A stretch of DNA of 64,000 nucleotides, taken from positions 2,046,001 to 2,110,000 of the forward strand of contig NZ_CP014206.1 of assembly GCF_001563225.1 (NCBI RefSeq), in the 5' to 3' direction. Below the pieces are notes generated by a model. That model had not been told where the DNA came from and ran no database searches. It was given only the letters and a program-made list of their open reading frames with translations. Shown in pieces: positions 1 through 64,000 of this stretch. The DNA is from Pseudodesulfovibrio indicus (GTDB lineage Bacteria; Desulfobacterota; Desulfovibrionia; Desulfovibrionales; Desulfovibrionaceae). The first letter of the stretch is position 1; the number at the start of each line of letters is the position of its first letter. The translations under genes and the position numbers were made by a program.

Positions 1-1092
1 GTCGCTTCTCTTTTCTGGGCACAACGATACGCTAAATCCAAAAAGCTCCTTCAAGACACTCGTGCATTTGCTTCTGAAATGGTGGCCAGTCTCCCTGAAG
101 GAATTATCGCTACTCAGCCCGATGGTGTGGTAACATATATAAATAATATTGCTTCAAACATGCTTGGAATTAATAGGGATCGGGCAAAGGGAAAGACCAT
201 TGCGGACATTCTTCCCAGACAAGTGCAAACCATCTTGGTCTCTTTGCTAGAAGGAAGGAATGTTCAAGAGCGTGAGATTGAAATTGCTAGGTCCGACGGT
301 GGGGTGTTGCCGCTTGCCATTATGGCGACGACAATCCTCACTGATGATAAACAGTCTGTTGGAGAAATGATAGTTCTGAGAGACCTGAGTCAAATCAAAC
401 AACTCCAAAGGGAAGTACAGCAACAGGAAAAGATGGCTGCAATAGGCAATCTTGCTGCTGGGGTTGCGCATGAAGTAAGAAATCCGCTTAGTTCGATAAA
501 AGGCTATGCTACCTATTTTAGCGGGTTGTTTGAGGAGGAATCTTCTAACAAAAAAGCTGCAGATATTATCATATCTGAAGTTGAGCGGCTTAATCGTGTT
601 ATTTCGGAATTACTTGAAGTTGCAAGGCCTTCTGACATTCAACGCCGGGACACACAGCTTGACAGTTTGCTGGAGTCCACATTGGATTTGGTGAAACAGG
701 AAGCTGAAAACTCAGGAGTTGTCATTTCGACTGTCATTAGCGATGGCCTCCCGCTCATGTCTCTCGATCCAGACCGTTTTTCCCAAGCCTTAATCAATCT
801 ATATCTCAATGCGATCCAGGCCATGAAGGATGATGGAGGAACTATGGAGATTCTTGTTGCAACTGAACATGGCCACGTTTCCCTGACTATCAGTGACACA
901 GGATGTGGCATTCCACCCTCAGATGTGGGTAATATTTTCGACCCATATTACACATCGAAATCTACGGGTACTGGTTTGGGGCTTTCCATTGTGCACAAAA
1001 TCATTGAAGCACATGGGGGAAAAATTGACGTAGACTCAACATTGGGAAGAGGCACTACTTTTAAAATTCAATTACCACACATCTCCAGATAG
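1..1092 (+). CDS. Two-component sensor histidine kinase, 5' end cut by window (ZraS/AtoS-like)
   Basis: The reading frame is open from base 1, so the N-terminus (probably sensor and membrane segments) lies outside the window. What remains is a PAS domain (begins near MVASLPEGIIA), a HisKA domain with the H-box GVAHEVRNPL, an N-box (NLYLNAIQAM), G1 (DTGCGIP) and G2 (GTGLGLS). All catalytic boxes are intact, so it should autophosphorylate. Eleven bases downstream starts an NtrC-type response regulator, its obvious partner. By family this resembles the ZraS/AtoS group, which controls sigma-54 promoters in response to envelope metal or other stress. The copper-efflux genes downstream make a metal signal likely, but that is inference. 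Confidence 0.9.
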   Translation, partial: VASLFWAQRYAKSKKLLQDTRAFASEMVASLPEGIIATQPDGVVTYINNIASNMLGINRDRAKGKTIADILPRQVQTILVSLLEGRNVQEREIEIARSDGGVLPLAIMATTILTDDKQSVGEMIVLRDLSQIKQLQREVQQQEKMAAIGNLAAGVAHEVRNPLSSIKGYATYFSGLFEEESSNKKAADIIISEVERLNRVISELLEVARPSDIQRRDTQLDSLLESTLDLVKQEAENSGVVISTVISDGLPLMSLDPDRFSQALINLYLNAIQAMKDDGGTMEILVATEHGHVSLTISDTGCGIPPSDVGNIFDPYYTSKSTGTGLGLSIVHKIIEAHGGKIDVDSTLGRGTTFKIQLPHISR

Positions 1093-1102
1093 GTGCATAA
1101 TC

Positions 1103-2470
1103 ATGAGTGGATCAATACTGATTGTTGACGATGACAAGGCGCATCTTTCGATGCTTGAAACCATCTTTAGCGGTTGGGGGTATACAGCAACCGGAGCAGA
1201 GGATGGTGCTGATGCGATAGAAGAAGTCCGGGAGCGCTCTTTCGACTGTGTTCTTATGGATGTGCGTATGGCCAATATCGGCGGAATTGAGGCGCTACAA
1301 CGTATTCATGAATACAACCCTTCCATTCCTGTAATCATAATGACGGCCTATTCCTCTGTTGATGTTGCAGTAGAAGCCATGAAGTTAGGGGCATATGACT
1401 ATCTCACCAAGCCCTTAAATTTTGATGAGTTGAGGTTAGTCGTTGAACGCTCCTTGGAGCATATGTCTCTGGCCAAAGAGAATCGTTCCTTGAAGTTAAA
1501 GCTGTCTCAAGATTCACGTCTCGGCAATATAATTGGTTCGAGTGAAGTAATGTTAGAACTTACACAAATGGTCGAAACGGTAGCCCCGACAGAAGCCACT
1601 GTTCTCATCACGGGAGAGAGCGGAACAGGCAAGGAGTTGTTTGCAAGAGCTATCCATGATCTTAGTGATCGAAAAGACAATGAGTTAGTGACTGTGAATT
1701 GCGCTGCTTTGACTGATACCCTTCTTGAATCAGAGTTGTTCGGCCATGAGAAAGGAGCCTTTACCGGGGCCGACAAGCGACGTGAAGGGCGGTTCATGCA
1801 AGCCAACAAAGGGACCATCTTTTTGGACGAAGTCGGTGAAGTGCCGATGCCGATGCAAGCTAAGCTTCTGAGAGCTATTCAGGAACGAGAGATACAACGT
1901 GTTGGCAGTGACATTCCGATACATGTTGATGTCCGAATCATTGCAGCCACAAATCGAGACTTGCTTGATGAAGTGAAGGAAGGAAAATTTAGGGAAGATC
2001 TGTATTACAGGCTTAATGTTGTGAATCTTACTGTTCCTGCATTGGTAGATCGAGATGGGGATGTGGCATTGCTTGCTAAATTTTTCCTAGATAGATTTGC
2101 TGATAAAAACAGGAAAAAGATGAAAGGTTTTACTCCTGCGGCAATGAATCTGCTTGTGAAGTACCCTTGGCCAGGGAATGTGCGAGAACTTGAAAACTCA
2201 ATCGAAAGAGCTGTGATTCTTTCAGTGGGTGACTACATAACCGAACGAGATTTTCCTGCTTCAATTAAAGACCATTTTGCTGATGTTACAGATAATCCCA
2301 GCATGGAAACCATGGCGGGGCTTTCTCTTGATGATATAGAAAAGATAGCAATCATTGAAACGCTCTCCACAACGAAAGGCAATAAAAGCGAGGCCGCCAA
2401 ACTTCTTGGCATAACCCGCACGACGCTTAACAATAAGATAAAGAAATATGAAGTTGAAATCGAGAAATAG
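1103..2470 (+). CDS. Sigma-54-dependent response regulator (ZraR/NtrC type)
   Basis: 455 residues in the order receiver (phospho-acceptor Asp in VLMDVRM), AAA+ domain and Fis-type helix-turn-helix. Walker A is GESGTGKE, the sigma-54 contact loop GAFTGA is intact, Walker B is FLDEVGE, and the C-terminal HTH is in the segment around GNKSEAAKLLGITR. It should therefore oligomerise and activate sigma-54 promoters. It follows the kinase gene closely. Two sigma-54-like promoters in the same island, in front of the Met-rich secreted protein (4173-4188) and of the efflux operon (6768-6783), are its natural candidate targets. That link is inferred from proximity; no shared enhancer site was recognised. 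Confidence 0.93.
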   Translation: MSGSILIVDDDKAHLSMLETIFSGWGYTATGAEDGADAIEEVRERSFDCVLMDVRMANIGGIEALQRIHEYNPSIPVIIMTAYSSVDVAVEAMKLGAYDYLTKPLNFDELRLVVERSLEHMSLAKENRSLKLKLSQDSRLGNIIGSSEVMLELTQMVETVAPTEATVLITGESGTGKELFARAIHDLSDRKDNELVTVNCAALTDTLLESELFGHEKGAFTGADKRREGRFMQANKGTIFLDEVGEVPMPMQAKLLRAIQEREIQRVGSDIPIHVDVRIIAATNRDLLDEVKEGKFREDLYYRLNVVNLTVPALVDRDGDVALLAKFFLDRFADKNRKKMKGFTPAAMNLLVKYPWPGNVRELENSIERAVILSVGDYITERDFPASIKDHFADVTDNPSMETMAGLSLDDIEKIAIIETLSTTKGNKSEAAKLLGITRTTLNNKIKKYEVEIEK

Positions 2471-2540
2471 GATTGCAGTTAGAGTGCCGACTCGCATAAG
2501 CCCGGTGCATAAATTGAGGGCAGATCAATACGGAAAAAGA

Positions 2541-2575
2541 AGAAGACCGCCTTGTCTTGGGCGGCCTTCTTTCTG
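2541..2575. terminator. Bidirectional terminator between convergent genes
   Basis: An 11-bp stem with one A-C mismatch (AGAAGACCGCC / GGCGGCCTTCT), flanked by an A-rich run on the left and T-rich sequence on the right. It sits between the response regulator stop (2470) and the convergent kinase-like gene stop (2637). Confidence 0.7.
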
Positions 2576-2636
2576 AGGGGAGGTATGTCTCTATGAGTTC
2601 TTCCAAGTTTCAAGGAATAATCTCATGGAGTATGGG

Positions 2637-3638
2637 TTATAAATCAGACTGGCGAGGAATCTCTATTGTGAATGAGGTTCCGCTTCCAATTACGCTCTTG
2701 ACCCTGATATCGCCACCAATTTCACGCAGGGTCTTCTTGCATGCAGCCAAACTGATGCCGCTCCCGCCAGGCTTGGTACTAAAGAACGGGGTGAACAGCT
2801 TCTTCACATGCTCTTCAGCAATCCCGACACCTTGGTCTTCAACTTCCAGCGTACAGTGACTCCCATGACGACTCGTAGAAATGAAGACACTATTCCCTTT
2901 CTTTGAGACATCCATGGCGTTATCCAACAGCTTTGCCAGTACCCAAGAGATGGCAGAAGGGTCGACCTTTGTTGGGCAACCGCTGGCGTCATTGCTGACT
3001 TCTAGGTGGAGGCCTCGCTCCTTGAAGTGAGCATGGTATCGATCAACCATATCCTTAACGGCATCATTGAGATCCACCGTGGTGATATTGAGGCTTTCCT
3101 TGGCTACGTACTCTGTCATTGATTGGGCTAAAGCATCAACAGCGTCGAGCTCGTCCGTGAAATCCTTGTTCAGTTGTGACTCCGTAAGGCCATTGCCCCT
3201 CTCGAAGAGATTCTTGATGGCCCTCACGCTGTCCTTGATTTCCCAGCTGAGAACACCTGCGGTTTGCCCAAGAATGCTGAGCTTTTCTGCTTCGACAAGT
3301 TCTTCGTTCTTTCTGCGCTGGTGATCGGAAAGCCAGCCGAGCATACAGGCTACGAAGATGAAGATTGCAATTTGGGCAATCGTGAGTGCTGCAGGCATAT
3401 GTGAACCATCCACATAGATCCCAGCAATGAATATTGCAGACACCACTATTGAAACTACTACCCCAGGCTTAAGTCCGAACCAGAATGAAGCAAGAAGGAT
3501 CGGTATGAAGAAAAGCTCCCTGTGGATTCCATGCAATCCAATGCTTCCATGGAGGCCGCTGAAATGAAGGATTGAAATTGCGACAATGCTTAATAAAAGC
3601 ACGTACTTTTTTAGGCCTTCTTTGCGGATATTACTCAC
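2637..3638 (-). CDS. Membrane histidine-kinase-like protein lacking the phospho-accepting His
   Basis: 333 residues. The first ~105 form about four hydrophobic helices with almost no periplasmic loop, followed by a short helical linker and a HATPase_c domain. At the H-box the ungapped alignment with the kinase at 1-1092 gives LSWEIKDSVRAIKN against AHEVRNPLSSIKG, so Trp132 stands where His is required. The N-box (LLDNAMD) and G1 (DQGVGI) are kept; G2 reads GSGISLA instead of GTGLGLA. It may bind ATP but should not autophosphorylate on the usual His. It could be a pseudokinase that modulates the neighbouring pair, or a decayed kinase. It is transcribed toward the regulator gene. Confidence 0.8.
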   Translation of the reverse strand: MSNIRKEGLKKYVLLLSIVAISILHFSGLHGSIGLHGIHRELFFIPILLASFWFGLKPGVVVSIVVSAIFIAGIYVDGSHMPAALTIAQIAIFIFVACMLGWLSDHQRRKNEELVEAEKLSILGQTAGVLSWEIKDSVRAIKNLFERGNGLTESQLNKDFTDELDAVDALAQSMTEYVAKESLNITTVDLNDAVKDMVDRYHAHFKERGLHLEVSNDASGCPTKVDPSAISWVLAKLLDNAMDVSKKGNSVFISTSRHGSHCTLEVEDQGVGIAEEHVKKLFTPFFSTKPGGSGISLAACKKTLREIGGDIRVKSVIGSGTSFTIEIPRQSDL

Positions 3639-3687
3639 GGCTTACTCCTTGCTTCAGTTTTCAGTGGGGACAATCAGTTTTTTTATT

Positions 3688-4121
3688 TTATCTGTAAATT
3701 GAACTAATATTGCCGCTTTTTTTGTCTACGATCATTTGATCTATTACAGCCCCGTCCTTGGTCAGGATATCAACGGTGAAGTCATTTTCACGTTCAATAC
3801 TGCCCCTGTTTTTACATTGGGATTGCGTGCGATATTCTCACGGACCATTGTTTCGGCTTGCATCTGAGAAGAGACAACTTCGGGTTTATCTCCGTATTGA
3901 TCATTATTTTGAGATCCTCGGTTGGAATTACCACCAAAGATATCTCCCATCATGTTCCCCATACTTCCCATCATTCCGCTAGAGGAATTTCCTCCTCCCA
4001 TAGAACCACCGGAAGAACTGCCGCCACCGCCCATCATAGCCTGAGAAGGTGAGACTGCTATCAAGGATATCATCATAACGGCCATAATTGCGACAACTTT
4101 TGTTTTGCCTATCTGTTGCAT
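3688..4121 (-). pseudogene. Secreted Met/Gly-rich PepSY-like small protein, frame broken near its C-terminus
   Basis: Start chosen at 4121 because GGAG lies seven bases upstream and the N-terminus is then a clean signal peptide (MQQIGKTKVVAI... ending SPSQA). The mature protein begins MMGGGG and is rich in Gly, Ser, Met and Asn. The frame stops at 3762, but one extra base in the C4 run at 3803-3806 would carry it on to a stop at 3688. That gives a tail containing DILTKDGAVID and VDKKSG, typical of PepSY-like proteins. A near-consensus sigma-54 promoter lies 52 bases upstream. A metal-binding role like ZraP is plausible from composition and context only. Confidence 0.7.
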
Positions 4122-4172
4122 AATTTCTCCATGGTTTGTCGATTGTTTCGACGTGTTTGTTTCCATGGTTTA

Positions 4173-4188
4173 GGCAAACGGCGTGCCA
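4173..4188 (-). promoter_or_regulatory. Sigma-54 (-24/-12) promoter of the Met-rich protein
   Basis: Read on the minus strand it is TGGCACGCCGTTTGCC, which matches the consensus TGGCACGNNNNTTGCA at all but the last position, including the GG and GC elements with correct spacing. The predicted transcript start is about 40 bases before the ATG at 4121. Confidence 0.8.
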
Positions 4189-4291
4189 ACAAAGATTATC
4201 AGGCTTGTATGTCCTTTTGTTCCAACTAGATATCAATATTTATTTGGAAAAAAGTTGTGATGTATCCCCTGAAGTTTACTCTGGTGTGATT

Positions 4292-4330
4292 AAAAATTAT
4301 ACAGGCAAAGAGCAGTGCCTGTATAATTTT
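4292..4330. terminator. 15-bp perfect inverted repeat, terminator of the phosphatase gene
   Basis: AAAATTATACAGGCA pairs perfectly with TGCCTGTATAATTTT across an 8-base loop. On the minus strand the stem is followed by TTTTTAATC, and the phosphatase gene ends just before it at 4369. The AT-rich base of the stem lets it act in both directions. Confidence 0.8.
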
Positions 4331-4368
4331 AAGATGGCAAAATCGGTTATCTTTTTTGATTCATCATA

Positions 4369-6480
4369 TCATGCGGTGGGAGTCTTTATGATCGCGATGG
4401 TAATGTCATCATCCTGCTCAGCTTCACCTTGGAATGTGTCTAGTTCTTTTATTAAGGTCTGAATGATCACATCTGAAGATTCGGCACGTGTTGCTCGTAT
4501 TAAATTCTTAAGCCTATCTTTCCCAAACATTTCACCATTCTGCGAGTGCATCTCCCATATTCCATCCGTTCCAATGATAATAATGACGCTCGGCGGTAAA
4601 TCATGGTGTTCGTTTAGTTCAAATCTTGCGTCTTTAGTAACACCGAGAGGTAGACCTTCACCAGCTAGTTCTGTGAAGCTATCTTTTGAGGGGTCGTATA
4701 CCATAGCAGGATCATGACCAGCTCGAATCCAACGAATTGTATTGGTTTCGGTCAATTCCAGCAAAAAGAGAGTCATAAATCGTCCAGATTGATCAACATC
4801 ATCACAAATGAGTTCATTCACATGTTCTGTGACTGCGTCTAAACGGCCACCTCCGCCGACATTGGAGCGAAGATAAGCTCTTGCTGACGCCATCATCAAC
4901 GCGGCTGGTATGCCATGGCCGCTGACATCGCCTACGGCCACGACAAGGCTTTTTCCGTCAACTGTATCGCGGGGGATAAATCCGTAATAATCTCCACCGG
5001 TTTCATCGCAGTATTTACTCACTGCTGCTATATCTGCTCCCAAAAAAGTTGGTGCATCAATAGGGAGCAAACTTTGCTGGACTTCCTGCGCGACTTCTAA
5101 GGAATTCTTTATATTGACCCTCTCTTCGAGCTCAGGAATCATCTGATTGATAGCTTCGCCTAATTGGCCTATTTCATCTTTCCCATGAAGGACTGCCCGA
5201 GCAGAAAAATCTCCTTTGGCAACTTTTCGGACAGTAGTGGCCAGTTCTGAAATATTACGGGTAAATAATCTTGATAGGAAGAAAGCCAGTCCCAAAACGA
5301 AGATCGCAACAGCCAACACGATGAACCCCATTTTCGTGTTGTGGTTATCAACTTGATTAAGAATGAATTCCTTGGATGACTGAGCCTCCTTGACGATGTC
5401 GGTTTTCGGAATAATCAACAGCAAGAAGACTCCGGCTTGATCGACTGGCGCATATGCCCAAAGTGCATCCATGTTTCCATAGGGCATTCCAGTAACATTA
5501 AGGGATGATGCATCCATAGATTGCATCATGGCACTATACTGCTCCGCATCAGGAGATGTGATCCATGCATCTTTTTCTGGAGCCAGCCAATAATCGTGCA
5601 TAGATTTCTGGGTGTTTTCTTGAGCAATAACCTTCAATCGACTTTCATTGGTTGTAGGGTCAACATCAGGACTTACGAGTATTGAAATCGCATTTTTTGA
5701 AAACATATCCACGTGTTTGCTTTTGTGGAGCAGGGAGCCGACTGGAATAATAATAGAAACGTCGCCCTGGAGCTTGCCTTTGACATCTCTTATTGGGGCA
5801 GTGACGCGGAATACAATCCGACCGGTTTGTTGGTCTGTTTCTGGCAAAGACCATGTAAGTTCATTTATTGGGGTTGAAGGCTTTTGGGCGCTTCTTGACA
5901 TGTGCATACCCATTCGCATTGTGGCTTCGCGTCTTGGATATACAAGCTTTTCTCCGCCAGGGAGTCGAACTTCTATCCAGAGAGCCAGTTTGGGATATTC
6001 AAATTTGACCTGCCCCAGAAGTGGGAGAAGCATAGCGCTCGTTGAGGATGAGGGGAGTTCTGTAGGCCTCCCATCGGTTCCCAATGTTGTAACATTATTA
6101 AAATCAATTTTAAAATCCTGCCATCCCCCCATGCGTAAGGAAAAATAATCTTTCGTTGCTTCCGAAATTTGATCTGCTGGTGGGATGTATTTCATCCCGG
6201 GCATTGAGTGCGCGTGTCCGTAAAGCACTCCTTCAATTTTTGAAGCGAGAAAAAGTGTGTTTGATTCCAGAAGTTGCTTCTCACGACGAAGCACACGCGC
6301 ATGGTCTACAACTATTCGTTTAAGCCCATTGCTCGCTTTGTGTATTAATGTGTTCGAGCTACGTAAGGCTAGTCCTTCACCCAAATGGGTTAAGTCTTTC
6401 TGTACTCCGGCACCAACAACAAATAGTGGCGCAAGAGATATAAGGAGTAAGAGAATTAGTAGTTTGTATCGAATACCCAT
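4369..6480 (-). CDS. Membrane sensor with HAMP and SpoIIE/PP2C-type Ser/Thr phosphatase domain (RsbU-like)
   Basis: 703 residues: an N-terminal membrane helix (LLILLLLISLAPLFVV), a large extracytoplasmic region of about 350 residues likely of Cache type, a second helix (IVLAVAIFVLGLAFFL), a HAMP linker, a coiled segment and a C-terminal PP2C-like SpoIIE domain. The metal-binding phosphatase motifs GGDYYGF, VAVGDVSGHGIPAA and GTDGIWE are visible. Family members dephosphorylate anti-anti-sigma factors in partner-switching systems. No anti-sigma or anti-anti-sigma gene is in the window, so the partner is unknown. Its position between the regulators and the efflux operon suggests an envelope signal, by inference only. 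Confidence 0.88.
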   Translation of the reverse strand: MGIRYKLLILLLLISLAPLFVVGAGVQKDLTHLGEGLALRSSNTLIHKASNGLKRIVVDHARVLRREKQLLESNTLFLASKIEGVLYGHAHSMPGMKYIPPADQISEATKDYFSLRMGGWQDFKIDFNNVTTLGTDGRPTELPSSSTSAMLLPLLGQVKFEYPKLALWIEVRLPGGEKLVYPRREATMRMGMHMSRSAQKPSTPINELTWSLPETDQQTGRIVFRVTAPIRDVKGKLQGDVSIIIPVGSLLHKSKHVDMFSKNAISILVSPDVDPTTNESRLKVIAQENTQKSMHDYWLAPEKDAWITSPDAEQYSAMMQSMDASSLNVTGMPYGNMDALWAYAPVDQAGVFLLLIIPKTDIVKEAQSSKEFILNQVDNHNTKMGFIVLAVAIFVLGLAFFLSRLFTRNISELATTVRKVAKGDFSARAVLHGKDEIGQLGEAINQMIPELEERVNIKNSLEVAQEVQQSLLPIDAPTFLGADIAAVSKYCDETGGDYYGFIPRDTVDGKSLVVAVGDVSGHGIPAALMMASARAYLRSNVGGGGRLDAVTEHVNELICDDVDQSGRFMTLFLLELTETNTIRWIRAGHDPAMVYDPSKDSFTELAGEGLPLGVTKDARFELNEHHDLPPSVIIIIGTDGIWEMHSQNGEMFGKDRLKNLIRATRAESSDVIIQTLIKELDTFQGEAEQDDDITIAIIKTPTA

Positions 6481-6808
6481 GAAGCCTCCAAGCTCCGAGA
6501 ATGTCTTATCGGATATAGTTGTTTACCACTAGTTGCTATGCGTGGCGATTTAGTTTTTTTCAATTTCATGAAGCTCTATGACAAATAATGGTTTTAATAT
6601 CAAAATTTGTGCAACATTGGGTATTCATGTTATAACGGTAAGTGACCATTTTTTGTACATTTACGTTGTTTGTTGATGAAAATCTATACACTAATCCTGA
6701 TCTAAATAGTCTGGATTTGTATTATAAATGAGCGTAACATCCAATGATAGACGATGAAAAAAGTTTTTGGCATGATGTTTGGAAATAACAGAGAAACCAA
6801 ACGGGGAC
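6481..6808. promoter_or_regulatory. AT-rich divergent regulatory region before the efflux operon
   Basis: This 328-base stretch has no convincing gene and separates the divergent phosphatase and TolC genes. It is strikingly AT-rich and contains an imperfect palindrome, AACAT..ATGTT, near 6612-6633, which could be an activator site. A sigma-54-like promoter lies at its right end. I could not find the same upstream motif in front of the Met-rich gene promoter. Confidence 0.5.
6768..6783 (+). promoter_or_regulatory. Sigma-54-like promoter of the efflux operon
   Basis: TGGCATGATGTTTGGA matches TGGCACGNNNNTTGCA with correct spacing and an intact -24 GG; the -12 element is GG rather than GC. The predicted start of transcription near 6794 leaves a short leader before the ATG at 6809. 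The match argues against the upstream TTG at 6779 as the start codon. Confidence 0.55.
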
Positions 6809-8176
6809 ATGATGAAGGCGTTAGTAAAAATATTATATAGTTGTACGATGGCAACGTTATTAATGGTGGCTGCTCTGCCTGCAGCCGCAGCCGATGCCGT
6901 TGATGCCGAACAAGTGCCCGCTCCCGGTAGCTATCTGGGCGACAGGGCCGAGCTGAGCGACCTCAGGTCATTTCTGGTGCAGGCTGCGGAAAATAACAAT
7001 GAACTTCGTGCCGCTTTCCAGAAGTGGCAGGCAGCTCTCAAGAACTCTGCGAGAGCGGATGTCCTTCCTGATCCGAAGTTCAACTTCGGCTATTACACTA
7101 CACCGCTTGAAACTCGTGGTGGCCCAGCCCGCTACAAGTACGGTCTGTCCCAATCTCTGCCGTTCTTTGGCAAGCTTGGGTACAAGGAGCAAATGGCACT
7201 GCGTCAGGCAGATGGGGTCAAGGCTCAACTGGATAGCTTGAAATTGTCGACCTTCTATCAAGTGAAGAATGTCTATTATGAATATGCCTACCTTGCCCGT
7301 GCCATCGACATCACCAAGGAAAACATCGAACTGATGAAGTACTTGGAGAAGATCGCCACTGCCCGTTACACCACAGGCTCTGCAAAGCATGCCGATATCA
7401 TCAGACCACAGGTTGAGCTTGGAAAGCTTGAAGATAAGCTCAATTCCCTGATCGACTTGAAGCACCCTTTGGCAGCAAAGCTTAACGCACTGCTTGATCG
7501 CCCTCGTGGGACAGGGATTGAATTCCCGGCATCTATCCCCATAATGTTCATGACGGACTCCGACGAAGCTCTTTTTGCTGAATTGCAGGAATACAACCCC
7601 AAGTTGGCCTACTGGGAAACTGTGGTGAAGAAGGAAGAGGCTGGGAAGGGTCTGGCTGAAAGAAATTACTACCCAGATTTCACTTTTGGCGTTGATGTAA
7701 CCGAAGTTGACGATGCCAGGAATCCTGGCGTCATTGGTGATGGGCAGAACCCGGTCATGACGTCCATGTCTTTCAATATACCCATATGGCTCGAGTCTCG
7801 CGGGGCTGCCGTGGATGAGAGTCAGGCAAAAATAATAGCTGCCAAGCGAAGCCGTGTCGGTCTTGAGCAGCAACTGAGGGCTGATTTGGAATTGGCTCTC
7901 TACAAGTACCGGGACGCTGGCAGGAAGATCAATTTGTACCGCGACACCCTCGTCCCCAAGGCGGAACAGTCTCTTGGCGTGACCATGGAAGCCTTCATGA
8001 CCGGCGCAGGTACATCGCTTGATTTGATCGACGCGGAGAAAACGTTGCTGGAACTCCAACTCGCTTACTACCGCGCCCTGACTGATCAGGCCCAAAAGCT
8101 CGCTGAGATTGAAACGCTGGTCGGTCGGGAATTGCCCTGTGAATTCCACGGCTCGCTCTTGAAGAAGGAACAGTAA
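6809..8176 (+). CDS. Outer-membrane efflux protein, TolC/CusC family
   Basis: Start at the ATG at 6809 (a second ATG follows directly) after ACGGGGAC; it opens a signal peptide ending LPAAAADA. The mature protein has the two long helical repeats of outer membrane factors (for example LYKYRDAGRKINLYRDTLVPKAEQSL and AEKTLLELQLAYYRALTDQAQK regions). It should form the trimeric outer-membrane channel of a tripartite efflux pump with the CusB- and CusA-like proteins encoded 340 bases downstream. First gene of the operon. Substrate, probably Cu(I)/Ag(I), is inferred from the partners. Confidence 0.9.
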   Translation: MMKALVKILYSCTMATLLMVAALPAAAADAVDAEQVPAPGSYLGDRAELSDLRSFLVQAAENNNELRAAFQKWQAALKNSARADVLPDPKFNFGYYTTPLETRGGPARYKYGLSQSLPFFGKLGYKEQMALRQADGVKAQLDSLKLSTFYQVKNVYYEYAYLARAIDITKENIELMKYLEKIATARYTTGSAKHADIIRPQVELGKLEDKLNSLIDLKHPLAAKLNALLDRPRGTGIEFPASIPIMFMTDSDEALFAELQEYNPKLAYWETVVKKEEAGKGLAERNYYPDFTFGVDVTEVDDARNPGVIGDGQNPVMTSMSFNIPIWLESRGAAVDESQAKIIAAKRSRVGLEQQLRADLELALYKYRDAGRKINLYRDTLVPKAEQSLGVTMEAFMTGAGTSLDLIDAEKTLLELQLAYYRALTDQAQKLAEIETLVGRELPCEFHGSLLKKEQ

Positions 8177-8180
8177 GGGA

Positions 8181-8456
8181 ATGGAAATAATGAACTCGCT
8201 TGGGACGGCAATCATACTCATGCTCATGACGATAGCTGTCGTTATTGGCAGCACAGATGCGCTTGCCGCCCGTGGAAATCAGGAGAAGTGTCCTGTCATG
8301 GGGTTTGAGATCGATCGTAAACTCTTCACGGACTACCAAAGCAAACGTATCTATTTTTGTTGTCCATCGTGCCCGTCAGATTTCAAGAAAACGCCGGACA
8401 ATTTCATGGAACAAATGCGTGAAAATGGCGTCATCCTGGAAGACGCACCAGTATAA
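8181..8456 (+). CDS. Small secreted YHS-like metal-binding protein
   Basis: 91 residues with an N-terminal hydrophobic segment ending DALAA and a Cys-rich domain containing KCPVMGFEID and IYFCCPSCPSDF. The CPVMG and CC..C pattern is that of YHS-type domains found in copper proteins and in heavy-metal efflux operons. It starts four bases after the TolC stop and precedes the adaptor, so it is co-transcribed. A role as periplasmic metal chaperone or sensor for the pump is likely but inferred. Confidence 0.75.
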   Translation: MEIMNSLGTAIILMLMTIAVVIGSTDALAARGNQEKCPVMGFEIDRKLFTDYQSKRIYFCCPSCPSDFKKTPDNFMEQMRENGVILEDAPV

Positions 8457-8516
8457 GATTTCTGAGTGATATTTAAGCCTATCAAAAAGCAGTAAGAGCA
8501 ACGAACAGAGGGAGCC

Positions 8517-10643
8517 ATGAGTATAATGAAGAACACCAAACTGGCAGCCATCATTGTCGTGATCAGCATCGTGGCATTCTCTGTTGGGTATATCGTCAAA
8601 GATTCCGGAGCACCGCCTGCCCAAACCGTTTTGGATGAGCACGCAGAACACGGCCTTGAAGCCACCACGACCAAAGCGGGCGAGATCATCTGGACGTGCT
8701 CGATGCACCCGCAGATCCAGCTTCCCGAGCCAGGCAATTGCCCAATCTGCTTCATGGAATTGATCCCCCTGGAGCGGAAGGATGATTCGGGAGCCACAAG
8801 CATGCGTGAAATTGAGCTCTCCGAAGACGCCCAACGGTTGGCTGGAATCATGACCGAGCCAGTTCAACGGCTTGACGTCAATGTCGAGACCCGCATGGTC
8901 GGCAAGGTGGATTACGACGAGACACGAGTGCGCAACATCACTGCCTGGGCAGGGGGGCGCGTTGACAAGATGTACATCGATTATACCGGGAGTGTGGTCA
9001 AGAGGGGCCAGGCCATGGTCTCGATCTACAGCCCGGAATTACTGACTGCCCAGGCCGAGTTGATCGAAGCCCACAAGGCGCTGCGCGATCTCAAGGACAG
9101 CAAGCTCGCCCTGGTCAGGAATACCGCATCCCGCATGGCCGATGCCGCTCAGGAAAAGCTGCGACTCCTCGGCCTGACCAAAAGCCAGATAGACAAGGTC
9201 ATCCGCGAAGGCAAGGCGACGGAGCATATCACTCTGTACGCTCCCCAAGGTGGCGTTGTCCTGACCAAGGATGTCAACGAAGGGCAGTACGTCAAGACCG
9301 GCGCACCCATATATTCCATCGCTGATCTTTCGACCCTGTGGGTCATGCTTGAAGCGTATGAATCAGACCTCCCATGGATTGCTATCGGACAGATGGTCGA
9401 GTTCCAGACAGAGGCATACTCTGGAAAGAATTTCAAGGGCAAGGTAGTCTATATTGACCCCATCGTGACTGAGAAGACACGCACGGTTGGCGTGCGTCTT
9501 GAAGTCCCGAACAAGGATGGCAGTCTCAAGCCGGGAATGCTCGTCCGTGCCACCCAGCAAAAGGGGAGCAAGGGGGTGAAGGCTTCCGAGCCTCCTCTGG
9601 TCATCCCTGCGTCTGCTCCGCTTCTGACGGGCAAGCGTGCAATCGTATACGTGGCCGATCCTGACAACCCTGGAAAGTATGAAGGGCGTGAAATCCTGCT
9701 CGGTGCCAAGGCCAACAATTACTACATTGTCCGGCATGGCCTTGAAGAGGGCGAGATGGTCGTCACCAAGGGCAATTTCAAGATCGACAGTGCGGTGCAG
9801 ATTATCGCCAAGCCCAGCATGATGAATCCTGCAAGCAGTACGGGTGCCGTAGACGAAGAACTGCCCATGCTTTTTGCCTCAAAGGCGCGATTGATAGACA
9901 CCACGTTCAAGAGTCTGGCAGCCGCAGTGGAGGCGGCCGACCTCGCCAAGACACATCTGGCTTTTGGACAATTTAACAAGGAATTACGCCTTATCGACGG
10001 AGCTGCGCTTGCGGGCAAGTCTGCCCTCAAGTGGCGGGAGTACTCCATGCTTTTGGGCAATGATGCGATCATTGGCGCAGAAGTTCCAGACAAGAAGAGA
10101 CTGGACGAGGTTTTTGCTGAAATGCGTGGGCATTACGCCGACTTCAGGACTGCATTCAAGTTGGATCAACCAGAGGCAGAAATAGTGGCACCGGATGCCT
10201 TCAAGCAACAACTGGGGCATGTATTTGCACGCTATGAACCGCTGGCTGAAGCCCTGGCTGCCGACGATATGCAGGCTGCGAAGTCTGCTGCTGACAAGGT
10301 CGCAGGAGCGTTGCAGCAAGTGAAGATGGATGGACTCAATGGTCCTGCTCATAATGTTTGGATGCCCGCTTTGAAGAAGATGAATGACGGCATTGCGGCA
10401 ATTCGTGAAGCCGAGGATATCGTCGGTGTGCGCACAGGATTTGAGCCTGTCTCTGTCGGATTGGCCGAAGCCATACTCAAGCTTGGGGTTGATACAAATG
10501 GTCCTCTGTATGAAATATTCTGCCCCATGGCGTTTGATTACGAAGGAGCCACCTGGGTGCAGCGTGATGAGAACGTTCGCAATCCATACATGGGTGGCGC
10601 AATGCCCACCTGTGGCGAAACAAACCAACAGCTCAAGCAGTAG
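8517..10643 (+). CDS. cusB: RND periplasmic adaptor, CusB-like, with N- and C-terminal metal-binding modules
   Basis: 708 residues, longer than ordinary CusB. A membrane anchor (IIVVISIVAFSVGYIV) is followed by a heavy-metal-binding module (WTCSMHPQI...GNCPICFMEL), then the membrane-fusion core (barrel-sandwich, helical hairpin and beta-barrel, e.g. GGRVDKMYIDYTG and SIADLSTLWVMLEAYES). The C-terminal ~250 residues hold a DUF3347-like helical domain and end in a second Cys motif (FCPMAFDY...PTCGE). It should link CusA to the outer-membrane channel and deliver metal. It is flanked tightly by the YHS gene and cusA. Confidence 0.9.
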   Translation: MSIMKNTKLAAIIVVISIVAFSVGYIVKDSGAPPAQTVLDEHAEHGLEATTTKAGEIIWTCSMHPQIQLPEPGNCPICFMELIPLERKDDSGATSMREIELSEDAQRLAGIMTEPVQRLDVNVETRMVGKVDYDETRVRNITAWAGGRVDKMYIDYTGSVVKRGQAMVSIYSPELLTAQAELIEAHKALRDLKDSKLALVRNTASRMADAAQEKLRLLGLTKSQIDKVIREGKATEHITLYAPQGGVVLTKDVNEGQYVKTGAPIYSIADLSTLWVMLEAYESDLPWIAIGQMVEFQTEAYSGKNFKGKVVYIDPIVTEKTRTVGVRLEVPNKDGSLKPGMLVRATQQKGSKGVKASEPPLVIPASAPLLTGKRAIVYVADPDNPGKYEGREILLGAKANNYYIVRHGLEEGEMVVTKGNFKIDSAVQIIAKPSMMNPASSTGAVDEELPMLFASKARLIDTTFKSLAAAVEAADLAKTHLAFGQFNKELRLIDGAALAGKSALKWREYSMLLGNDAIIGAEVPDKKRLDEVFAEMRGHYADFRTAFKLDQPEAEIVAPDAFKQQLGHVFARYEPLAEALAADDMQAAKSAADKVAGALQQVKMDGLNGPAHNVWMPALKKMNDGIAAIREAEDIVGVRTGFEPVSVGLAEAILKLGVDTNGPLYEIFCPMAFDYEGATWVQRDENVRNPYMGGAMPTCGETNQQLKQ

Positions 10644-10658
10644 GCGGGGTATACGCAC

Positions 10659-13600
10659 ATGGATACCGAACACCATACCCCGATAGAACCGAAGTCGCCT
10701 ACTGAGAAGCTCATCCTCTTTTGCTTGACGAATAAGCTGATCGTCTTCCTAATCATGGGTATGCTCATGGGGTGGGGATTGGTCGTCGCCCCGTTCGACT
10801 GGCAGGTGGGCCTTCCCCGCGATCCCGTTCCGGTGGACGCCATCCCTGACATCGGCGAAAATCAGCAGATTGTCTTTACCCAATGGATGGGCCGATCTCC
10901 CCAGGATATGGAAGATCAGGTTACCTATCCTCTCACGGTTGCTTTGCTTGGAATTCCCGGCGTTAAGACAGTCCGTAGTTATTCAATGTTCGGTTTCTCG
11001 ACCATTTACGTGATTTTTAATGAAGATGTTGAATTCTACTGGTCCCGTTCACGCCTTCTGGAAAAGGTGAGCAGCCTACCTCCCGGCACACTGCCGCAAG
11101 GGATCAAGCCCACTTTGGGGCCTGATGCGACGGCTTTGGGCCAGGTCTTCTGGTATACCCTCGAAGGCCATGACGAGAACGGCAAGCCAGTTGGCGGCTG
11201 GGACCCCGACGAATTACGCAGTATACAGGACTGGTACGTCCGCTACGCGCTTCTTGCTGCGGACGGCGTCAGTGAAACGGCATCGGTCGGTGGATTTGTC
11301 AAGGAATATCAGATTGATGTTGATCCCGATGCGTTGAGAACAACAGGCGTCACGCTGGAAGATGTTTTCTCTGCCGTGCGCATGTCCAACCTTGATGTTG
11401 GCGCGCGCACCATTGAAATCAACAGCGTTGAATATCTCATTCGCGGCATCGGCTTTGTCAAGGAGCTGAGCGACATCGAGCTGTCGGTCATCAAGGTGGT
11501 CAACAACGTTCCCATCCGCGTTCAGGACGTTGCCAAGGTCACCCTCGGCCCCGCTTTACGCAGGGGCGTTCTTGATAAGGGCGGCAGTGAAGCCGTTGGC
11601 GGCGTGGTGGTTGCCCGCTATGGCGAAAACCCCTTGCAGGGCATCAAGAACGTCAAGGAAAAGATAAAGGAAATCTCGCCAGGATTGCCGAGCAAGGTGC
11701 TGCCTGACGGCACCGTGAGCAAGGTGACGATCGTTCCATTCTATGACCGTTCCGGTCTCATCAACGAGACTCTCGGCACCCTGAACACTGCGTTGACTGA
11801 GGAAATTCTGATCACCGTCATCGTGGTCCTCCTTGCCGTGATGCATCTGAAGAGTTCGCTGCTGATCTCTTCACTGCTGCCCATGGCCGTCATGATGTGC
11901 TTTATCGGCATGAAGGTGTTCCGTGTTGACGCAAACATTGTCGCCCTGTCCGGTATCGCCATTGCCATCGGTACCATGGTCGATATGGGCATCATTATCT
12001 GTGAAAACATCCTCCATAAGTTTGAACAGTCTGAAGCCTCTGAAAGTCGGTTGAAGTTGATTTTCGCAGGGGCCTCGGAAGTCGGCAGTGCCATCATGAC
12101 TGCTGTGGCGACGACCATCGTCAGCTTCCTGCCCGTCTTTGCCATGGAAGGCCCGGAAGGCAAGCTCTTCAAGCCTTTGGCCTACACCAAGACATTTGCC
12201 CTTGTCGCCTCGATCATCGTGGCTTTGACGGTGCTCCCCGCCATTGCACACATCATCTACAAGCGTGAGGATCTGGATTGCCCCAATCGTCGGGCAAACC
12301 TGATTGTTGGCTGCTGCTATATCCTGGCAGGGCTTGGGATCGCGTTTTTCGTCAAGTGGTGGATTGGGGTTTTCATGTTGATACCCGGCATTCACCGCAT
12401 GTTTACCGATGCTCTGCATCCGAGAATCAACGTGCTCTTTAGCAGAGCCGTGAACTTTGGTGTCGTTTCACTGGTGCTCATCGTCCTCGCAACGCACTGG
12501 CTCCCCCTGGGCCCAGAAAAGGGAGATTCCCTGAATGTCATTTTCGTTGCCAGCCTTATCGGCGGGTTGATGGCGTTTTTTCAACTGTTCCAACGGGGCT
12601 ACCCGACCATGCTGCGATGGGTTCTTAACCACAAGGCCGCCTTTATGGGGATGCCTGTCACTCTGGTCCTTTTCGGGGGACTTATCTGGCTTGGTGGCAA
12701 TACGATGACGGCATGGCTGCCAGATTCCATCCGTGGTGCTCCACCGGTTGCAGCCGTGATTCATGCGTTCCCCGGTCTTGGCAAGGAATTCATGCCACCG
12801 CTTGATGAAGGTTCATTCCTCTACATGCCGACAACAATGCCACATGCTTCCATCGGAGAAGTGCAGGACGTGTTGTCAAAGCAGGACATGTCCATTGTGG
12901 CCATTCCCGAAGTCGAGAGTGCTGTTGGCAAACTGGGCCGTGCAGAAACGCCACTCGATCCCGCTCCTGTTTCGATGATTGAAACCGTCATCAACTACAA
13001 GTCTGAATACCTTGTCGGAGAATCCGGCAACCGGTTGCGGTTCCGTTTTGATGAAAATCAGAAGGACTTTTTCCGTTCGGCTGAGGGAAGCCTTTTGCCC
13101 GCCAGAGATGGCCTCTCATATATCGTGCAGGGATACTATCCCCGCGACGATGAGGGGAAGCTCATTCCTGATGTGGAAGGCAAGCCATTCAGACAATGGA
13201 GAAGCCCACTTGATCCGGACCTGAACCCCGGAAGAGCTGCCTGGAAGGGTATCACCAGCCCCAATGACATATGGGATGACATTGCCAAGGCAGCCTCTCT
13301 GCCAGGTGTTACCTCCGCTCCCAAGTTGCAGCCTATCGCAGCCCGCATTGTTATGCTTCAATCTGGCATGCGGGCACCTATGGGCATCAAAGTGAAAGGA
13401 CCTGACCTGCCAACCATCGAATCCTTTGGCATGAAGCTTGAAAAGTTGCTCAAGGAGGTTCCCTCCATTGAGCCTGCTGCCGTTGTCGCGGACCGTATTG
13501 TTGGCAAGCCATACCTTGAAATTGTCATCGATCGTGAAGCGATTGCCCAGCATGGCATCAGGCTTCAGAAGGTGCAGGACGTCATAGAAGTAGCCGTTGG

Positions 13601-14606
13601 CGGCAAGATGCTGTCCACCACGATTGAAGGACGTGAAAGATATCCCATGCGTGTCCGCTACATGCGCGAGCTTCGCGACAGTATCGAAGCATTGGACAAC
13701 ATCCTTGTTTCAGCACCCTCCGGCGAACAGATTCCGCTGCAGCAATTGACAGACATGCGATACATCCGGGGGCCGCAGGTCATCAAGAGCGAGGATACAT
13801 TTCTCATCGGATATGTCCTTTTCGACAAGAAGCCTGGATTTGCAGAAGTCGATGTCGTTGAAAGCACCCGCCAGTACATAGAGAGCAGAGTCGCTGCCGG
13901 AGAGCTCGAAATTCCCAATGGAGTGACATACGAATTTGCAGGCAACTATGAGAACCAAGTGCGGGCACAGAAGAAGCTGGCAATCATTCTGCCCCTGGCA
14001 CTGCTTGTCATTGTTCTCATCCTGTACCTGCAATTCAAGTCCGTCGCCACGACACTGATGGTCTTCTCAGGCATCCTTGTGGCCTGGTCTGGTGGCTTCC
14101 TGATGGTCTGGCTCTATGGGCAGGATTGGTTCCTGAACTTCAGCGTCCTCGGTACGCATATGCGCGACCTGTTCCAGGTCCACCCTATCAACCTGAGCGT
14201 TGCGATATGGGTCGGTTTCCTGGCTCTCTTCGGCATTGCGTCTGATGATGGCGTCATCATGGCTACCTACCTCGATGAAAGCCGGGACAACAGGGACATG
14301 AGCAGTGTGCCAGCGATCCGAGAGGCAATATTGGAAGGTGCAAAGCGGCGTATTCGCCCAGCACTGATGACCTCGGCCACGACAATCCTCGCGCTCATCC
14401 CAGTGTTGACCTCAACCGGACGTGGGGCTGATATCATGGTTCCCATGGCCATCCCTTCGTTCGGAGGAATGACCATTGCTATCCTGACAGTGTTTCTCGT
14501 TCCAACATTGTACTGCCTGGTTGAGGAGATGAAGTTTAACAAGGTAAGTCAGTGTCGACCACGCAGATATATTTTCCCATGGCGGAAGAACGAAACAACA
14601 ACCTAA
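10659..14606 (+). CDS. cusA: Heavy-metal RND efflux pump, CusA/CzcA family, oversized
   Basis: 1315 residues against about 1050 for typical CusA. The N-terminal half shows the family features VDAIPDIGENQQIV and the charged TM4 signature AIGTMVDMGIIICEN. Two insertions explain the length: an extra block of hydrophobic segments around residues 540-680, and an enlarged porter loop near residues 790-870 (SYIVQGYYPRDD region). The C-terminal TM bundle (FGIASDDGVIMATYLDE, TSATTILALIPV) is complete. It is the proton-driven inner-membrane motor that exports Cu(I)/Ag(I) or a related cation. It follows cusB by 15 bases. Confidence 0.92.
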   Translation: MDTEHHTPIEPKSPTEKLILFCLTNKLIVFLIMGMLMGWGLVVAPFDWQVGLPRDPVPVDAIPDIGENQQIVFTQWMGRSPQDMEDQVTYPLTVALLGIPGVKTVRSYSMFGFSTIYVIFNEDVEFYWSRSRLLEKVSSLPPGTLPQGIKPTLGPDATALGQVFWYTLEGHDENGKPVGGWDPDELRSIQDWYVRYALLAADGVSETASVGGFVKEYQIDVDPDALRTTGVTLEDVFSAVRMSNLDVGARTIEINSVEYLIRGIGFVKELSDIELSVIKVVNNVPIRVQDVAKVTLGPALRRGVLDKGGSEAVGGVVVARYGENPLQGIKNVKEKIKEISPGLPSKVLPDGTVSKVTIVPFYDRSGLINETLGTLNTALTEEILITVIVVLLAVMHLKSSLLISSLLPMAVMMCFIGMKVFRVDANIVALSGIAIAIGTMVDMGIIICENILHKFEQSEASESRLKLIFAGASEVGSAIMTAVATTIVSFLPVFAMEGPEGKLFKPLAYTKTFALVASIIVALTVLPAIAHIIYKREDLDCPNRRANLIVGCCYILAGLGIAFFVKWWIGVFMLIPGIHRMFTDALHPRINVLFSRAVNFGVVSLVLIVLATHWLPLGPEKGDSLNVIFVASLIGGLMAFFQLFQRGYPTMLRWVLNHKAAFMGMPVTLVLFGGLIWLGGNTMTAWLPDSIRGAPPVAAVIHAFPGLGKEFMPPLDEGSFLYMPTTMPHASIGEVQDVLSKQDMSIVAIPEVESAVGKLGRAETPLDPAPVSMIETVINYKSEYLVGESGNRLRFRFDENQKDFFRSAEGSLLPARDGLSYIVQGYYPRDDEGKLIPDVEGKPFRQWRSPLDPDLNPGRAAWKGITSPNDIWDDIAKAASLPGVTSAPKLQPIAARIVMLQSGMRAPMGIKVKGPDLPTIESFGMKLEKLLKEVPSIEPAAVVADRIVGKPYLEIVIDREAIAQHGIRLQKVQDVIEVAVGGKMLSTTIEGRERYPMRVRYMRELRDSIEALDNILVSAPSGEQIPLQQLTDMRYIRGPQVIKSEDTFLIGYVLFDKKPGFAEVDVVESTRQYIESRVAAGELEIPNGVTYEFAGNYENQVRAQKKLAIILPLALLVIVLILYLQFKSVATTLMVFSGILVAWSGGFLMVWLYGQDWFLNFSVLGTHMRDLFQVHPINLSVAIWVGFLALFGIASDDGVIMATYLDESRDNRDMSSVPAIREAILEGAKRRIRPALMTSATTILALIPVLTSTGRGADIMVPMAIPSFGGMTIAILTVFLVPTLYCLVEEMKFNKVSQCRPRRYIFPWRKNETTT

Positions 14607-14622
14607 TAACAGGAGACAGATT

Positions 14623-15078
14623 ATGAAAAAATTCTCAACTATCGTAGTTGCTCTGGCTATGACACTGCTCATATCGGGCTTTGCTTTTGCAATGAAGGAC
14701 ATGCCCCATGGTGATAAGAAAGCGGATGACAAAGCTATGACCATGCACGACAGTATGCAAGTGATGGAAGACAATCTCGCCATGATGAAGAAAGATGTAG
14801 AGATGATGAAAGATGCCGGCATGCGTAAAAAGGCTATGGGCACCATGAACATGCACATGACCGACATGCATCACGGCATGGAAGCCGCTAAAGGCCACGC
14901 CAAGGAAAAGGGCGACAAGGGTATGCAGGGCTCCATGGAGCAGATGGACAAGGAAATGATGATGCTGATGAAGGGCATGGGCAAGACCAAAAAAGACCCC
15001 GATGCCGGAATTCCCATGATGGAAGACAGCATCATGAAGATGGAAAAGACCATGATGCAGATGAAGAGTATGATGTAA
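14623..15078 (+). CDS. Secreted Met/His/Lys-rich small protein, last gene of the efflux operon
   Basis: 151 residues with a clear signal peptide (MKKFSTIVVALAMTLL...FAFA) and a good Shine-Dalgarno (AGGAGA). The mature part is helical, with dozens of Met plus His and Lys in amphipathic repeats (MHDSMQVMEDNLAMMKKDVE, HMTDMHHGME). This composition is typical of periplasmic proteins that bind Cu(I)/Ag(I) through thioethers. It starts 16 bases after cusA and is followed by a strong terminator, so it closes the operon. No defined family was recognised. Confidence 0.8.
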   Translation: MKKFSTIVVALAMTLLISGFAFAMKDMPHGDKKADDKAMTMHDSMQVMEDNLAMMKKDVEMMKDAGMRKKAMGTMNMHMTDMHHGMEAAKGHAKEKGDKGMQGSMEQMDKEMMMLMKGMGKTKKDPDAGIPMMEDSIMKMEKTMMQMKSMM

Positions 15079-15097
15079 TCTTATATGAGGTTCAATT

Positions 15098-15130
15098 AAA
15101 GGCCGAGATTCTAATTGGAACTCGGCCTTT
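15098..15130 (+). terminator. Terminator of the efflux operon
   Basis: A perfect 10-bp stem AAAGGCCGAG / CTCGGCCTTT with a 13-base loop, 20 bases after the last stop codon. It overlaps the stop codon of the convergent HNH gene by two bases. Confidence 0.85.
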
Positions 15131-15765
15131 ATTGTTGCATTGTAGTAACTGCTGGGAGTTGTAATTGGTGAGCGTGTCTGATGAAGGCCTGAATGATTTT
15201 GCGTTTAGGGGAGGGGATGTTCGGCAGTATGGAGCCATAAATTTTGAGTAAGTAACCAGCGAATTCTGTTCCGCAACCAGTGTTTTCAATATGATCAAGC
15301 ATTTCACAAAGGAAAAGAACACTTTCAGATGCACCGACATGTTCTCCAAGGCGAGAGTCTCGAAATCGTTTGGCTGCATTCAGGCTTCGTGGGACCCAAC
15401 GGCAATTATCAGGTGAATATGAACCATTGTTGTTTATGCGGTCTAGGCTGAGTCCCTCTCGATAACCATTTCGTTCAGACCATGCTTTAAATGCTAAATA
15501 GTCGTGTCGCCATTCTTCGCAAACGTATATTCCCCTTCCTCCATATCGCTTATAAGATTTATTGGTTGGGCAATAACAGCGTTGCTTCATAGAGTGCCAA
15601 ATAGAATAGTTTGGAGTTCTTTTGCTGCCCTTCGTTGCACCATGAGATTGACGCGGTCCTTTTCCGCACCCACAAGTCACTTGTTTTTTTCCATGTCCGA
15701 TTCTTTTTTCAACAATTTCCTTGCAGGCCGGACATTCAAAAAGCGCATAACAGCGGTGGTAGCCT
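15129..15765 (-). pseudogene. HNH/AP2-type endonuclease gene, 3' part (interrupted by IS)
   Basis: From [16 protein letters not shown] onward this is a phage or homing-type HNH protein: a zinc-ribbon-like Cys cluster (CPAC...CGCG), the segment [24 protein letters not shown] and the catalytic-type [20 protein letters not shown]. Its first 15 codons lie on the far side of the insertion element (16962-17006). Joining 16962 to 15761 across one copy of the duplicated GCCT gives a continuous 225-residue protein. The apparent single frame running from the transposase into this gene is accidental. Confidence 0.82.
15762..15765. repeat. Target-site duplication, left copy (GCCT)
   Basis: GCCT directly abuts the left inverted repeat at 15766 and recurs at 16962-16965 directly after the right inverted repeat. 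A 4-bp duplication fits the IS3 family. Confidence 0.75.
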
Positions 15766-15802
15766 GGTAATCCCCCCATTTCTAGGGGGCCTGAAAAGTA
15801 GA
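15766..15802 (+). repeat. IS terminal inverted repeat, transposase 3' end
   Basis: Begins GGTAATCCCCC at the element edge and pairs with 16925-16961 read on the opposite strand, with 9 mismatches in 37. Confidence 0.8.
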
Positions 15803-15804
15803 GC

Positions 15805-16636
15805 CTATGCTGCCTCGCCCAGCCTTGCCCTTGGGGGTACCCCCCAAGGGCAGAGTGCGGCCGTTCGTTGTTGTAGGTCCAAAGCCACCTTGTGGCAAAT
15901 TCCTGGACCTCATCTATGGTTTCAAACAGGTACTGGCTGAGCCAGTCATATCTCACGGTTCGGTTGTACCGTTCAACGTACGCATTCTGCTGCGGCTTCC
16001 CGGGCTGGATGTACTCAAGCCGGATTCCCTTTCGCTTGGCCCAGCCCTGGAGTCGGTGGCTGACGTATTCAGGGCCGTTGTCGCAACGAATCACTTCCGG
16101 GGTACCACGCCACTCCATTATCTGCTCCAACGAGCGGATAACCCGCTCCGAGGGCAACGAAAAATCGGCCTCAATGGTCAGCCCTTCACGGTTGAAATCG
16201 TCAATCACGTTGAACAGGCGATAATTGCGGCCATTTCGTAACTGGTGGTGCATGAAATCCATGGACCAGACCTGGTTGATAGCTTCCGGTTGCGCAAGCG
16301 GCTCCGGCTTTTCGCGCACGATACGTCGCTTGGGCTTGATCCGCATGTTAAGCTCCAGCTCGCAATAAATCCGGTAAACGCGTTTATGATTCCAGCCAAA
16401 GCCTTTGACATTGCGTAGGTATAAAAAGCACAGCCCGAAACCCCAGTTACGCTGATTATGCGTCAAACGCAGTAGCCAATCGGCAACACGTTCATTCTCA
16501 GCCGAAAGCTTCGGCTCGTAGCGATAGCACGTCTGACTGATGCTGAACGCCTCACACGCCTGACGGATGTTCAGAGCGCTGTGCTGCACGGCTTTCTTGG
16601 CCATCTCGCGGCGGCGAGACGGCCTTACCAGTTTTT
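15805..16636 (-). CDS. IS3-family transposase OrfB (DDE integrase), C-terminus probably frame-broken
   Basis: Entered by -1 frameshifting from OrfA; the first internal ATG is at 16604. It has an HTH_21-like region and an integrase core with D, D and E in [16 protein letters not shown] and [10 protein letters not shown]. In the given sequence the frame does not stop within the element and runs into the HNH gene. One extra C in the run at 15840-15845 would instead give the ordinary ending [11 protein letters not shown] and a stop at 15805. The coordinates use that reading. Protein function itself is not in doubt. Confidence 0.85.
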
Positions 16637-16891
16637 TGCTAGCGCCTCGGCAACGACTTCGGCCTTCATCTTTTCCTCGGCATACATGCGCTTGAGAAGT
16701 TGATTCTCTTTCTCCAGCTCCTTCATGCGAGCCATGAGCGAGGCGTCCATGCCGCCGTACTTGGAGCGCCATTTGTAAAACGTGGCGCTGCTCATGCCGT
16801 GCTCGCGGCAAAGCTGAGCCACGGGAATGCCACTCTCGGCCTGCTTCAAAATGTTTAAAATCTGCGCGTCGCTGTAACGTGATTTCTTCAT
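16625..16891 (-). CDS. IS3-family transposase OrfA
   Basis: 88 residues: a helix-turn-helix of the HTH_Tnp_1 type ([30 protein letters not shown]) followed by a Leu-rich helix ([19 protein letters not shown]) that in this family mediates multimerisation. Near its end the sequence AAAAAAC at 16631-16637 (minus strand) is a canonical slippery site for making the OrfAB fusion transposase by -1 frameshifting. The stop codon follows six bases later. Confidence 0.93.
16631..16637 (-). promoter_or_regulatory. Programmed -1 frameshift slippery site A_AAA_AAC
   Basis: OrfA reads GCA AAA AAC TGG TAA here; a one-base backward slip gives AGC AAA AAA CTG and continues into OrfB. This is the standard way IS3 elements make active transposase. 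Confidence 0.75.
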
Positions 16892-16924
16892 GTAGAATCT
16901 CCTTCGATCTGGTTAATGGAAAAT

Positions 16925-16961
16925 TCTACTTTCCAGAACAACTAGTTTTCGGGGGATTACC
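16925..16961 (-). repeat. IS terminal inverted repeat, transposase 5' end
   Basis: Minus-strand reading begins GGTAATCCCCC at 16961 and matches the left repeat at 28 of 37 positions. It includes the region upstream of OrfA where the transposase promoter must lie. Confidence 0.8.
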
Positions 16962-17006
16962 GCCTTTTGAATCCTTTCTACGGTCTGATACCCTGATGAA
17001 TTTCAC
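16962..17006 (-). pseudogene. HNH endonuclease gene, 5' part (first 15 codons)
   Basis: A GTG at 17006 preceded by GGGAG opens a frame that reads (M)KFIRVSDRRKDSKG to the IS boundary and joins in frame to GYHRCY at 15761 once the element and one GCCT copy are removed. An in-frame stop seven codons upstream of the GTG fixes the start. The left bases 16962-16965 are the second target-site copy. Confidence 0.72.
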
Positions 17007-17313
17007 GCCGCCGCTCCCAGTATTTCACATACAAACACCCAATTACGCAGATTATCCTTACTATGCTGGGAGAGGTGTTATTATTGACGTCTTAGGAGTA
17101 GGTAGAGATGGCCAGTTAGTGAGCCGTTATTGAGTGTAAAGTTTGGAGCAATTAAAGAGAATTAATTGGCATAAAACTTAACTTATTCGTAATATAAGCT
17201 TTGACGTCAAGGTGAATATATGAGTCATATTTTGTATTTACATACATACTTGACGGTTTTTTGGTACATATAACTGAAGGACGCCGTGAAGTAGCTGCGA
17301 GCTGCATATGAAA
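17007..17313. other. AT-rich non-coding stretch at the island edge
   Basis: About 300 bases upstream of the HNH gene, with no convincing gene on either strand. It is AT-rich and marks the change from the lower-GC left part to the GC-rich right part of the window. It should contain the HNH promoter on the minus strand. I see no tRNA gene or clear attachment-site repeat here. Confidence 0.5.
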
Positions 17314-17349
17314 GGAAAAGCCCCCCTGGTTCGCCAGGGGGGCTTTTCC
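17314..17349. terminator. Strong terminator with TTCG tetraloop
   Basis: A perfect 16-bp stem GGAAAAGCCCCCCTGG / CCAGGGGGGCTTTTCC closed by a TTCG loop. It lies 22 bases past the stop of the minus-strand chemoreceptor gene. The A/T ends of the stem would let it work in both directions. Confidence 0.9.
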
Positions 17350-17370
17350 TTGTCGGGCGCAGGCCTGGGG

Positions 17371-18948
17371 CTAGTGCATGGCGTCCATGGTCTCGGCGAG
17401 GCTCGCCGCGAGGCTCTCCACGCGGGCGATGGCCCTGGCGGCGTCTTCCATGAGGGACTCGGTCTCTTCGCACAGGCGGGTCACGTCGGCGGTGGCGGCA
17501 TTGATCTGCTCGCTGGCGGCGGACTGCTCTTCGGCGGCGGTGGCTATGGACCGGACCTGTTCCGCCGTATCCCGCGTGATGGACAGGATGTTGCCCAGCG
17601 CCTCCCCTGAGTGGCCCGCCAATTCGGTGCTCCGGTTCACGGAGCCAACGGCGGTCTGGGTGGCCAGCACGTTCTGCCGGGCCACTTCCTGGATGCCCCG
17701 GACCACGGAATGGACTTCGCTGGTGGCGTGCATGGTCTTCTCGGCCAGCTTGCGGACCTCGTCGGCGACCACGGCGAATCCGCGTCCAGCCTCTCCCGCC
17801 CGGGCCGCCTCGATGGCCGCGTTCAGGGCCAGCAGGTTGGTCTGATCCGCGATATCCTCGATGACGCCGAGGACCACTCCGACCTGTTCCGCCCGCTCGT
17901 CCAACTGCTCCATGGACAACTTCAGGCCCGCGGCATGGCCGGAGACCTCTTCGATGGCGGTGATGACCTGGCGGACCACGGTCTCGCCCGTGATGGCCCT
18001 TTCGCTGGCGTCCTCAGCGTCGCGGGCGGCTTCCACGGCATACCGGGCGACCTCGGACACGGTGGCGTTCATCTGGGCCATGGCGGTGGCGGTTTCGGCT
18101 GTCCGGCCGCTCTGCACCTCCGATCCCAGCCGGGCCTTGGCCACGACGTCCTTCAGAATGGCTGCCGCCTGGGCCAGTTCGTCAGAGATGGCGGTTGCCT
18201 GCTCGGCCGCGGTGGAGATGCGCCGGTTCTGGTCGACGATTTCCCGCTCGTGCCGCTTGAGCTGGGTGGTGTTCATGTACAGGCAGCAGCCGCCGATGAT
18301 CCGTCCCTCCACGTCGTGCAGGGGGAAGAGGCTGATGAGCACGTCGATGTCGCTGCCGTCGGCGTGCTTGAAGACCGCCTCCACGTTCATGGCCCTGGTG
18401 TCGTGCTCCATGCAGTCGGCGATCTTGGAGCGCCGGTCGTCCTTGTAGAAGATCTGCGATATCATCCGGCCGTGATAGGTCTCGGGGGATTCTTTCGAGC
18501 CGAGCATGTCCAGACATTCGCGGTTCAGAAAGGTGATGTGCTGGTCCCGGTCCACGATGCAGCAGGGGATGGGCAGGCCGGACAGGATCGATCGGCTGAA
18601 ACCGAGGCGTTCCTTGTACTGCGCGGCCAGCTCGGCCACCTGATCACCCAGGCCGGGCGCGGCGTCGACCAGGGCGCGGCCGTCGGCCTGTCCGTACTCC
18701 TCGGCCAGCATGTGGGCGGTGAACCCGGAGAGCGCCGCCTGAGAGCGCTCGGCGGCCCGGCCCAGGGCCAGGAGGAGCCCGCCGCCCAGCAGGGCGAAAG
18801 CCAGGAGCACGCTGCCCAGGACGGTCGCCCCGGCTGCGGAATCGTCGAGGAAGAACAGGCAGACGATGGCCGCCAGCGCGCAGAGGGCGAGGGTTGCGGC
18901 GAAAAATATGAAGATGGTCCGAAAACGGAACCGGAATGATTGGAACAT
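17371..18948 (-). CDS. Methyl-accepting chemotaxis protein with cytoplasmic PAS domain
   Basis: 525 residues. Two closely spaced membrane helices at the N-terminus (residues ~10-30 and ~38-62) leave almost no periplasmic sensor. A PAS domain follows ([20 protein letters not shown]), then a long methylation coil and the highly conserved signalling tip [22 protein letters not shown]. Sensing is therefore probably intracellular (redox or a cofactor bound by PAS), with output to CheA/CheW. Its own terminator lies downstream, so it is likely monocistronic. Confidence 0.93.
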
Positions 18949-18979
18949 GGCGTTGACTCTATGGTGCTGAATGAAGGGA

Positions 18980-19017
18980 GGCTCCCCACCCGTGGGATGG
19001 GCGGGGAGCCTTGTTTT
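18980..19017 (+). terminator. Stem-loop with T-run, apparently oriented to the plus strand
   Basis: GGCTCCCC pairs with GGGGAGCC across a 15-base loop and is followed by TTGTTTTTT on the plus strand. The flanking genes are both on the minus strand, so a T-run on this side is unexpected. For the lactate operon the hairpin lies 100 bases past its last stop and could still end transcription less efficiently. Confidence 0.5.
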
Positions 19018-19114
19018 TTGAGGCCGGTTCGTTCAGGAGGAAGCAGGGTGTGGGTGCTTCTGTGGATTGCGGTCCTTACCTTCTGAGAGCCTCAAATATA
19101 ACGGCGTGTGCCGC

Positions 19115-21265
19115 TTATTTCCTGTTGGAGGCCATGGCTTCGGCGATGTGCTTCACCTTGACCTTGGAGCCCCTGTTCTTGAGCCCGCCGCGCAGCTGCA
19201 TGATGCAGCCGGGGCAGTCCGTCAGCAGGACGCCCGCTCCGGTGGACTCCACGTTGTCGAGCTTCTTCTTGAGCAGCTCGGCGGAGAGTTCCGGGAACTT
19301 CATGGAGAAGGTGCCGCCGAAACCGCAGCAGACCTCTTCCTCGGCGCACTCGACGTATTCCATGCCGCTCTTTTCGATGAGCTCACGCGGGGCCTCGTGC
19401 ACGTCCAGCCCCCTGCACAGGTGGCAGGGTGCGTGATAGGTAGCCTTTTCCCCGCTCTTCGTAAAGCCCTCGGCCTTCACTTTCAGCACGTCGTTGACGA
19501 AGCTGGAGTAGTCGATGACCTTGGCCGCGAAGGCGTCGGCCCTCAGCTTCAGGGACGGCTTGTCCATGACCAGCTTCGGGTAGTTGTGCTTGAGGTGCGC
19601 GGCGCAGGAGGCGCACAGGGTGATGATGTAGTCGTAGGCTTCCGGCTCGAAGGCGCGCAGGTTCTGCGCGGCCACGTCGCGGGACGCCTTGGTCTCGCCC
19701 ATCATCTGCACGGGCAGGCCGCAGCAGGACTGCTGCTCCGGGAACTCCATGGCCACGTCGTTGGCCGCGAACACGTCCACGGCGGCCTTCATCTGCTCGG
19801 GGTAGACGAAGTCCTGCACGCAGCCGGAGAACAGGGCCACGCGGTATTTCGGGTTCTCGACCACGGGGCGGTTCTTCTGCCACCAGTCGCGGAACGGGGT
19901 CTCGGCGATGGTCGGCAGGGCGCGGAAGCTGTGCTCCTTGGAGAAGATCATGGGCAGGTGGCGGATGAATCCGTCCTTCTCGGCCACGGGCTTCTGGCCC
20001 CACTTGGCGGTGCGCAGCAGGGTGTGGAACAGCTTGCGGTTCTTGAGGACCTTGCCGAGCAGCATGGAGGGCAGCGGATGGCCGTCCTCGTCCTGGATGC
20101 GCGCGTGGATCTCCTTGATCAGGCGCGGCAGGTCGATGCCGCCCGCGCAGACGTCCTTGCACGCCTCGCAGTTGATGCAGTTCTGAACCAGGTTTTTGGC
20201 CTTGTCCTTGCCGTGGAAGAAGTAGGTCAGGATCAGGCCGATGGCGCCGATGTAGATGTGGCCCATCTTGTGGCCGCCCACCAGCCGGTAGACCGGGCAG
20301 ACGTTGGCGCAGGCGCCGCAGCGCACGCACCGGTTGACCTGGGAGAAGAGCGGGTCCTTGATCAGCTCGGACCGGCCGTTGTCCAGGACCACGTAGTGGA
20401 TCTCCTTCTTGCCGTCCTCGGCCGCCAGGCACTCGTTCGCGCCGGTGATCCAGGTCACGTAGGAGGTGATCTGCTGGCCGGTGGCGTTGCGCGGCAGGAC
20501 CTTGATGATGCGCAGGGCGTCGTGCAGGGTCGGCAGCAGCTTGTCGATGCCCATCAGGGCGACGTGGACGCGGGGCAGGGTGGACACCAGGCGGGCGTTG
20601 CCCTCGTTGGTGACCAGGCCGATGCCGCCGGTCTCGGCCACGGCGAAGTTGGCGCCGGTGATGCCCATGTCGGCCTCGACGTACTTCTGGCGCAGCTCGC
20701 GGCGGGCGACCTTGACCAGCTTGTCGATGTCGGTGTCCTGCTTGGTGCCGGTGACTTCGGAGAACAGGTCGCCGACCTGGTAGCGCGACAGGTGGATGGC
20801 GGGCATGACCATGTGGGACGGGCCCTCATGGCGCATCTGGATAATCCATTCGCCCAGGTCGGTCTCGGTCACTTCGAGGCCCGCGTCCTCCAGGTCGTGG
20901 TTGAGCAGGGTCTCTTCGGCGGTCATGGACTTGGACTTGACGATCTTCTTGCAGTCCGCATCCTTGGCGATCTTGGTGATGATCCGGTTGGCCTCGTCCC
21001 CGTCCTTGGCGAAGTGGACGTGGATGCCCGCCGCCTCGGCGTTCTTCTTGAACTCCTGGTACAGGGCTTCGGCGTCCTGGGCCGCGGCGTCCTTGGAGTC
21101 GGCGATTTCCTTGATCAGGCCGCGGACGTCCATGTCCTTGAAGGCATTGGCGCGTCCGGCGCGGTAGGCGATGGCGAAGTTGTCGAGCGTGGTCCGCAGG
21201 AAGTCGTTGTCCAGCGTCTCGCGCAGCTCCTCGCGGTATTCTTTGAGGTTGTGAGCTTTCTGCAT
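19115..21265 (-). CDS. LutB/LutA-like iron-sulfur lactate dehydrogenase subunit (LUD + ferredoxin + CCG domains)
   Basis: 716 residues, a natural fusion of what are separate LutB and LutA proteins elsewhere. N-terminal LUD domain (about 60-300), then a two-[4Fe-4S] module with CVRCGACANVCP and CINCEACKDVC (about 325-390), then two CCG domains at the C-terminus (SGCVQDFVYP...QQSCCGLP and APCHLCRGL...EVCCGFGG). The family oxidises L-lactate to pyruvate and passes electrons through its clusters. It is the last gene of the lactate operon, two bases after LutC. Desulfovibrio genomes carry the same fused protein in this position. Confidence 0.9.
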   Translation of the reverse strand: MQKAHNLKEYREELRETLDNDFLRTTLDNFAIAYRAGRANAFKDMDVRGLIKEIADSKDAAAQDAEALYQEFKKNAEAAGIHVHFAKDGDEANRIITKIAKDADCKKIVKSKSMTAEETLLNHDLEDAGLEVTETDLGEWIIQMRHEGPSHMVMPAIHLSRYQVGDLFSEVTGTKQDTDIDKLVKVARRELRQKYVEADMGITGANFAVAETGGIGLVTNEGNARLVSTLPRVHVALMGIDKLLPTLHDALRIIKVLPRNATGQQITSYVTWITGANECLAAEDGKKEIHYVVLDNGRSELIKDPLFSQVNRCVRCGACANVCPVYRLVGGHKMGHIYIGAIGLILTYFFHGKDKAKNLVQNCINCEACKDVCAGGIDLPRLIKEIHARIQDEDGHPLPSMLLGKVLKNRKLFHTLLRTAKWGQKPVAEKDGFIRHLPMIFSKEHSFRALPTIAETPFRDWWQKNRPVVENPKYRVALFSGCVQDFVYPEQMKAAVDVFAANDVAMEFPEQQSCCGLPVQMMGETKASRDVAAQNLRAFEPEAYDYIITLCASCAAHLKHNYPKLVMDKPSLKLRADAFAAKVIDYSSFVNDVLKVKAEGFTKSGEKATYHAPCHLCRGLDVHEAPRELIEKSGMEYVECAEEEVCCGFGGTFSMKFPELSAELLKKKLDNVESTGAGVLLTDCPGCIMQLRGGLKNRGSKVKVKHIAEAMASNRK

Positions 21266-21267
21266 GG

Positions 21268-21894
21268 CTAGTCCTCCAGGATCAGGATGTGGAGTTCAAG
21301 GGGGCCGTGGACGCCGAGCGCGAGGACGCGTTCGATGTCGGCGGTCCGGCTCGCGCCGGTGATGAAGGCCAGGTAGTCCGGGGTCTTCTTCATGCGGGTG
21401 AGCATCATCTTCTCGACGGCGTAGGAGTTCGCCTTGATCTTGGATTTGGGCAGGACGCAGACGTGGAACTCGCTGACCATGGTGGCCAAACGCAGCTCCT
21501 CGCCGGGACAGTCGAGCATCAGGGTGCCGGTGTCGGCGATGCCGTACTCGGCGAAGGTGAACCCGATGTCGATGCCCGCCAGGTGGTCGCGCATGCCGCT
21601 TTCAATGCAGTCGAAACCGGCCTTCTTGGCCTGGGCCGACAGCTTCTTGTACAGGTCGGCCTTGAGCCCGGGGGCGGCGATGACCTTTTTCTGCTTGGCG
21701 TCGCACAGGGCCTCGGCCTTGTCCGAGAGGTCGGCCTCGCAGCCGCTGGCGAGCAGCTGGCACGCCTCCTTCTCACCGCACAGGTTGATGACGTATTCCA
21801 GGGCATCGTCCTCGTTGGCGATGCTGCTTACCTTTGCGGAGACGAGCTGCGCCTTCTCCACGAATTGTTGGTACAGGTCTTCCTTGGAAGCCAT
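21268..21894 (-). CDS. lutC: LutC-like LUD-domain protein of lactate oxidation
   Basis: Start at 21894, because GGAGGTAAC precedes that ATG; a longer frame to 21942 would begin in the leader. About 208 residues form a single LUD domain (IDIGFTFAEYGIADTGTLML, REATMVSEFHVCVLPKSKIK-like core, FITGASRTADIERVLALGVHGP). LutC is the third component of the LutABC L-lactate oxidation complex. It lies 58 bases after ackA and directly before the LutB-like gene. Confidence 0.88.
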   Translation of the reverse strand: MASKEDLYQQFVEKAQLVSAKVSSIANEDDALEYVINLCGEKEACQLLASGCEADLSDKAEALCDAKQKKVIAAPGLKADLYKKLSAQAKKAGFDCIESGMRDHLAGIDIGFTFAEYGIADTGTLMLDCPGEELRLATMVSEFHVCVLPKSKIKANSYAVEKMMLTRMKKTPDYLAFITGASRTADIERVLALGVHGPLELHILILED

Positions 21895-21951
21895 GTTACC
21901 TCCTCCAGGTATGTTTGACCCAAGGCCTGGCGGCCTCCGCAACGGGTCGGG

Positions 21952-23154
21952 TTAGCTGACGAGCGCCTTTGCCTCACGAGCGATGGCGAGTTCCTCGTTG
22001 GTCGGGATGACCCAGATGTCGACGGTGCTGTCGGCGGCGCTTATCTTGCGGGCCTGCTTGGAGCGGACCGCGTTGATCTCGGGGTCGATCTTCATGCCGA
22101 AGGGTTCGAGACCCTCCAGCGACTTCAGACGGACGATGTCGTCGTTTTCGCCGATGCCGGCGGTGAAGACGATGGCGTCCACCCGGCCCAGTACGGCCAT
22201 GTAGGAGCCGATGTACTTGCGGGTACGGTAGGTCTGGACCTCGAGCGCCAGGCGGGCGCGCTCGTTGCCCTCTTCAATGGCCGCATGGATGTCGCGCATG
22301 TCGTTCATGCCGCACAAGCCCTTGAGGCCGGATTCCTTGTTCAGAACATTGTCGATGGCGGCGATGTCCATGCCCCGGTTCACGGCCAGGTAGTTGTGGA
22401 TGGCCGGATCGATGTCGCCGGAGCGGGTACCCATGACCAGCCCCTCGAGCGGGGTCAGACCCATGGAGGTATCCACGCACAGGCCGTTCTTGACGGCCGA
22501 CATGGAGGCGCCGTTGCCCATGTGGATGGTGATGAGGTTCATCTCCTCCGCGGGCTTGCCGGTGAGGCGGGCGCATTCCTTGGCCACATATTTGTGGGAG
22601 GTGCCGTGCGCGCCGTAACGGCGGACGTGATCCTGCTCGTAATATTCGTAGGGCAGGGCGTACATGTAGGCGTGGGGCGGCATGGTCTGGTGGAAGGCCG
22701 TGTCGAAGACCAGGACCTGGGGCACGCCGGGGAACAGCTTGGTGGCGTCCCGGGCTCCGCCGAGGTTGGCGGGGTTGTGCAGGGGGGCCAGCCGTTCGGT
22801 CTCGGTCAGGTCGGGCCACATGTCTTCGGTGATGACCACCGGGACGTTGAACTTCTCCCCGCCGGCCACCACGCGGTGGCCGACCACGTCGATCTCGTTC
22901 ATGGTGCAGACGGCGTTGTCGCCCTTGCAGATGAGATCGATGGACATTTCGAGGCCCACGCCGTGGGTGGGGATGGGCTGCTCCAGGACGGTCTTGACCT
23001 CCTTGTCCGTGCCGGGGAAGGTCTTGCTGGTCAGGCTGCCCATTTCTTCGCCGATGCGCTCCACCAGGCCGGAGACCATGACGGACTCGTCGGCCATGTC
23101 GATGAGCTGATACTTGATGGAGGAGCTGCCGGAGTTGATAACGAGAACTTTCAT
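21952..23154 (-). CDS. ackA: Acetate kinase
   Basis: 400 residues, the usual family length. It starts with the phosphate-binding MKVLVINSGSSSIKYQ and contains FDTAFHQTMP, RRYGAHGTSHKYV, HMGNGASMSAV and FTAGIGEND. It converts acetyl phosphate and ADP to acetate and ATP, giving the substrate-level ATP of lactate oxidation to acetate. The start codon follows the pta stop directly (TAGATG), so the two are translationally coupled. Confidence 0.97.
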   Translation of the reverse strand: MKVLVINSGSSSIKYQLIDMADESVMVSGLVERIGEEMGSLTSKTFPGTDKEVKTVLEQPIPTHGVGLEMSIDLICKGDNAVCTMNEIDVVGHRVVAGGEKFNVPVVITEDMWPDLTETERLAPLHNPANLGGARDATKLFPGVPQVLVFDTAFHQTMPPHAYMYALPYEYYEQDHVRRYGAHGTSHKYVAKECARLTGKPAEEMNLITIHMGNGASMSAVKNGLCVDTSMGLTPLEGLVMGTRSGDIDPAIHNYLAVNRGMDIAAIDNVLNKESGLKGLCGMNDMRDIHAAIEEGNERARLALEVQTYRTRKYIGSYMAVLGRVDAIVFTAGIGENDDIVRLKSLEGLEPFGMKIDPEINAVRSKQARKISAADSTVDIWVIPTNEELAIAREAKALVS

Positions 23155-25269
23155 CTACTTACCTTTTTCCGCCTGGGCCTGGATGGCCGTTATGGCGACA
23201 GTGTTGACAATATCGGGGACAAGGCAGCCGCGGGACAGGTCGTTGACCGGCTTGTTGAGTCCCTGGAGAACCGGGCCGATGGCCACGGCGTTGGCGGCGC
23301 GCTGCACGGCCTTGTAGGTGTTGTTGCCGGTGTTCAGGTCCGGGAAGATGAACACGGTGGCCTTTCCGGCGACCTTGGAGTCCGGCATCTTGACCTGGGC
23401 CACTTCCGGGTCCACGGCCGCGTCGTACTGGATCGGTCCCTCGATGGGGATGTCCAGGCCGCGCTCCTCGGCCAGCCTGCGGGCGATGGCGGTGGCCTCG
23501 ATGACCTTCTCCACGTCCTCGCCCTTGCCGGAAGCGCCGGTGGAGTAGCTGAGCATGGCCACGCGGGGTTCGATGCCGAAGATCTTGGCGGTCTCGGCGG
23601 AACCCAGGGCGATTTCGGCCAGTTGCTGGGAATTCGGGTTGGGGTTCACGGCGCAGTCGCCGTAAACCAGCACGCGGTCCTTGAGGCACATGAGGAACAC
23701 GCTGGACACGATGGAGCTGCCCGGCTTGGTCTTCACGAACTCGAAGGCGGGGCGGATGGTGTGGGCCGTGGTGTTGATGGAGCCGGAGACCATGCCGTCC
23801 GCGAACCCCTTGTGGACCATCATGGTCCCGAAGTAGGTGGGGTCGGCCATGCGGTCCCAGGCCATCTCGGCGATCACGCCCTTGTGCTTGCGCAGTTCCA
23901 GGTAGTCCTCGGCGAACGGGTCGAGCAGGTCGGAGTTGACCGGGTCGATGATCTCCGCGCCGGAGATGTCCACGCCGTAGGTGGAGGCGTTGGTACGGAT
24001 GGTCTGCTCGTTGCCCAGCAGGATGACGTCCGCCGCGCCGCGCCGCAGGATGATGTCGGCCGCGCGCAGGATGCGCTCCTCGGTGCCTTCGGGCAGGACG
24101 ATGCGCTGGCGGTCGCGGGACGCCTTGTCGAGCAGTGCGTACTCGAACATCTTGGGCGTGACCTTGGTGGACCGCTGCTCGACCACCCGGTCGCGCAGTT
24201 CGTTGGTGTTCACGTGCTGCGCGAAACCGCCGAGGGCGGTGGCGATGCGCTGGTAGTCGTCGGCCTGGATGCGCCCGTACAGCGAGTTGAGCTGCTGCAC
24301 GGTCTGGTAGGTGTGGCCCTTGCAGGCCAGCACCGGGACGGGCACGCCGGTCCAGCCCTCGATGAGCCGGTGCACGTTGGTGGACACGTCCAGACCGCCG
24401 GTCAGGACGATGCCCGCGATGTCCGGGTAGGAGCTGGACAGCCGGGAGGCGAGGCTCGACAGGATGATGTCGGACCGGTCGCCGGGGGTGATGATCAGGC
24501 TGCCCTTCTCGATGTAGCTCAGGAAGTTGCCGATCTGCATGGCCGCCACCAGGTAGTTGTCCACCAGGGACTGCAGGCCGGAGTGGCCGTAGAGGACGTC
24601 GGCGCCGAGCCAGCGGCGGACGTCGTTGATGGACGGTTTGCCCAGGGTGTCGTCCTCGGGGATGACGTAAACGGGCATGGGCTCCCGGCTGCCCTTGCGC
24701 TCGATGTGGCCGACCATCTCTTCGGTCATGCCCTCGGGCGCGCGGTTGACCACGCAGGCCAGGGAGTCCACGCCCTTTTCAGCCAAAGTGTCCAAGGTGG
24801 TCTGGGTGATGTTGACCACTTCCTCCGGAGCCTTGTCGCGGCCGGACGTCACCACCAGCATGGGGGCGCCGATGTTGGCGGCGATGTCCGCGTTGAGGTC
24901 GAATTCAAAGGCCGGGTCCTTGCCCTTGAAGTCGGTGCCCTCGCAGAGCACGAAGTCGTACTCTTCCTCCAGCATCTTGTACTTCTTGAGAATGTTCTCG
25001 AGTACAAGGGCGTGCTGGCCGGAGTTGATCAGCTCGCGGGTCTGCTTGAGGGTGTAGGCGTAGGTGTCGCGGTAGGGAATGGACAGCTTGAAGTGATCGA
25101 TCATCAACGCGATGTCGTGGTCCTTGTTCCCCTCGCCCGGATCGTTGATGATGGGGCGGAAGATGGCGACGTTGTGGAGTTCCCTCGTGAGCATCTGCAT
25201 GACGCCGAGGACCACGGCGGACTTGCCGCTGCGCTCTTCGGTGGCGCTCACATACAGGTTCTTGGACAT
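23155..25269 (-). CDS. pta: Phosphate acetyltransferase, long form
   Basis: 704 residues: an N-terminal BioD/CobQ-like P-loop domain (LYVSATEERSGKSAVVLGV), a DRTGG domain in the middle (PGDRSDIILSSLAS) and the C-terminal PTA_PTB catalytic domain (RIVLPEGTEERILRAADII, SYSTGASGKGEDVEKV, VFIFPDLNTGNNTYKAVQR). It converts acetyl-CoA to acetyl phosphate. The long form is the one often regulated by metabolites through its N-terminal domains. It lies between glcF and ackA in the operon. Confidence 0.96.
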   Translation of the reverse strand: MSKNLYVSATEERSGKSAVVLGVMQMLTRELHNVAIFRPIINDPGEGNKDHDIALMIDHFKLSIPYRDTYAYTLKQTRELINSGQHALVLENILKKYKMLEEEYDFVLCEGTDFKGKDPAFEFDLNADIAANIGAPMLVVTSGRDKAPEEVVNITQTTLDTLAEKGVDSLACVVNRAPEGMTEEMVGHIERKGSREPMPVYVIPEDDTLGKPSINDVRRWLGADVLYGHSGLQSLVDNYLVAAMQIGNFLSYIEKGSLIITPGDRSDIILSSLASRLSSSYPDIAGIVLTGGLDVSTNVHRLIEGWTGVPVPVLACKGHTYQTVQQLNSLYGRIQADDYQRIATALGGFAQHVNTNELRDRVVEQRSTKVTPKMFEYALLDKASRDRQRIVLPEGTEERILRAADIILRRGAADVILLGNEQTIRTNASTYGVDISGAEIIDPVNSDLLDPFAEDYLELRKHKGVIAEMAWDRMADPTYFGTMMVHKGFADGMVSGSINTTAHTIRPAFEFVKTKPGSSIVSSVFLMCLKDRVLVYGDCAVNPNPNSQQLAEIALGSAETAKIFGIEPRVAMLSYSTGASGKGEDVEKVIEATAIARRLAEERGLDIPIEGPIQYDAAVDPEVAQVKMPDSKVAGKATVFIFPDLNTGNNTYKAVQRAANAVAIGPVLQGLNKPVNDLSRGCLVPDIVNTVAITAIQAQAEKGK

Positions 25270-25295
25270 TGTTCTTTCCTTGTTGTTTGCCGTTG

Positions 25296-26582
25296 TTATC
25301 CGTTTAGGGAGTCGGCATAGAGCTCGATGACGTGCTTGACGTTCATGTCGGCTCCCTTCTGTGAGAGCATGTCCGTGATCTGGAGCATGCAGGCCGGGCA
25401 GCTGGTGGCAGCCACCTTGGCCTTGGAAGCGATGATGTTGTCCGCCTTGCGGCTGCCGATCTTCTTCGACAGTTCGTAGTGGGCGATGTTGAAGCTGCCG
25501 CCGCAGCCGCAGCAGGTACCCGCGTCAACCATTTCCTTGAGGTCGCAACCGGCGGCCTTGACCAGGGTCCTGGGTTGGGCGGTGATTCCCAGGGAATTCT
25601 TCAGGTGGCAGGGATCGTGATAGGTCACGCCCCGGCCTCCCGCGATCTCGCGCGGTTGTACCTTGAGAATATCCACAAGGAACTGACTGATGTCCATTGT
25701 TTTCCGTTGCAGCACGCCGATGTCGTAGGTCCGCGACGTGTTGCCCTTGTACATGTGCGGCCACAGCTCCTTGATGGTCGAGGTGCAGGTGGCGCAACCG
25801 GTGACCAGGTAGTCGAACTCGCCGTCCTTGAAGATGTCGACGTTCATGCCCACCAGGGTGTCGAAGGTGTCGGTGTCGCCGCTGGACAGGGCGGGGATGC
25901 CGCAGCAGGCCTGGCCCTTGGGCATGTAGACGCCGACGCCGTGGTGCTTGAGGACCTTGAGGATCGCCTCACCCACCTGGGGGTAGATCTTGTCGATCAC
26001 GCAGCCCACGTAGAGGGCCACGCGCAGGCCGGACTTGCCCGCCGGGGTGTCCAGCTCGGGCACGCGCTTGTGCAGCGGCTTGGAGGCCAGGGAGCTGAAG
26101 TGGCGGTCGCCGATGACCGGCGCGTTGAAGCGGGCGCAGCTGGAGCCCAGCATGTCGTCCACCTTCTTGGTGAAGATCCCCTGGAACTTGGCGCCCATGT
26201 CGGTCAGGGCGTTGAACAGCTTGGGGTTCTTCAGCAGGCCGCGGAAGATGGCCTTCTTGGCCGGAGACAGGCCGAAGTAGCCGGTCATGATCGCGCGGGC
26301 CTTGAGGAAGATGTCCATGACGGACACGCCGGACGGACAGTTGGTCTGACAGGTGCCGCAGAGCAGGCAGCGGTTGAGCTTCTCGTTGACGCCCTCCGGA
26401 TCGGTGAGCATCTCGGAGGCCAGGCCGTCCAGCAGAGCGAGTTTGCCGCGGGTTACGTCCGCCTCTCGGCCGGACTGCTTGAATACCGGACAGACCGCCT
26501 GGCACATGCCGCAGCGCATGCACCCGACCAGCAGGTCGTCCAGTTCCTTGAACATTGTCGCGAGCTGATGAATATCTGCCAT
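25296..26582 (-). CDS. GlcF-like iron-sulfur subunit of lactate/glycolate oxidase
   Basis: 428 residues. Two [4Fe-4S] motifs at the N-terminus (CMRCGMCQAVCP near 20-31 and CLLCGTCQTNCP near 66-77) are followed by two CCG domains (VGCVIDKIYPQVG...QACCGIP and DPCHLKNSLG...CCGCGGSFN). It pairs with the FAD subunit encoded eight bases upstream to form a D-lactate or glycolate oxidase that passes electrons to the membrane pool or ferredoxin-like carriers. The position in the operon favours lactate. Confidence 0.9.
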   Translation of the reverse strand: MADIHQLATMFKELDDLLVGCMRCGMCQAVCPVFKQSGREADVTRGKLALLDGLASEMLTDPEGVNEKLNRCLLCGTCQTNCPSGVSVMDIFLKARAIMTGYFGLSPAKKAIFRGLLKNPKLFNALTDMGAKFQGIFTKKVDDMLGSSCARFNAPVIGDRHFSSLASKPLHKRVPELDTPAGKSGLRVALYVGCVIDKIYPQVGEAILKVLKHHGVGVYMPKGQACCGIPALSSGDTDTFDTLVGMNVDIFKDGEFDYLVTGCATCTSTIKELWPHMYKGNTSRTYDIGVLQRKTMDISQFLVDILKVQPREIAGGRGVTYHDPCHLKNSLGITAQPRTLVKAAGCDLKEMVDAGTCCGCGGSFNIAHYELSKKIGSRKADNIIASKAKVAATSCPACMLQITDMLSQKGADMNVKHVIELYADSLNG

Positions 26583-26590
26583 GACTTCAC

Positions 26591-27976
26591 CTACTCGGCG
26601 CCGATGATCTTATCGGGATTGAGGATGCCCTTGGGGTCGAGGACGGACTTCATGCGGCGGGCGTAGGCAATGGTCGCCTTGGAGGTCTCCTGTGCCAGGT
26701 ACTTGGACTTGGCCATGCCGATGCCGTGCTCGCCGGACAGGGTGCCGCCCAGTGCCAGGGCGCGGTCGAAGATCATGTCGATGCCCTTTTCCACGCGTTC
26801 CCACTCGGCCTTGTCGCGCTTGTCGGTCAGGATGGTGGGGTGCAGGTTGCCGTCGCCGGCGTGACCGAAGGTGCCGATGGTCAGGTTCAGTTCCTTGGCG
26901 ATCTCGTCCAGGGCCTGAATCATGGCCGGAATCTTGGAGCGCGGCACGGTGGCGTCTTCCAGCACGCAGGTGGGCTTCAGCTTGGCCAGCGCGGGCAGGG
27001 CGTCGCGGCGGGCCTGCCAGACGGCGTCGCGCTCGGCGGCGTCCTTGGCGACCTTCAGCTCGGTGGCCCCGTTCTCCTTGCAGATGCGCTCGACCACGGC
27101 GGCCTCGTCGGCCACCTGGGCCGGATGGCCGTCGACCTCGATGAGCAGCAGGGCGGCGGCATCGACCGGCAGCCCGGCGCCGCGGAAGTTCTCGACGGTG
27201 CGGATGGTGAAGTTGTCCATCATCTCCAGGGTGGCCGGGACGATCTTGTTGGCGATGATCGCGGCAACGGTCTCGGAGGCGGCCTTCATGGACGGGAAGA
27301 TGGCCATCATGGACTTGGCGGCGGCAACGGGCGGGATGAGCTTCAGGGTGATCTTGTCGAACACGCCCAGGGTGCCCTCGGAGGCGATCATCAGGCCGGT
27401 CAGGTTGTAGCCGGTGACGCACTTGACGGTGCGGGAGCCGGATTTGATCAGCTCGCCGTTGACGTCCCAGAAGTCCACGCCCATGACGTAGTCCTTGGTC
27501 ACGCCGTACTTCAGGCCGCGCAGGCCGCCCGCGTTCTCGGCCACGTTTCCGCCCAGGGTGGAGACGGCCTGGGAGCCCGGATCCGGCGGATAGAACAGGC
27601 CGCGCTTGGCGACTTCGGCGGCGAACTGGGCGGTGACAACGCCCGGTTCGACGATGGCGTACATGTCTTCCTCGTTGATTTCGAGGATGCGGTTCAAGCC
27701 GTTGGTCAGGACCACCACACCGCCGGGATGGGGGATGGTGCCGCCGGACAGGTTGGTGCCGGCGCCGCGAACGGTCAGGGGCATGCCGTTGTCGTTGCAC
27801 AGCTTGGTGACGGCGCCCAGGGCCTCGCTGGTTTCCGGGCGGACAACCAGGGCAGGCAGGACGGAATCGAGAACAGCCGCGTCGTAGGAATAGGAGTGGC
27901 GGTCGGTCTCGCTGGTCATAACGTTTTCCGCGCCAGCTGCGCGCTCGAATTCTTTGATGATGGATTCTTTGGTCAT
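26591..27976 (-). CDS. glcD: FAD-linked oxidase, D-lactate dehydrogenase/GlcD family
   Basis: 461 residues with a PCMH-type FAD-binding domain (VRGAGTNLSGGTIPHPGGVV, GGNVAENAGGLRGLKYGVTK) and a C-terminal FAD-oxidase domain (GTFGHAGDGNLHPTI, SGEHGIGMAKSKYL). It oxidises D-lactate (or another 2-hydroxy acid) to the keto acid. With lctP before it and the GlcF-like subunit after it, lactate is the likely substrate. It has its own strong Shine-Dalgarno (AGGAG). Confidence 0.92.
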   Translation of the reverse strand: MTKESIIKEFERAAGAENVMTSETDRHSYSYDAAVLDSVLPALVVRPETSEALGAVTKLCNDNGMPLTVRGAGTNLSGGTIPHPGGVVVLTNGLNRILEINEEDMYAIVEPGVVTAQFAAEVAKRGLFYPPDPGSQAVSTLGGNVAENAGGLRGLKYGVTKDYVMGVDFWDVNGELIKSGSRTVKCVTGYNLTGLMIASEGTLGVFDKITLKLIPPVAAAKSMMAIFPSMKAASETVAAIIANKIVPATLEMMDNFTIRTVENFRGAGLPVDAAALLLIEVDGHPAQVADEAAVVERICKENGATELKVAKDAAERDAVWQARRDALPALAKLKPTCVLEDATVPRSKIPAMIQALDEIAKELNLTIGTFGHAGDGNLHPTILTDKRDKAEWERVEKGIDMIFDRALALGGTLSGEHGIGMAKSKYLAQETSKATIAYARRMKSVLDPKGILNPDKIIGAE

Positions 27977-28074
27977 GTTCGACTCCTGAAAATATCAGAT
28001 GCCCCGACTTCCGTCCGGGCTTGTGGGTTGTTTCTGGCTAGTTGGAACAGCCTTCTTCGATTCCTTTTGCAAAG

Positions 28075-28100
28075 GGAGGCGGGCCGCGGGGCCCGCCTCC
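28075..28100 (-). other. Intercistronic stem-loop after lctP
   Basis: GGAGGCGGGCC pairs perfectly with GGCCCGCCTCC (11 bp, 4-base loop), 20 bases after the lctP stop in the lctP-glcD gap. There is no proper T-run on the minus strand, so partial termination or protection of the lctP mRNA end is more likely than full termination. Confidence 0.65.
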
Positions 28101-28119
28101 ACGTTGTAATCCCTATTGC

Positions 28120-29829
28120 TTAGAACAGGCCGGGCAGGAACACGAAGCTCATCAGGGTGGCCACGATGCCGACGACGGTGCCGTACAGCAGGAAGGGCCA
28201 GACGGTCCGCTTCAGGATCGCGCCTTCCATGCCGGACAGGCCGACAACGGCGCAGGCAGCCACGATGTTGTGGATGCAGATCATGTTGCCCATGCCGCCG
28301 CCGACGGCCTGAGCGGCCACGATGATCTGGCGGGGCAGCTCGAGCTGCGAGGCGACGCCCCACTGGAACTCGGCGAAGAGCAGGTCGGACACGGTGTTGG
28401 AACCGGTGATGAACGCGCCCAGACCGCCCACGAAGGAGGCGAACATGGGCCAGGCGTTGCCGGTGACGGCAGCGACGGCCTTGGCCATGGCCAGCGGCAT
28501 GGACGGGTAGGAGTTCGGGTTCAGCGCGACGTCGGCGATGCCGGAACCGCGGAAGATGGACACCAGGGCCACCGCCGCGAACAGGGCGATGGTGGGGTTC
28601 TTCATGGTCTTGAAGGCCTGGGTCCAGGCGAGCTTGACCTTGTCGCCGGGCATGCCGTGGATGAACACGGTCAGGATGGCGACCAGGGTGAACGGAATGG
28701 TGCCGGGGAGGTACAAGTAGGCGATGGAAGCGCCGACGGACTCGTAGCCGAGGATGTTGGAGAACTTGATGGCCTGGGCGGCGAGGATGCCCTTCAGACC
28801 CAGCTCGGGGATACGGGTGATGACCAGGATGGCGCCGATCAGGATGTACGGCAGCCAGGCCTTGAACTGGCTCATGTGAGCCTTGAACTCGGAGGAATCG
28901 GCGGAAACGGTGCCGGTCCACTCGGGGTCCCACTTGGCGGGATCACCGAAGGTCCAGGTGGTCTTGGGCATGCAGAAGCCCTTCTTGGCGCCGATGATGA
29001 TGATGCCCAGGCCGAGCAGACCACCGATCAGGGACGGGAACTCGGGACCGACGTTCCAGGCGAAGATCAGGTAGGGCACGGAGAAGGCCACGGCGGCGAA
29101 CAGGCAGAACTTCCAGGCGGCGAAGCCGGGCTTCCAGCTGCGCTCGGGACCGAAGTAGCGGGTGATGAAGCCGAGCATGAAGATGGGCAGGATGAAGATC
29201 ATGCCCAGGTGCATGATGGTGGCCCACTGGCCGACGACCATGTTGAAGTCGCCCATGTTGGCGAAGTTCAGGCCGGGAATGCCGGCCTTGACCGCGGCGT
29301 CGACACCGGGGGCCAGGAACTTGAGGCCCAGGACGACCGGGGTGCCGACCGCGCCGAAGGTGACCGGGAAAGAGTTGAAGACCAGACAGATGATGGCTGC
29401 GGCCAGGGGCGGGAAGCCCAGGGAGAGCAGCAGCGGGGCGGCCAGCGCGGCGGGGGTGCCGAAACCGGCGGCGCCTTCGATGAAGGCGGCGAACATGTAG
29501 CCGATGATGATCGCCTGGATGCGGCGGTCGGGCGTGATGTTCTGCATGCCGTGCTGGATGGTCTCCATGCCGCCGGAATGCTGCAGGGTGCGCAGGATGA
29601 GGATTGCGCCGAAAACGATGATCAGGATGCCGATGGCGGTGACGAAGCCCTGCAGGGTGAGGGCCGCGACGTAGGTCACGGGCAGGGACCAGACCAGGAC
29701 GGCCCCGGCCGCGGCGGTGAGCCAGGCCAGGGGCATGGCTTTGGTGGCGGGCCAACGCAGGCCGACCATGAGCACCAGAGCCACCAGGATCGGCAGCAGT
29801 GCGACTAAGGCGAGCACTTCAATAGACAT
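28120..29829 (-). CDS. lctP: L-lactate permease (LctP/LldP family)
   Basis: Start at 29829 ([13 protein letters not shown]), preceded by GGAGGT at the right distance; the longer frame from 29865 begins in an inverted repeat. About 569 residues form some 14 hydrophobic helices, with family segments [19 protein letters not shown] and [20 protein letters not shown]. It imports lactate with protons. It is the second gene of the operon, after por, separated by 113 bases that hold two stem-loops. Confidence 0.95.
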
Positions 29830-29848
29830 GTAACATACCTCCATGGGT

Positions 29849-29865
29849 GTGAGGACGATCCTCAC
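29849..29865. repeat. Small inverted repeat before the lctP ribosome-binding site
   Basis: GTGAGGA-CGA-TCCTCAC, a 7-bp perfect hairpin lying just upstream of the lctP Shine-Dalgarno. It could be an operator or influence translation start. Confidence 0.5.
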
Positions 29866-29880
29866 GCAGTTGAACTTTAT

Positions 29881-29928
29881 GCGCGGGGCGGGTCAGGCAG
29901 AAGCCTCCGCAACAACCCCGCCCCGCGC
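29881..29928 (-). other. Large intercistronic stem-loop between por and lctP
   Basis: A 12-bp perfect GC stem GCGCGGGGCGGG / CCCGCCCCGCGC with a 24-base loop that itself contains AGGC..GCCT. It lies 15 bases after the por stop. No T-run follows on the minus strand. It is well placed to set the ratio of por to downstream transcript by RNA processing or partial termination. Confidence 0.65.
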
Positions 29929-29942
29929 GTTACCTCTAACGA

Positions 29943-33545
<3,603 letters not shown>

Positions 33546-33613
33546 CTATTGTGGTGTCGTCTGTTCACTTGGCGTCCGCCAGGCGGACCGGTCAATTGAG
33601 GACATAATCCTTA

Positions 33614-33629
33614 CTCAACAACCGTGCCA
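33614..33629 (-). promoter_or_regulatory. Sigma-54-like promoter of the por-lactate operon
   Basis: Minus strand TGGCACGGTTGTTGAG fits TGGCACGNNNNTTGCA with an ideal -24 element and correct spacing; the -12 element is GA instead of GC. It lies 81 bases before the por ATG. Two palindromic A-tract motifs 90-200 bases further upstream and an NtrC-type regulator gene nearby support it. Confidence 0.72.
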
Positions 33630-33714
33630 ACTTGGCGAATATTGAAATATCCTTGTTTTACGACTTGTTACGTTTCAGCGGTATTTTCGCGCACCGGTCC
33701 GGCCGGTGGCGCAA

Positions 33715-33730
33715 GTCTGAAAAACAGGAC
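33715..33730. promoter_or_regulatory. Palindromic enhancer-like motif, copy 1
   Basis: GTCTGAAAAACAGGAC, a 16-bp dyad with a central A-tract, about 90 bases upstream of the -24 element of por. It matches the copy at 39618 at 15 of 16 positions. It is suited to binding a dimeric NtrC-type activator. Confidence 0.62.
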
Positions 33731-33813
33731 GGCCGATCGCGACCATGAGGGAAAAACTCCCGAATCATGGGCGTTGAGGAGGAAAGTGGAGGATCAGGGT
33801 GAAAAACGGACCA

Positions 33814-33829
33814 GTCCTAAAAATCGGAC
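33814..33829. promoter_or_regulatory. Palindromic enhancer-like motif, copy 2
   Basis: GTCCTAAAAATCGGAC, the same 16-bp pattern 99 bases further upstream than copy 1. A partial third copy (GGTGAAAAACGGAC) touches it at 33799-33812. Multiple spaced sites are typical of sigma-54 activators. Confidence 0.6.
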
Positions 33830-33872
33830 AGGTGCGCAACGGGTGATCCGTGGGGAGGCGGAGGGGGGTGCC

Positions 33873-34430
33873 TTATTCTTTCGCGGCCCAGGCGGGGCCC
33901 GCCAGGAGGACCTTGGCGTGGACCGGGCAGGACTCCACATGGGCCCCACGCAGGTAGCCGGAACTCATGAGAAATTCGTTCACGATTTCACCTCCCACGA
34001 ACTTGAAGTGTTTTTTGAACAGCTTGACCCAGTCCTCCTTTTTCAGGGGATGGTGGGCGTCGAGCCAGTTCTTGAAGGAGCCGTGCGATGCCTGGATGGC
34101 CAGGATCGCATTGGCGTTGTGGATGGCGGCGTTGACCTTGAGCCTGTTGCGGATGATGCCCGCATCGGCCAGGAGCCGGGCCCTGTCCGATTCGCCGTAC
34201 CGGGCCACGGCCTCGATCCGGAAGCCGGAGTACGCCTTGCGGAAGTTCTTCTCTTTATTGAGGATCGTCCGCCAGCTCAGGCCCGCCTGGTTGATCTCGA
34301 GGACCAGCAGGGCGAACAGCTCGTCGTCGTCCGTGACCGGGAACCCGTACCGGGTGTCGTGGTACAGGCGATCCACGTCGTCTTCGGGCCGGGCGGCGCA
34401 GAAGGCGCAGTAAGAATCGAATTCGGCCAT
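33873..34430 (-). CDS. tag: DNA-3-methyladenine glycosylase I
   Basis: Start at 34430 (MAEFDSYCAFC), preceded by AGGAG; a longer frame overlaps the regulator gene. About 185 residues with the TagI core: YHDTRYGFPVTDDDELFALL, INQAGLSWRTILNKEKNFR and the zinc-type Cys/His near the ends. It excises 3-methyladenine from alkylated DNA. It starts eight bases after the regulator stop and so is probably co-transcribed with the two-component genes, though its function is unrelated to lactate. Confidence 0.92.
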   Translation of the reverse strand: MAEFDSYCAFCAARPEDDVDRLYHDTRYGFPVTDDDELFALLVLEINQAGLSWRTILNKEKNFRKAYSGFRIEAVARYGESDRARLLADAGIIRNRLKVNAAIHNANAILAIQASHGSFKNWLDAHHPLKKEDWVKLFKKHFKFVGGEIVNEFLMSSGYLRGAHVESCPVHAKVLLAGPAWAAKE

Positions 34431-34438
34431 GGTCGCTC

Positions 34439-35881
<1,443 letters not shown>

Positions 35882-35882
35882 G

Positions 35883-38540
35883 TTACTCCCCTTGTCGTTC
35901 TCCGGTCAGCGCCGCGTTGATGGCCCTGGACAGGTCCTGTTTGTCATAGGGCTTGATAACCACCATGCGGATGTTCGGCAAGTCCGCCGCCGCATGAACG
36001 GCGTCTTCGCGTCCGGAAACGAGGATTATGGGCAGGTTCGGCGCCACGGCCGCGAGGTCCTTGGCCATCTGGGTCCCGCTCATGCCCGGCATGTCGTAGT
36101 CGGTGATCACCAGGTCGAACCGGTTTTCGTCGTCCCCGACCATGCGCAGGGCCGCCGCCGGGCTTTCCAGGGCGGTCATCTCGAAGCCCATGGTTTCGAG
36201 CAGCCGGGGAGTGGTGGCCAACTGGTCGCGGTCGTCCTCGACGAAGAGGATGCGCGCTCCGGCGGCCACGGTCTCGGAGCCGTCCGCCTCGCAGCCCGCG
36301 CCGCTGCCGTCGCCCTTGGGCAGGTAGATGGTGAAGACCGTGCCGCCGCCCTCGCGGGCGGTCACCTGGAGGCCGCCCCGGTGGCTGTGCACGATGCCGT
36401 GGACAACGGCCAGGCCCAGGCCGGTGCCCTCGGTCTTGTCCTTGGTGGTGAAGAAGGGGTCGAATATCTTGTCCACAATTTCGGACGGGATGCCGGGACC
36501 GTTGTCCTCGACGGTCAGGCGGACGTATTCTCCGGCGGTCAGGCCGAGCAGGTCGGCATCCTCCGGCCCGACCTCGGCGCCGTCAAGGCCGACCTTGATG
36601 AGGCCGCCCCTGCCGCGCAGGGCGTGGAAGGCGTTGGTGCAGAGGTTCATGACCACCTGATGGATCTGGGTCGGGTCCGCATGCACGCAGGACAGGGCGG
36701 GCGCAATACCGGCCCTGACCTCGATGTTTCGGGGCATGGAGGACTCCAGCAAGCCCACCGCCTCGGTGATCACCGCGCCCAGGTCCGTGGGCCGGAATCC
36801 TTCGGTGGAGGGGCGGCTGAAGGCCAGGATCTGCTTGACCACGCGGCCGCCGCGCCGGGCCGCCTTGAGCACCCGTTCCAAATCCCGGGTGGTCACGGAG
36901 TCGGGGTCCAGGTCGCCGACCGCCAACTCGGTGGAGTTGATGATGCTGGTCAGGATGTTGTTGAAATCATGGGCGATGCCGCCAGCAAGGGTGCCGATGG
37001 CCTCCATCTTCTGGGATTGCAGCAGCTGCTTCTCCAGGTTCAGTTCCGTGGTGATGTTGTCGGCCATGGAGAGCACGCCGACCACCTGACCGGCCCGGTC
37101 GTGGATGGGGACCTTGTTGACCTCGATCCAGGCCGGATCTCCCTGGGCGTCCATGAGCTTCCGGCGCACCTTGCGGAACGCCTCGTGCTTGTTGATGACC
37201 GCCTTGTCCGCGGCGGCCGCCCAGCTGGAATATTCCGGGTCGCGGATGATGTCGTGGGTGGTCTTGTTGGCCACTCCCGCGCTGTGGTCCATGCCGAAGA
37301 ACTCCGAGAACGCCCGGTTGATGCCGAGATACCGTCCGTCGGCGTCCTTCCACGAGACCAGCTGCGGGATGGTGTCCATCAGGGTCTCCTGAAAGGCCAG
37401 CTGATCCTTGATCTTGCGCTCCACCCTGCGCCGCTCCAGCATGGCCAGCAGCAGGAAGACGAGGACCAGGACGAGCAGGACGAAGCTGACCATGATGGTC
37501 CAGAACAGCTCCTTGGACAGCTCGTAAAACGCCTTGGGCGCGTTCAGGATGGTGCTGCCCTCCGGGAGCAGGTCCATGGGCAGGTGGAGCCGCTGCATGA
37601 CCTTGTAATCGAAGATGTATTCGCCGGTGGTCTCGCGGTAGACCGGGATCTCGTCCGCGCTCCTCCCGTCCAGTATCTCCAGGGCCACCTGGGCCGCGCG
37701 CTGGCCGTGCAGGTAGCCGGAGAGCATGTTGCCTCCCACCGCGCCGTTGCCCGCCAGGAATTCCCAGGCGGTGTAGATGGGCACGCTGGACCGGTCGGAG
37801 ATGGCCTGCATGACCTCCTCGGCGGTCAGGAAACGGCCGTCGATGACCTGGTAGTAGGGAATGAAGAAGAGAAAGGAATCGTCGTCCAGGCGCTCGACGC
37901 GCTCCAGGACGTTGCGCAGGGACATGTCGGTCCAGTATTCGGCGGCGAGCGGCACGCCGTAGCGGGCCAGCTGGTTCTGCACCTGGCGCTTTATGGCCGC
38001 CCCGGCCGTGGAGGAGTCGCCGACCACGTAGATGCGCCGCTTGTTCGGGTGCAGGCGCAGGGCGACGTCCAGGGTCTTGGAGAGGTCGAAGGACTCGATC
38101 ACGCCCGTGGCGTTGTCCGAGTCGGTGTCGTCCGTGTTGAGGAAGTTGACCCCGCAATAGACCAGGGGGACGCCGGGAAAGAGGATGTCGCGGTACTGGG
38201 TGGCGAAGGAATAGGCGTCGTTGTCCGAGGTGATGAGCAGGTCGAACTTCTCGTTCTTGAATTTTTCATTGTACAGCCGCAGGAGCATGCGGGTGACGTC
38301 CTCGTAGTGGTACCGCTTGGCGTCCATGTATTCGATCTGGAGGTCGATCTTGTAGGGGCTGTTGTCCAAAGTTGCGCGGATGCCCCGCATGATGCCGTCC
38401 GACCACTGGTATCCGTCGTGGTAGGAGTTCAGACAAAGGACCGTCTTTTTTGGTTTTTCGTCGGCCGCAGCCACGGATTCCGGCGACGGCAGAAGCCAGA
38501 GGCAGGAGAGTAGGAGTATGAAAATAAAAGATCTACGCAT
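35883..38540 (-). CDS. Hybrid sensor histidine kinase with periplasmic substrate-binding-like sensor
   Basis: Start taken at 38540 (signal peptide MRRSFIFILLLSCLWLLP); an ATG at 38558 is also possible. About 885 residues: a secreted ABC-substrate-binding-like domain of about 300 residues (VLCLNSYHDGYQWSDGIMRG start), a membrane helix (IMVSFVLLVLVLVFLLLAML), a PAS domain, HisKA with GGIAHDFNNIL, HATPase (VEDNGPGIP, GTGLGLAVVHG) and a C-terminal receiver (phospho-Asp in LVITDYDMPG). It should sense a periplasmic small molecule, plausibly lactate or pyruvate, and pass phosphate to the adjacent regulator. The ligand is inferred only from context. Confidence 0.9.
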   Translation of the reverse strand: MRRSFIFILLLSCLWLLPSPESVAAADEKPKKTVLCLNSYHDGYQWSDGIMRGIRATLDNSPYKIDLQIEYMDAKRYHYEDVTRMLLRLYNEKFKNEKFDLLITSDNDAYSFATQYRDILFPGVPLVYCGVNFLNTDDTDSDNATGVIESFDLSKTLDVALRLHPNKRRIYVVGDSSTAGAAIKRQVQNQLARYGVPLAAEYWTDMSLRNVLERVERLDDDSFLFFIPYYQVIDGRFLTAEEVMQAISDRSSVPIYTAWEFLAGNGAVGGNMLSGYLHGQRAAQVALEILDGRSADEIPVYRETTGEYIFDYKVMQRLHLPMDLLPEGSTILNAPKAFYELSKELFWTIMVSFVLLVLVLVFLLLAMLERRRVERKIKDQLAFQETLMDTIPQLVSWKDADGRYLGINRAFSEFFGMDHSAGVANKTTHDIIRDPEYSSWAAAADKAVINKHEAFRKVRRKLMDAQGDPAWIEVNKVPIHDRAGQVVGVLSMADNITTELNLEKQLLQSQKMEAIGTLAGGIAHDFNNILTSIINSTELAVGDLDPDSVTTRDLERVLKAARRGGRVVKQILAFSRPSTEGFRPTDLGAVITEAVGLLESSMPRNIEVRAGIAPALSCVHADPTQIHQVVMNLCTNAFHALRGRGGLIKVGLDGAEVGPEDADLLGLTAGEYVRLTVEDNGPGIPSEIVDKIFDPFFTTKDKTEGTGLGLAVVHGIVHSHRGGLQVTAREGGGTVFTIYLPKGDGSGAGCEADGSETVAAGARILFVEDDRDQLATTPRLLETMGFEMTALESPAAALRMVGDDENRFDLVITDYDMPGMSGTQMAKDLAAVAPNLPIILVSGREDAVHAAADLPNIRMVVIKPYDKQDLSRAINAALTGERQGE

Positions 38541-38801
38541 GGTGATTGATTTTGGCATTCCTCGTGCATATATGGTTTCGATGCTCCGGCGCATGCAAAG
38601 GATGGGCCTTTGCGAACCAAAGTCAAGGATCCATTCGGCGCAGTCTATCATGGTCCTGCTTCCGGTACGAGGGAATGATATATTTCCGTAACCGGGGTGA
38701 CAAAATGGTCATTTGTGATTATTGTTACTTGTGTAGACATGTGCCTACTACGCGCCGTTATGTCTATCGATTTGAAATGATTACCAGTTAGGAGAGATCT
38801 C

Positions 38802-39104
38802 GTGGTCAGACACATCGTCATGTGGACACTGAAAGAGGAAGCCGAAGGCAATACGGCAGCCGTGAACGGCGCGAAGATGAAAGAGATTCTGGAGGCCCTT
38901 GCCGGCCGGATCGAGGGACTGCGGCACATCGAGGTCAGCGTCGACATCGTGGCCGCCGATCCCGAATGCCATGTGGTTTTGTGCTCCGAGCACGACGACG
39001 TGGCCGCTCTGGATCATTATCAGGGCCACCCGGAACACCAGGCTTGCGTGGCTTTCGTGAAGAAGGTCGCCGCCAGCCGCAAGGCCTTGGATTACATCAT
39101 CTAG
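38802..39104 (+). CDS. Dabb (stress-responsive A/B barrel) domain protein
   Basis: 100 residues starting at a GTG preceded by AGGAGAG. It matches the Dabb fold: VRHIVMWTLKEEA at the N-terminus, a central IEVSVDI strand, and HPEHQACVAFVKKVAASRKALDYI at the end. Members are small dimeric barrels of mostly unknown function, some binding small aromatic or lipid-like ligands. It is divergent from the kinase gene, with about 260 bases between the two start codons, and the next gene follows after 98 bases. Confidence 0.85.
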   Translation: MVRHIVMWTLKEEAEGNTAAVNGAKMKEILEALAGRIEGLRHIEVSVDIVAADPECHVVLCSEHDDVAALDHYQGHPEHQACVAFVKKVAASRKALDYII

Positions 39105-39202
39105 CAATGTATTTGCGAGATGGATTTCGGAACGGAGATGCACAAGGAGTGAATCCGAACCAACGCGGCGAACGGGAAGGACGCCGCGCCCAGGAGGATG
39201 CC

Positions 39203-39571
39203 ATGTCCATGCGTTTTGACCAGGAACGAAAACGGATCATCTGCCGTTGGGAAGAACCTACCAAGGTGGTCATGAACAAGAAGGAGGGGTTGATCAACCG
39301 CTCCCGAATGATCACGGTCAAAGTCAATGACAACGGCAAGTTGAACAGCAAGGACAAGCGGCGGCATGCGGACCATCCCATGTTCCCCATCATTCGCCGT
39401 TTCAACCAGATGCTCAATTCCATCGAGTGCTACCCGAAGTGCGAGAACGAGCACATGTGCGCAATTTGCGGCACCGTGCACGGGGTCAGCCCCCACTTCG
39501 ACACCAAGCGGCAGTCCATCGTGTGGCTGTGCCGCGAGCATCTCGACAATTCGCCCAAGCTGGCCGACTAG
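39203..39571 (+). CDS. Hypothetical protein with Cys-rich, possibly zinc-binding C-terminus
   Basis: Start at 39203, because GGAGGA precedes it; 122 residues (MSMRFDQERKRII...). The N-terminal half is basic. The C-terminal half has Cys/His spaced as YPKCENEHMCAICGTVHGV and WLCREHLDN, which could bind zinc. Function not recognised. It follows the Dabb gene on the same strand and is ended by a strong terminator at 39639. Confidence 0.7.
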   Translation: MSMRFDQERKRIICRWEEPTKVVMNKKEGLINRSRMITVKVNDNGKLNSKDKRRHADHPMFPIIRRFNQMLNSIECYPKCENEHMCAICGTVHGVSPHFDTKRQSIVWLCREHLDNSPKLAD

Positions 39572-39617
39572 CATTCCGCGCCCCGTGACGGCCCGGTATG
39601 GGCCCAGGGGTTCTCTT

Positions 39618-39633
39618 GTCCGAAAAACAGGAC
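39618..39633. promoter_or_regulatory. Orphan copy of the enhancer-like motif
   Basis: GTCCGAAAAACAGGAC, the cleanest copy of the motif seen upstream of por. Here it lies between a stop codon and a terminator, not in front of any visible gene. Confidence 0.45.
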
Positions 39634-39638
39634 TGTCC

Positions 39639-39671
39639 GGCGCACCCGCCTTGAGCGGGTGCGCCTTTTTT
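39639..39671 (+). terminator. Terminator after the Cys-rich hypothetical gene
   Basis: An 11-bp perfect stem GGCGCACCCGC / GCGGGTGCGCC with a 5-base loop and six T residues. Confidence 0.9.
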
Positions 39672-39832
39672 GTCCGCTTTCCCGGATTGGGGATTGTCCT
39701 TCGTATGGGGAGCGGCTGTCGATGCAGCGCCTCCGAGTCGCCCCGGGGGGAGAGAAAGAGCTCTTGCCTATCCTGCAAGCCGCAGCCCGCGAAGCTGCGC
39801 CAAAAAGTTTCGGAAGGGAGAGGCGATGGCGG

Positions 39833-39865
39833 CAAAAAAAGAGGCCCGCGCACTGCGCGGGCCTC
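39833..39865 (-). terminator. Terminator of nhaB
   Basis: On the minus strand GAGGCCCGCGCA / TGCGCGGGCCTC form a stem with a very short loop, followed by seven T residues, 24 bases after the nhaB stop. Confidence 0.88.
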
Positions 39866-39888
39866 TTGTATTCGTCGTTCAGCCGTGG

Positions 39889-41511
39889 CTACCAGGAGAA
39901 GAAGTAGGTAGCGGCCAGGCCGGTGATGGACATGGTGATGGTGTAGGGCAGGGCCAGGACGACCATGCGGCCGTAGGACAGCCGGATGACCGGGGCCAGG
40001 GCCGAGGTCAGCAGGAACAGGAAGGCGGCCTGTCCGTTGGGGGTGGCCACGGACGGGATGTTGGTGCCGGTGTTGATGGCCACGGCCAGGTGGTCGAAGT
40101 GGGTCATCAGCTTGGAGACCTGGTCCTGCATGGCGGCGGGCAGGGAGGCGATGACGTCGGCCCGTTCCACGAGCGGGTCGGTCAGCCTGTCCATGAGCGC
40201 CGGGGCGTCGGTCACGCCGGGCACGGAGGCGAGCAGGTTCACGAAGTGGATCTTGGTCTCGGAGATGTACACGGTGGCCACGAAGACGTTGTCCGAGATC
40301 ATGGACAGCAACCCGTTGGCCACATAGTAGGCCGCGAGCTGGACCTGGCCTTCGAGGCTGAGGACCAGGTGCATGACCGGGGCGAACAGGTGCTGCTCGT
40401 GGATCACGCCGACGATGGCGAAGAAGACCACCAGCAGTGCGGTGAAGGGCAGGGCCTCTTCGAACGCGGGGCCGAGCTGGTGCTCGTCGGTGAAGCCGTT
40501 GAGGGCGGTCAGCAGGACGATGACCGACAGGCCGATGATGCCGACTTCGGCCAGGTGGAAGGCCAGGGCGAGGATCAGCCAGACGCCGATCAGGGCCTGG
40601 ACCACGAGCTGCGCCTTGCCCTGGAGGCCGCGCTTGGACTCCATTTCGATGGCGGTTTCGAGCAGGTGGGAGCGGATGTTGCCCGGCATCTGCGCGCCGT
40701 AGCCGAAGATGTGGAACTTCTCGACCAGGACGCAGGTCAGCAGGCCGACGGCCAGGACGGGCATGGAGACGTGGGCCACGTTCAGAAAGAAGGGCACGAA
40801 GTGCCAGCCCATGACCTCGCCGATGAGCAGGTTCTGGGGCTCGCCCACCAGGGTGCAGACGCCGCCCAGCGCGGTGCCGACCGCGCCGTGCATCATCAGG
40901 TTGCGCAGGAAGGCGCGGAATTGGCGCAGGTCGTTGCGCTCATGCTCCTTGACGGCCAGGTCGGAACACAGGTCGTGGGAGCAGTTCATGGTCTTGCCGG
41001 AGGCATAGCGGTGGTACACGTTGTAGAACCCGTAGGCCACGGCGATGATGACCGCGGTGACGGTCAGGGCGTCCAGAAAAGCGGACAGGAACGCCCCCGC
41101 GAAACAGAAGAGCAGCGAGATGGCGATCTTGGACTGCACTCGGGTGAGGATACGGGTGAAGGTGTACTGAAGGAAGTCCTTCATGAAGTAGATGCCCGCA
41201 ACCATGAAGATCAGGAGCAGGATGACCGGGAAGTTGATCAGGGCTTCATCGTAGACGGTTCGGGGCGAGGTCATGCCCAGGATGACCGCCTCGATGGCGA
41301 GCAGGCCGCCCGCGGGCAGCGGGTAGCATTTGAGCGCCATGGCCAGGGTGAAGATGAACTCGGCGATCAGGATCCAGCCGGCAATGAATTTGCCGACGGT
41401 GACCACGAGGATGGGGTTGATGATCAAGAAGGCGATGATCGCCAGCTTGTACCAGTTTGGGGCCTTGCCCAGGAAGTTTCTGCTAAAGGCCTGTGTCATA
41501 GTCTGAGGCAT
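39889..41511 (-). CDS. nhaB: Na+/H+ antiporter NhaB
   Basis: 540 residues and about 12 hydrophobic helices, with NhaB segments ([18 protein letters not shown] at the N-terminus, [17 protein letters not shown] and [22 protein letters not shown]). It exchanges Na+ for H+ at the inner membrane for pH and sodium balance. It is last in a minus-strand row after the CBS, SLC13 and hexapeptide genes. A Na+ exporter beside a Na+-coupled dicarboxylate carrier makes functional sense. Confidence 0.93.
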
Positions 41512-41562
41512 TTTCGGGTACTCCTAATCAGTGGATTGCCGGGTTCTGTCTCGATGCAAGAT

Positions 41563-42984
41563 CTAGTCCCCGATGGTCATGGACGGATACATGCCCGCAT
41601 CCGGCCCCGACTGGAAGGGCTGGAGGATGTTGAAGGCGGCATCCCGGGTTTTCTGGGCGTGCCCACGGGTCTTTTCGGACCCGTCGAAATACGCGCCGTT
41701 CTCTTCTCTGATGTGATCGATGCGGTGTCTGAACGCATCGACGAAAGCTTTTCCGTCCCCCTTGAAGGTCATGTTGCCGAGGGTTACGTCCGTGGCCTTG
41801 GACAACTCGTCCAGGCTGATGCACTGGGTCTCCAGGTCGGACTTCTTGGTGATGTATCCCCATACCGCCGAATTCTCCGGGATGTCGATGCACTCTGTCG
41901 TGTCGATGATGGTGTGCGGCATGACGATGGAGTCGCGACCGATGGTGATGGGGCACTCCTTGGTCCCGTGGAGAAAGGAGTTGAAGCCCACGAAGACGTT
42001 TTTGCCGTTCTTGGTCCAGATGACCTTGCCCCCGTGGGCGGTGACGTTGTTGCCTTCGTAGACGGAATTCTTGATGTAGCAGTTTTCCTGGGCGTTGGAC
42101 CCCTTGCCGATGAACGAGTCCTCGATGTGGGCGCGCTGCACGATGAGGGCGTTCTCGCCGATCTCGCATTTGCCCTTGATGACGGCGTAGGGGGAGACGT
42201 AGGCGGAATCGGGCACCGGGATATCCGATTCGGGCCGGGCCGTGGAGTAGATGGGTACGAAGTCTTCCTTGAACTCGTCCACGTATTCCACGAGCTTTCC
42301 GGTGAGCTGGCCGTTCTCGTCGAGCTTGACGTATTTCTCGATCACGCCTTCGGGATAGATGTAATTGAACTCGAACAGATCGCCCGCCTTGATCCAGACG
42401 TGGCCCGGCTGAACGATCTTGCGCGAGAGGTCGCCCGCCTGGACGTAGGCGAAATCGCCGATGACGCAGTTGTGCATCACCGACAGGTCGGCGGTGGAGA
42501 AGGCCCCGAGGTACACGCCTTCCGTGGTGGTCCCGTGGATGTTCGAGTAGTGCATGGCCACGGTGTTCAGGATGCGGAAGACTTCGGGGGTCTCGGGGTT
42601 CTTGGAGTGGTTGTGGACCAGGGTCTTGACCAGGTACGAGTTGATGATCCGGATGACCTCGTCGTAGAAGAGCTTGGTCTTGACCCCGTTGAACTCGACC
42701 ACGTCGCCCTTGCGCTTGAGCTCGTCGCCGCGCACGTTGGACTTGTAGAGCACCGAGCGGTCGACCTGGGTCTTGCCCAGGAAGTAGGTCCCTGAAAGAT
42801 TGGAGTTCTTGAATTTGAAGCTGATGGGATGGTCTTCGGTCAGGGCGTAGAACGCGTAATAGAGGATATGGCGTTCGCGCGGGATGGAGTTCTGGAGAAT
42901 GGAGCGGACGTCGATCCCCATGGGCTTGAGGTTGACGTTCACTCTGGATGTTATGTGGTCGAAGAGGGCTTCGAGTTTTTCCAT
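41563..42984 (-). CDS. Left-handed beta-helix (hexapeptide-repeat) protein of unknown role
   Basis: 473 residues. Repeated [LIV]GxxxX units between about residues 140 and 360 (for example VMHNCVIGDFAYVQAG, YAVIKGKCEIGENALI, HIEDSFIGKGSNAQEN, ITIGRDSIVMPHTIID) predict a left-handed beta-helix as in acyl- and nucleotidyltransferases. No clear catalytic signature was recognised. It sits between an SLC13-type carrier and NhaB, with a perfect stem-loop 34 bases upstream of its start. A link to carboxylate uptake or sugar-nucleotide metabolism is possible but open. Confidence 0.75.
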   Translation of the reverse strand: MEKLEALFDHITSRVNVNLKPMGIDVRSILQNSIPRERHILYYAFYALTEDHPISFKFKNSNLSGTYFLGKTQVDRSVLYKSNVRGDELKRKGDVVEFNGVKTKLFYDEVIRIINSYLVKTLVHNHSKNPETPEVFRILNTVAMHYSNIHGTTTEGVYLGAFSTADLSVMHNCVIGDFAYVQAGDLSRKIVQPGHVWIKAGDLFEFNYIYPEGVIEKYVKLDENGQLTGKLVEYVDEFKEDFVPIYSTARPESDIPVPDSAYVSPYAVIKGKCEIGENALIVQRAHIEDSFIGKGSNAQENCYIKNSVYEGNNVTAHGGKVIWTKNGKNVFVGFNSFLHGTKECPITIGRDSIVMPHTIIDTTECIDIPENSAVWGYITKKSDLETQCISLDELSKATDVTLGNMTFKGDGKAFVDAFRHRIDHIREENGAYFDGSEKTRGHAQKTRDAAFNILQPFQSGPDAGMYPSMTIGD

Positions 42985-43017
42985 GGATCTCCCCTGATTC
43001 GTTGTGGTTGGGACCTG

Positions 43018-43051
43018 AAACGGCTGCCGTGCGGGAACACGGCAGCCGTTT
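43018..43051. other. 14-bp perfect stem-loop between SLC13 and hexapeptide genes
   Basis: AAACGGCTGCCGTG pairs with CACGGCAGCCGTTT around a 6-base loop. T-runs are short on both sides (TTTT on plus, TTT on minus), so it is probably a partial terminator or RNA-processing site rather than a full stop. Confidence 0.65.
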
Positions 43052-43080
43052 TAGTGTATACGCAACAATGGTTCGATAGT

Positions 43081-44558
43081 CTAGCCGCCTACCGGAATGG
43101 TGATGGTCATGCCCATGATCGGCCAGATGACCAGGACCGCCAGGGCGACCACGATCATGAGCAGGATCGACGCCGGAACGCCCCAGCCGAAGAATTCACC
43201 GGTGGTGAACTGGCCGGAATCGTAGGCGATGGCGTTGGGAGCCGCGCCCACCAGGAGCAGGAACGGCATGCCCGCCATGACCAGCGAGGCGTACAGGATG
43301 ACTTCGGGGGCAACGCCCAGGTAGGGGGCGATGACCAGGGCCACGGGGAGCGATATGGCGATGGCCGCCACGTTCATGATGAAGTTGGTCATGATCATCA
43401 CGAAGAAGGCGATGGACATGACGAAGACGAACCAGTGGGCCTCGCGGAACATGACCAGCCAGTTGACGGCCATCCACTTGGCCGCGCCGGTCTGCCACAG
43501 ACAGAAGCCGATGGACATGGCGCCCGCGAAGAGCAGGATGATGTTCCAGGGGATGTCCTCCAGGTCCTTGAGGTCCAGAATCTTGAAGATGAAGAAGAGG
43601 ACCGAGGAGCAGAGGATGATGGCGGTCTTGTCCACGGCCTTCAGCGCCGGGACGAAGGCGCGCAGGGACATGATCACGATGACCGAGGCGACGATGATGG
43701 CCGCCAGGATTTCATCGCGGGTCAGGCCGCCCATCTTGGCGTTGAGCTCGCGGGCCTTTTCGCGCAGGCCGGGGATGCGGTCCTTCTCGGGCTTGCAGAC
43801 GATCATGAAGAAGCCCCAGAGCAGGAAGGTCATGGCCCAGCCGATGGGGGCCATGTAGTAGGACAGCTCGAAGAAGCCGACGTCCACGTTGACGATTTCC
43901 TTGTAGAAACCAAGGGCCACCGCGCCGCGCGCGCCGCGCCGAGCAGGGTGACGATGGAGCCGGCGCCGGCCACGTAGGCCATGCCGATGAACAACCCCTT
44001 GCCGAACTTGGTGGGCCGGTCGCCCTCGCCGTAGAGGGCGTAGATGGCGAGCAGCAGGGGGTAGATGGTGGCGGCCACCGCGGTGTGGGCCATGATGTGG
44101 GTCAGGGCCGCGGTGACGACGAAGACGCCGAGGTAGATCATCGAGGTGCGCTCACCCACGATGTCGAGCATCTTGTAGGCCAGCCGCTTGGTCAGGCCGG
44201 TCTTGGTGAAGACCAGGCCGATCATGATGGAGGCGAAGATGAACAGGACCGACGGGTCCATGAAGTCCTTGAAGGCCTCCTGCGGGCCGCGAATGAGGAA
44301 CATGACCTGCAGGATGCCGATCATGAGCGAGGTGATGCCGATGGGCACGACCTCGAAGACCCACCAGGTGCCTGCCAGCAGGAAGACGGCGATGGCGCCC
44401 TTGGCCTGCTGGCTCAGGGGGAAGTGTTCCCCGAGGGGGTCGATGGCGTCCGGCCAGGCCGGGGCGAAATAGACGATGGCAAAGAGGGCGACGCCGGTGA
44501 GCATGAACACCAGGCGTTTCCAGTCGAATGCGGGTTTGACGGTGCGTGCGGTCTCCAT
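43081..44558 (-). pseudogene. SLC13/DASS-family Na+:carboxylate (or anion) permease, frame broken at a GC repeat
   Basis: The N-terminal half (METARTVKPAFDW start, VFEVVPIGITSLMIGILQV, THIMAHTAVAATIYPLLL) and the C-terminal half (from VALGFYKEIV, with MTNFIMNVAAIAISLPVALV and LLLVGAAPNAIAYDSGQF) are in different frames that meet at the tract CGCGCCGCGCGCGCCGCGCC (43921-43940). Removing one GC dinucleotide restores GSIVTLLGAARGAVALGFYK. Together they make a full permease of about 490 residues. Either a slipped dinucleotide repeat or a sequence error. It is preceded by the CBS gene, 18 bases away. Confidence 0.82.
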
Positions 44559-44576
44559 GTTGATCTCCCGGATGGC

Positions 44577-45098
44577 CTATTCGCTCATGGCGCAGGTATG
44601 CATGCGCCCGATGAGCTCGTTGAAGACGTCCGACATTCTGAGCAAGCCGGAAACCTTGCCGTTGCTGCGCACGATCAGCGGTTGGGGGGTGCCCACCATG
44701 AACATGTGCAGTCCGGTTTCTATGGAGTCGTCTTCATTTATGTAATGGTTGTCCGCGGGGACGTGCATGGCGTCCTTGACGCTTATTCCCACACCCCTGG
44801 CGCAGATGTTGGTCAGGGTGTCCGACCAGAGGTTGAATTCCTTGAACTGCTCGGCGACGTAGCGGTTGGAGAGGATGTCGCTATCGAGGTCTTTTTTGAA
44901 GAGTTTCTTGTAGTTGGGCTCCAGGGCGGTGATGATGTCCATCATGGTCAGGACACCTGCGAAAGCGCCGTTCCCGTCAACGACGAGGATGTCCCGATGG
45001 CCTCCCTTGCGAAGCGTTTCGGCGGCGTCGCCGAGGGTCGCTTCGATGCCCAGGGTCAGGTAGTCGTCCACCGGGATCATCAGATCTTTGATTTTCAT
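44577..45098 (-). CDS. CBS-domain pair protein
   Basis: Start at 45098 (MKIKDLMIPVDDYLTL), preceded by GGAGGAAGGT; a longer frame would run through the promoter. 173 residues contain two CBS motifs (TLRKGGHRDILVVDGNGAFAGVLTMMDII and SIETGLHMFMVGTPQPLIVRS...LLRMSDVF). CBS pairs bind adenosine nucleotides and usually regulate a partner. As first gene before an SLC13 permease it may gate or report on that transporter. This is inference from position. Confidence 0.87.
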   Translation of the reverse strand: MKIKDLMIPVDDYLTLGIEATLGDAAETLRKGGHRDILVVDGNGAFAGVLTMMDIITALEPNYKKLFKKDLDSDILSNRYVAEQFKEFNLWSDTLTNICARGVGISVKDAMHVPADNHYINEDDSIETGLHMFMVGTPQPLIVRSNGKVSGLLRMSDVFNELIGRMHTCAMSE

Positions 45099-45276
45099 GT
45101 AATACCTTCCTCCCGAGAAGTACTGTTTGCACAATCGGGCCGCGCCGGTCCTTGCCGGAGCACTGCGCGGCTCGTGGACACGAACCTTCCGCTTCCCGCC
45201 GAATTCCGTCCCGACCCCCATCGGGACGGCCCCGAACAACGTTCGCGGCCCGGAAAGAGCAGACGGTTCGCGTTTC

Positions 45277-45305
45277 TATAGATAGCAATTGTTTCTTTGC
45301 GTCAA
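45277..45305 (-). promoter_or_regulatory. Candidate sigma-70 promoter of the CBS-SLC13-hexapeptide-nhaB cluster
   Basis: Minus strand TTGACG (45300-45305), a 17-base spacer and TCTATA (45277-45282). The -35 element is good, the -10 only moderate. The direct repeats at 45336-45402 lie just upstream, where an activator would bind. Confidence 0.4.
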
Positions 45306-45335
45306 GAGTATTATGTGAAATAAGGTGCAAGGACG

Positions 45336-45402
45336 AAATGAAACAAAATGAGACTAAATTGAAACGCGTTTATGTTCTAAAATGAAACAAAAAGAGACAA
45401 AG
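45336..45402. repeat. Pair of 23-bp direct repeats upstream of the CBS gene
   Basis: AAATGAAACAAAATGAGACTAAA (45336) and AAATGAAACAAAAAGAGACAAAG (45380) differ at three positions and start 44 bases apart, about four helical turns. TTGAAACGCGTTTATG lies between them. A related ATGAAACAATCC occurs near 47198, upstream of the regulator gene. Likely regulator-binding sites. Confidence 0.55.
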
Positions 45403-45409
45403 TGGGCGG

Positions 45410-45748
45410 TCAGAAGTAGTTTTGACCGGGGGAGAGCTTGCCGATGAGGTAGGCTTCCAGGACGGGATCTGCCGGGCCGCAGACGTTGTCTATGACCTTG
45501 ATCCCCTTGCGCTTGAGGAATTCGAAGACCTCTTTCTCGATGCCCGCGCAGATGATCGTCTGGATGTTCTCGGCCATGACCAATCGGTACATGGCCTCGG
45601 CGGACGGGGCTTCGAAGGTGATGACCTTTTCGCTGATCCGGCCCATGGCGCTGGTCTCGCGGGTTACGGAGAGAATAAGCACCTCCGGGGCCAGGTCGAA
45701 CCTCGGGGCCAGTTCGTTGTCCATGATCGGGATGAGGATGTTTTCCAT
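45410..45748 (-). CDS. NifX/NifB-like (Nitro_FeMo-Co fold) protein
   Basis: 112 residues matching the dinitrogenase iron-molybdenum cofactor family: MENILIPIMDNELAPRFDLAP at the start, TIICAGIEKEVFEFLKRKGIKVI, and DNVCGPADPVLEAYL near the end. Family members bind Fe-S or FeMo-cofactor precursors; in sulfate reducers similar proteins (for example the ORP complex) occur outside nitrogen fixation. It starts nine bases after the regulator stop, so the two form an operon. Metal-cluster binding is inferred; no nif genes are nearby. Confidence 0.8.
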   Translation of the reverse strand: MENILIPIMDNELAPRFDLAPEVLILSVTRETSAMGRISEKVITFEAPSAEAMYRLVMAENIQTIICAGIEKEVFEFLKRKGIKVIDNVCGPADPVLEAYLIGKLSPGQNYF

Positions 45749-45757
45749 GGGATCGCC

Positions 45758-47153
45758 CTATTCGATGCCGAAGTATTTCATCTTGCGCCACAGGGTGGAG
45801 CGGCCCCAGCCGAGCAGCTCGGCCGCCTGGGATTTGCGTCCGCCGGTCTTGACCAGGGCCTCCAGGATCATCTTGCGCTGCACGTCCTCCCAGCGCTCAG
45901 GAGGGGCCGCGCGGACCGCGCCCTGGGGTTGCTGGGCCGGGGCCGGGACCGAGGCCAGATTGTCCGGCAGGTTCGGGCCGTGCAGCATGTACCCCGGCAG
46001 GTGGCGCATGCGGATGACGTTGGTGTCGCAGAAGTTGACCGCGTATTCGATGAGGTTGCGCAGCTCCCGGATGTTGCCGGGAAATTCGTAGGACCGCAGC
46101 AGGGTCTCCACGTTTTTGGAAAACCGGTCCACCTTCTTGCCGTAGCGCGCCTGGAACATCTTCAGGAAGTGATCCTGGAGCAACAGCAAATCCTCGCCGC
46201 GCTCGCGCAGGGGCGGCAGGTGCAGCCGGATGACGTTCAGCCGGTAGAGCAGGTCGCGGCGGAACCGCTTGTGCCGGACCATGTCTTCCAGATCGTAGTG
46301 GCTGGCGGCCATGATCCGGACGTCCGTGTGGACCACCTTGGTGGACCCCACGGGCCGCACCGCGTGGTCGTCCATGTAGGCCAGGAGCTTGGCCTGGAGC
46401 GGCATGGGCAGGTCGCCGATCTCGGTGATGAACAGGGTGCCGCCGTGGGCCATGCGCAACCGGCCGGGCTTGGCGTGGTCCGCGCCGGGCAGGGCGTTCT
46501 TGGCATGCCCGAACAGCTCGGACTCCAGCAACGGCACGGGCAGGGAGCCGCAGTTGACCTTCACGAACGGACCGTCGCGGTCCGATTCCTTGTGGATCTC
46601 CTCGGCCAGCATGTCCTTGCCGGTGCCGGTCTCGCCGGTGATCAGCACGGGCGAGTCCGTCTGGGCGATGGACGGGGTCATGGAAAATATCTTGCGCACC
46701 TGCGGGCTGCGGCCCACCAGCTCGCCCAGACCGGCCACCCCGCTGCCGATCTCGTCCAGGATGTGCGTGGACGCGGGCATGATCGTCTCGATCACGCCCC
46801 GGATCACCCCGTTGTCGCCCACCAGCGGCGCGATGTTCAGGTGGATGTTGACCTTCTCCCGATCGCGGTCGACGATGTTCGCCTCCACGGTCTTGGGGCG
46901 CTTGTCCGTCCAGCCGGTCAGCACCGGACAGCTGCGCATGCAGTAGTCGCACCGCAGGGCGTGCAGGCAACGGATGCCGAGCACCTGCTTCCCGTCCACG
47001 CCCGTCAGGGACTCGTATCCCTTGTTCACGGCCAGCACTTTCCCCTGGCGGTCCAGGATCGCCACGCCCAGGGGCAACAGGTCCAGCAGGGCCTCCAGCC
47101 CCTCCCTGTTGGTCAGGCTCCGTATCAATGCGGCCGGATCGGCAATGGGCATG
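45758..47153 (-). CDS. NtrC-like PAS/AAA+/Fis regulator with degenerate sigma-54-activation motifs
   Basis: Start at 47153 (MPIADPAALIRS) after AAGGAGA. 464 residues: PAS with a Cys cluster (C62, C68, C71, C75 in CLHALRCDYCMRSCP), AAA+ and a Fis-type HTH (GRKSQAAELLGWGRSTLW). Walker A is intact (GETGTGKD), but where GAFTGA is expected the protein reads NALPGA (219-224), Walker B is FITEIGD with Thr243 for Asp, and sensor I is AASHYD instead of AATNRD. It probably cannot open sigma-54 promoters and may act as a DNA-bound switch at sigma-70 promoters or as a repressor. The Cys cluster suggests a metal- or redox-sensing input. Confidence 0.85.
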
Positions 47154-47334
47154 CGCTCTCCTTGTCTGCAGGCTACAATCCACCCAGCAGTGAACCATAA
47201 TGAAACAATCCGCCGAATACAAGGAAATGCGCCCCCGGCCCCCCATCCCCTCATCCCCCAAAACTCTTTGTGTCGCTGCGCGAGGTTTGGGGGACGAGAG
47301 AGGATGTGCTGTTTAACAACGCTTCTTCCCCAAC

Positions 47335-47359
47335 AAAAAAGGCCGCTTGGCGGCCCTTT
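47335..47359 (-). terminator. Terminator of the heme-type chemoreceptor gene
   Basis: Minus strand GGCCGC / GCGGCC stem with a 3-base loop, extended by A/T pairs and followed by six T residues, 22 bases past the stop at 47381. Confidence 0.82.
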
Positions 47360-47380
47360 ATGTTGGTTTGTCGAGAGAGG

Positions 47381-49186
47381 CTAGTTGGAGTTCATTTCTT
47401 CGATGAGCTGGCGCAGCTCGTTGGAGAGGCGGGCCAGCTCGTTGATGGCTTCGGCGGACTGGTTCATGCCCTCGGCGGTTTCGCTGGCGATGAGGTTGAT
47501 GTCTTCCACGGCCCGGTTGATCTCTTCGGACGCGGCGGACTGCTCCTCGGCGGCGGTGGCGATGGATTGCACCTGGCCGGAGGTCTCGTCGGCGTAGTGG
47601 ACGATGGACTCTAAGGATTCGCCGGACCGGTTGGCCAGGTCGGTGGCCTGTTCCACGGCCTCGGCGGCGTGGTCCACGCTGCGGATGTTGGCGGACGCCG
47701 CGTCCTGGATGACCTGGATGGCGTCGCCGACCTCCTTGGTGGCGGCCATGGTCTTTTCGGCCAGCTTGCGGACCTCGTCCGCGACAACCGCGAAGCCGCG
47801 TCCCGCCTCGCCCGCGCGGGCGGCCTCGATGGCCGCGTTCAGGGCCAGCAGGTTGGTCTGGTCCGCGATGTCCTCGATGACGTTCATGATCTGGCCGATG
47901 TCGGTGGTCTGGTTGCCCAGCTGGTTCATGGACTTCTTGAGGGTGGCGGTCAGGTCGTGGACCTCCCGGATGGCGGCGATGGCCTCGCGGACCACCTTGG
48001 CGCCTTCCTGGGCCTGCTCGCGGGCATTGGCGGCGGAGGACGCGGAGGAAGCCGAATTGCGGGCGACTTCGAGGACCGTGGCGTTCATTTCTTCCATGGC
48101 CGTGGCGGTCTGGGTGGTGCGGTCGCGCTGGACGTCCGCGCCCCGGCTGACCTGTTCGGCCTGGGACGACAGCTGGTCGGCCGCGGAGGTCACCTGCTCG
48201 GCGATGAGCGAGGCCTCTCCGGCGATGCGCTGCATGGTGGTGAGCAGCTCGACGGACCGGGCCTCCTGGGCCTTGGCCTGTTCCATGGCGTCTTCGGCCA
48301 CGCCCTTGGCCTGCTCGGCCTCTTGCTTCTTCTGGTCGGCCTCGAACATCTTGGCCTTGAGGTTGCCGACCATGGTCTGGATGGCGTTCTTGACCACGCC
48401 CAGCTCGGCGGCGAAATGGCCTTCCGGCTCGGCGTTCAGGTCGCCTTCGGCCACGGACTCCGCGTAGGTGCGGATGCGCAGCAGGGGCCGGACGATGATC
48501 AGCTTGACCAGGATCCAGGCCAGGATGCCCACGGCCAGGAGAACGGCCAGGGTCTCGACGGCGGCGTAGATTTCGGCGCGCAGGATATTCGCCTTGGCGG
48601 TTTCGAGCGAGGTGATGATTTCAAAGGCGCCGTGGATCTCGCCTTCCTTCCAGCCTTCCTTGATGCCGCCGGTGGGATCGCGGTCACCCTTGTTGTCGCC
48701 GTGGCAAAAGAGGCAATCCTTGGTCAGCCGGATGGCGCGGAAATAGCGGATCTGATGGTCCTCGATGAGCACTTTCTCGTTGAGGTCCTTGGCCTTCAGC
48801 TCGGCCAGGACGTCGTTTTCGAGGGGAGTGGGCTTGTTGGCGGGGTTGCGGGGGGCCACCTTGGGCACCCGGAACTTGTATTGCAGCTCCTCGGCCTTGC
48901 GCTGGGCCATGTTGATGGCGGTGATGACCGGGATGGCCTCCACCAGCTTTTCCCTGGAATCGATCTGGTTGAAGGGAATCATCAACCCCAGGTTCAGCTT
49001 CTTGGCCATCTCCTCGCGGGCCGCCTCGGCCATGAGGATCAGGGCGCGGCTCTGCTCGACGATGCCCTCCTCCGCGTCGATGCGGATCTGCACGACCTGG
49101 TGGACGGACAGGACGAAGGCGACGATAAGCGGCCCGAGCAGGGCCAGGGCCAGAACCTTCACTTTCAAGCTGAGATCGGCGAACAT
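47381..49186 (-). CDS. Methyl-accepting chemotaxis protein with periplasmic c-type heme sensor (Tll0287/DUF3365-like)
   Basis: 601 residues. A membrane helix ([17 protein letters not shown]), a periplasmic domain of about 170 residues holding the heme-attachment motif CLFCH (C158, C161, H162), a second helix ([19 protein letters not shown]), a HAMP region and an MCP signalling domain with the tip [20 protein letters not shown]. Heme-containing chemoreceptors such as DcrA of D. vulgaris sense oxygen or redox potential. This one probably does likewise, controlling movement away from oxygen. It is apparently transcribed alone. Confidence 0.92.
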
Positions 49187-49541
49187 GGTATCCTCATGGC
49201 TGGTTGTGGTCTGGGTGTTTCTATCGACACAATCCGTACGGCACTATACCGTAATTTAAAAATATAATCTGCGGGCAACGTTTTATTATTTTCAGGCGGG
49301 CGGAGAGGGCCGGGGTGCCTGCGCTCGCCGTCATGGGAAGCACGGCGCGGCGGGGCAGGGCGCTGCCTTGGCTGCGATCCTCTGGTCCGTGACGAAGAAT
49401 CTACCGAGATTCCGGCGGACTGTCCACGCTCCCTTGCCAGGAATCCCGGAACGGAGTAGGTGTGCAAAACCGAGAACAATGGCGGTTAAGGCGGGCTACG
49501 GCACCGGGTTCGGCCCGGTCCGAACCCGGCGCGAGGCGATC
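49187..49541. promoter_or_regulatory. Divergent intergenic region
   Basis: 355 bases between the chemoreceptor start and the divergent asparagine-synthase-like gene. The half near the chemoreceptor is AT-rich (TACCGTAATTTAAAAATATAATC), as expected for a promoter; the other half is GC-rich. I see no convincing gene, repeat or sigma-54 site. Confidence 0.4.
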
Positions 49542-51250
49542 ATGTGCGGAATCGGCGGCATACTGAATCCCGGCGGCATCCCCCTCGAGGCTCGTCACCA
49601 GGCGATCCTCGACGGCTTCGTGGGGCCATGCAGCCGCGCGGTCCGGACGGGAATGGGGTGTTCGTGGACCGGGAGGCCGGGCTGGCCCACACCAGGCTGG
49701 CGATCATCGACCCGGATCCCCGCTCCGGTCAGCCCATGGCGTCCGGCGACTGGGTCCTCTCCTTCGACGGCCGAATCCTCAACCACCGGGACATCCGGGC
49801 CGAGCTGGGGGACCGCTGCGTCTTCCGCACCGAGTCCGACGCCGAGGCGCTGCTCATGGCCATCGGGGAGTGGGGGCTGGACCGGGCGCTCAACCGCTGT
49901 GCCGGGATGTTCGCCTTCCTGGCCTGGAACAGGCGGGAGCGGGCGCTCTACGCGGTCCGGGACCGCATGGGCATCAAGCCGCTGGTCATGGCCCGGCTGG
50001 ACGACGGTTCCCTGTGCTTCGCCTCCTCGGCCGGGGCCATGGTCCGGGCCACGCCCGGGGTGTCCTGGCCGATCCACGAGCCCGCCCTGGCCTCCTTCTT
50101 CGTCCTGGGCGCGCCCTTCACCCGGTCCACGGTCTTCGCAGGCATGGAGCGGGTGCCTACGGCCAGCTATCTGCGCTGCGCACCGGACGGGAAGGTGACC
50201 ACGGTCCGCTATTGGAGGCCGACTCCCAATCCGGCCTTCACCGTGGAGGACCTCGTCGGAGTGGTCCGCGAGCACGGAGCGGCGGATGTTCCTTCGGCCC
50301 TGTTCCTGAGCGGCGGGGTGAATGCCTCGTTTCTGGCCTCGGTCATGGATCTCGACTGTATTCACCTGCGCTCGCCCGAGACCCGGTATGCCGAGACCGT
50401 TGCCGGGGCGTTCGGGCGCGGGTTGGTCTGCGTGGAGCCGGACCTGGCCGGGCACCGCGAGGACGTGTCGCGGGTCGTGGCCCAGCACGGCGAACCGTTG
50501 ATGAGTTGCGGCATTCCCCACGCCGCGGCCCGCGCCGCCGGCCGGGCGGGGTACAAGATGGCGGTCAGCGCCTACGGCGCGGACGAGCTGTTCCACGGCT
50601 ATCCGCGCACGCCCATGCCCGGATACGCGCCGTCCTTCCTGCCGCTTCACGAGCGCGCATCCTGTACCTTTCTGAACGGACAGCTGGCGCATATTTTCCG
50701 CGACGCGCGCCACTTCCGCATGGAGGGGGCCAACCTGCGTCCGCCCTCCCTGCGCGACATAGGCCGGCGCATCCTGGCCGAGTATTCTTTGCCCGACTTT
50801 TCCCCCTCGGCCAACCACCGCTGGCTGGAGCTGATGACCTATGTGCTCTTCGACCTGAACCCGACCCTGGACGCGGCGTCCATGGCCGCCGGGCTGGAGG
50901 TCCGGCTGCCGTTCCTGGACCACCGCATCGTGGAGGGCGTCCTGTCCTGGCCCCCTGAGCGGCTGGTCACGGCCAGGTTCGGCCGCAAGTCGCCCCTGCG
51001 CGAGCACCTGGCCGGGCTGCTGCCCGAAGCGCTCTTCAACCGTCCCAAGGTCGGGTTCAGCCTCTACAGCCCGCTGCACGAGGATATCGCTTCCCTGGGA
51101 CCGGCGGCCCTGGCTCGCGCCGAAGCGTCGGGACGCCTGGCCCTGGGCAAGGAGGACCACCCGCAGGCCGGGAGGGACCGCATCTGCCTGGGGTCCTGTT
51201 GCTTCGCCTTCGAACAGTGGCAGCGGGCCTTCGGGCCGGAGGAGACGTGA
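49542..51250 (+). pseudogene. Asparagine-synthase-like amidotransferase, frame broken near the N-terminus
   Basis: The ATG at 49542 opens with MCGIGGILNPGG, whose Cys2 is the glutaminase nucleophile of class II amidotransferases. The frame is lost at the G4 run 49622-49625; one added G joins it to GAMQPRGPDGNGVFVD and the rest of a protein of about 570 residues. The glutaminase part (HTRLAIIDPDPRSGQPM) and the ATP-dependent part (AYGADELFHGY, LPFLDHRIVEGVL) are recognisable. The PP-loop reads LSGGVNAS instead of SGGxDSS. Its position before surface-glycan genes suggests amidation of a sugar or glycan precursor rather than asparagine supply. Confidence 0.8.
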
Positions 51251-52421
51251 TGAGCGATTTCTCGCCGCTCCTCTTGTTGTTCAGGGGGTGCGCCAAGTTC
51301 CTGGAGCGAATCCTCCCGTATCGTGTCTACCGGCCGCTCTACGTCCGGGTGCGCACCGTCTATGACCGGATGGCGGGCAACGACCCGCTGCCGGGGCTGT
51401 TCGCAGCGCCCCCGCCGCCGAAGGCTCAGCCCGCCTCGGGGCCCGGCCCAAAAGAAAGTCCGGAGCCGGATCTGGAAACCTTGGCGGTGATCGAGCCGTT
51501 GGAACCGGAGGCCGCATCCGAGCCGTCGCACGGGCCGGTTGGCGGGCACGACCTGGCCGAACCCGAAGGCCCCGTCATCCTCTGCACGGGCGGGACCGTC
51601 GGTATCGGGGACCTGGAGACCGTGCGCGTCCGCTGTCCGGTGGTCGTGTGCTGCGCCTTCCACGGCAGGCACGAGGTCCTGGAGCTGGTGGTGCGCGAGT
51701 CCCTGCACGCCGACGTGGCGGTCCACTGGATGCTGGCCGGAAGCTCGGACGAGGACCGGGGGTTCATGGAGCGTCTGGCCGGGGAGACCGGGCGGGTGTC
51801 CGGGTTGGTCTGCGACAACGCGCCCCTGGGCCGTAAGTGGCAGACCTGCGTTCGCGCCGCCCATCGGCTGTACGACGCCGACCTTTACGCCATCACCGGC
51901 AGCGACGATATTCTGTCTCACAGGCTCATAGAGCACGTGGTCCGGTCCCGCGAAGCGGACCTGGCCAAGCCCGCCGGGGTGGGCCCGGATTTCTATTGCG
52001 TCACCGGCTGGCTGGTGCACGGCGAAGCGCCGGGATTCGACCCCATGCTCCTCAAGTGCTCCTACCGCTGGGAAAAGGCGTTCCAGCCGCTGGGCGCGGG
52101 CCGGTTCTACTCCCGGAAATTCCTGGACCGCGTGTCCGGGCTGGTCTTCGACAGCGGGCGCGCCAGGGGCTGGACGGTCGCGGCTACGGGCTGGTCCGCG
52201 AGCTGGGCGGGCTGGTGGCCTACTGCACCGTGGAGGACGGGCCGGTGGTCAGCATCAAGGGCGAATGGGAGCAGCTCAACCGGCTGGAAACGTTCTTCCG
52301 CGTGGACACCCTGCTGATCGAGGAATGTTCCTTCGAGGGATACCGGTTGCTCAAAGCGTCCCTGCACCCGGAGACCTTTGCCCGGTTGTTCGCCACGGAC
52401 GCGACCGGGCTGTTTTGTTGA
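51250..52421 (+). pseudogene. Putative glycosyltransferase-like protein, frame broken near the C-terminus
   Basis: Its ATG overlaps the preceding TGA (ATGA), so it is coupled to the amidotransferase gene. An N-terminal Pro-rich linker (residues ~55-100) precedes a GT-A-like region with VCDNAPLGRKWQTCVRAA and the DxD-like AITGSDDIL. At the G4 run 52166-52169 the frame shifts; one added G continues it as RGLDGRGYGLVRELGGLVAY to the stop at 52421, about 390 residues. The class is uncertain: the motif pattern resembles family 2 glycosyltransferases. Confidence 0.62.
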
Positions 52422-52452
52422 GGAAAGCGGGGAGAGGGGGTATCGGTTTTCC

Positions 52453-53238
52453 ATGCTGCGACTGACCAGGACCTTGACCGGCCACCGCGACGCGTTGGCC
52501 GCCCTGTGCGGGGTGGGACTGAAGACCACCGTGGCCACCACCCGGCTGGGCTGGCTGTGGTGGATCTGCGACCCGCTGTTCATGATGGGCGTGTACTATT
52601 TCATGGTCCGGCTGGTCTTCGGCCGGGGCGGCCCGGACTACCACCTCTTCGCCCTGACCGGCATCGTCTGCTGGCAGTTCTTCGCCCGCACCGTGCTGCT
52701 GACCGCCGGTTCCCTTCGGCGCAACGGGCAGCTCCTCTCGCACAGCACGGTCCCGCCGGAGACCTTCACCGTGGTCCCGGTCCTGATCCAATTGTTCTTC
52801 GCCCTGATCGGCTGCGCCATCATCGTGGCCTGGCACTGGACGGGCATCGGCCCGGCAACCCTCTGGCTCTTCCCGGTGCTGGGGGTCATGGGCCTCTACG
52901 CCCTGGCCCTGGGCGCGCTGCTCTCCGTGTTCGTGGTCTTCATGCCCGACGTGTCCAAGTTCGCGGACTACGGGCTGCGCGCCGGATTTTTCCTCTCTCC
53001 GGTCCTCTATCCGGCGGCGGCTGTCTCCGGCAGCGACCGGGTGCCGGAGCTGGTCAAGGCCGTCTACGGGCTCAACCCCATGGCCTGGGGCATCACCGCC
53101 ATGCGCGGGGCCATCCTGGACGGGACATCCCCCGATACGGCCCCGTTCCTGGCGGCCCTGGCGGGCGGCCTGGTCCTGCTCCAGTTGGCCCTCGCGGTCC
53201 TGCGCGCCAACCGTCAAAACGTGATGAAGCATCTGTGA
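52453..53238 (+). CDS. ABC-2 type polysaccharide export permease (Wzm-like)
   Basis: Start at 52453 (MLRLTRTLTGHRDAL). 261 residues with six hydrophobic helices in ABC2_membrane layout: GWLWWICDPLFMMGVYYFMV near the start, LFALTGIVCWQFFARTVLL, then ALGALLSVFVVFMPDVSKFADYGL and FFLSPVLYPAAAV, ending in NPMAWGITAMRGAIL. It should export a lipid-linked glycan across the inner membrane with the ATPase encoded seven bases downstream. Confidence 0.88.
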   Translation: MLRLTRTLTGHRDALAALCGVGLKTTVATTRLGWLWWICDPLFMMGVYYFMVRLVFGRGGPDYHLFALTGIVCWQFFARTVLLTAGSLRRNGQLLSHSTVPPETFTVVPVLIQLFFALIGCAIIVAWHWTGIGPATLWLFPVLGVMGLYALALGALLSVFVVFMPDVSKFADYGLRAGFFLSPVLYPAAAVSGSDRVPELVKAVYGLNPMAWGITAMRGAILDGTSPDTAPFLAALAGGLVLLQLALAVLRANRQNVMKHL

Positions 53239-53245
53239 GGCCCGG

Positions 53246-54043
53246 ATGAACGGAAACGACCGACTGCTGCGCCTGGAAAACGTGGGGCTGTACTACCGCC
53301 GCCCCGCGCGTTCCATCCTGGGCAGGAATCCACAGCTCCGGCGCTCCCGCCGGTTCTGGGCCCTGCGCGGCGTGGACCTGACGCTCTCTCGCGGCGAATC
53401 CCTCGGCCTGGTGGGCCGCAACGGGTCTGGCAAATCGACGCTCTCCAAGGTCTGCGCCGGGGTGCTGGCCCCGGACGGCGGCACCGTGGCGATCAACGGC
53501 AGCGTGCATCTCCTGGCGCTCGGCGTGGGGTTCCGCCAGGAGCTGACCGGGCGGGAGAACGTCCTGGTGAGCGGGGTGCTGTTGGGCATGTCCCGGCGCG
53601 AGGTCCTGGCCCGCATGGAGGAGATCGAGACCTTCGCCCAGCTGGGCGACTTCATGGACGAGCCGCTGTCCACCTATTCCACGGGCATGAAGAGCCGGTT
53701 GGGGTTCGCGGTCTCCACCGCCGTGCGCCCGGACGTCCTGATTCTCGACGAGGTTTTGTCCACGGGCGACGAATCCTTCCGGCTGCGGGCCGAGGAGCGC
53801 ATGGACACCCTGCGCGGGGAGGCGGGCGCGGTGGTCGTGGTCTCGCACAACGCGGGCCAGGTCCGGCGGCTGTGCGAACGGGTGGTCTGGCTGGAACGGG
53901 GCAGGGTGCTCATGGACGGTCCCGTGGGCGAGGTCCTGGATCGCTACGCCGAATTCTGCAAGGGGTCGGAGTCGTGGCTGGCCGCCAACCCCGGCCTGTC
54001 CGCCCCGGACGATTATCCCGACAACTCTCCGAGCGGGGAGTGA
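53246..54043 (+). CDS. Polysaccharide/O-antigen ABC transporter ATPase (Wzt/TagH-like)
   Basis: 265 residues: Walker A GRNGSGKST, Q-loop region LALGVGFRQELTGREN typical of the Wzt/TagH group, the signature YSTGMKSRL and Walker B VLILDEVLSTGDE. The characteristic segment LSRGESLGLVGRNG is present. There is no long C-terminal carbohydrate-binding domain as in Wzt of O9a type, so it resembles the short forms such as TagH or KpsT. It pairs with the permease gene before it. Confidence 0.92.
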   Translation: MNGNDRLLRLENVGLYYRRPARSILGRNPQLRRSRRFWALRGVDLTLSRGESLGLVGRNGSGKSTLSKVCAGVLAPDGGTVAINGSVHLLALGVGFRQELTGRENVLVSGVLLGMSRREVLARMEEIETFAQLGDFMDEPLSTYSTGMKSRLGFAVSTAVRPDVLILDEVLSTGDESFRLRAEERMDTLRGEAGAVVVVSHNAGQVRRLCERVVWLERGRVLMDGPVGEVLDRYAEFCKGSESWLAANPGLSAPDDYPDNSPSGE

Positions 54044-55194
54044 GGTCGGGAACCGCCGTGCCTCGCCCGAAGCCCGTTGTCACCGCCGTCGTCCTCGGCG
54101 TTCATTCCTTCGACGCCCCGCACCGCAGGACGGGCATTCAGTACATCGCCGAGGGGCTGGCACGCTCGGGCGTGTCCGTGGACTACCTCTCCGTGCCGTC
54201 CTCGCCCCTGGACGTCCTGGGGCGCGAACGGCTGGCGCGGTTGGCGCGGGTCTGGCCCCGGCTGGGCCGCGCCCCCGTTACCGAGCCGGTCCCCGGGCTG
54301 CGCGAATTCGCCTTTCTCTCTCCGGTGCCGGTCCACCGGTTCTTCGTTCCGGGCCGGGTCGCCCTTCGCGCCGTGCGGCTGCCAGCGGCAGGTTTCTTCC
54401 AATCCCGGGCCTACGACCTGTGCGTCCACGACGTGGGGCCGACCATGGCCTACCTCCCCTTGGTCCGGGCGCGCCGCTTAATCCTCCGCCTGAACGACGC
54501 GCCGGACGGGTTGTCCGGCCTGCCGCCGGTCCTGGGGAGCGCGCTCGAAGACCGCCTTGCAAGGGGGCTGTACGAGCGGGTCTGGGCCGTGTCCCGGCCG
54601 CTGGCGGAGTGGGCGGCGGCAACCGCGCCGTCCACCCCGGCGGACCTCGTTCCCAACGGGGTGGACGCCGAACTGTTTGCGGGGACGTCTCCCGTGCCGG
54701 GGGCGGAAAAGCGGGCCGTCTGCCTGGGCAACCGGTCGCCCTGGCTTGACCTCGACCTGCTGCGCAGGGTCGCCGGATTGTTGCCGGACTGGGAGATCCA
54801 TTGCGTGGGCGGAGGGTTCGGACGCGGCCGGTCCAACCTGTGGTTCCTGCCGCCGGTGGCGCACGACGCCGTGCCGTCCCTGCTGTCCGGGTATGGCGTG
54901 GGGCTGCTGCCCTTCCGGGAGAGTCCGCGCATGGCCGCTGTGGAGCGCCCCCTGCGGTTCTATGAATATGTGGCCGCCGGTCTGGGCGTGGCATCCACGC
55001 CGGTGGGCGGTCTGCGCGCGGGGCTGGCGGGCTGGGCCGAGTTCGGGGACGGGCCCGGGCGGTTCGCCGAGGCCGTCCGGATGGCCGCCGACCGCCGCCC
55101 GAATCGTGCGCGGCGCGAGACGTTTCTGCGGGAAAACGGCTGGCAGGCCCGGCTGGCCGAGATGTTCCGCACCGTGGGCCTCAGCAACGGCTGA
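54040..55194 (+). CDS. Glycosyltransferase, family 1/4-like (GT-B)
   Basis: Start taken at the GTG overlapping the ATPase stop (GTGA, 54040); a GTG at 54058 is the alternative. About 384 residues. Features of a GT-B retaining transferase: VWAVSRPLAEW and VPNGVDAELFAG at the interdomain region, WEIHCVGGGFGRG, and near the end LLPFRESPRMAAVERPLRFYEYVAAGLGVAST, typical of the nucleotide-sugar site. It probably adds a sugar to the exported glycan. Sugar and linkage cannot be read from sequence. Confidence 0.82.
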   Translation: MRSGTAVPRPKPVVTAVVLGVHSFDAPHRRTGIQYIAEGLARSGVSVDYLSVPSSPLDVLGRERLARLARVWPRLGRAPVTEPVPGLREFAFLSPVPVHRFFVPGRVALRAVRLPAAGFFQSRAYDLCVHDVGPTMAYLPLVRARRLILRLNDAPDGLSGLPPVLGSALEDRLARGLYERVWAVSRPLAEWAAATAPSTPADLVPNGVDAELFAGTSPVPGAEKRAVCLGNRSPWLDLDLLRRVAGLLPDWEIHCVGGGFGRGRSNLWFLPPVAHDAVPSLLSGYGVGLLPFRESPRMAAVERPLRFYEYVAAGLGVASTPVGGLRAGLAGWAEFGDGPGRFAEAVRMAADRRPNRARRETFLRENGWQARLAEMFRTVGLSNG

Positions 55195-56307
55195 CGACTT
55201 CTCCGTACAATTCCTCCAGCTCGCGGGCCGCGAACCGGATGGCGAACCGTTCGTCGAACCGGCGGCGCGAGGCAATGCCCATGGCGGCCAGCGCTTCGGG
55301 GGAGCCGAGCATCTCCCGCATGATTTCGGCCAGCGCTTCGGGGGCGGCGGGGGGCGCGGTCCTGCCGGTGACCCCGTCCAGGTTCACCCAGTCCGTGCCG
55401 GAGCCGGGGATGGAGGTGGTCAGCAGGGGCAGTCCGTAGCGCATGCCTTCGAGCAGGACCATGCCGAAGGCCTCGGCCCGGTTCGTGGAGGGCAGGCAGA
55501 GCAGGGAGGCGTGCCGGAGCAGCCGGTGCAGCTCGTGATCCGGGACCTCGCCGGGCAGTAGCACCCGGTCCTCCAGGCCGAGCCGGTCCCGCTCACGCAG
55601 GGCCGCCGCGTACTTGGGCCCATCGCCCGCGATCACGAAGTCTGCCGCCGAAACCAGCTTCGCGGCATGAACAAGCAGCTCGAATCCTTTGTAAAAAGTG
55701 AAACGTCCCACGCCGACCACCAGCGGACGGCGCGGCTTTTCGATCTCCGCCGGTTCGGGATACCGGGCCGGGTCTATGCCCAGCGGGATCACCGCGCATT
55801 TGGGGCGGAACCCGGCCAGCGCCGGGCTGGAATCGAGGTACGGGGGGAGGTCGCCACGATGCGGTCCGCCCGCACCAGGCAGTCCCGTTCGAAGCGGCTG
55901 TAAGCCGGGTAGAGGATGCGCGGCGCCAGGCCGGGCGCGGTGTCCGCGTCGGCGTGCCAGTGGACCACCAGGGGGAGGGCTCGGGGTACGAGCCGGTGGA
56001 AGAGGACCGCCGGGTTGGGCAGGTGCAGGTGGACCACGTCGAACCCGCCCTGACGGACGAGGCTGTGCAGCAGGCGGGGGAAGGACGGGGAGAGCGGGGC
56101 GAAGCCCACGGTCGCCACGGTCCGGGCCAGGACGGTCCTGACCCCGTCGCGGACCTCGCCGCCGCTACGCCCGCCCTGGGCTGAGCCGTGGCAGAGGACC
56201 GTCACCTCGTGGCCGGACCGGACCTGTTCCACTGCCAAGTCGCGGACAAAGGTCTCGATGCCGCCCCGGTGCGGAAAGGCGTATTTGCCGACGTGCAGGA
56301 TGCGCAT
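55181..56307 (-). pseudogene. Glycosyltransferase family 4, frame broken at a G6/C6 run
   Basis: The N-terminal half starts MRILHVGKYAFPHRGGIETF and ends out of frame after RIVATSP; the C-terminal half continues from IPLGIDPARY with VGVGRFTFYKGFELLVHA and LPSTNRAEAFGMVLLEGMRYGLP. Adding one base to the run at 55842-55847 joins them through SPPYLDSSPALAGFRPKCAV into one GT4 protein of about 375 residues. Its 3' end overlaps the convergent glycosyltransferase gene by 14 bases. Confidence 0.85.
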
Positions 56308-56393
56308 GATGGTTCCGTGGTACGACGGATTGCGATACCGGGCAAGGGGTTGTCCCCATTGCGTTCATGTCCCGAGTCGTGAAATAAGGGGGC

Positions 56394-57515
56394 ATGAAGG
56401 AAGTCATCGTCAACGCGCTGCCCATGACCGTTGTCGGCACCGGCATAGGGCGGTTTCAGCGCGGCCTGGCCGGTGCGCTGGCCGGTGGGCTGGGCGAGGA
56501 CGCGTGCGGGGTGCGGCCGGTCTGGTTCACCGGGAACGCGGTGTCCCCGATACCCCCGGAGCCGGGACCGCCCGGCTGGCTCGAGCGGGTCGGGCGGCTG
56601 CTCTGGCGCATGCCCTGGCCCGTGGCCTATGGCGCGCGGTTGGCCCGCCACGTTGTTACCGAGCGCCGGTTCGCCGGGGCGAGTCGCGGTTTCGACGTCT
56701 ATCACGAGGCCGGGTATTTCCCCTTCGTCAACGGCGCTGCCCGCACCGTACTCACGGTGCACGACCTCTCCCTGCTGCTCCATCCGGAGTTTCACCCCAG
56801 GGAGCGGGTTCGCTACTTCAATCGTTATTTCAAGGACCGGCTGGCGCTGGCGCACGCCTTCTGCGCGGTCTCGGAGTTCACCCGGCGCCAGATGGTCGAG
56901 CATCTCAAGCTGGACCCCGCGCGCATCCGGGTCACGGCGCCTGGAGTGGACCCGGTCCTGTTCAACGAGGGCGACGATCCGCAGGCCCGCTCGCTCCTGG
57001 ACCGCGCCGGAACGCCGGAGCGCTACGTCCTGTTCGTGGGTACCGGTGACCCGCGCAAGAACGCGGACCTGGCCGTGGCCGCCCTCGCCGGGACGCGGTC
57101 GCGCCTCCCGCTGGTCACCGTGGGCTGGGCCGGTTGGGCCGCTCCCCCTGTCGGGAGTCGGGGCAGGGTGGACCTTGGCTACGTCTCGGACCGGCTGCTT
57201 GCCCAACTCTACCGAAGCGCTGCACTGCTCGTCGTGCCGAGTGATTACGAAGGGTTCGGGCTGCCCGTGATCGAGGCCATGGCGTGCGGCTGCCCGGTGG
57301 TGGTGGCCGACGCCGGGGCGTTGCCGGAGACGGGCGGCGAGGCGGCTCTGGTGGTGCCGGACGTGCGTGACGCGGCCGGGTTCGCGGCCTGCATGGACCG
57401 GATTATCGAATGTCCGGAGGAAGGGGAGCGGCTGCGCGCGCTGGGATTTGAGCGTGCCGAGCGGTTCACCTGGACGCGCACGGCCAGGGAGACGACTGCC
57501 GCCTGGCTCGACTGA
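56394..57515 (+). CDS. Glycosyltransferase family 4 (mannosyltransferase-like)
   Basis: 373 residues. N-terminal domain with GTGIGRFQRGLAGAL and YHEAGYFPFVNGAARTVLTV; C-terminal nucleotide-sugar domain with YVLFVGTGDPRKN, VVPSDYEGFGLPVIEAMACG and PVVVADAGALPE. This is the standard GT4 layout, transferring a hexose from a nucleotide sugar to a growing glycan. It diverges from the preceding GT4 gene, with 86 bases between starts that must hold both promoters. Confidence 0.92.
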   Translation: MKEVIVNALPMTVVGTGIGRFQRGLAGALAGGLGEDACGVRPVWFTGNAVSPIPPEPGPPGWLERVGRLLWRMPWPVAYGARLARHVVTERRFAGASRGFDVYHEAGYFPFVNGAARTVLTVHDLSLLLHPEFHPRERVRYFNRYFKDRLALAHAFCAVSEFTRRQMVEHLKLDPARIRVTAPGVDPVLFNEGDDPQARSLLDRAGTPERYVLFVGTGDPRKNADLAVAALAGTRSRLPLVTVGWAGWAAPPVGSRGRVDLGYVSDRLLAQLYRSAALLVVPSDYEGFGLPVIEAMACGCPVVVADAGALPETGGEAALVVPDVRDAAGFAACMDRIIECPEEGERLRALGFERAERFTWTRTARETTAAWLD

Positions 57516-57630
57516 CCCGGCCCTTGCGCCACGTTGACAAATTTCCCCATTCCGGAATATGTAATAATGGATTTTTGAAGTGGTAGAATCCACCCGTTGG
57601 TGTTGCGATCTTCGGCAGGAGGCTTTCCCT

Positions 57631-58662
57631 GTGAAATGGACGCTGTGCGCATGTCTGGTTCTGGTCCTGATGCTCTTCGGGACCGTCGCCTTTGCGGAGA
57701 CCAACGGGCAGGAGCAAGCCAACGAGGACATCGTCCGCGCCAGCAGCCAGGCGTTGACCAACATCGTCCAGACCCGCATTGCGACCATCGCCGCACCCCG
57801 GCCCGCCGGGCTGGACCAAATCTCCCGGAATTCCATCGACAAGAACGGCAACTTCGCCTTTTCCCTGACCGGCGAGGACCTGGGCCTGTCCGCAGGTGAC
57901 GATGAGGGCTACACGTTCGGCATCTGGGGCATGGGTTCCCTGATGCACTTCAAGAGCACGGCGGACGGCGGCAAATACGACGCCAACGCCTACAACGCCA
58001 TGCTCGGCTACGACTACCGCGCCACGTCGGACCTGCTCCTCGGCCTGGCCGTGGGCTACGGCTACCTCGACCTGGACAAGAAAGGCTGGAGCGGCGGCAC
58101 GGACGACGGCAGCCTGACCACGGACTACGAATGGACGCTCATGCCGTATCTTGCCTACAATATTACGGATTATACCATCCTCGACGCGGCCTTCGCCTAT
58201 ACCGACTCGCGCTACAAGGACGACGACGGGACCAACTCGGGGCACTACGACTCCAGCCGCTACCTGTCCAACATAGGCTTGTCCCAGTATTATCTCCTGG
58301 ACGAATGGATGTTCAGCGGGCGGGTCGGCTATATGTACGTCCACGGCGACCTGTCCACCTATTCCAGGGGCGGCGTGACCATCGCCAACCCGGACAGCTA
58401 CCTGGGGCAGCTGAACGGCGAGGCCAAGGCGTCCTACTTCTTCCTGAACGGGCTTGAGCCCTACGGTTCCCTGCGCTACTTCTACGACGCCAGCGTCTCG
58501 TCCACCCCGGTGGACTCCGACTATGACGAGTTCGAGGGCGTGCTCGGCGCCAACTGGTACGCCACGGACCAGTTCATCCTGAACCTGGAGACCGGCATGG
58601 GCATGGGCCGCCAGAAGTTCGAGTCCTATCGGGGACAGCTGAACCTCCGGTACGAATTCTAG
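57631..58662 (+). CDS. Outer-membrane beta-barrel (autotransporter-barrel-like) protein
   Basis: Start at the GTG at 57631, preceded by AGGAGG, which opens a signal peptide ending GTVAFA. 343 residues. After an N-terminal segment of about 90 residues come alternating aromatic/small-residue strands (YNAMLGYDYRATSDLLLGLA, AYGYL-like turns, MFSGRVGYMYVHGDL) typical of a 12-14-strand barrel. It ends in LNLRYEF with a terminal Phe, the signal for BAM insertion. No passenger domain is present. Function unknown; possibly linked to surface-glycan display. Confidence 0.8.
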   Translation: MKWTLCACLVLVLMLFGTVAFAETNGQEQANEDIVRASSQALTNIVQTRIATIAAPRPAGLDQISRNSIDKNGNFAFSLTGEDLGLSAGDDEGYTFGIWGMGSLMHFKSTADGGKYDANAYNAMLGYDYRATSDLLLGLAVGYGYLDLDKKGWSGGTDDGSLTTDYEWTLMPYLAYNITDYTILDAAFAYTDSRYKDDDGTNSGHYDSSRYLSNIGLSQYYLLDEWMFSGRVGYMYVHGDLSTYSRGGVTIANPDSYLGQLNGEAKASYFFLNGLEPYGSLRYFYDASVSSTPVDSDYDEFEGVLGANWYATDQFILNLETGMGMGRQKFESYRGQLNLRYEF

Positions 58663-58687
58663 CCCGCGCCCGGCGCGGACTTTTCAG

Positions 58688-58715
58688 GGGGCGCGCTTTG
58701 GCCGCCCCTTTTTTT
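58688..58715 (+). terminator. Terminator of the outer-membrane barrel gene
   Basis: GGGGCG / CGCCCC stem with a 9-base loop, followed by seven T residues, 25 bases after the stop codon. Confidence 0.85.
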
Positions 58716-58764
58716 GCGTCCGGCCCAGGCCGGGTTGTCAGCGGACAGTCTTTCGGAGTAGTTG

Positions 58765-59493
58765 ATGGTCATGCATGGAAAAGTGAAACCCGCCGTGATC
58801 ATTCCCGTCCTCGACGAGGTCTCGACCGTCCGAGAGGTGGTGCGCGGCGTCCTGGGCCACGGCTGCGACGCGATCGTGGTGGACGACTCCAGCTCGGACG
58901 GGTCGGGGCGGGCGGCCCGCGAGGCCGGGGCCGAGGTCCTGACCATGCCGTTCGGCTGCGGGGCGTGGAACGCGACCCTGGCCGGGCTGCTGCACGCCGT
59001 GAAGCGCGGCGGGTATCCCGGATTCCTGACCATGGACGGCGACGGCCAGCACGATCCGGACTGCATTCCGGCCCTTCTGGCCCACGGGGCCTCGACCGGC
59101 GCGGACGTGGTGGTCGGCAGCTGCCCGCAGCGCGGCGGACCGGCCCGGCAATGGGCCTGGAACCTCTTTTCCTCCATGACGCGCCTTCCGGTGCGCGACT
59201 TCACTTCCGGGTTGCGGCTCTATTCCCCGCGCGCGGTCCGCTGCGTGCTCACCCCGGAGGCGGCCCTGTACGATTACCAGGACCTCGGCGTCCTGCTCCT
59301 GTTGCACCGCCGGGGCTTGTCCCTGGCCGAGCTGCCCGTGGACATGCGCCCTCGGCAAAGCGGCCGCTCCAGGGTCTTCTCCAACCGCAGGGACGTGGCC
59401 GCCTACCTGGTCAAGACCGGCCTGGGCGTCCTCTCGCACTGGTTGGCCGCGCCCGCGCCTGTCGCGGACTGGAGGGATTATGACGCAGGCTAA
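58765..59493 (+). CDS. Family 2 glycosyltransferase, polyprenyl-phosphate sugar synthase-like
   Basis: Start at the ATG at 58765 (MVMHGKVKPAVIIPVLDE). About 242 residues: the GT-A core VIIPVLDE, AIVVDDSSSDGSG, the metal-binding TMDGDGQHDP, and FTSGLRLYSPRAV further on. This is the DPM1/GtrB-like pattern that makes polyprenyl-phosphate sugars or builds lipid-linked oligosaccharide. There are no C-terminal membrane helices. It overlaps the DUF2304 gene, a frequent partner of this enzyme type. Confidence 0.9.
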   Translation: MVMHGKVKPAVIIPVLDEVSTVREVVRGVLGHGCDAIVVDDSSSDGSGRAAREAGAEVLTMPFGCGAWNATLAGLLHAVKRGGYPGFLTMDGDGQHDPDCIPALLAHGASTGADVVVGSCPQRGGPARQWAWNLFSSMTRLPVRDFTSGLRLYSPRAVRCVLTPEAALYDYQDLGVLLLLHRRGLSLAELPVDMRPRQSGRSRVFSNRRDVAAYLVKTGLGVLSHWLAAPAPVADWRDYDAG

Positions 59494-59860
59494 TCTCGCG
59501 GCGGCGGTCATCGCCCTGTCTTTCGCCGTGGTCATCCTCCTGCTCGTGCGGCGGCAGCGGCTCGGGAGCTGGCAAATTCTCTGGTGGCTGGCGGCGGCGT
59601 GCGGCATGGCCGTCCTGGGGCTGTTTCCGTCCGTGGCCGACTGGGCCGGGGAGCGGCTCGGCATCCACTATCCGCCGGTTCTGCCCATCGTGGTGGCCCT
59701 GTGCCTGCTCTTCGTCAAGGTCTTGACCATGGACCTGGAGCGCACCCGGCAGGAGCGCAGGCTGCGCATCCTGGCCCAGAAGCTGGCCGGGGTCGAAGCC
59801 AGGCTCCATGACCTCGAACACCCGTCTCCCGGCGATTCGGACCGGGACGACCTGACCTGA
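59480..59860 (+). CDS. DUF2304-family small membrane protein
   Basis: 126 residues: three hydrophobic helices (ALSFAVVILLLV, ILWWLAAACGMAVLGLF, VLPIVVALCLLFVKVLTM) followed by a charged coiled tail (RTRQERRLRILAQKLAGVEAR). This is the DUF2304 layout. The gene overlaps the GT2 gene by 14 bases, so the two are coupled. Such proteins are thought to anchor or assist polyprenyl-sugar GT2 enzymes at the membrane. The biochemical role is not established. Confidence 0.82.
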   Translation: MTQANLAAAVIALSFAVVILLLVRRQRLGSWQILWWLAAACGMAVLGLFPSVADWAGERLGIHYPPVLPIVVALCLLFVKVLTMDLERTRQERRLRILAQKLAGVEARLHDLEHPSPGDSDRDDLT

Positions 59861-59865
59861 CCGCC

Positions 59866-60690
59866 ATGTCCCGGAGTTTTCTCAGGCCCCTTTCCCTTCT
59901 GCTGCTCCTCGGCTTGTTCCTGGGCGGGTGCGGCGGTCCGTATCCCATAGACGCCCTGGCGCCGGAACAGGGCTTCAGCGCCCACGTGCTGGCAGGCGAG
60001 ACCTTCGACCTGCGCTGGTTCGGGCGCGGGTGCGGCGCGACCCTGCGCGTCTACATTGAGGGCGACGGCCGGGCGTGGCTGACCCGGACCCGCCCGTCGA
60101 GCGACCCCACGCCGAGGCGCGCCGAGGGGTTCGAGCTGGCGGCGGCGGACCCGTCTTCGGCCGTGGCCTACCTGGCCCGGCCCTGCCAATATGCGGAGGA
60201 GGGCGGGCGGCGTAACTGCGTCATCCGGTTCTGGACCTCGGCGCGGTACGCCGAGCCGGTGGTCCGCGACCTCTCCTTGGCCGTGGACGCGGCCAAGGGG
60301 CAGGCCGGGGCCGAACGCGTGGAGCTGGTGGGCTATTCCGGCGGCGGGGCCCTGGTTGTGCTGCTCGCCGCCAGGCGCGACGACGTGACCGGGATCGTCA
60401 CCGTGGCCGGGAATCTCGACCACGCCTGGTGGACCGACCAGCATCGGGTTTCGCCCCTTGCCGACTCCCTGAACCCCATGGATTTCGTCCGTCGGGTGCA
60501 GTCCATCCCCCAGGTTCACGTTGCGGGTGCGGATGACGAGATCATTCCGCCCGCCATGGCCCTGCGGTTCGTCGCCGGTATGAGCGACGCGAGCCGGGCG
60601 CGAGTGATGGTGGTCCCCGGCATGGGTCACGACGGCGACTGGCGGGAACCCGTGGCCGAGGCCCTGGCCGAGTTGGAGGCGCTGCGATGA
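59866..60690 (+). CDS. Lipoprotein with alpha/beta-hydrolase fold
   Basis: 274 residues with a lipoprotein signal peptide (LLLLGLFLGGC, lipid-modified Cys) and an alpha/beta-hydrolase core: nucleophile elbow VGYSGGGAL, Asp in AGADDEIIPPA and His in VPGMGHDGDW. It should act at the periplasmic membrane face as an esterase or acyl hydrolase. It lies between the DUF2304 gene and the oligosaccharyltransferase, overlapping the latter by four bases. A role in trimming or deacylating the glycan or its carrier is plausible but unproven. Confidence 0.82.
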   Translation: MSRSFLRPLSLLLLLGLFLGGCGGPYPIDALAPEQGFSAHVLAGETFDLRWFGRGCGATLRVYIEGDGRAWLTRTRPSSDPTPRRAEGFELAAADPSSAVAYLARPCQYAEEGGRRNCVIRFWTSARYAEPVVRDLSLAVDAAKGQAGAERVELVGYSGGGALVVLLAARRDDVTGIVTVAGNLDHAWWTDQHRVSPLADSLNPMDFVRRVQSIPQVHVAGADDEIIPPAMALRFVAGMSDASRARVMVVPGMGHDGDWREPVAEALAELEALR

Positions 60691-62633
60691 AGGGCGAAGT
60701 CCGCCCACCGTCCCCGGCCCCGGCGGTCCTGGCGGCGATGGCGTTGGGCGTAGCCGCGATCCTGGCCGTGGCCTGGTTCCACTGGGGATGGCTGACCGAC
60801 AACGCCATGGTCCTGGACGGGGTCCCGGCCGTGGGGAACAACGACGGCTATTTCCATCTGGACCGGGCAACGGCGCTGGCGGAGCAGGGGGCCTGGTTGA
60901 CCGACGCCCTGACCGACCCGCGCCCGTCCATGCTCCTGCCGCACCTCCTGGCCCTGTTCGCCGGGACCGACCGCGCTCTGCTGCATCTCCTGGCGGCCTG
61001 CGCCGGGCCGCTGTCCGGGCTGGCCATGTTCCTGGCGGTTTTGCCGTGGGCGGCGGACACCCGGTCGCGGTTCACGATCCTGGCCGCGCCGCTCCTGGCG
61101 GTCCTGGCCCCGTACTGGGTGGTTCGCACCCATGTGGGGTTCCTGGACACGGACGGGGTGGCCGTGGGGTTGTCCTTCCTCGCGCTATATTGCGTCCGCC
61201 GGTTCTCGGCCGGTCCGGCCCCAGCCTGGGTGGCTGCCTACATTTTGGCCACGGCTGTGACCTGGCTCTGGTGGCGGCCCGGCGCGTACCTTTGCCTCGG
61301 TTTTCTGCTGCTCTACGCGGTATATCCTCCCCGAAACCGGCGCGACGGGGCGTTCAAGGTCGCCATCATCGGCGGAGTCCTGCTCGCGGCGGGGCTGGCC
61401 GCGGCCGGGGTGAAGCCGTTTTCCGGGGTGGGGGCCTATGTGGCGGCCCACGCGGACCTGGCCTTCGGCGGGGGAGACCGCGGGTTGCTCGGCAGCGCCG
61501 TGCGCGAGCTGGCCGGGGTGAGCGTGGCCGAATTGGGGCATCGGGCGCTCGGCGCGTCCTGGCTGCTGGTCCCGGCCCTGCTCGGCACCGTGGTGCATGT
61601 CCTCCGCTGCCGGGCGCGGGCGTTGTTTCTGGCTTCGGGCTGGCTTTTCGGGGCGGCTTCCCTGTATTCCCAGCGGTTCATCCCGCTGTTCGTGCCGGTG
61701 GCCGCCGTATACGCCGCCTACGGCACGGCGTTCTGCCTCGACCAGATTGATTCCTACGTCGGCCGGGTCGGGCGCGGGCAGTTGCGAGCGGCCTGCGCCT
61801 TTGCGGCCCTGGCGGTCCTGTTGGCCGGAAGCGCGGCGAACCTGAGCCGCTACCGGCCCGAACCCTATTTCCAGCGTGCGGATTTCGAACTGGCCGAGGT
61901 TGTGAAGCGGTCCTTTTCAGCGGACACGGTCATCTGGACGTGGTGGGACTACGGTTATTTCTTTCAGTATCTTACGGGGATGAAGACGTTCTTTGACGGC
62001 GGCTCCCAGACCGGGACCACCTGCTTCGCGGCGGCCTATCCGCTCATGCTGTCCGAACCTGCCCGGGGTGCGGCCTGGATGCGCCATTTCGCCGCGACCT
62101 TCCCCCGGTTCGACGAGTCCCGGCGGGGTGCGGGCTGGCAGCGGTACGCGGCGGAGCTGGCCGAATCCCTGGTCCGCGAGGATGACCGGGGCGGCCCTCC
62201 GGTTGCCCTGGTCCTGCCTGCGCGGGTCTACGGCGCGACGGGCTATCTCTACGCCTTCGCCCATGTCTACGACGAGCAGGTCCCGCCCGTGCGAAACCGG
62301 TTGGACCTCTTTGCGGCCCGAGGGTTCGCCTATGACGAGGGGGCGGGAGCCGTGACCGTTCCCGAGGCCATGATCGCCAAGGGGTATGAAGCGGTGGGGA
62401 GCGTCCTGGACGGTACGGACAGGGACCCGGCGGAGTTCGATTTCGCGTCTCTGGCCGACCCCTATCTTGTCTTTTCACGCCATGCGGATTTCGTGGCCGT
62501 CACCGATCGCGAGATGGTCTCTTCGGTGTTCTTCCGGCTGCTCGGGCTGTTTTCGCCCGCGCCGGACTTGTTCCGTCCCGTGACCTTCGGCTACCGGACG
62601 GGCGGCGCGTGGCGCGTGGCGGCGGGTTCCTGA
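60687..62633 (+). CDS. STT3/PglB-type oligosaccharyltransferase
   Basis: 648 residues: a 12-13-helix membrane half and a soluble C-terminal periplasmic half. Hallmarks are NNDGYFHLDRA with D53 (the first catalytic Asp, as in NDGYYY of PglB), VGFLDTDGV with D154 and D156 (as GYYDTD of PglB), the loop region SQRFIPLFVP, and WWDYG at residues 419-423, the signature of STT3, PglB and AglB. It should transfer a lipid-linked glycan to Asn of exported proteins. PglB homologues are known in Desulfovibrio. The ATG overlaps the hydrolase stop (ATGA), and the GT2/DUF2304 genes upstream make a coherent unit. Confidence 0.88.
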   Translation: MKGEVRPPSPAPAVLAAMALGVAAILAVAWFHWGWLTDNAMVLDGVPAVGNNDGYFHLDRATALAEQGAWLTDALTDPRPSMLLPHLLALFAGTDRALLHLLAACAGPLSGLAMFLAVLPWAADTRSRFTILAAPLLAVLAPYWVVRTHVGFLDTDGVAVGLSFLALYCVRRFSAGPAPAWVAAYILATAVTWLWWRPGAYLCLGFLLLYAVYPPRNRRDGAFKVAIIGGVLLAAGLAAAGVKPFSGVGAYVAAHADLAFGGGDRGLLGSAVRELAGVSVAELGHRALGASWLLVPALLGTVVHVLRCRARALFLASGWLFGAASLYSQRFIPLFVPVAAVYAAYGTAFCLDQIDSYVGRVGRGQLRAACAFAALAVLLAGSAANLSRYRPEPYFQRADFELAEVVKRSFSADTVIWTWWDYGYFFQYLTGMKTFFDGGSQTGTTCFAAAYPLMLSEPARGAAWMRHFAATFPRFDESRRGAGWQRYAAELAESLVREDDRGGPPVALVLPARVYGATGYLYAFAHVYDEQVPPVRNRLDLFAARGFAYDEGAGAVTVPEAMIAKGYEAVGSVLDGTDRDPAEFDFASLADPYLVFSRHADFVAVTDREMVSSVFFRLLGLFSPAPDLFRPVTFGYRTGGAWRVAAGS

Positions 62634-62639
62634 TTCACC

Positions 62640-63674
62640 CTATTGCCTGATGCGCGGCCTGACCGTGGGCTTGGGCTCCACCACCGGCGTCTTTACCGTG
62701 GGTACGGTCGGCGTGATGACCGGCTGCACCACCGGGGTCTTGAGCGTCGGTGTGGTGGTCACGGGCGTCTTCACCGTGGGGGTAGTGGTCACGGGCGTCC
62801 TCACAGTCGGCGCGGTCGTGGTCGCCGGGGTCTTGAGCGTCGGAGCCACCGTCGCGGTGCCGGTGGGGGCGGTCTTCAGCATCGGGACGGGCGCCGTGGG
62901 CGCGGCGTCGACCGGGGCCGCGAACGTGGTCGGGGCCTGGGGGTCGGAGGACGATCGCGTCGGTGCCGGAGCCGGAGCCTCGGATGAGGACCTGGACTGC
63001 GCCGGGGCCGTGTTCCCGGCCGGGGCCGGGGCGCTCGGGGCCGACGCGCCCAGGCGCAGGATGGCGTTGAACATGCTCGGCGGGATGGTAGTGGGCATGG
63101 AGATGACGCCCGTGGGCAGGATCCGCGTGCGCATGCCGCTTTTGGTGATGCGCATGGTCTGTTTCGAGGTCTTGATCTCCAGGGCGTGGCCCTCGCCCAG
63201 CTCAAGCGCGCCCGCCTCCTCTTCGTCCGGCTTGACGATGGAGTAGATATCGGAGCCCCGGATGCCCAGTGTGGCCAGGGGAGTCTCCATGTTGAACCCC
63301 TCCGGATTGGCCTTGACGATCTCGCCCGTCACGGCCCGGAAGGTGCCCTTGGTGAACTTGAACAACACTTCCGCGTTGGAGTCGTTGAAGACGTAGGTGT
63401 CGATGGCCGCGTGGCTGGATTCGTCCAGGGTCAGCCGGGACTGGTCCGAAAACAGGATGCTCAGTTCAGCGCCCTTGTCGGTATCCACCTCGTCCTTGAG
63501 CATGACCGGCTGGTTCACCGCCGCGTCCAGGCTTTGCCCCCCACGGAGGATCACGCAGCGCCCGTTGGCCACGGTGACGGTCCCGACCGGTTCGGAAGCC
63601 CGGGCCGGGGAGACCCCGGCGAGGAGCAGGAAGAGAAGAAACAGAGCCAGGACAACAAATCGTTTGTCGGACAT
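62640..63674 (-). CDS. Secreted FecR-domain protein with Thr/Pro-rich repeat tail
   Basis: 344 residues. A signal peptide (VVLALFLLFLLLAGVSPARA) is followed by a FecR domain (MLKDEVDTDKGAELSILFSDQS, FKFTKGTFRAVTGEIVKANP, METPLATLGIRGSDIYSIV). From about residue 205 the chain is an Ala/Pro/Ser- then Thr/Pro/Val-rich low-complexity tail with repeats of the type KTPVTTTPTV, likely extended in the periplasm or outside. FecR domains without FecI occur in sulfate reducers beside adenylate-cyclase or secretion genes. A secreted-protein gene diverges from it. Function unclear. Confidence 0.85.
   Translation of the reverse strand: MSDKRFVVLALFLLFLLLAGVSPARASEPVGTVTVANGRCVILRGGQSLDAAVNQPVMLKDEVDTDKGAELSILFSDQSRLTLDESSHAAIDTYVFNDSNAEVLFKFTKGTFRAVTGEIVKANPEGFNMETPLATLGIRGSDIYSIVKPDEEEAGALELGEGHALEIKTSKQTMRITKSGMRTRILPTGVISMPTTIPPSMFNAILRLGASAPSAPAPAGNTAPAQSRSSSEAPAPAPTRSSSDPQAPTTFAAPVDAAPTAPVPMLKTAPTGTATVAPTLKTPATTTAPTVRTPVTTTPTVKTPVTTTPTLKTPVVQPVITPTVPTVKTPVVEPKPTVRPRIRQ
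62690..62850. repeat. Imperfect 30-bp coding tandem repeats of the FecR-protein tail
   Basis: Units like GTGGTCACGGGCGTCTTCAC recur every 30 bases and encode ten-residue TPVTTTPTVK-type repeats. Two adjacent units are nearly identical; flanking ones are diverged. Confidence 0.65.
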
Positions 63675-63917
63675 GGTGCGTTCTCCGGTTCGGTCGCGTC
63701 GGGCGGCGGTTACGGCCTATTGAGGTTTCTTGATTCTTCTATGATTCTTCGTCGGACCAATATAGTCAAGAGAAGATGTGCGCCGGGCGGGTGTACATTT
63801 CCCCGTTCAGGATAATTTATCATGGGGTGCCAGCTTGGAATCGTGCATGGTCGAGGCCGATGACCGCCGGAAATGCGGCGTGAACGCTGGTTGCAAGAAC
63901 TTTTGGAGTCCGGATAC
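63675..63917. promoter_or_regulatory. Divergent promoter region
   Basis: 243 bases between the FecR-domain gene and a divergent secreted-protein gene, with an AT-rich centre (TTGATTCTTCTATGATTC). No further gene seen. Confidence 0.4.
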
Positions 63918-64000
63918 ATGAATTGGCGCATCGTTTTCTTCCTGATGTTGGCGTGCCTTGTGGGGTTCGGACGGGCCGGTGCGGCCGCGGACACCCTGCG
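63918..64000 (+). CDS. Secreted protein, 3' end cut by window
   Basis: An ATG at 63918, preceded by TTGGAG, opens a signal peptide (MNWRIVFFLMLACLVGF, then GRAGAAADTL) and runs off the window. Only about 27 residues are visible, so the function cannot be told. Its divergence from the FecR-domain gene suggests a related envelope role. Confidence 0.6.
   Translation, partial: MNWRIVFFLMLACLVGFGRAGAAADTL

Follow-up and report, generated by a model that had tools for sequence, protein, structure and literature searches.

The window, a 64,000-nucleotide stretch of the Pseudodesulfovibrio indicus genome, carries four consecutive ORFs on the plus strand that encode a GT2 enzyme, a DUF2304 protein, a lipoprotein alpha/beta hydrolase (HYD), and an STT3/PglB protein. 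The features of the locus are as follows.

52453-53238 and 53246-54043, plus strand: Wzm/Wzt-type ABC exporter, a candidate glycan flippase (PF00005, 76.9 bits; PF01061, 26.6 bits)
55181..56307, minus strand: GT4-like gene present as two ORFs (55181-55792 and 55789-56307), from sequence reading and BLAST
56394..57515, plus strand: GT4-like glycosyltransferase that often adjoins the cassette (MshA-like, 1e-23, below the model cut-off)
57631..58662, plus strand: short autotransporter-domain outer-membrane protein (AT; PF03797, 48.9 bits, cut-off 26)
58687..58715, plus strand: intrinsic terminator at the boundary between AT and the operon (G+C hairpin, then T7)
58765..59493, plus strand: GT2, predicted polyprenyl-phosphate sugar synthase (PF00535, 1.7e-16)
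59480..59860, plus strand: DUF2304 membrane partner, GacJ/EpaJ/Rv3632-like (PF10066, 67.7 bits, cut-off 25.5, 1.2e-18)
59866..60690, plus strand: HYD, predicted alpha/beta-hydrolase lipoprotein with the putative triad S158-D224-H255 (Hydrolase_4, 29.6 bits, cut-off 27)
60687..62633, plus strand: STT3/PglB-type oligosaccharyltransferase (OTase), 648 aa (STT3-PglB_core PF21436, 44.3 bits, cut-off 23)
62640..63674, minus strand: FecR-domain secreted protein with a Pro/Thr-rich tail (PF04773, 37.3 bits, cut-off 24)

The GT2 and DUF2304 genes overlap by 14 bp, 5 bp separate DUF2304 from HYD, and an ATGA overlap joins HYD to STT3. The original prediction of four overlapping or nearly touching genes is borne out for all four ORFs, and the STT3 motifs that it quoted were found at D53, D154/D156, and W419-G423. 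About 90 residues precede the AT barrel, and the PF03797 match, from a scan that used a longer start at 57580, covers profile positions 3-212 of 255. The exporter permease falls just short of the PF01061 cut-off of 26.9 bits. A frameshift splits the window copy of the GT4-like gene at 55181..56307, which is a single gene in relatives.

Ten of 118 related genomes, counting the one that the window comes from, share the GT2-DUF2304-HYD-STT3 order; this is more than chance and shows that the compact unit is not unique to this genome. The ten cassette genomes fall in two genera, and one of them (G027) has its cassette divided between two contigs. Genes in relatives were called with a simple ORF caller, which missed the AT of L081 (present at 2523-3500). 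The GT2/DUF2304 overlap is 11-20 bp in all ten loci, and in every one HYD is the gene immediately before STT3 (at a contig end in G027), with a spacing of -7 to +62 bp in the nine loci measured. An equivalent hairpin and T-run separates AT from the operon in 10/10 loci. The original prediction mentioned neither the AT nor this terminator, nor the lack of a PglC/WbaP-type initiator in the host genome. The STT3 and HYD relatives are only 40-58% identical to the window proteins, and the order, the overlaps, and the terminator are still kept. An AT orthologue (at least 57% identity) occurs in exactly these ten genomes among the 118; weaker matches are found in G057 (34%) and in G026, G022, and G029 (26%). 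The FecR gene, convergent with STT3, was called directly beside it in six of the ten loci, the window among them. The flanking glycosyltransferases and the ABC exporter vary. Homologues of the 56394..57515 GT4 lie near the cassette in L074, L075, L076, L078, L079 (36%), L082, and L083. Within the stretches fetched, a Wzm/Wzt pair adjoins the cassette only in L074, and L075 has a Wzt-like gene. The exporter that the original prediction placed just upstream is present as ABC genes but is not a constant component of the cassette. The "three or four glycosyltransferases" of that prediction were partly checked, with 51250-52317 outside the scan; GT4-like genes are there, one of them split by the frameshift.

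The HYD AlphaFold model (pLDDT 94.9) has an alpha/beta hydrolase fold, and the 50 PDB entries shown by a VIA-align fold search are esterases, peptidases, and other alpha/beta hydrolases with Z scores from 19.3 to a best value of 21.6. These folds span many alpha/beta hydrolases and so do not narrow the HYD substrate. Alignments of 25 and 69 sequences show no change at the Ser, Asp, and His positions, 68 of 74 HYDs having passed the length filter for the larger one. Fold and residues thus agree with the hydrolase originally proposed, and its lipid anchor is predicted from reading a lipobox-like LGGC at the N terminus, which many relatives also have. Identity with VirJ/AcvB, a lysyl-PG hydrolase beside MprF, was rejected because HYD has no VirJ match in Pfam and the 835-aa neighbor in question (cluster c9) reads by eye as a LuxR/MalT-like regulator, not MprF. 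The polytopic neighbors of alphaproteobacterial HYDs (cluster c20) were likewise rejected as distant STT3s (hhalign probability 0.4%).

The HYD family is broad, with at least 529 confirmed stretches in one scan. Its neighborhoods were sampled from the best 80 of these at least 529 scorers, which is not a random sample; six lacked a callable HYD gene and 74 were used. In this best-80 sample the autotransporter is the commonest neighbor, lying at offset -1 in 28 of 72 loci compared to 3 of 385 at farther offsets. The -1 scan covered 71 of 72 neighbors (L132 omitted for size) and the +1 scan 71 of 73 (L090 and L092 omitted). Other modifying enzymes lie near HYD in 24/74 loci of the same best-80 set, a count that includes L090, itself a cassette locus; 29/74 have no AT within three genes, and 22/74 have neither an AT nor a listed modification enzyme. 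HYD-AT adjacency is seen again in distant phyla. These data bear on the original proposal that HYD may be a dedicated N-glycosylation accessory that releases glycan, recycles the carrier, or deacylates the lipid-linked glycan. Its constant position upstream of STT3 and the grouping of the cassette HYDs in one clade (SH-aLRT 99 in a quick tree) speak for that role, and the tight coupling fits work with the OTase equally well. Against it, the family is common at loci that lack a nearby STT3, 9 of 16 genomes with HYD-only relatives have no STT3 match (single-protein search, E 0.001), and six loci (L013, L014, L173, L174, L175, and L197) have GT2, DUF2304, and STT3 without HYD in their flanks. A part specific to N-glycosylation does not fit a broad family that tracks autotransporters, and we consider the accessory role rather doubtful. 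HYD is best read as a predicted autotransporter-linked serine hydrolase that was recruited to an N-glycosylation operon. Among open-licence PMC articles, none was found that describes a function for the HYD family, that joins autotransporter, lipoprotein, alpha/beta hydrolase, and glycosyltransferase or autotransporter, glycosylation, TPR, and sulfotransferase, or that joins Pseudodesulfovibrio and oligosaccharyltransferase.

The GT2 profile matches Pyrococcus furiosus dolichol-phosphate mannose synthase (9e-16) and ArnC-type enzymes. The nearest NCBIfam models, PpgS and AglJ, are both under their equivalog cut-offs, so the sugar of GT2 cannot be named. A GT2 of the dolichol-phosphate mannose synthase type adjoining a DUF2304 protein is the arrangement of GacI/GacJ, and the resemblance to the GacI/GacJ and PpgS/Rv3632 synthases supports the earlier assignment of a putative polyprenyl-sugar pair. 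Nine of the ten cassette genomes have DUF2304 no more than 10 kb from STT3 (in the tenth the locus is divided between contigs) compared to 3/77 other STT3 matches, whereas a PF02397 enzyme (PglC/WbaP-type initiator) lies within 10 kb in 0/10 cassette genomes compared to at least 14/77 others; the G027:C18 fragment and two sub-cut-off DUF2304 matches were left out of these counts. No PF02397 match was found anywhere in the host genome (G000), and its PF00953 enzyme is MraY alone (TIGR00445, 434 bits). The likeness of the GT2/DUF2304 pair together with these two results favors a polyprenyl-monophosphate-initiated N-glycosylation, as in Haloferax.

A more conventional route is that STT3 uses an undecaprenyl-pyrophosphate glycan and the polyprenyl-phosphate sugar from GT2/DUF2304 only decorates side chains, as GacI/GacJ does on streptococcal rhamnan. 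GacI/GacJ-type pairs decorate separately initiated polymers (PMC8327497), and the donor described for PglB is pyrophosphate-linked (PMC6215017). Seven of the ten cassette genomes encode a PF02397 enzyme elsewhere and may have a pyrophosphate donor, but no match was found in G000, G011, or G022. No other GT-C-like gene was recognized in the scanned neighborhood, and the position of Y196, a diphosphate contact, is Arg or Lys in all ten cassette STT3s and in 0 of the 51 other STT3 rows. The conventional route is accordingly judged unlikely, and the monophosphate-initiated donor is preferred.

The STT3 family profile matches Campylobacter lari PglB (3rce_A) at 6.8e-24 in two stretches that reach from the helices at the N terminus across the periplasmic catalytic core. 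Together with the core domain above its cut-off and the conserved catalytic residues, this alignment upholds the STT3/PglB assignment. The N-terminal model PF02516 scores 15.6 bits, under its cut-off of 24.5, and the Campylobacter-type equivalog NF050801 scores 49.8 bits, far under its cut-off of 1300. A single-sequence AlphaFold model of STT3 (pLDDT 40) was set aside. The host genome has a single STT3, and a second, weaker match occurs in 4/10 cassette genomes (G014, G017, G027, and G041). The metal-site and catalytic residues D53, D154, and D156 are invariant in the ten cassette proteins and align with ClPglB D56, D154, and D156. WWDYG lies at W419-G423, and its WWD is invariant. E274 is the equivalent of ClPglB E319, described in PMC6215017 as the EL5 glutamate that touches the acceptor Asn, and is Glu in 61/61 aligned rows. 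The R375 equivalent is kept in 60/61. The MxxI pair of ClPglB, M569/I572, contacts the +2 Ser/Thr of the sequon; the 3rce_A alignment, weak in this part of the protein, places Val/Ala and Thr/Ala at these positions in the cassette STT3s. An MxxI pair that is not kept would count against the OTase reading. It would fit a GT-C enzyme that moves one sugar from a polyprenyl-phosphate sugar to a polysaccharide or lipid, like GacL or Rv3779, and is not an N-OTase; the gene logic is shared with GacI/GacJ plus GacL and PpgS plus Rv3779. Invariance of the acceptor-amide Glu, WWD, and the metal-site Asp residues and the extent of the PglB match argue against such an enzyme, which we think improbable. 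The cassette STT3 would, from its residues, transfer glycan to Asn-X-Ser/Thr of exported proteins. A surface-polysaccharide island that carries HYD, AT, and FecR along by common descent, without shared biochemistry, is similarly improbable, since the restriction of a possibly inherited order to ten genomes in two genera and the variable flanking glycosyltransferases and exporter are offset by the persistence of order, overlaps, and terminator at 40-58% identity and by the HYD-AT adjacency in distant phyla.

Sequons are sparse in the autotransporters. The window AT has one, which lacks an acidic -2 residue, and cassette ATs carry 5.8 sequons per 1000 residues compared to 17.2 in other ATs. Just one sequon, AYN[I/F/L]T, is shared by all ten cassette ATs; its position reads as a barrel turn, and among 55 other ATs (aligned with nine cassette ATs) only 2 have Asn in this column. 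In G057, whose genome also encodes an STT3, the residue here is Lys. We do not take these sequons as proof of a client because the ATs share ancestry, a gap shifts neighboring columns, G057 has Lys, and cassette ATs have fewer sequons. The terminator parts AT from the operon, which counts against a tie between the two.

Whether the locus is a bacterial N-glycosylation operon with a polyprenyl-monophosphate-initiated glycan, tied to a surface autotransporter and with HYD acting on AT or its glycan, is evenly poised in our judgment. GT2 and DUF2304 would load the first sugar onto polyprenyl phosphate through a monophosphate link like that of GacI/GacJ and PpgS/Rv3632, as their families suggest. 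The lipid-linked sugar may be extended by GT4 enzymes and turned outward by a flippase, for which Wzm/Wzt is a candidate here. STT3 would then place the glycan on Asn-X-Ser/Thr of exported proteins, with the AT just upstream as the leading candidate client. HYD may work as an esterase or acyl-transfer enzyme in the periplasm or at the outer membrane; its target would be AT or the AT glycan, not the lipid donor, because the family adjoins autotransporters whatever the modification chemistry nearby. A fuller proposal is speculative: the OTase, fed by a GacI/GacJ-like-initiated monophosphate glycan, would be dedicated to AT, and HYD would represent a new lipoprotein serine hydrolase family whose members work for modified autotransporters throughout the Proteobacteria, with an N-OTase, an O-antigen-ligase-like protein, a TPR-glycosyltransferase, or a sulfotransferase as partner. 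If true, a bacterial OTase paired with a monophosphate-sugar synthase in a genome that lacks a PglC-type enzyme would connect N-glycosylation in bacteria with that in haloarchaea, and it could broaden the donors for glycoengineering. The HYD-autotransporter pairing gives a common hydrolase family a testable role.

AIDA-I/Aah and TibA/TibC are autotransporters modified by cytoplasmic glycosyltransferases that use nucleotide sugars. They share with the cassette the linkage of an autotransporter gene to a modifying glycosyltransferase, but the candidate modifier here is a membrane OTase. In Haloferax volcanii, glycosyltransferases from AglJ on build the glycan on dolichol phosphate and the OTase AglB transfers it (PMC3871713). 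AglJ is among the nearest models to the cassette GT2, although the Haloferax system is archaeal and the passages on this pathway name no DUF2304 protein or hydrolase. The PglBs of Campylobacter and Desulfovibrio are homologous to the cassette STT3, which has equivalents of D56, D154/D156, E319, R375, and WWDYG, and the Desulfovibrio enzymes are proven OTases (PMC4894442). The cassette protein differs from PglB in length (648 aa compared to C. lari chains of 713-724 residues), in the Arg/Lys at Y196, and in its pairing with GT2/DUF2304 and HYD, and its locus differs from a pgl locus in having no PF02397 initiator within 10 kb in any of the ten cassettes and none in the host genome. The gene arrangement of the cassette GT2/DUF2304 is like that of GacI/GacJ, EpaI/EpaJ, WpsA/WpsB, and PpgS/Rv3632, in which a GT2 followed by a small DUF2304-type membrane protein makes the polyprenyl-phosphate sugar and a polytopic membrane transferase uses it (PMC8327497, PMC3485146). 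The users described there decorate wall polysaccharides, whereas the candidate user in the cassette is STT3.

All four genes claimed in the original prediction are present as described, in the following setting.

55181-56307, minus strand: GT4-like gene, split into two ORFs by a frameshift
57631-58662, plus strand: autotransporter-domain gene (AT), upstream of the operon and followed by an intrinsic terminator
58765-59493, plus strand: GT2, predicted polyprenyl-phosphate sugar synthase
59480-59860, plus strand: DUF2304, membrane partner
59866-60690, plus strand: HYD, lipoprotein alpha/beta hydrolase
60687-62633, plus strand: STT3, PglB/STT3-type protein

The genes are as closely packed as predicted; GT2 and DUF2304 share 14 bp, and HYD and STT3 share ATGA. 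GT2, DUF2304, HYD, and the STT3 core score above their own Pfam cut-offs, and the STT3 N-terminal model scores below its cut-off in the window STT3. The proposed alignment to Campylobacter lari PglB (ClPglB) bears out the assignment. When a profile was built from ten relatives, it hit ClPglB 3rce_A (E 6.8e-24) over two stretches, running from the helices of the N-terminus through to the catalytic core. The STT3/PglB hallmarks D53, D154, D156, E274, W419, W420, D421, and G423 are all invariant in the alignment of cassette STT3s. E274 aligns with ClPglB E319 and R330 with ClPglB R375, residues with functional roles described in PMC6215017. Judged from sequence, the N-glycosylation reading of the cassette is well supported.

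STT3 with at least 42% identity occurs in 10 of 118 related genomes, both figures including the window's own. The four-gene order recurs in 10/10 of these, with HYD directly 5' of STT3 and GT2-DUF2304 5' of HYD; one genome (G027) has the cassette divided between two contigs. G027 belongs to the genus of the window genome and has the same HYD row as locus L090. In a wider sample, 37 of 395 phylum genomes match the STT3 profile, and among the matches listed all except that of the window genome stop at or before position 525 of 651. GT2 and DUF2304 adjoin STT3 in 4 of 29 other loci fetched from this sample (L173, L174, L175, and L197) and also in L013 and L014; HYD was not found within the fetched flanks of any of these. 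A further STT3 group (L179-L193, L195, and L199) has SISEQ-like and mostly WWDHG-like motifs. GT2 adjoins STT3 in L179, L183, L184, L186, L187, L188, L189, L192, L193, L195, and L199, and DUF2304 was not found within the flanks of these loci.

HYD S158, D224, and H255 are invariant in a 69-row alignment, and the confident structure model (pLDDT 94.9) is a generic alpha/beta hydrolase by fold comparison. The cassette HYDs form one clade in a quick tree (SH-aLRT 99). The relatives include 16 HYD-only genomes, nine of which lie outside the set with an STT3 match. One scan confirmed at least 529 HYD relatives in GTDB contigs; neighborhoods were counted in the best 80 of these loci, of which 74 gave a HYD gene call. 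An autotransporter-domain gene occupies offset -1 in 28/72 loci (26 on the same strand) and lies within three genes in 45/74; at offsets 4-8 on either side, such genes number 3 of 385. Pfam alone places an autotransporter at -1 in 27/71 loci versus 3/71 at +1. Eight of the 16 HYD-only genomes have a Pfam-confirmed autotransporter within three genes, and a custom autotransporter profile adds a ninth (G072). A modifying enzyme lies within three genes of HYD in 24/74 loci: a TPR-sulfotransferase, a TPR protein whose end resembles glycosyltransferase 9, an APS kinase, an FkbM methyltransferase, a Wzy_C-like TPR protein, or a GT2/DUF2304. Both kinds of neighbor are found in 17/74 loci and neither in 22/74. 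HYD is best regarded as an autotransporter-associated enzyme that the operon has recruited.

Six betaproteobacterial HYD loci (L095, L099, L103, L105, L106, and L130) encode the TPR-sulfotransferase and the glycosyltransferase-9-like TPR protein, some also APS kinase and FkbM methyltransferase, with an autotransporter within three genes in 5/6. They possibly specify a sulfated or glycosylated surface-protein system. In five alphaproteobacterial loci (L109, L128, L140, L145, and L165), HYD has a large polytopic protein as an adjacent or close neighbor, and 4/5 have an autotransporter within three genes; one of four polytopic proteins scanned, that of L165, has a weak match to Wzy_C (O-antigen ligase) that falls short of the cut-off. 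In genome G057 (L084/L107), a polytopic protein at 2352-4235 follows HYD and, with TPR matches at its end, reads like a putative TMTC-type transferase.

The AT-terminator-operon arrangement is found in 10/10 cassette loci. The AT orthologue (at least 57% identity) occurs in exactly the 10 cassette genomes of 118, and AT is therefore the best client candidate. The whole locus, AT and cassette, may simply be inherited together, and sequon comparisons decide neither way on AT as a glycosylation client. The window genome has only two AT-domain matches. G057 carries a 34% AT relative, plus a 32% STT3 and a HYD on the same contig.

Two other features of the window were recorded. The split GT4-like gene is a single gene of ~375 aa in relatives (locus L074, 3193-4326), and is either a pseudogene or a sequencing error. 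Positions 1-8000 have a G+C of 44-47% versus ~65% across much of the remaining window, a possible foreign island.

The genomic context bears on the lipid donor. DUF2304 lies within 10 kb of the cassette STT3 in 9/10 genomes (on another contig in the tenth) and of other STT3 matches in 3/77. PF02397, the PglC/WbaP-type initiator family, is found within 10 kb of the cassette STT3 in 0/10 genomes and of other STT3 matches in at least 14/77. The window's complete 3.97-Mb genome, with a single STT3, has no PF02397 match, and its single PF00953 protein is MraY, between murD and murF. Cassette genomes G011 and G022 likewise have no PF02397 match; the other seven have one somewhere. ClPglB Y196 is a diphosphate contact (PMC6215017), and its position is Arg or Lys in 10/10 cassette STT3s and 0/51 other STT3 rows; this is only a hint because the position varies among those 51 rows. 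There is good, if unproven, reason to infer a monophosphate donor for the cassette STT3.

The closest solved relative of the GT2 profile is Pyrococcus furiosus dolichol-phosphate mannose synthase (9e-16), and DUF2304 is a GacJ-like partner. GacI produces GlcNAc-P-Und, GacJ enhances this, and the polytopic membrane protein GacL is its proposed user (PMC8327497). PpgS/Rv3632 with Rv3779 is a mycobacterial parallel (PMC3485146). Desulfovibrio PglBs are already known to carry out N-glycosylation (PMC4894442), and the cassette is thus a variation on something known.
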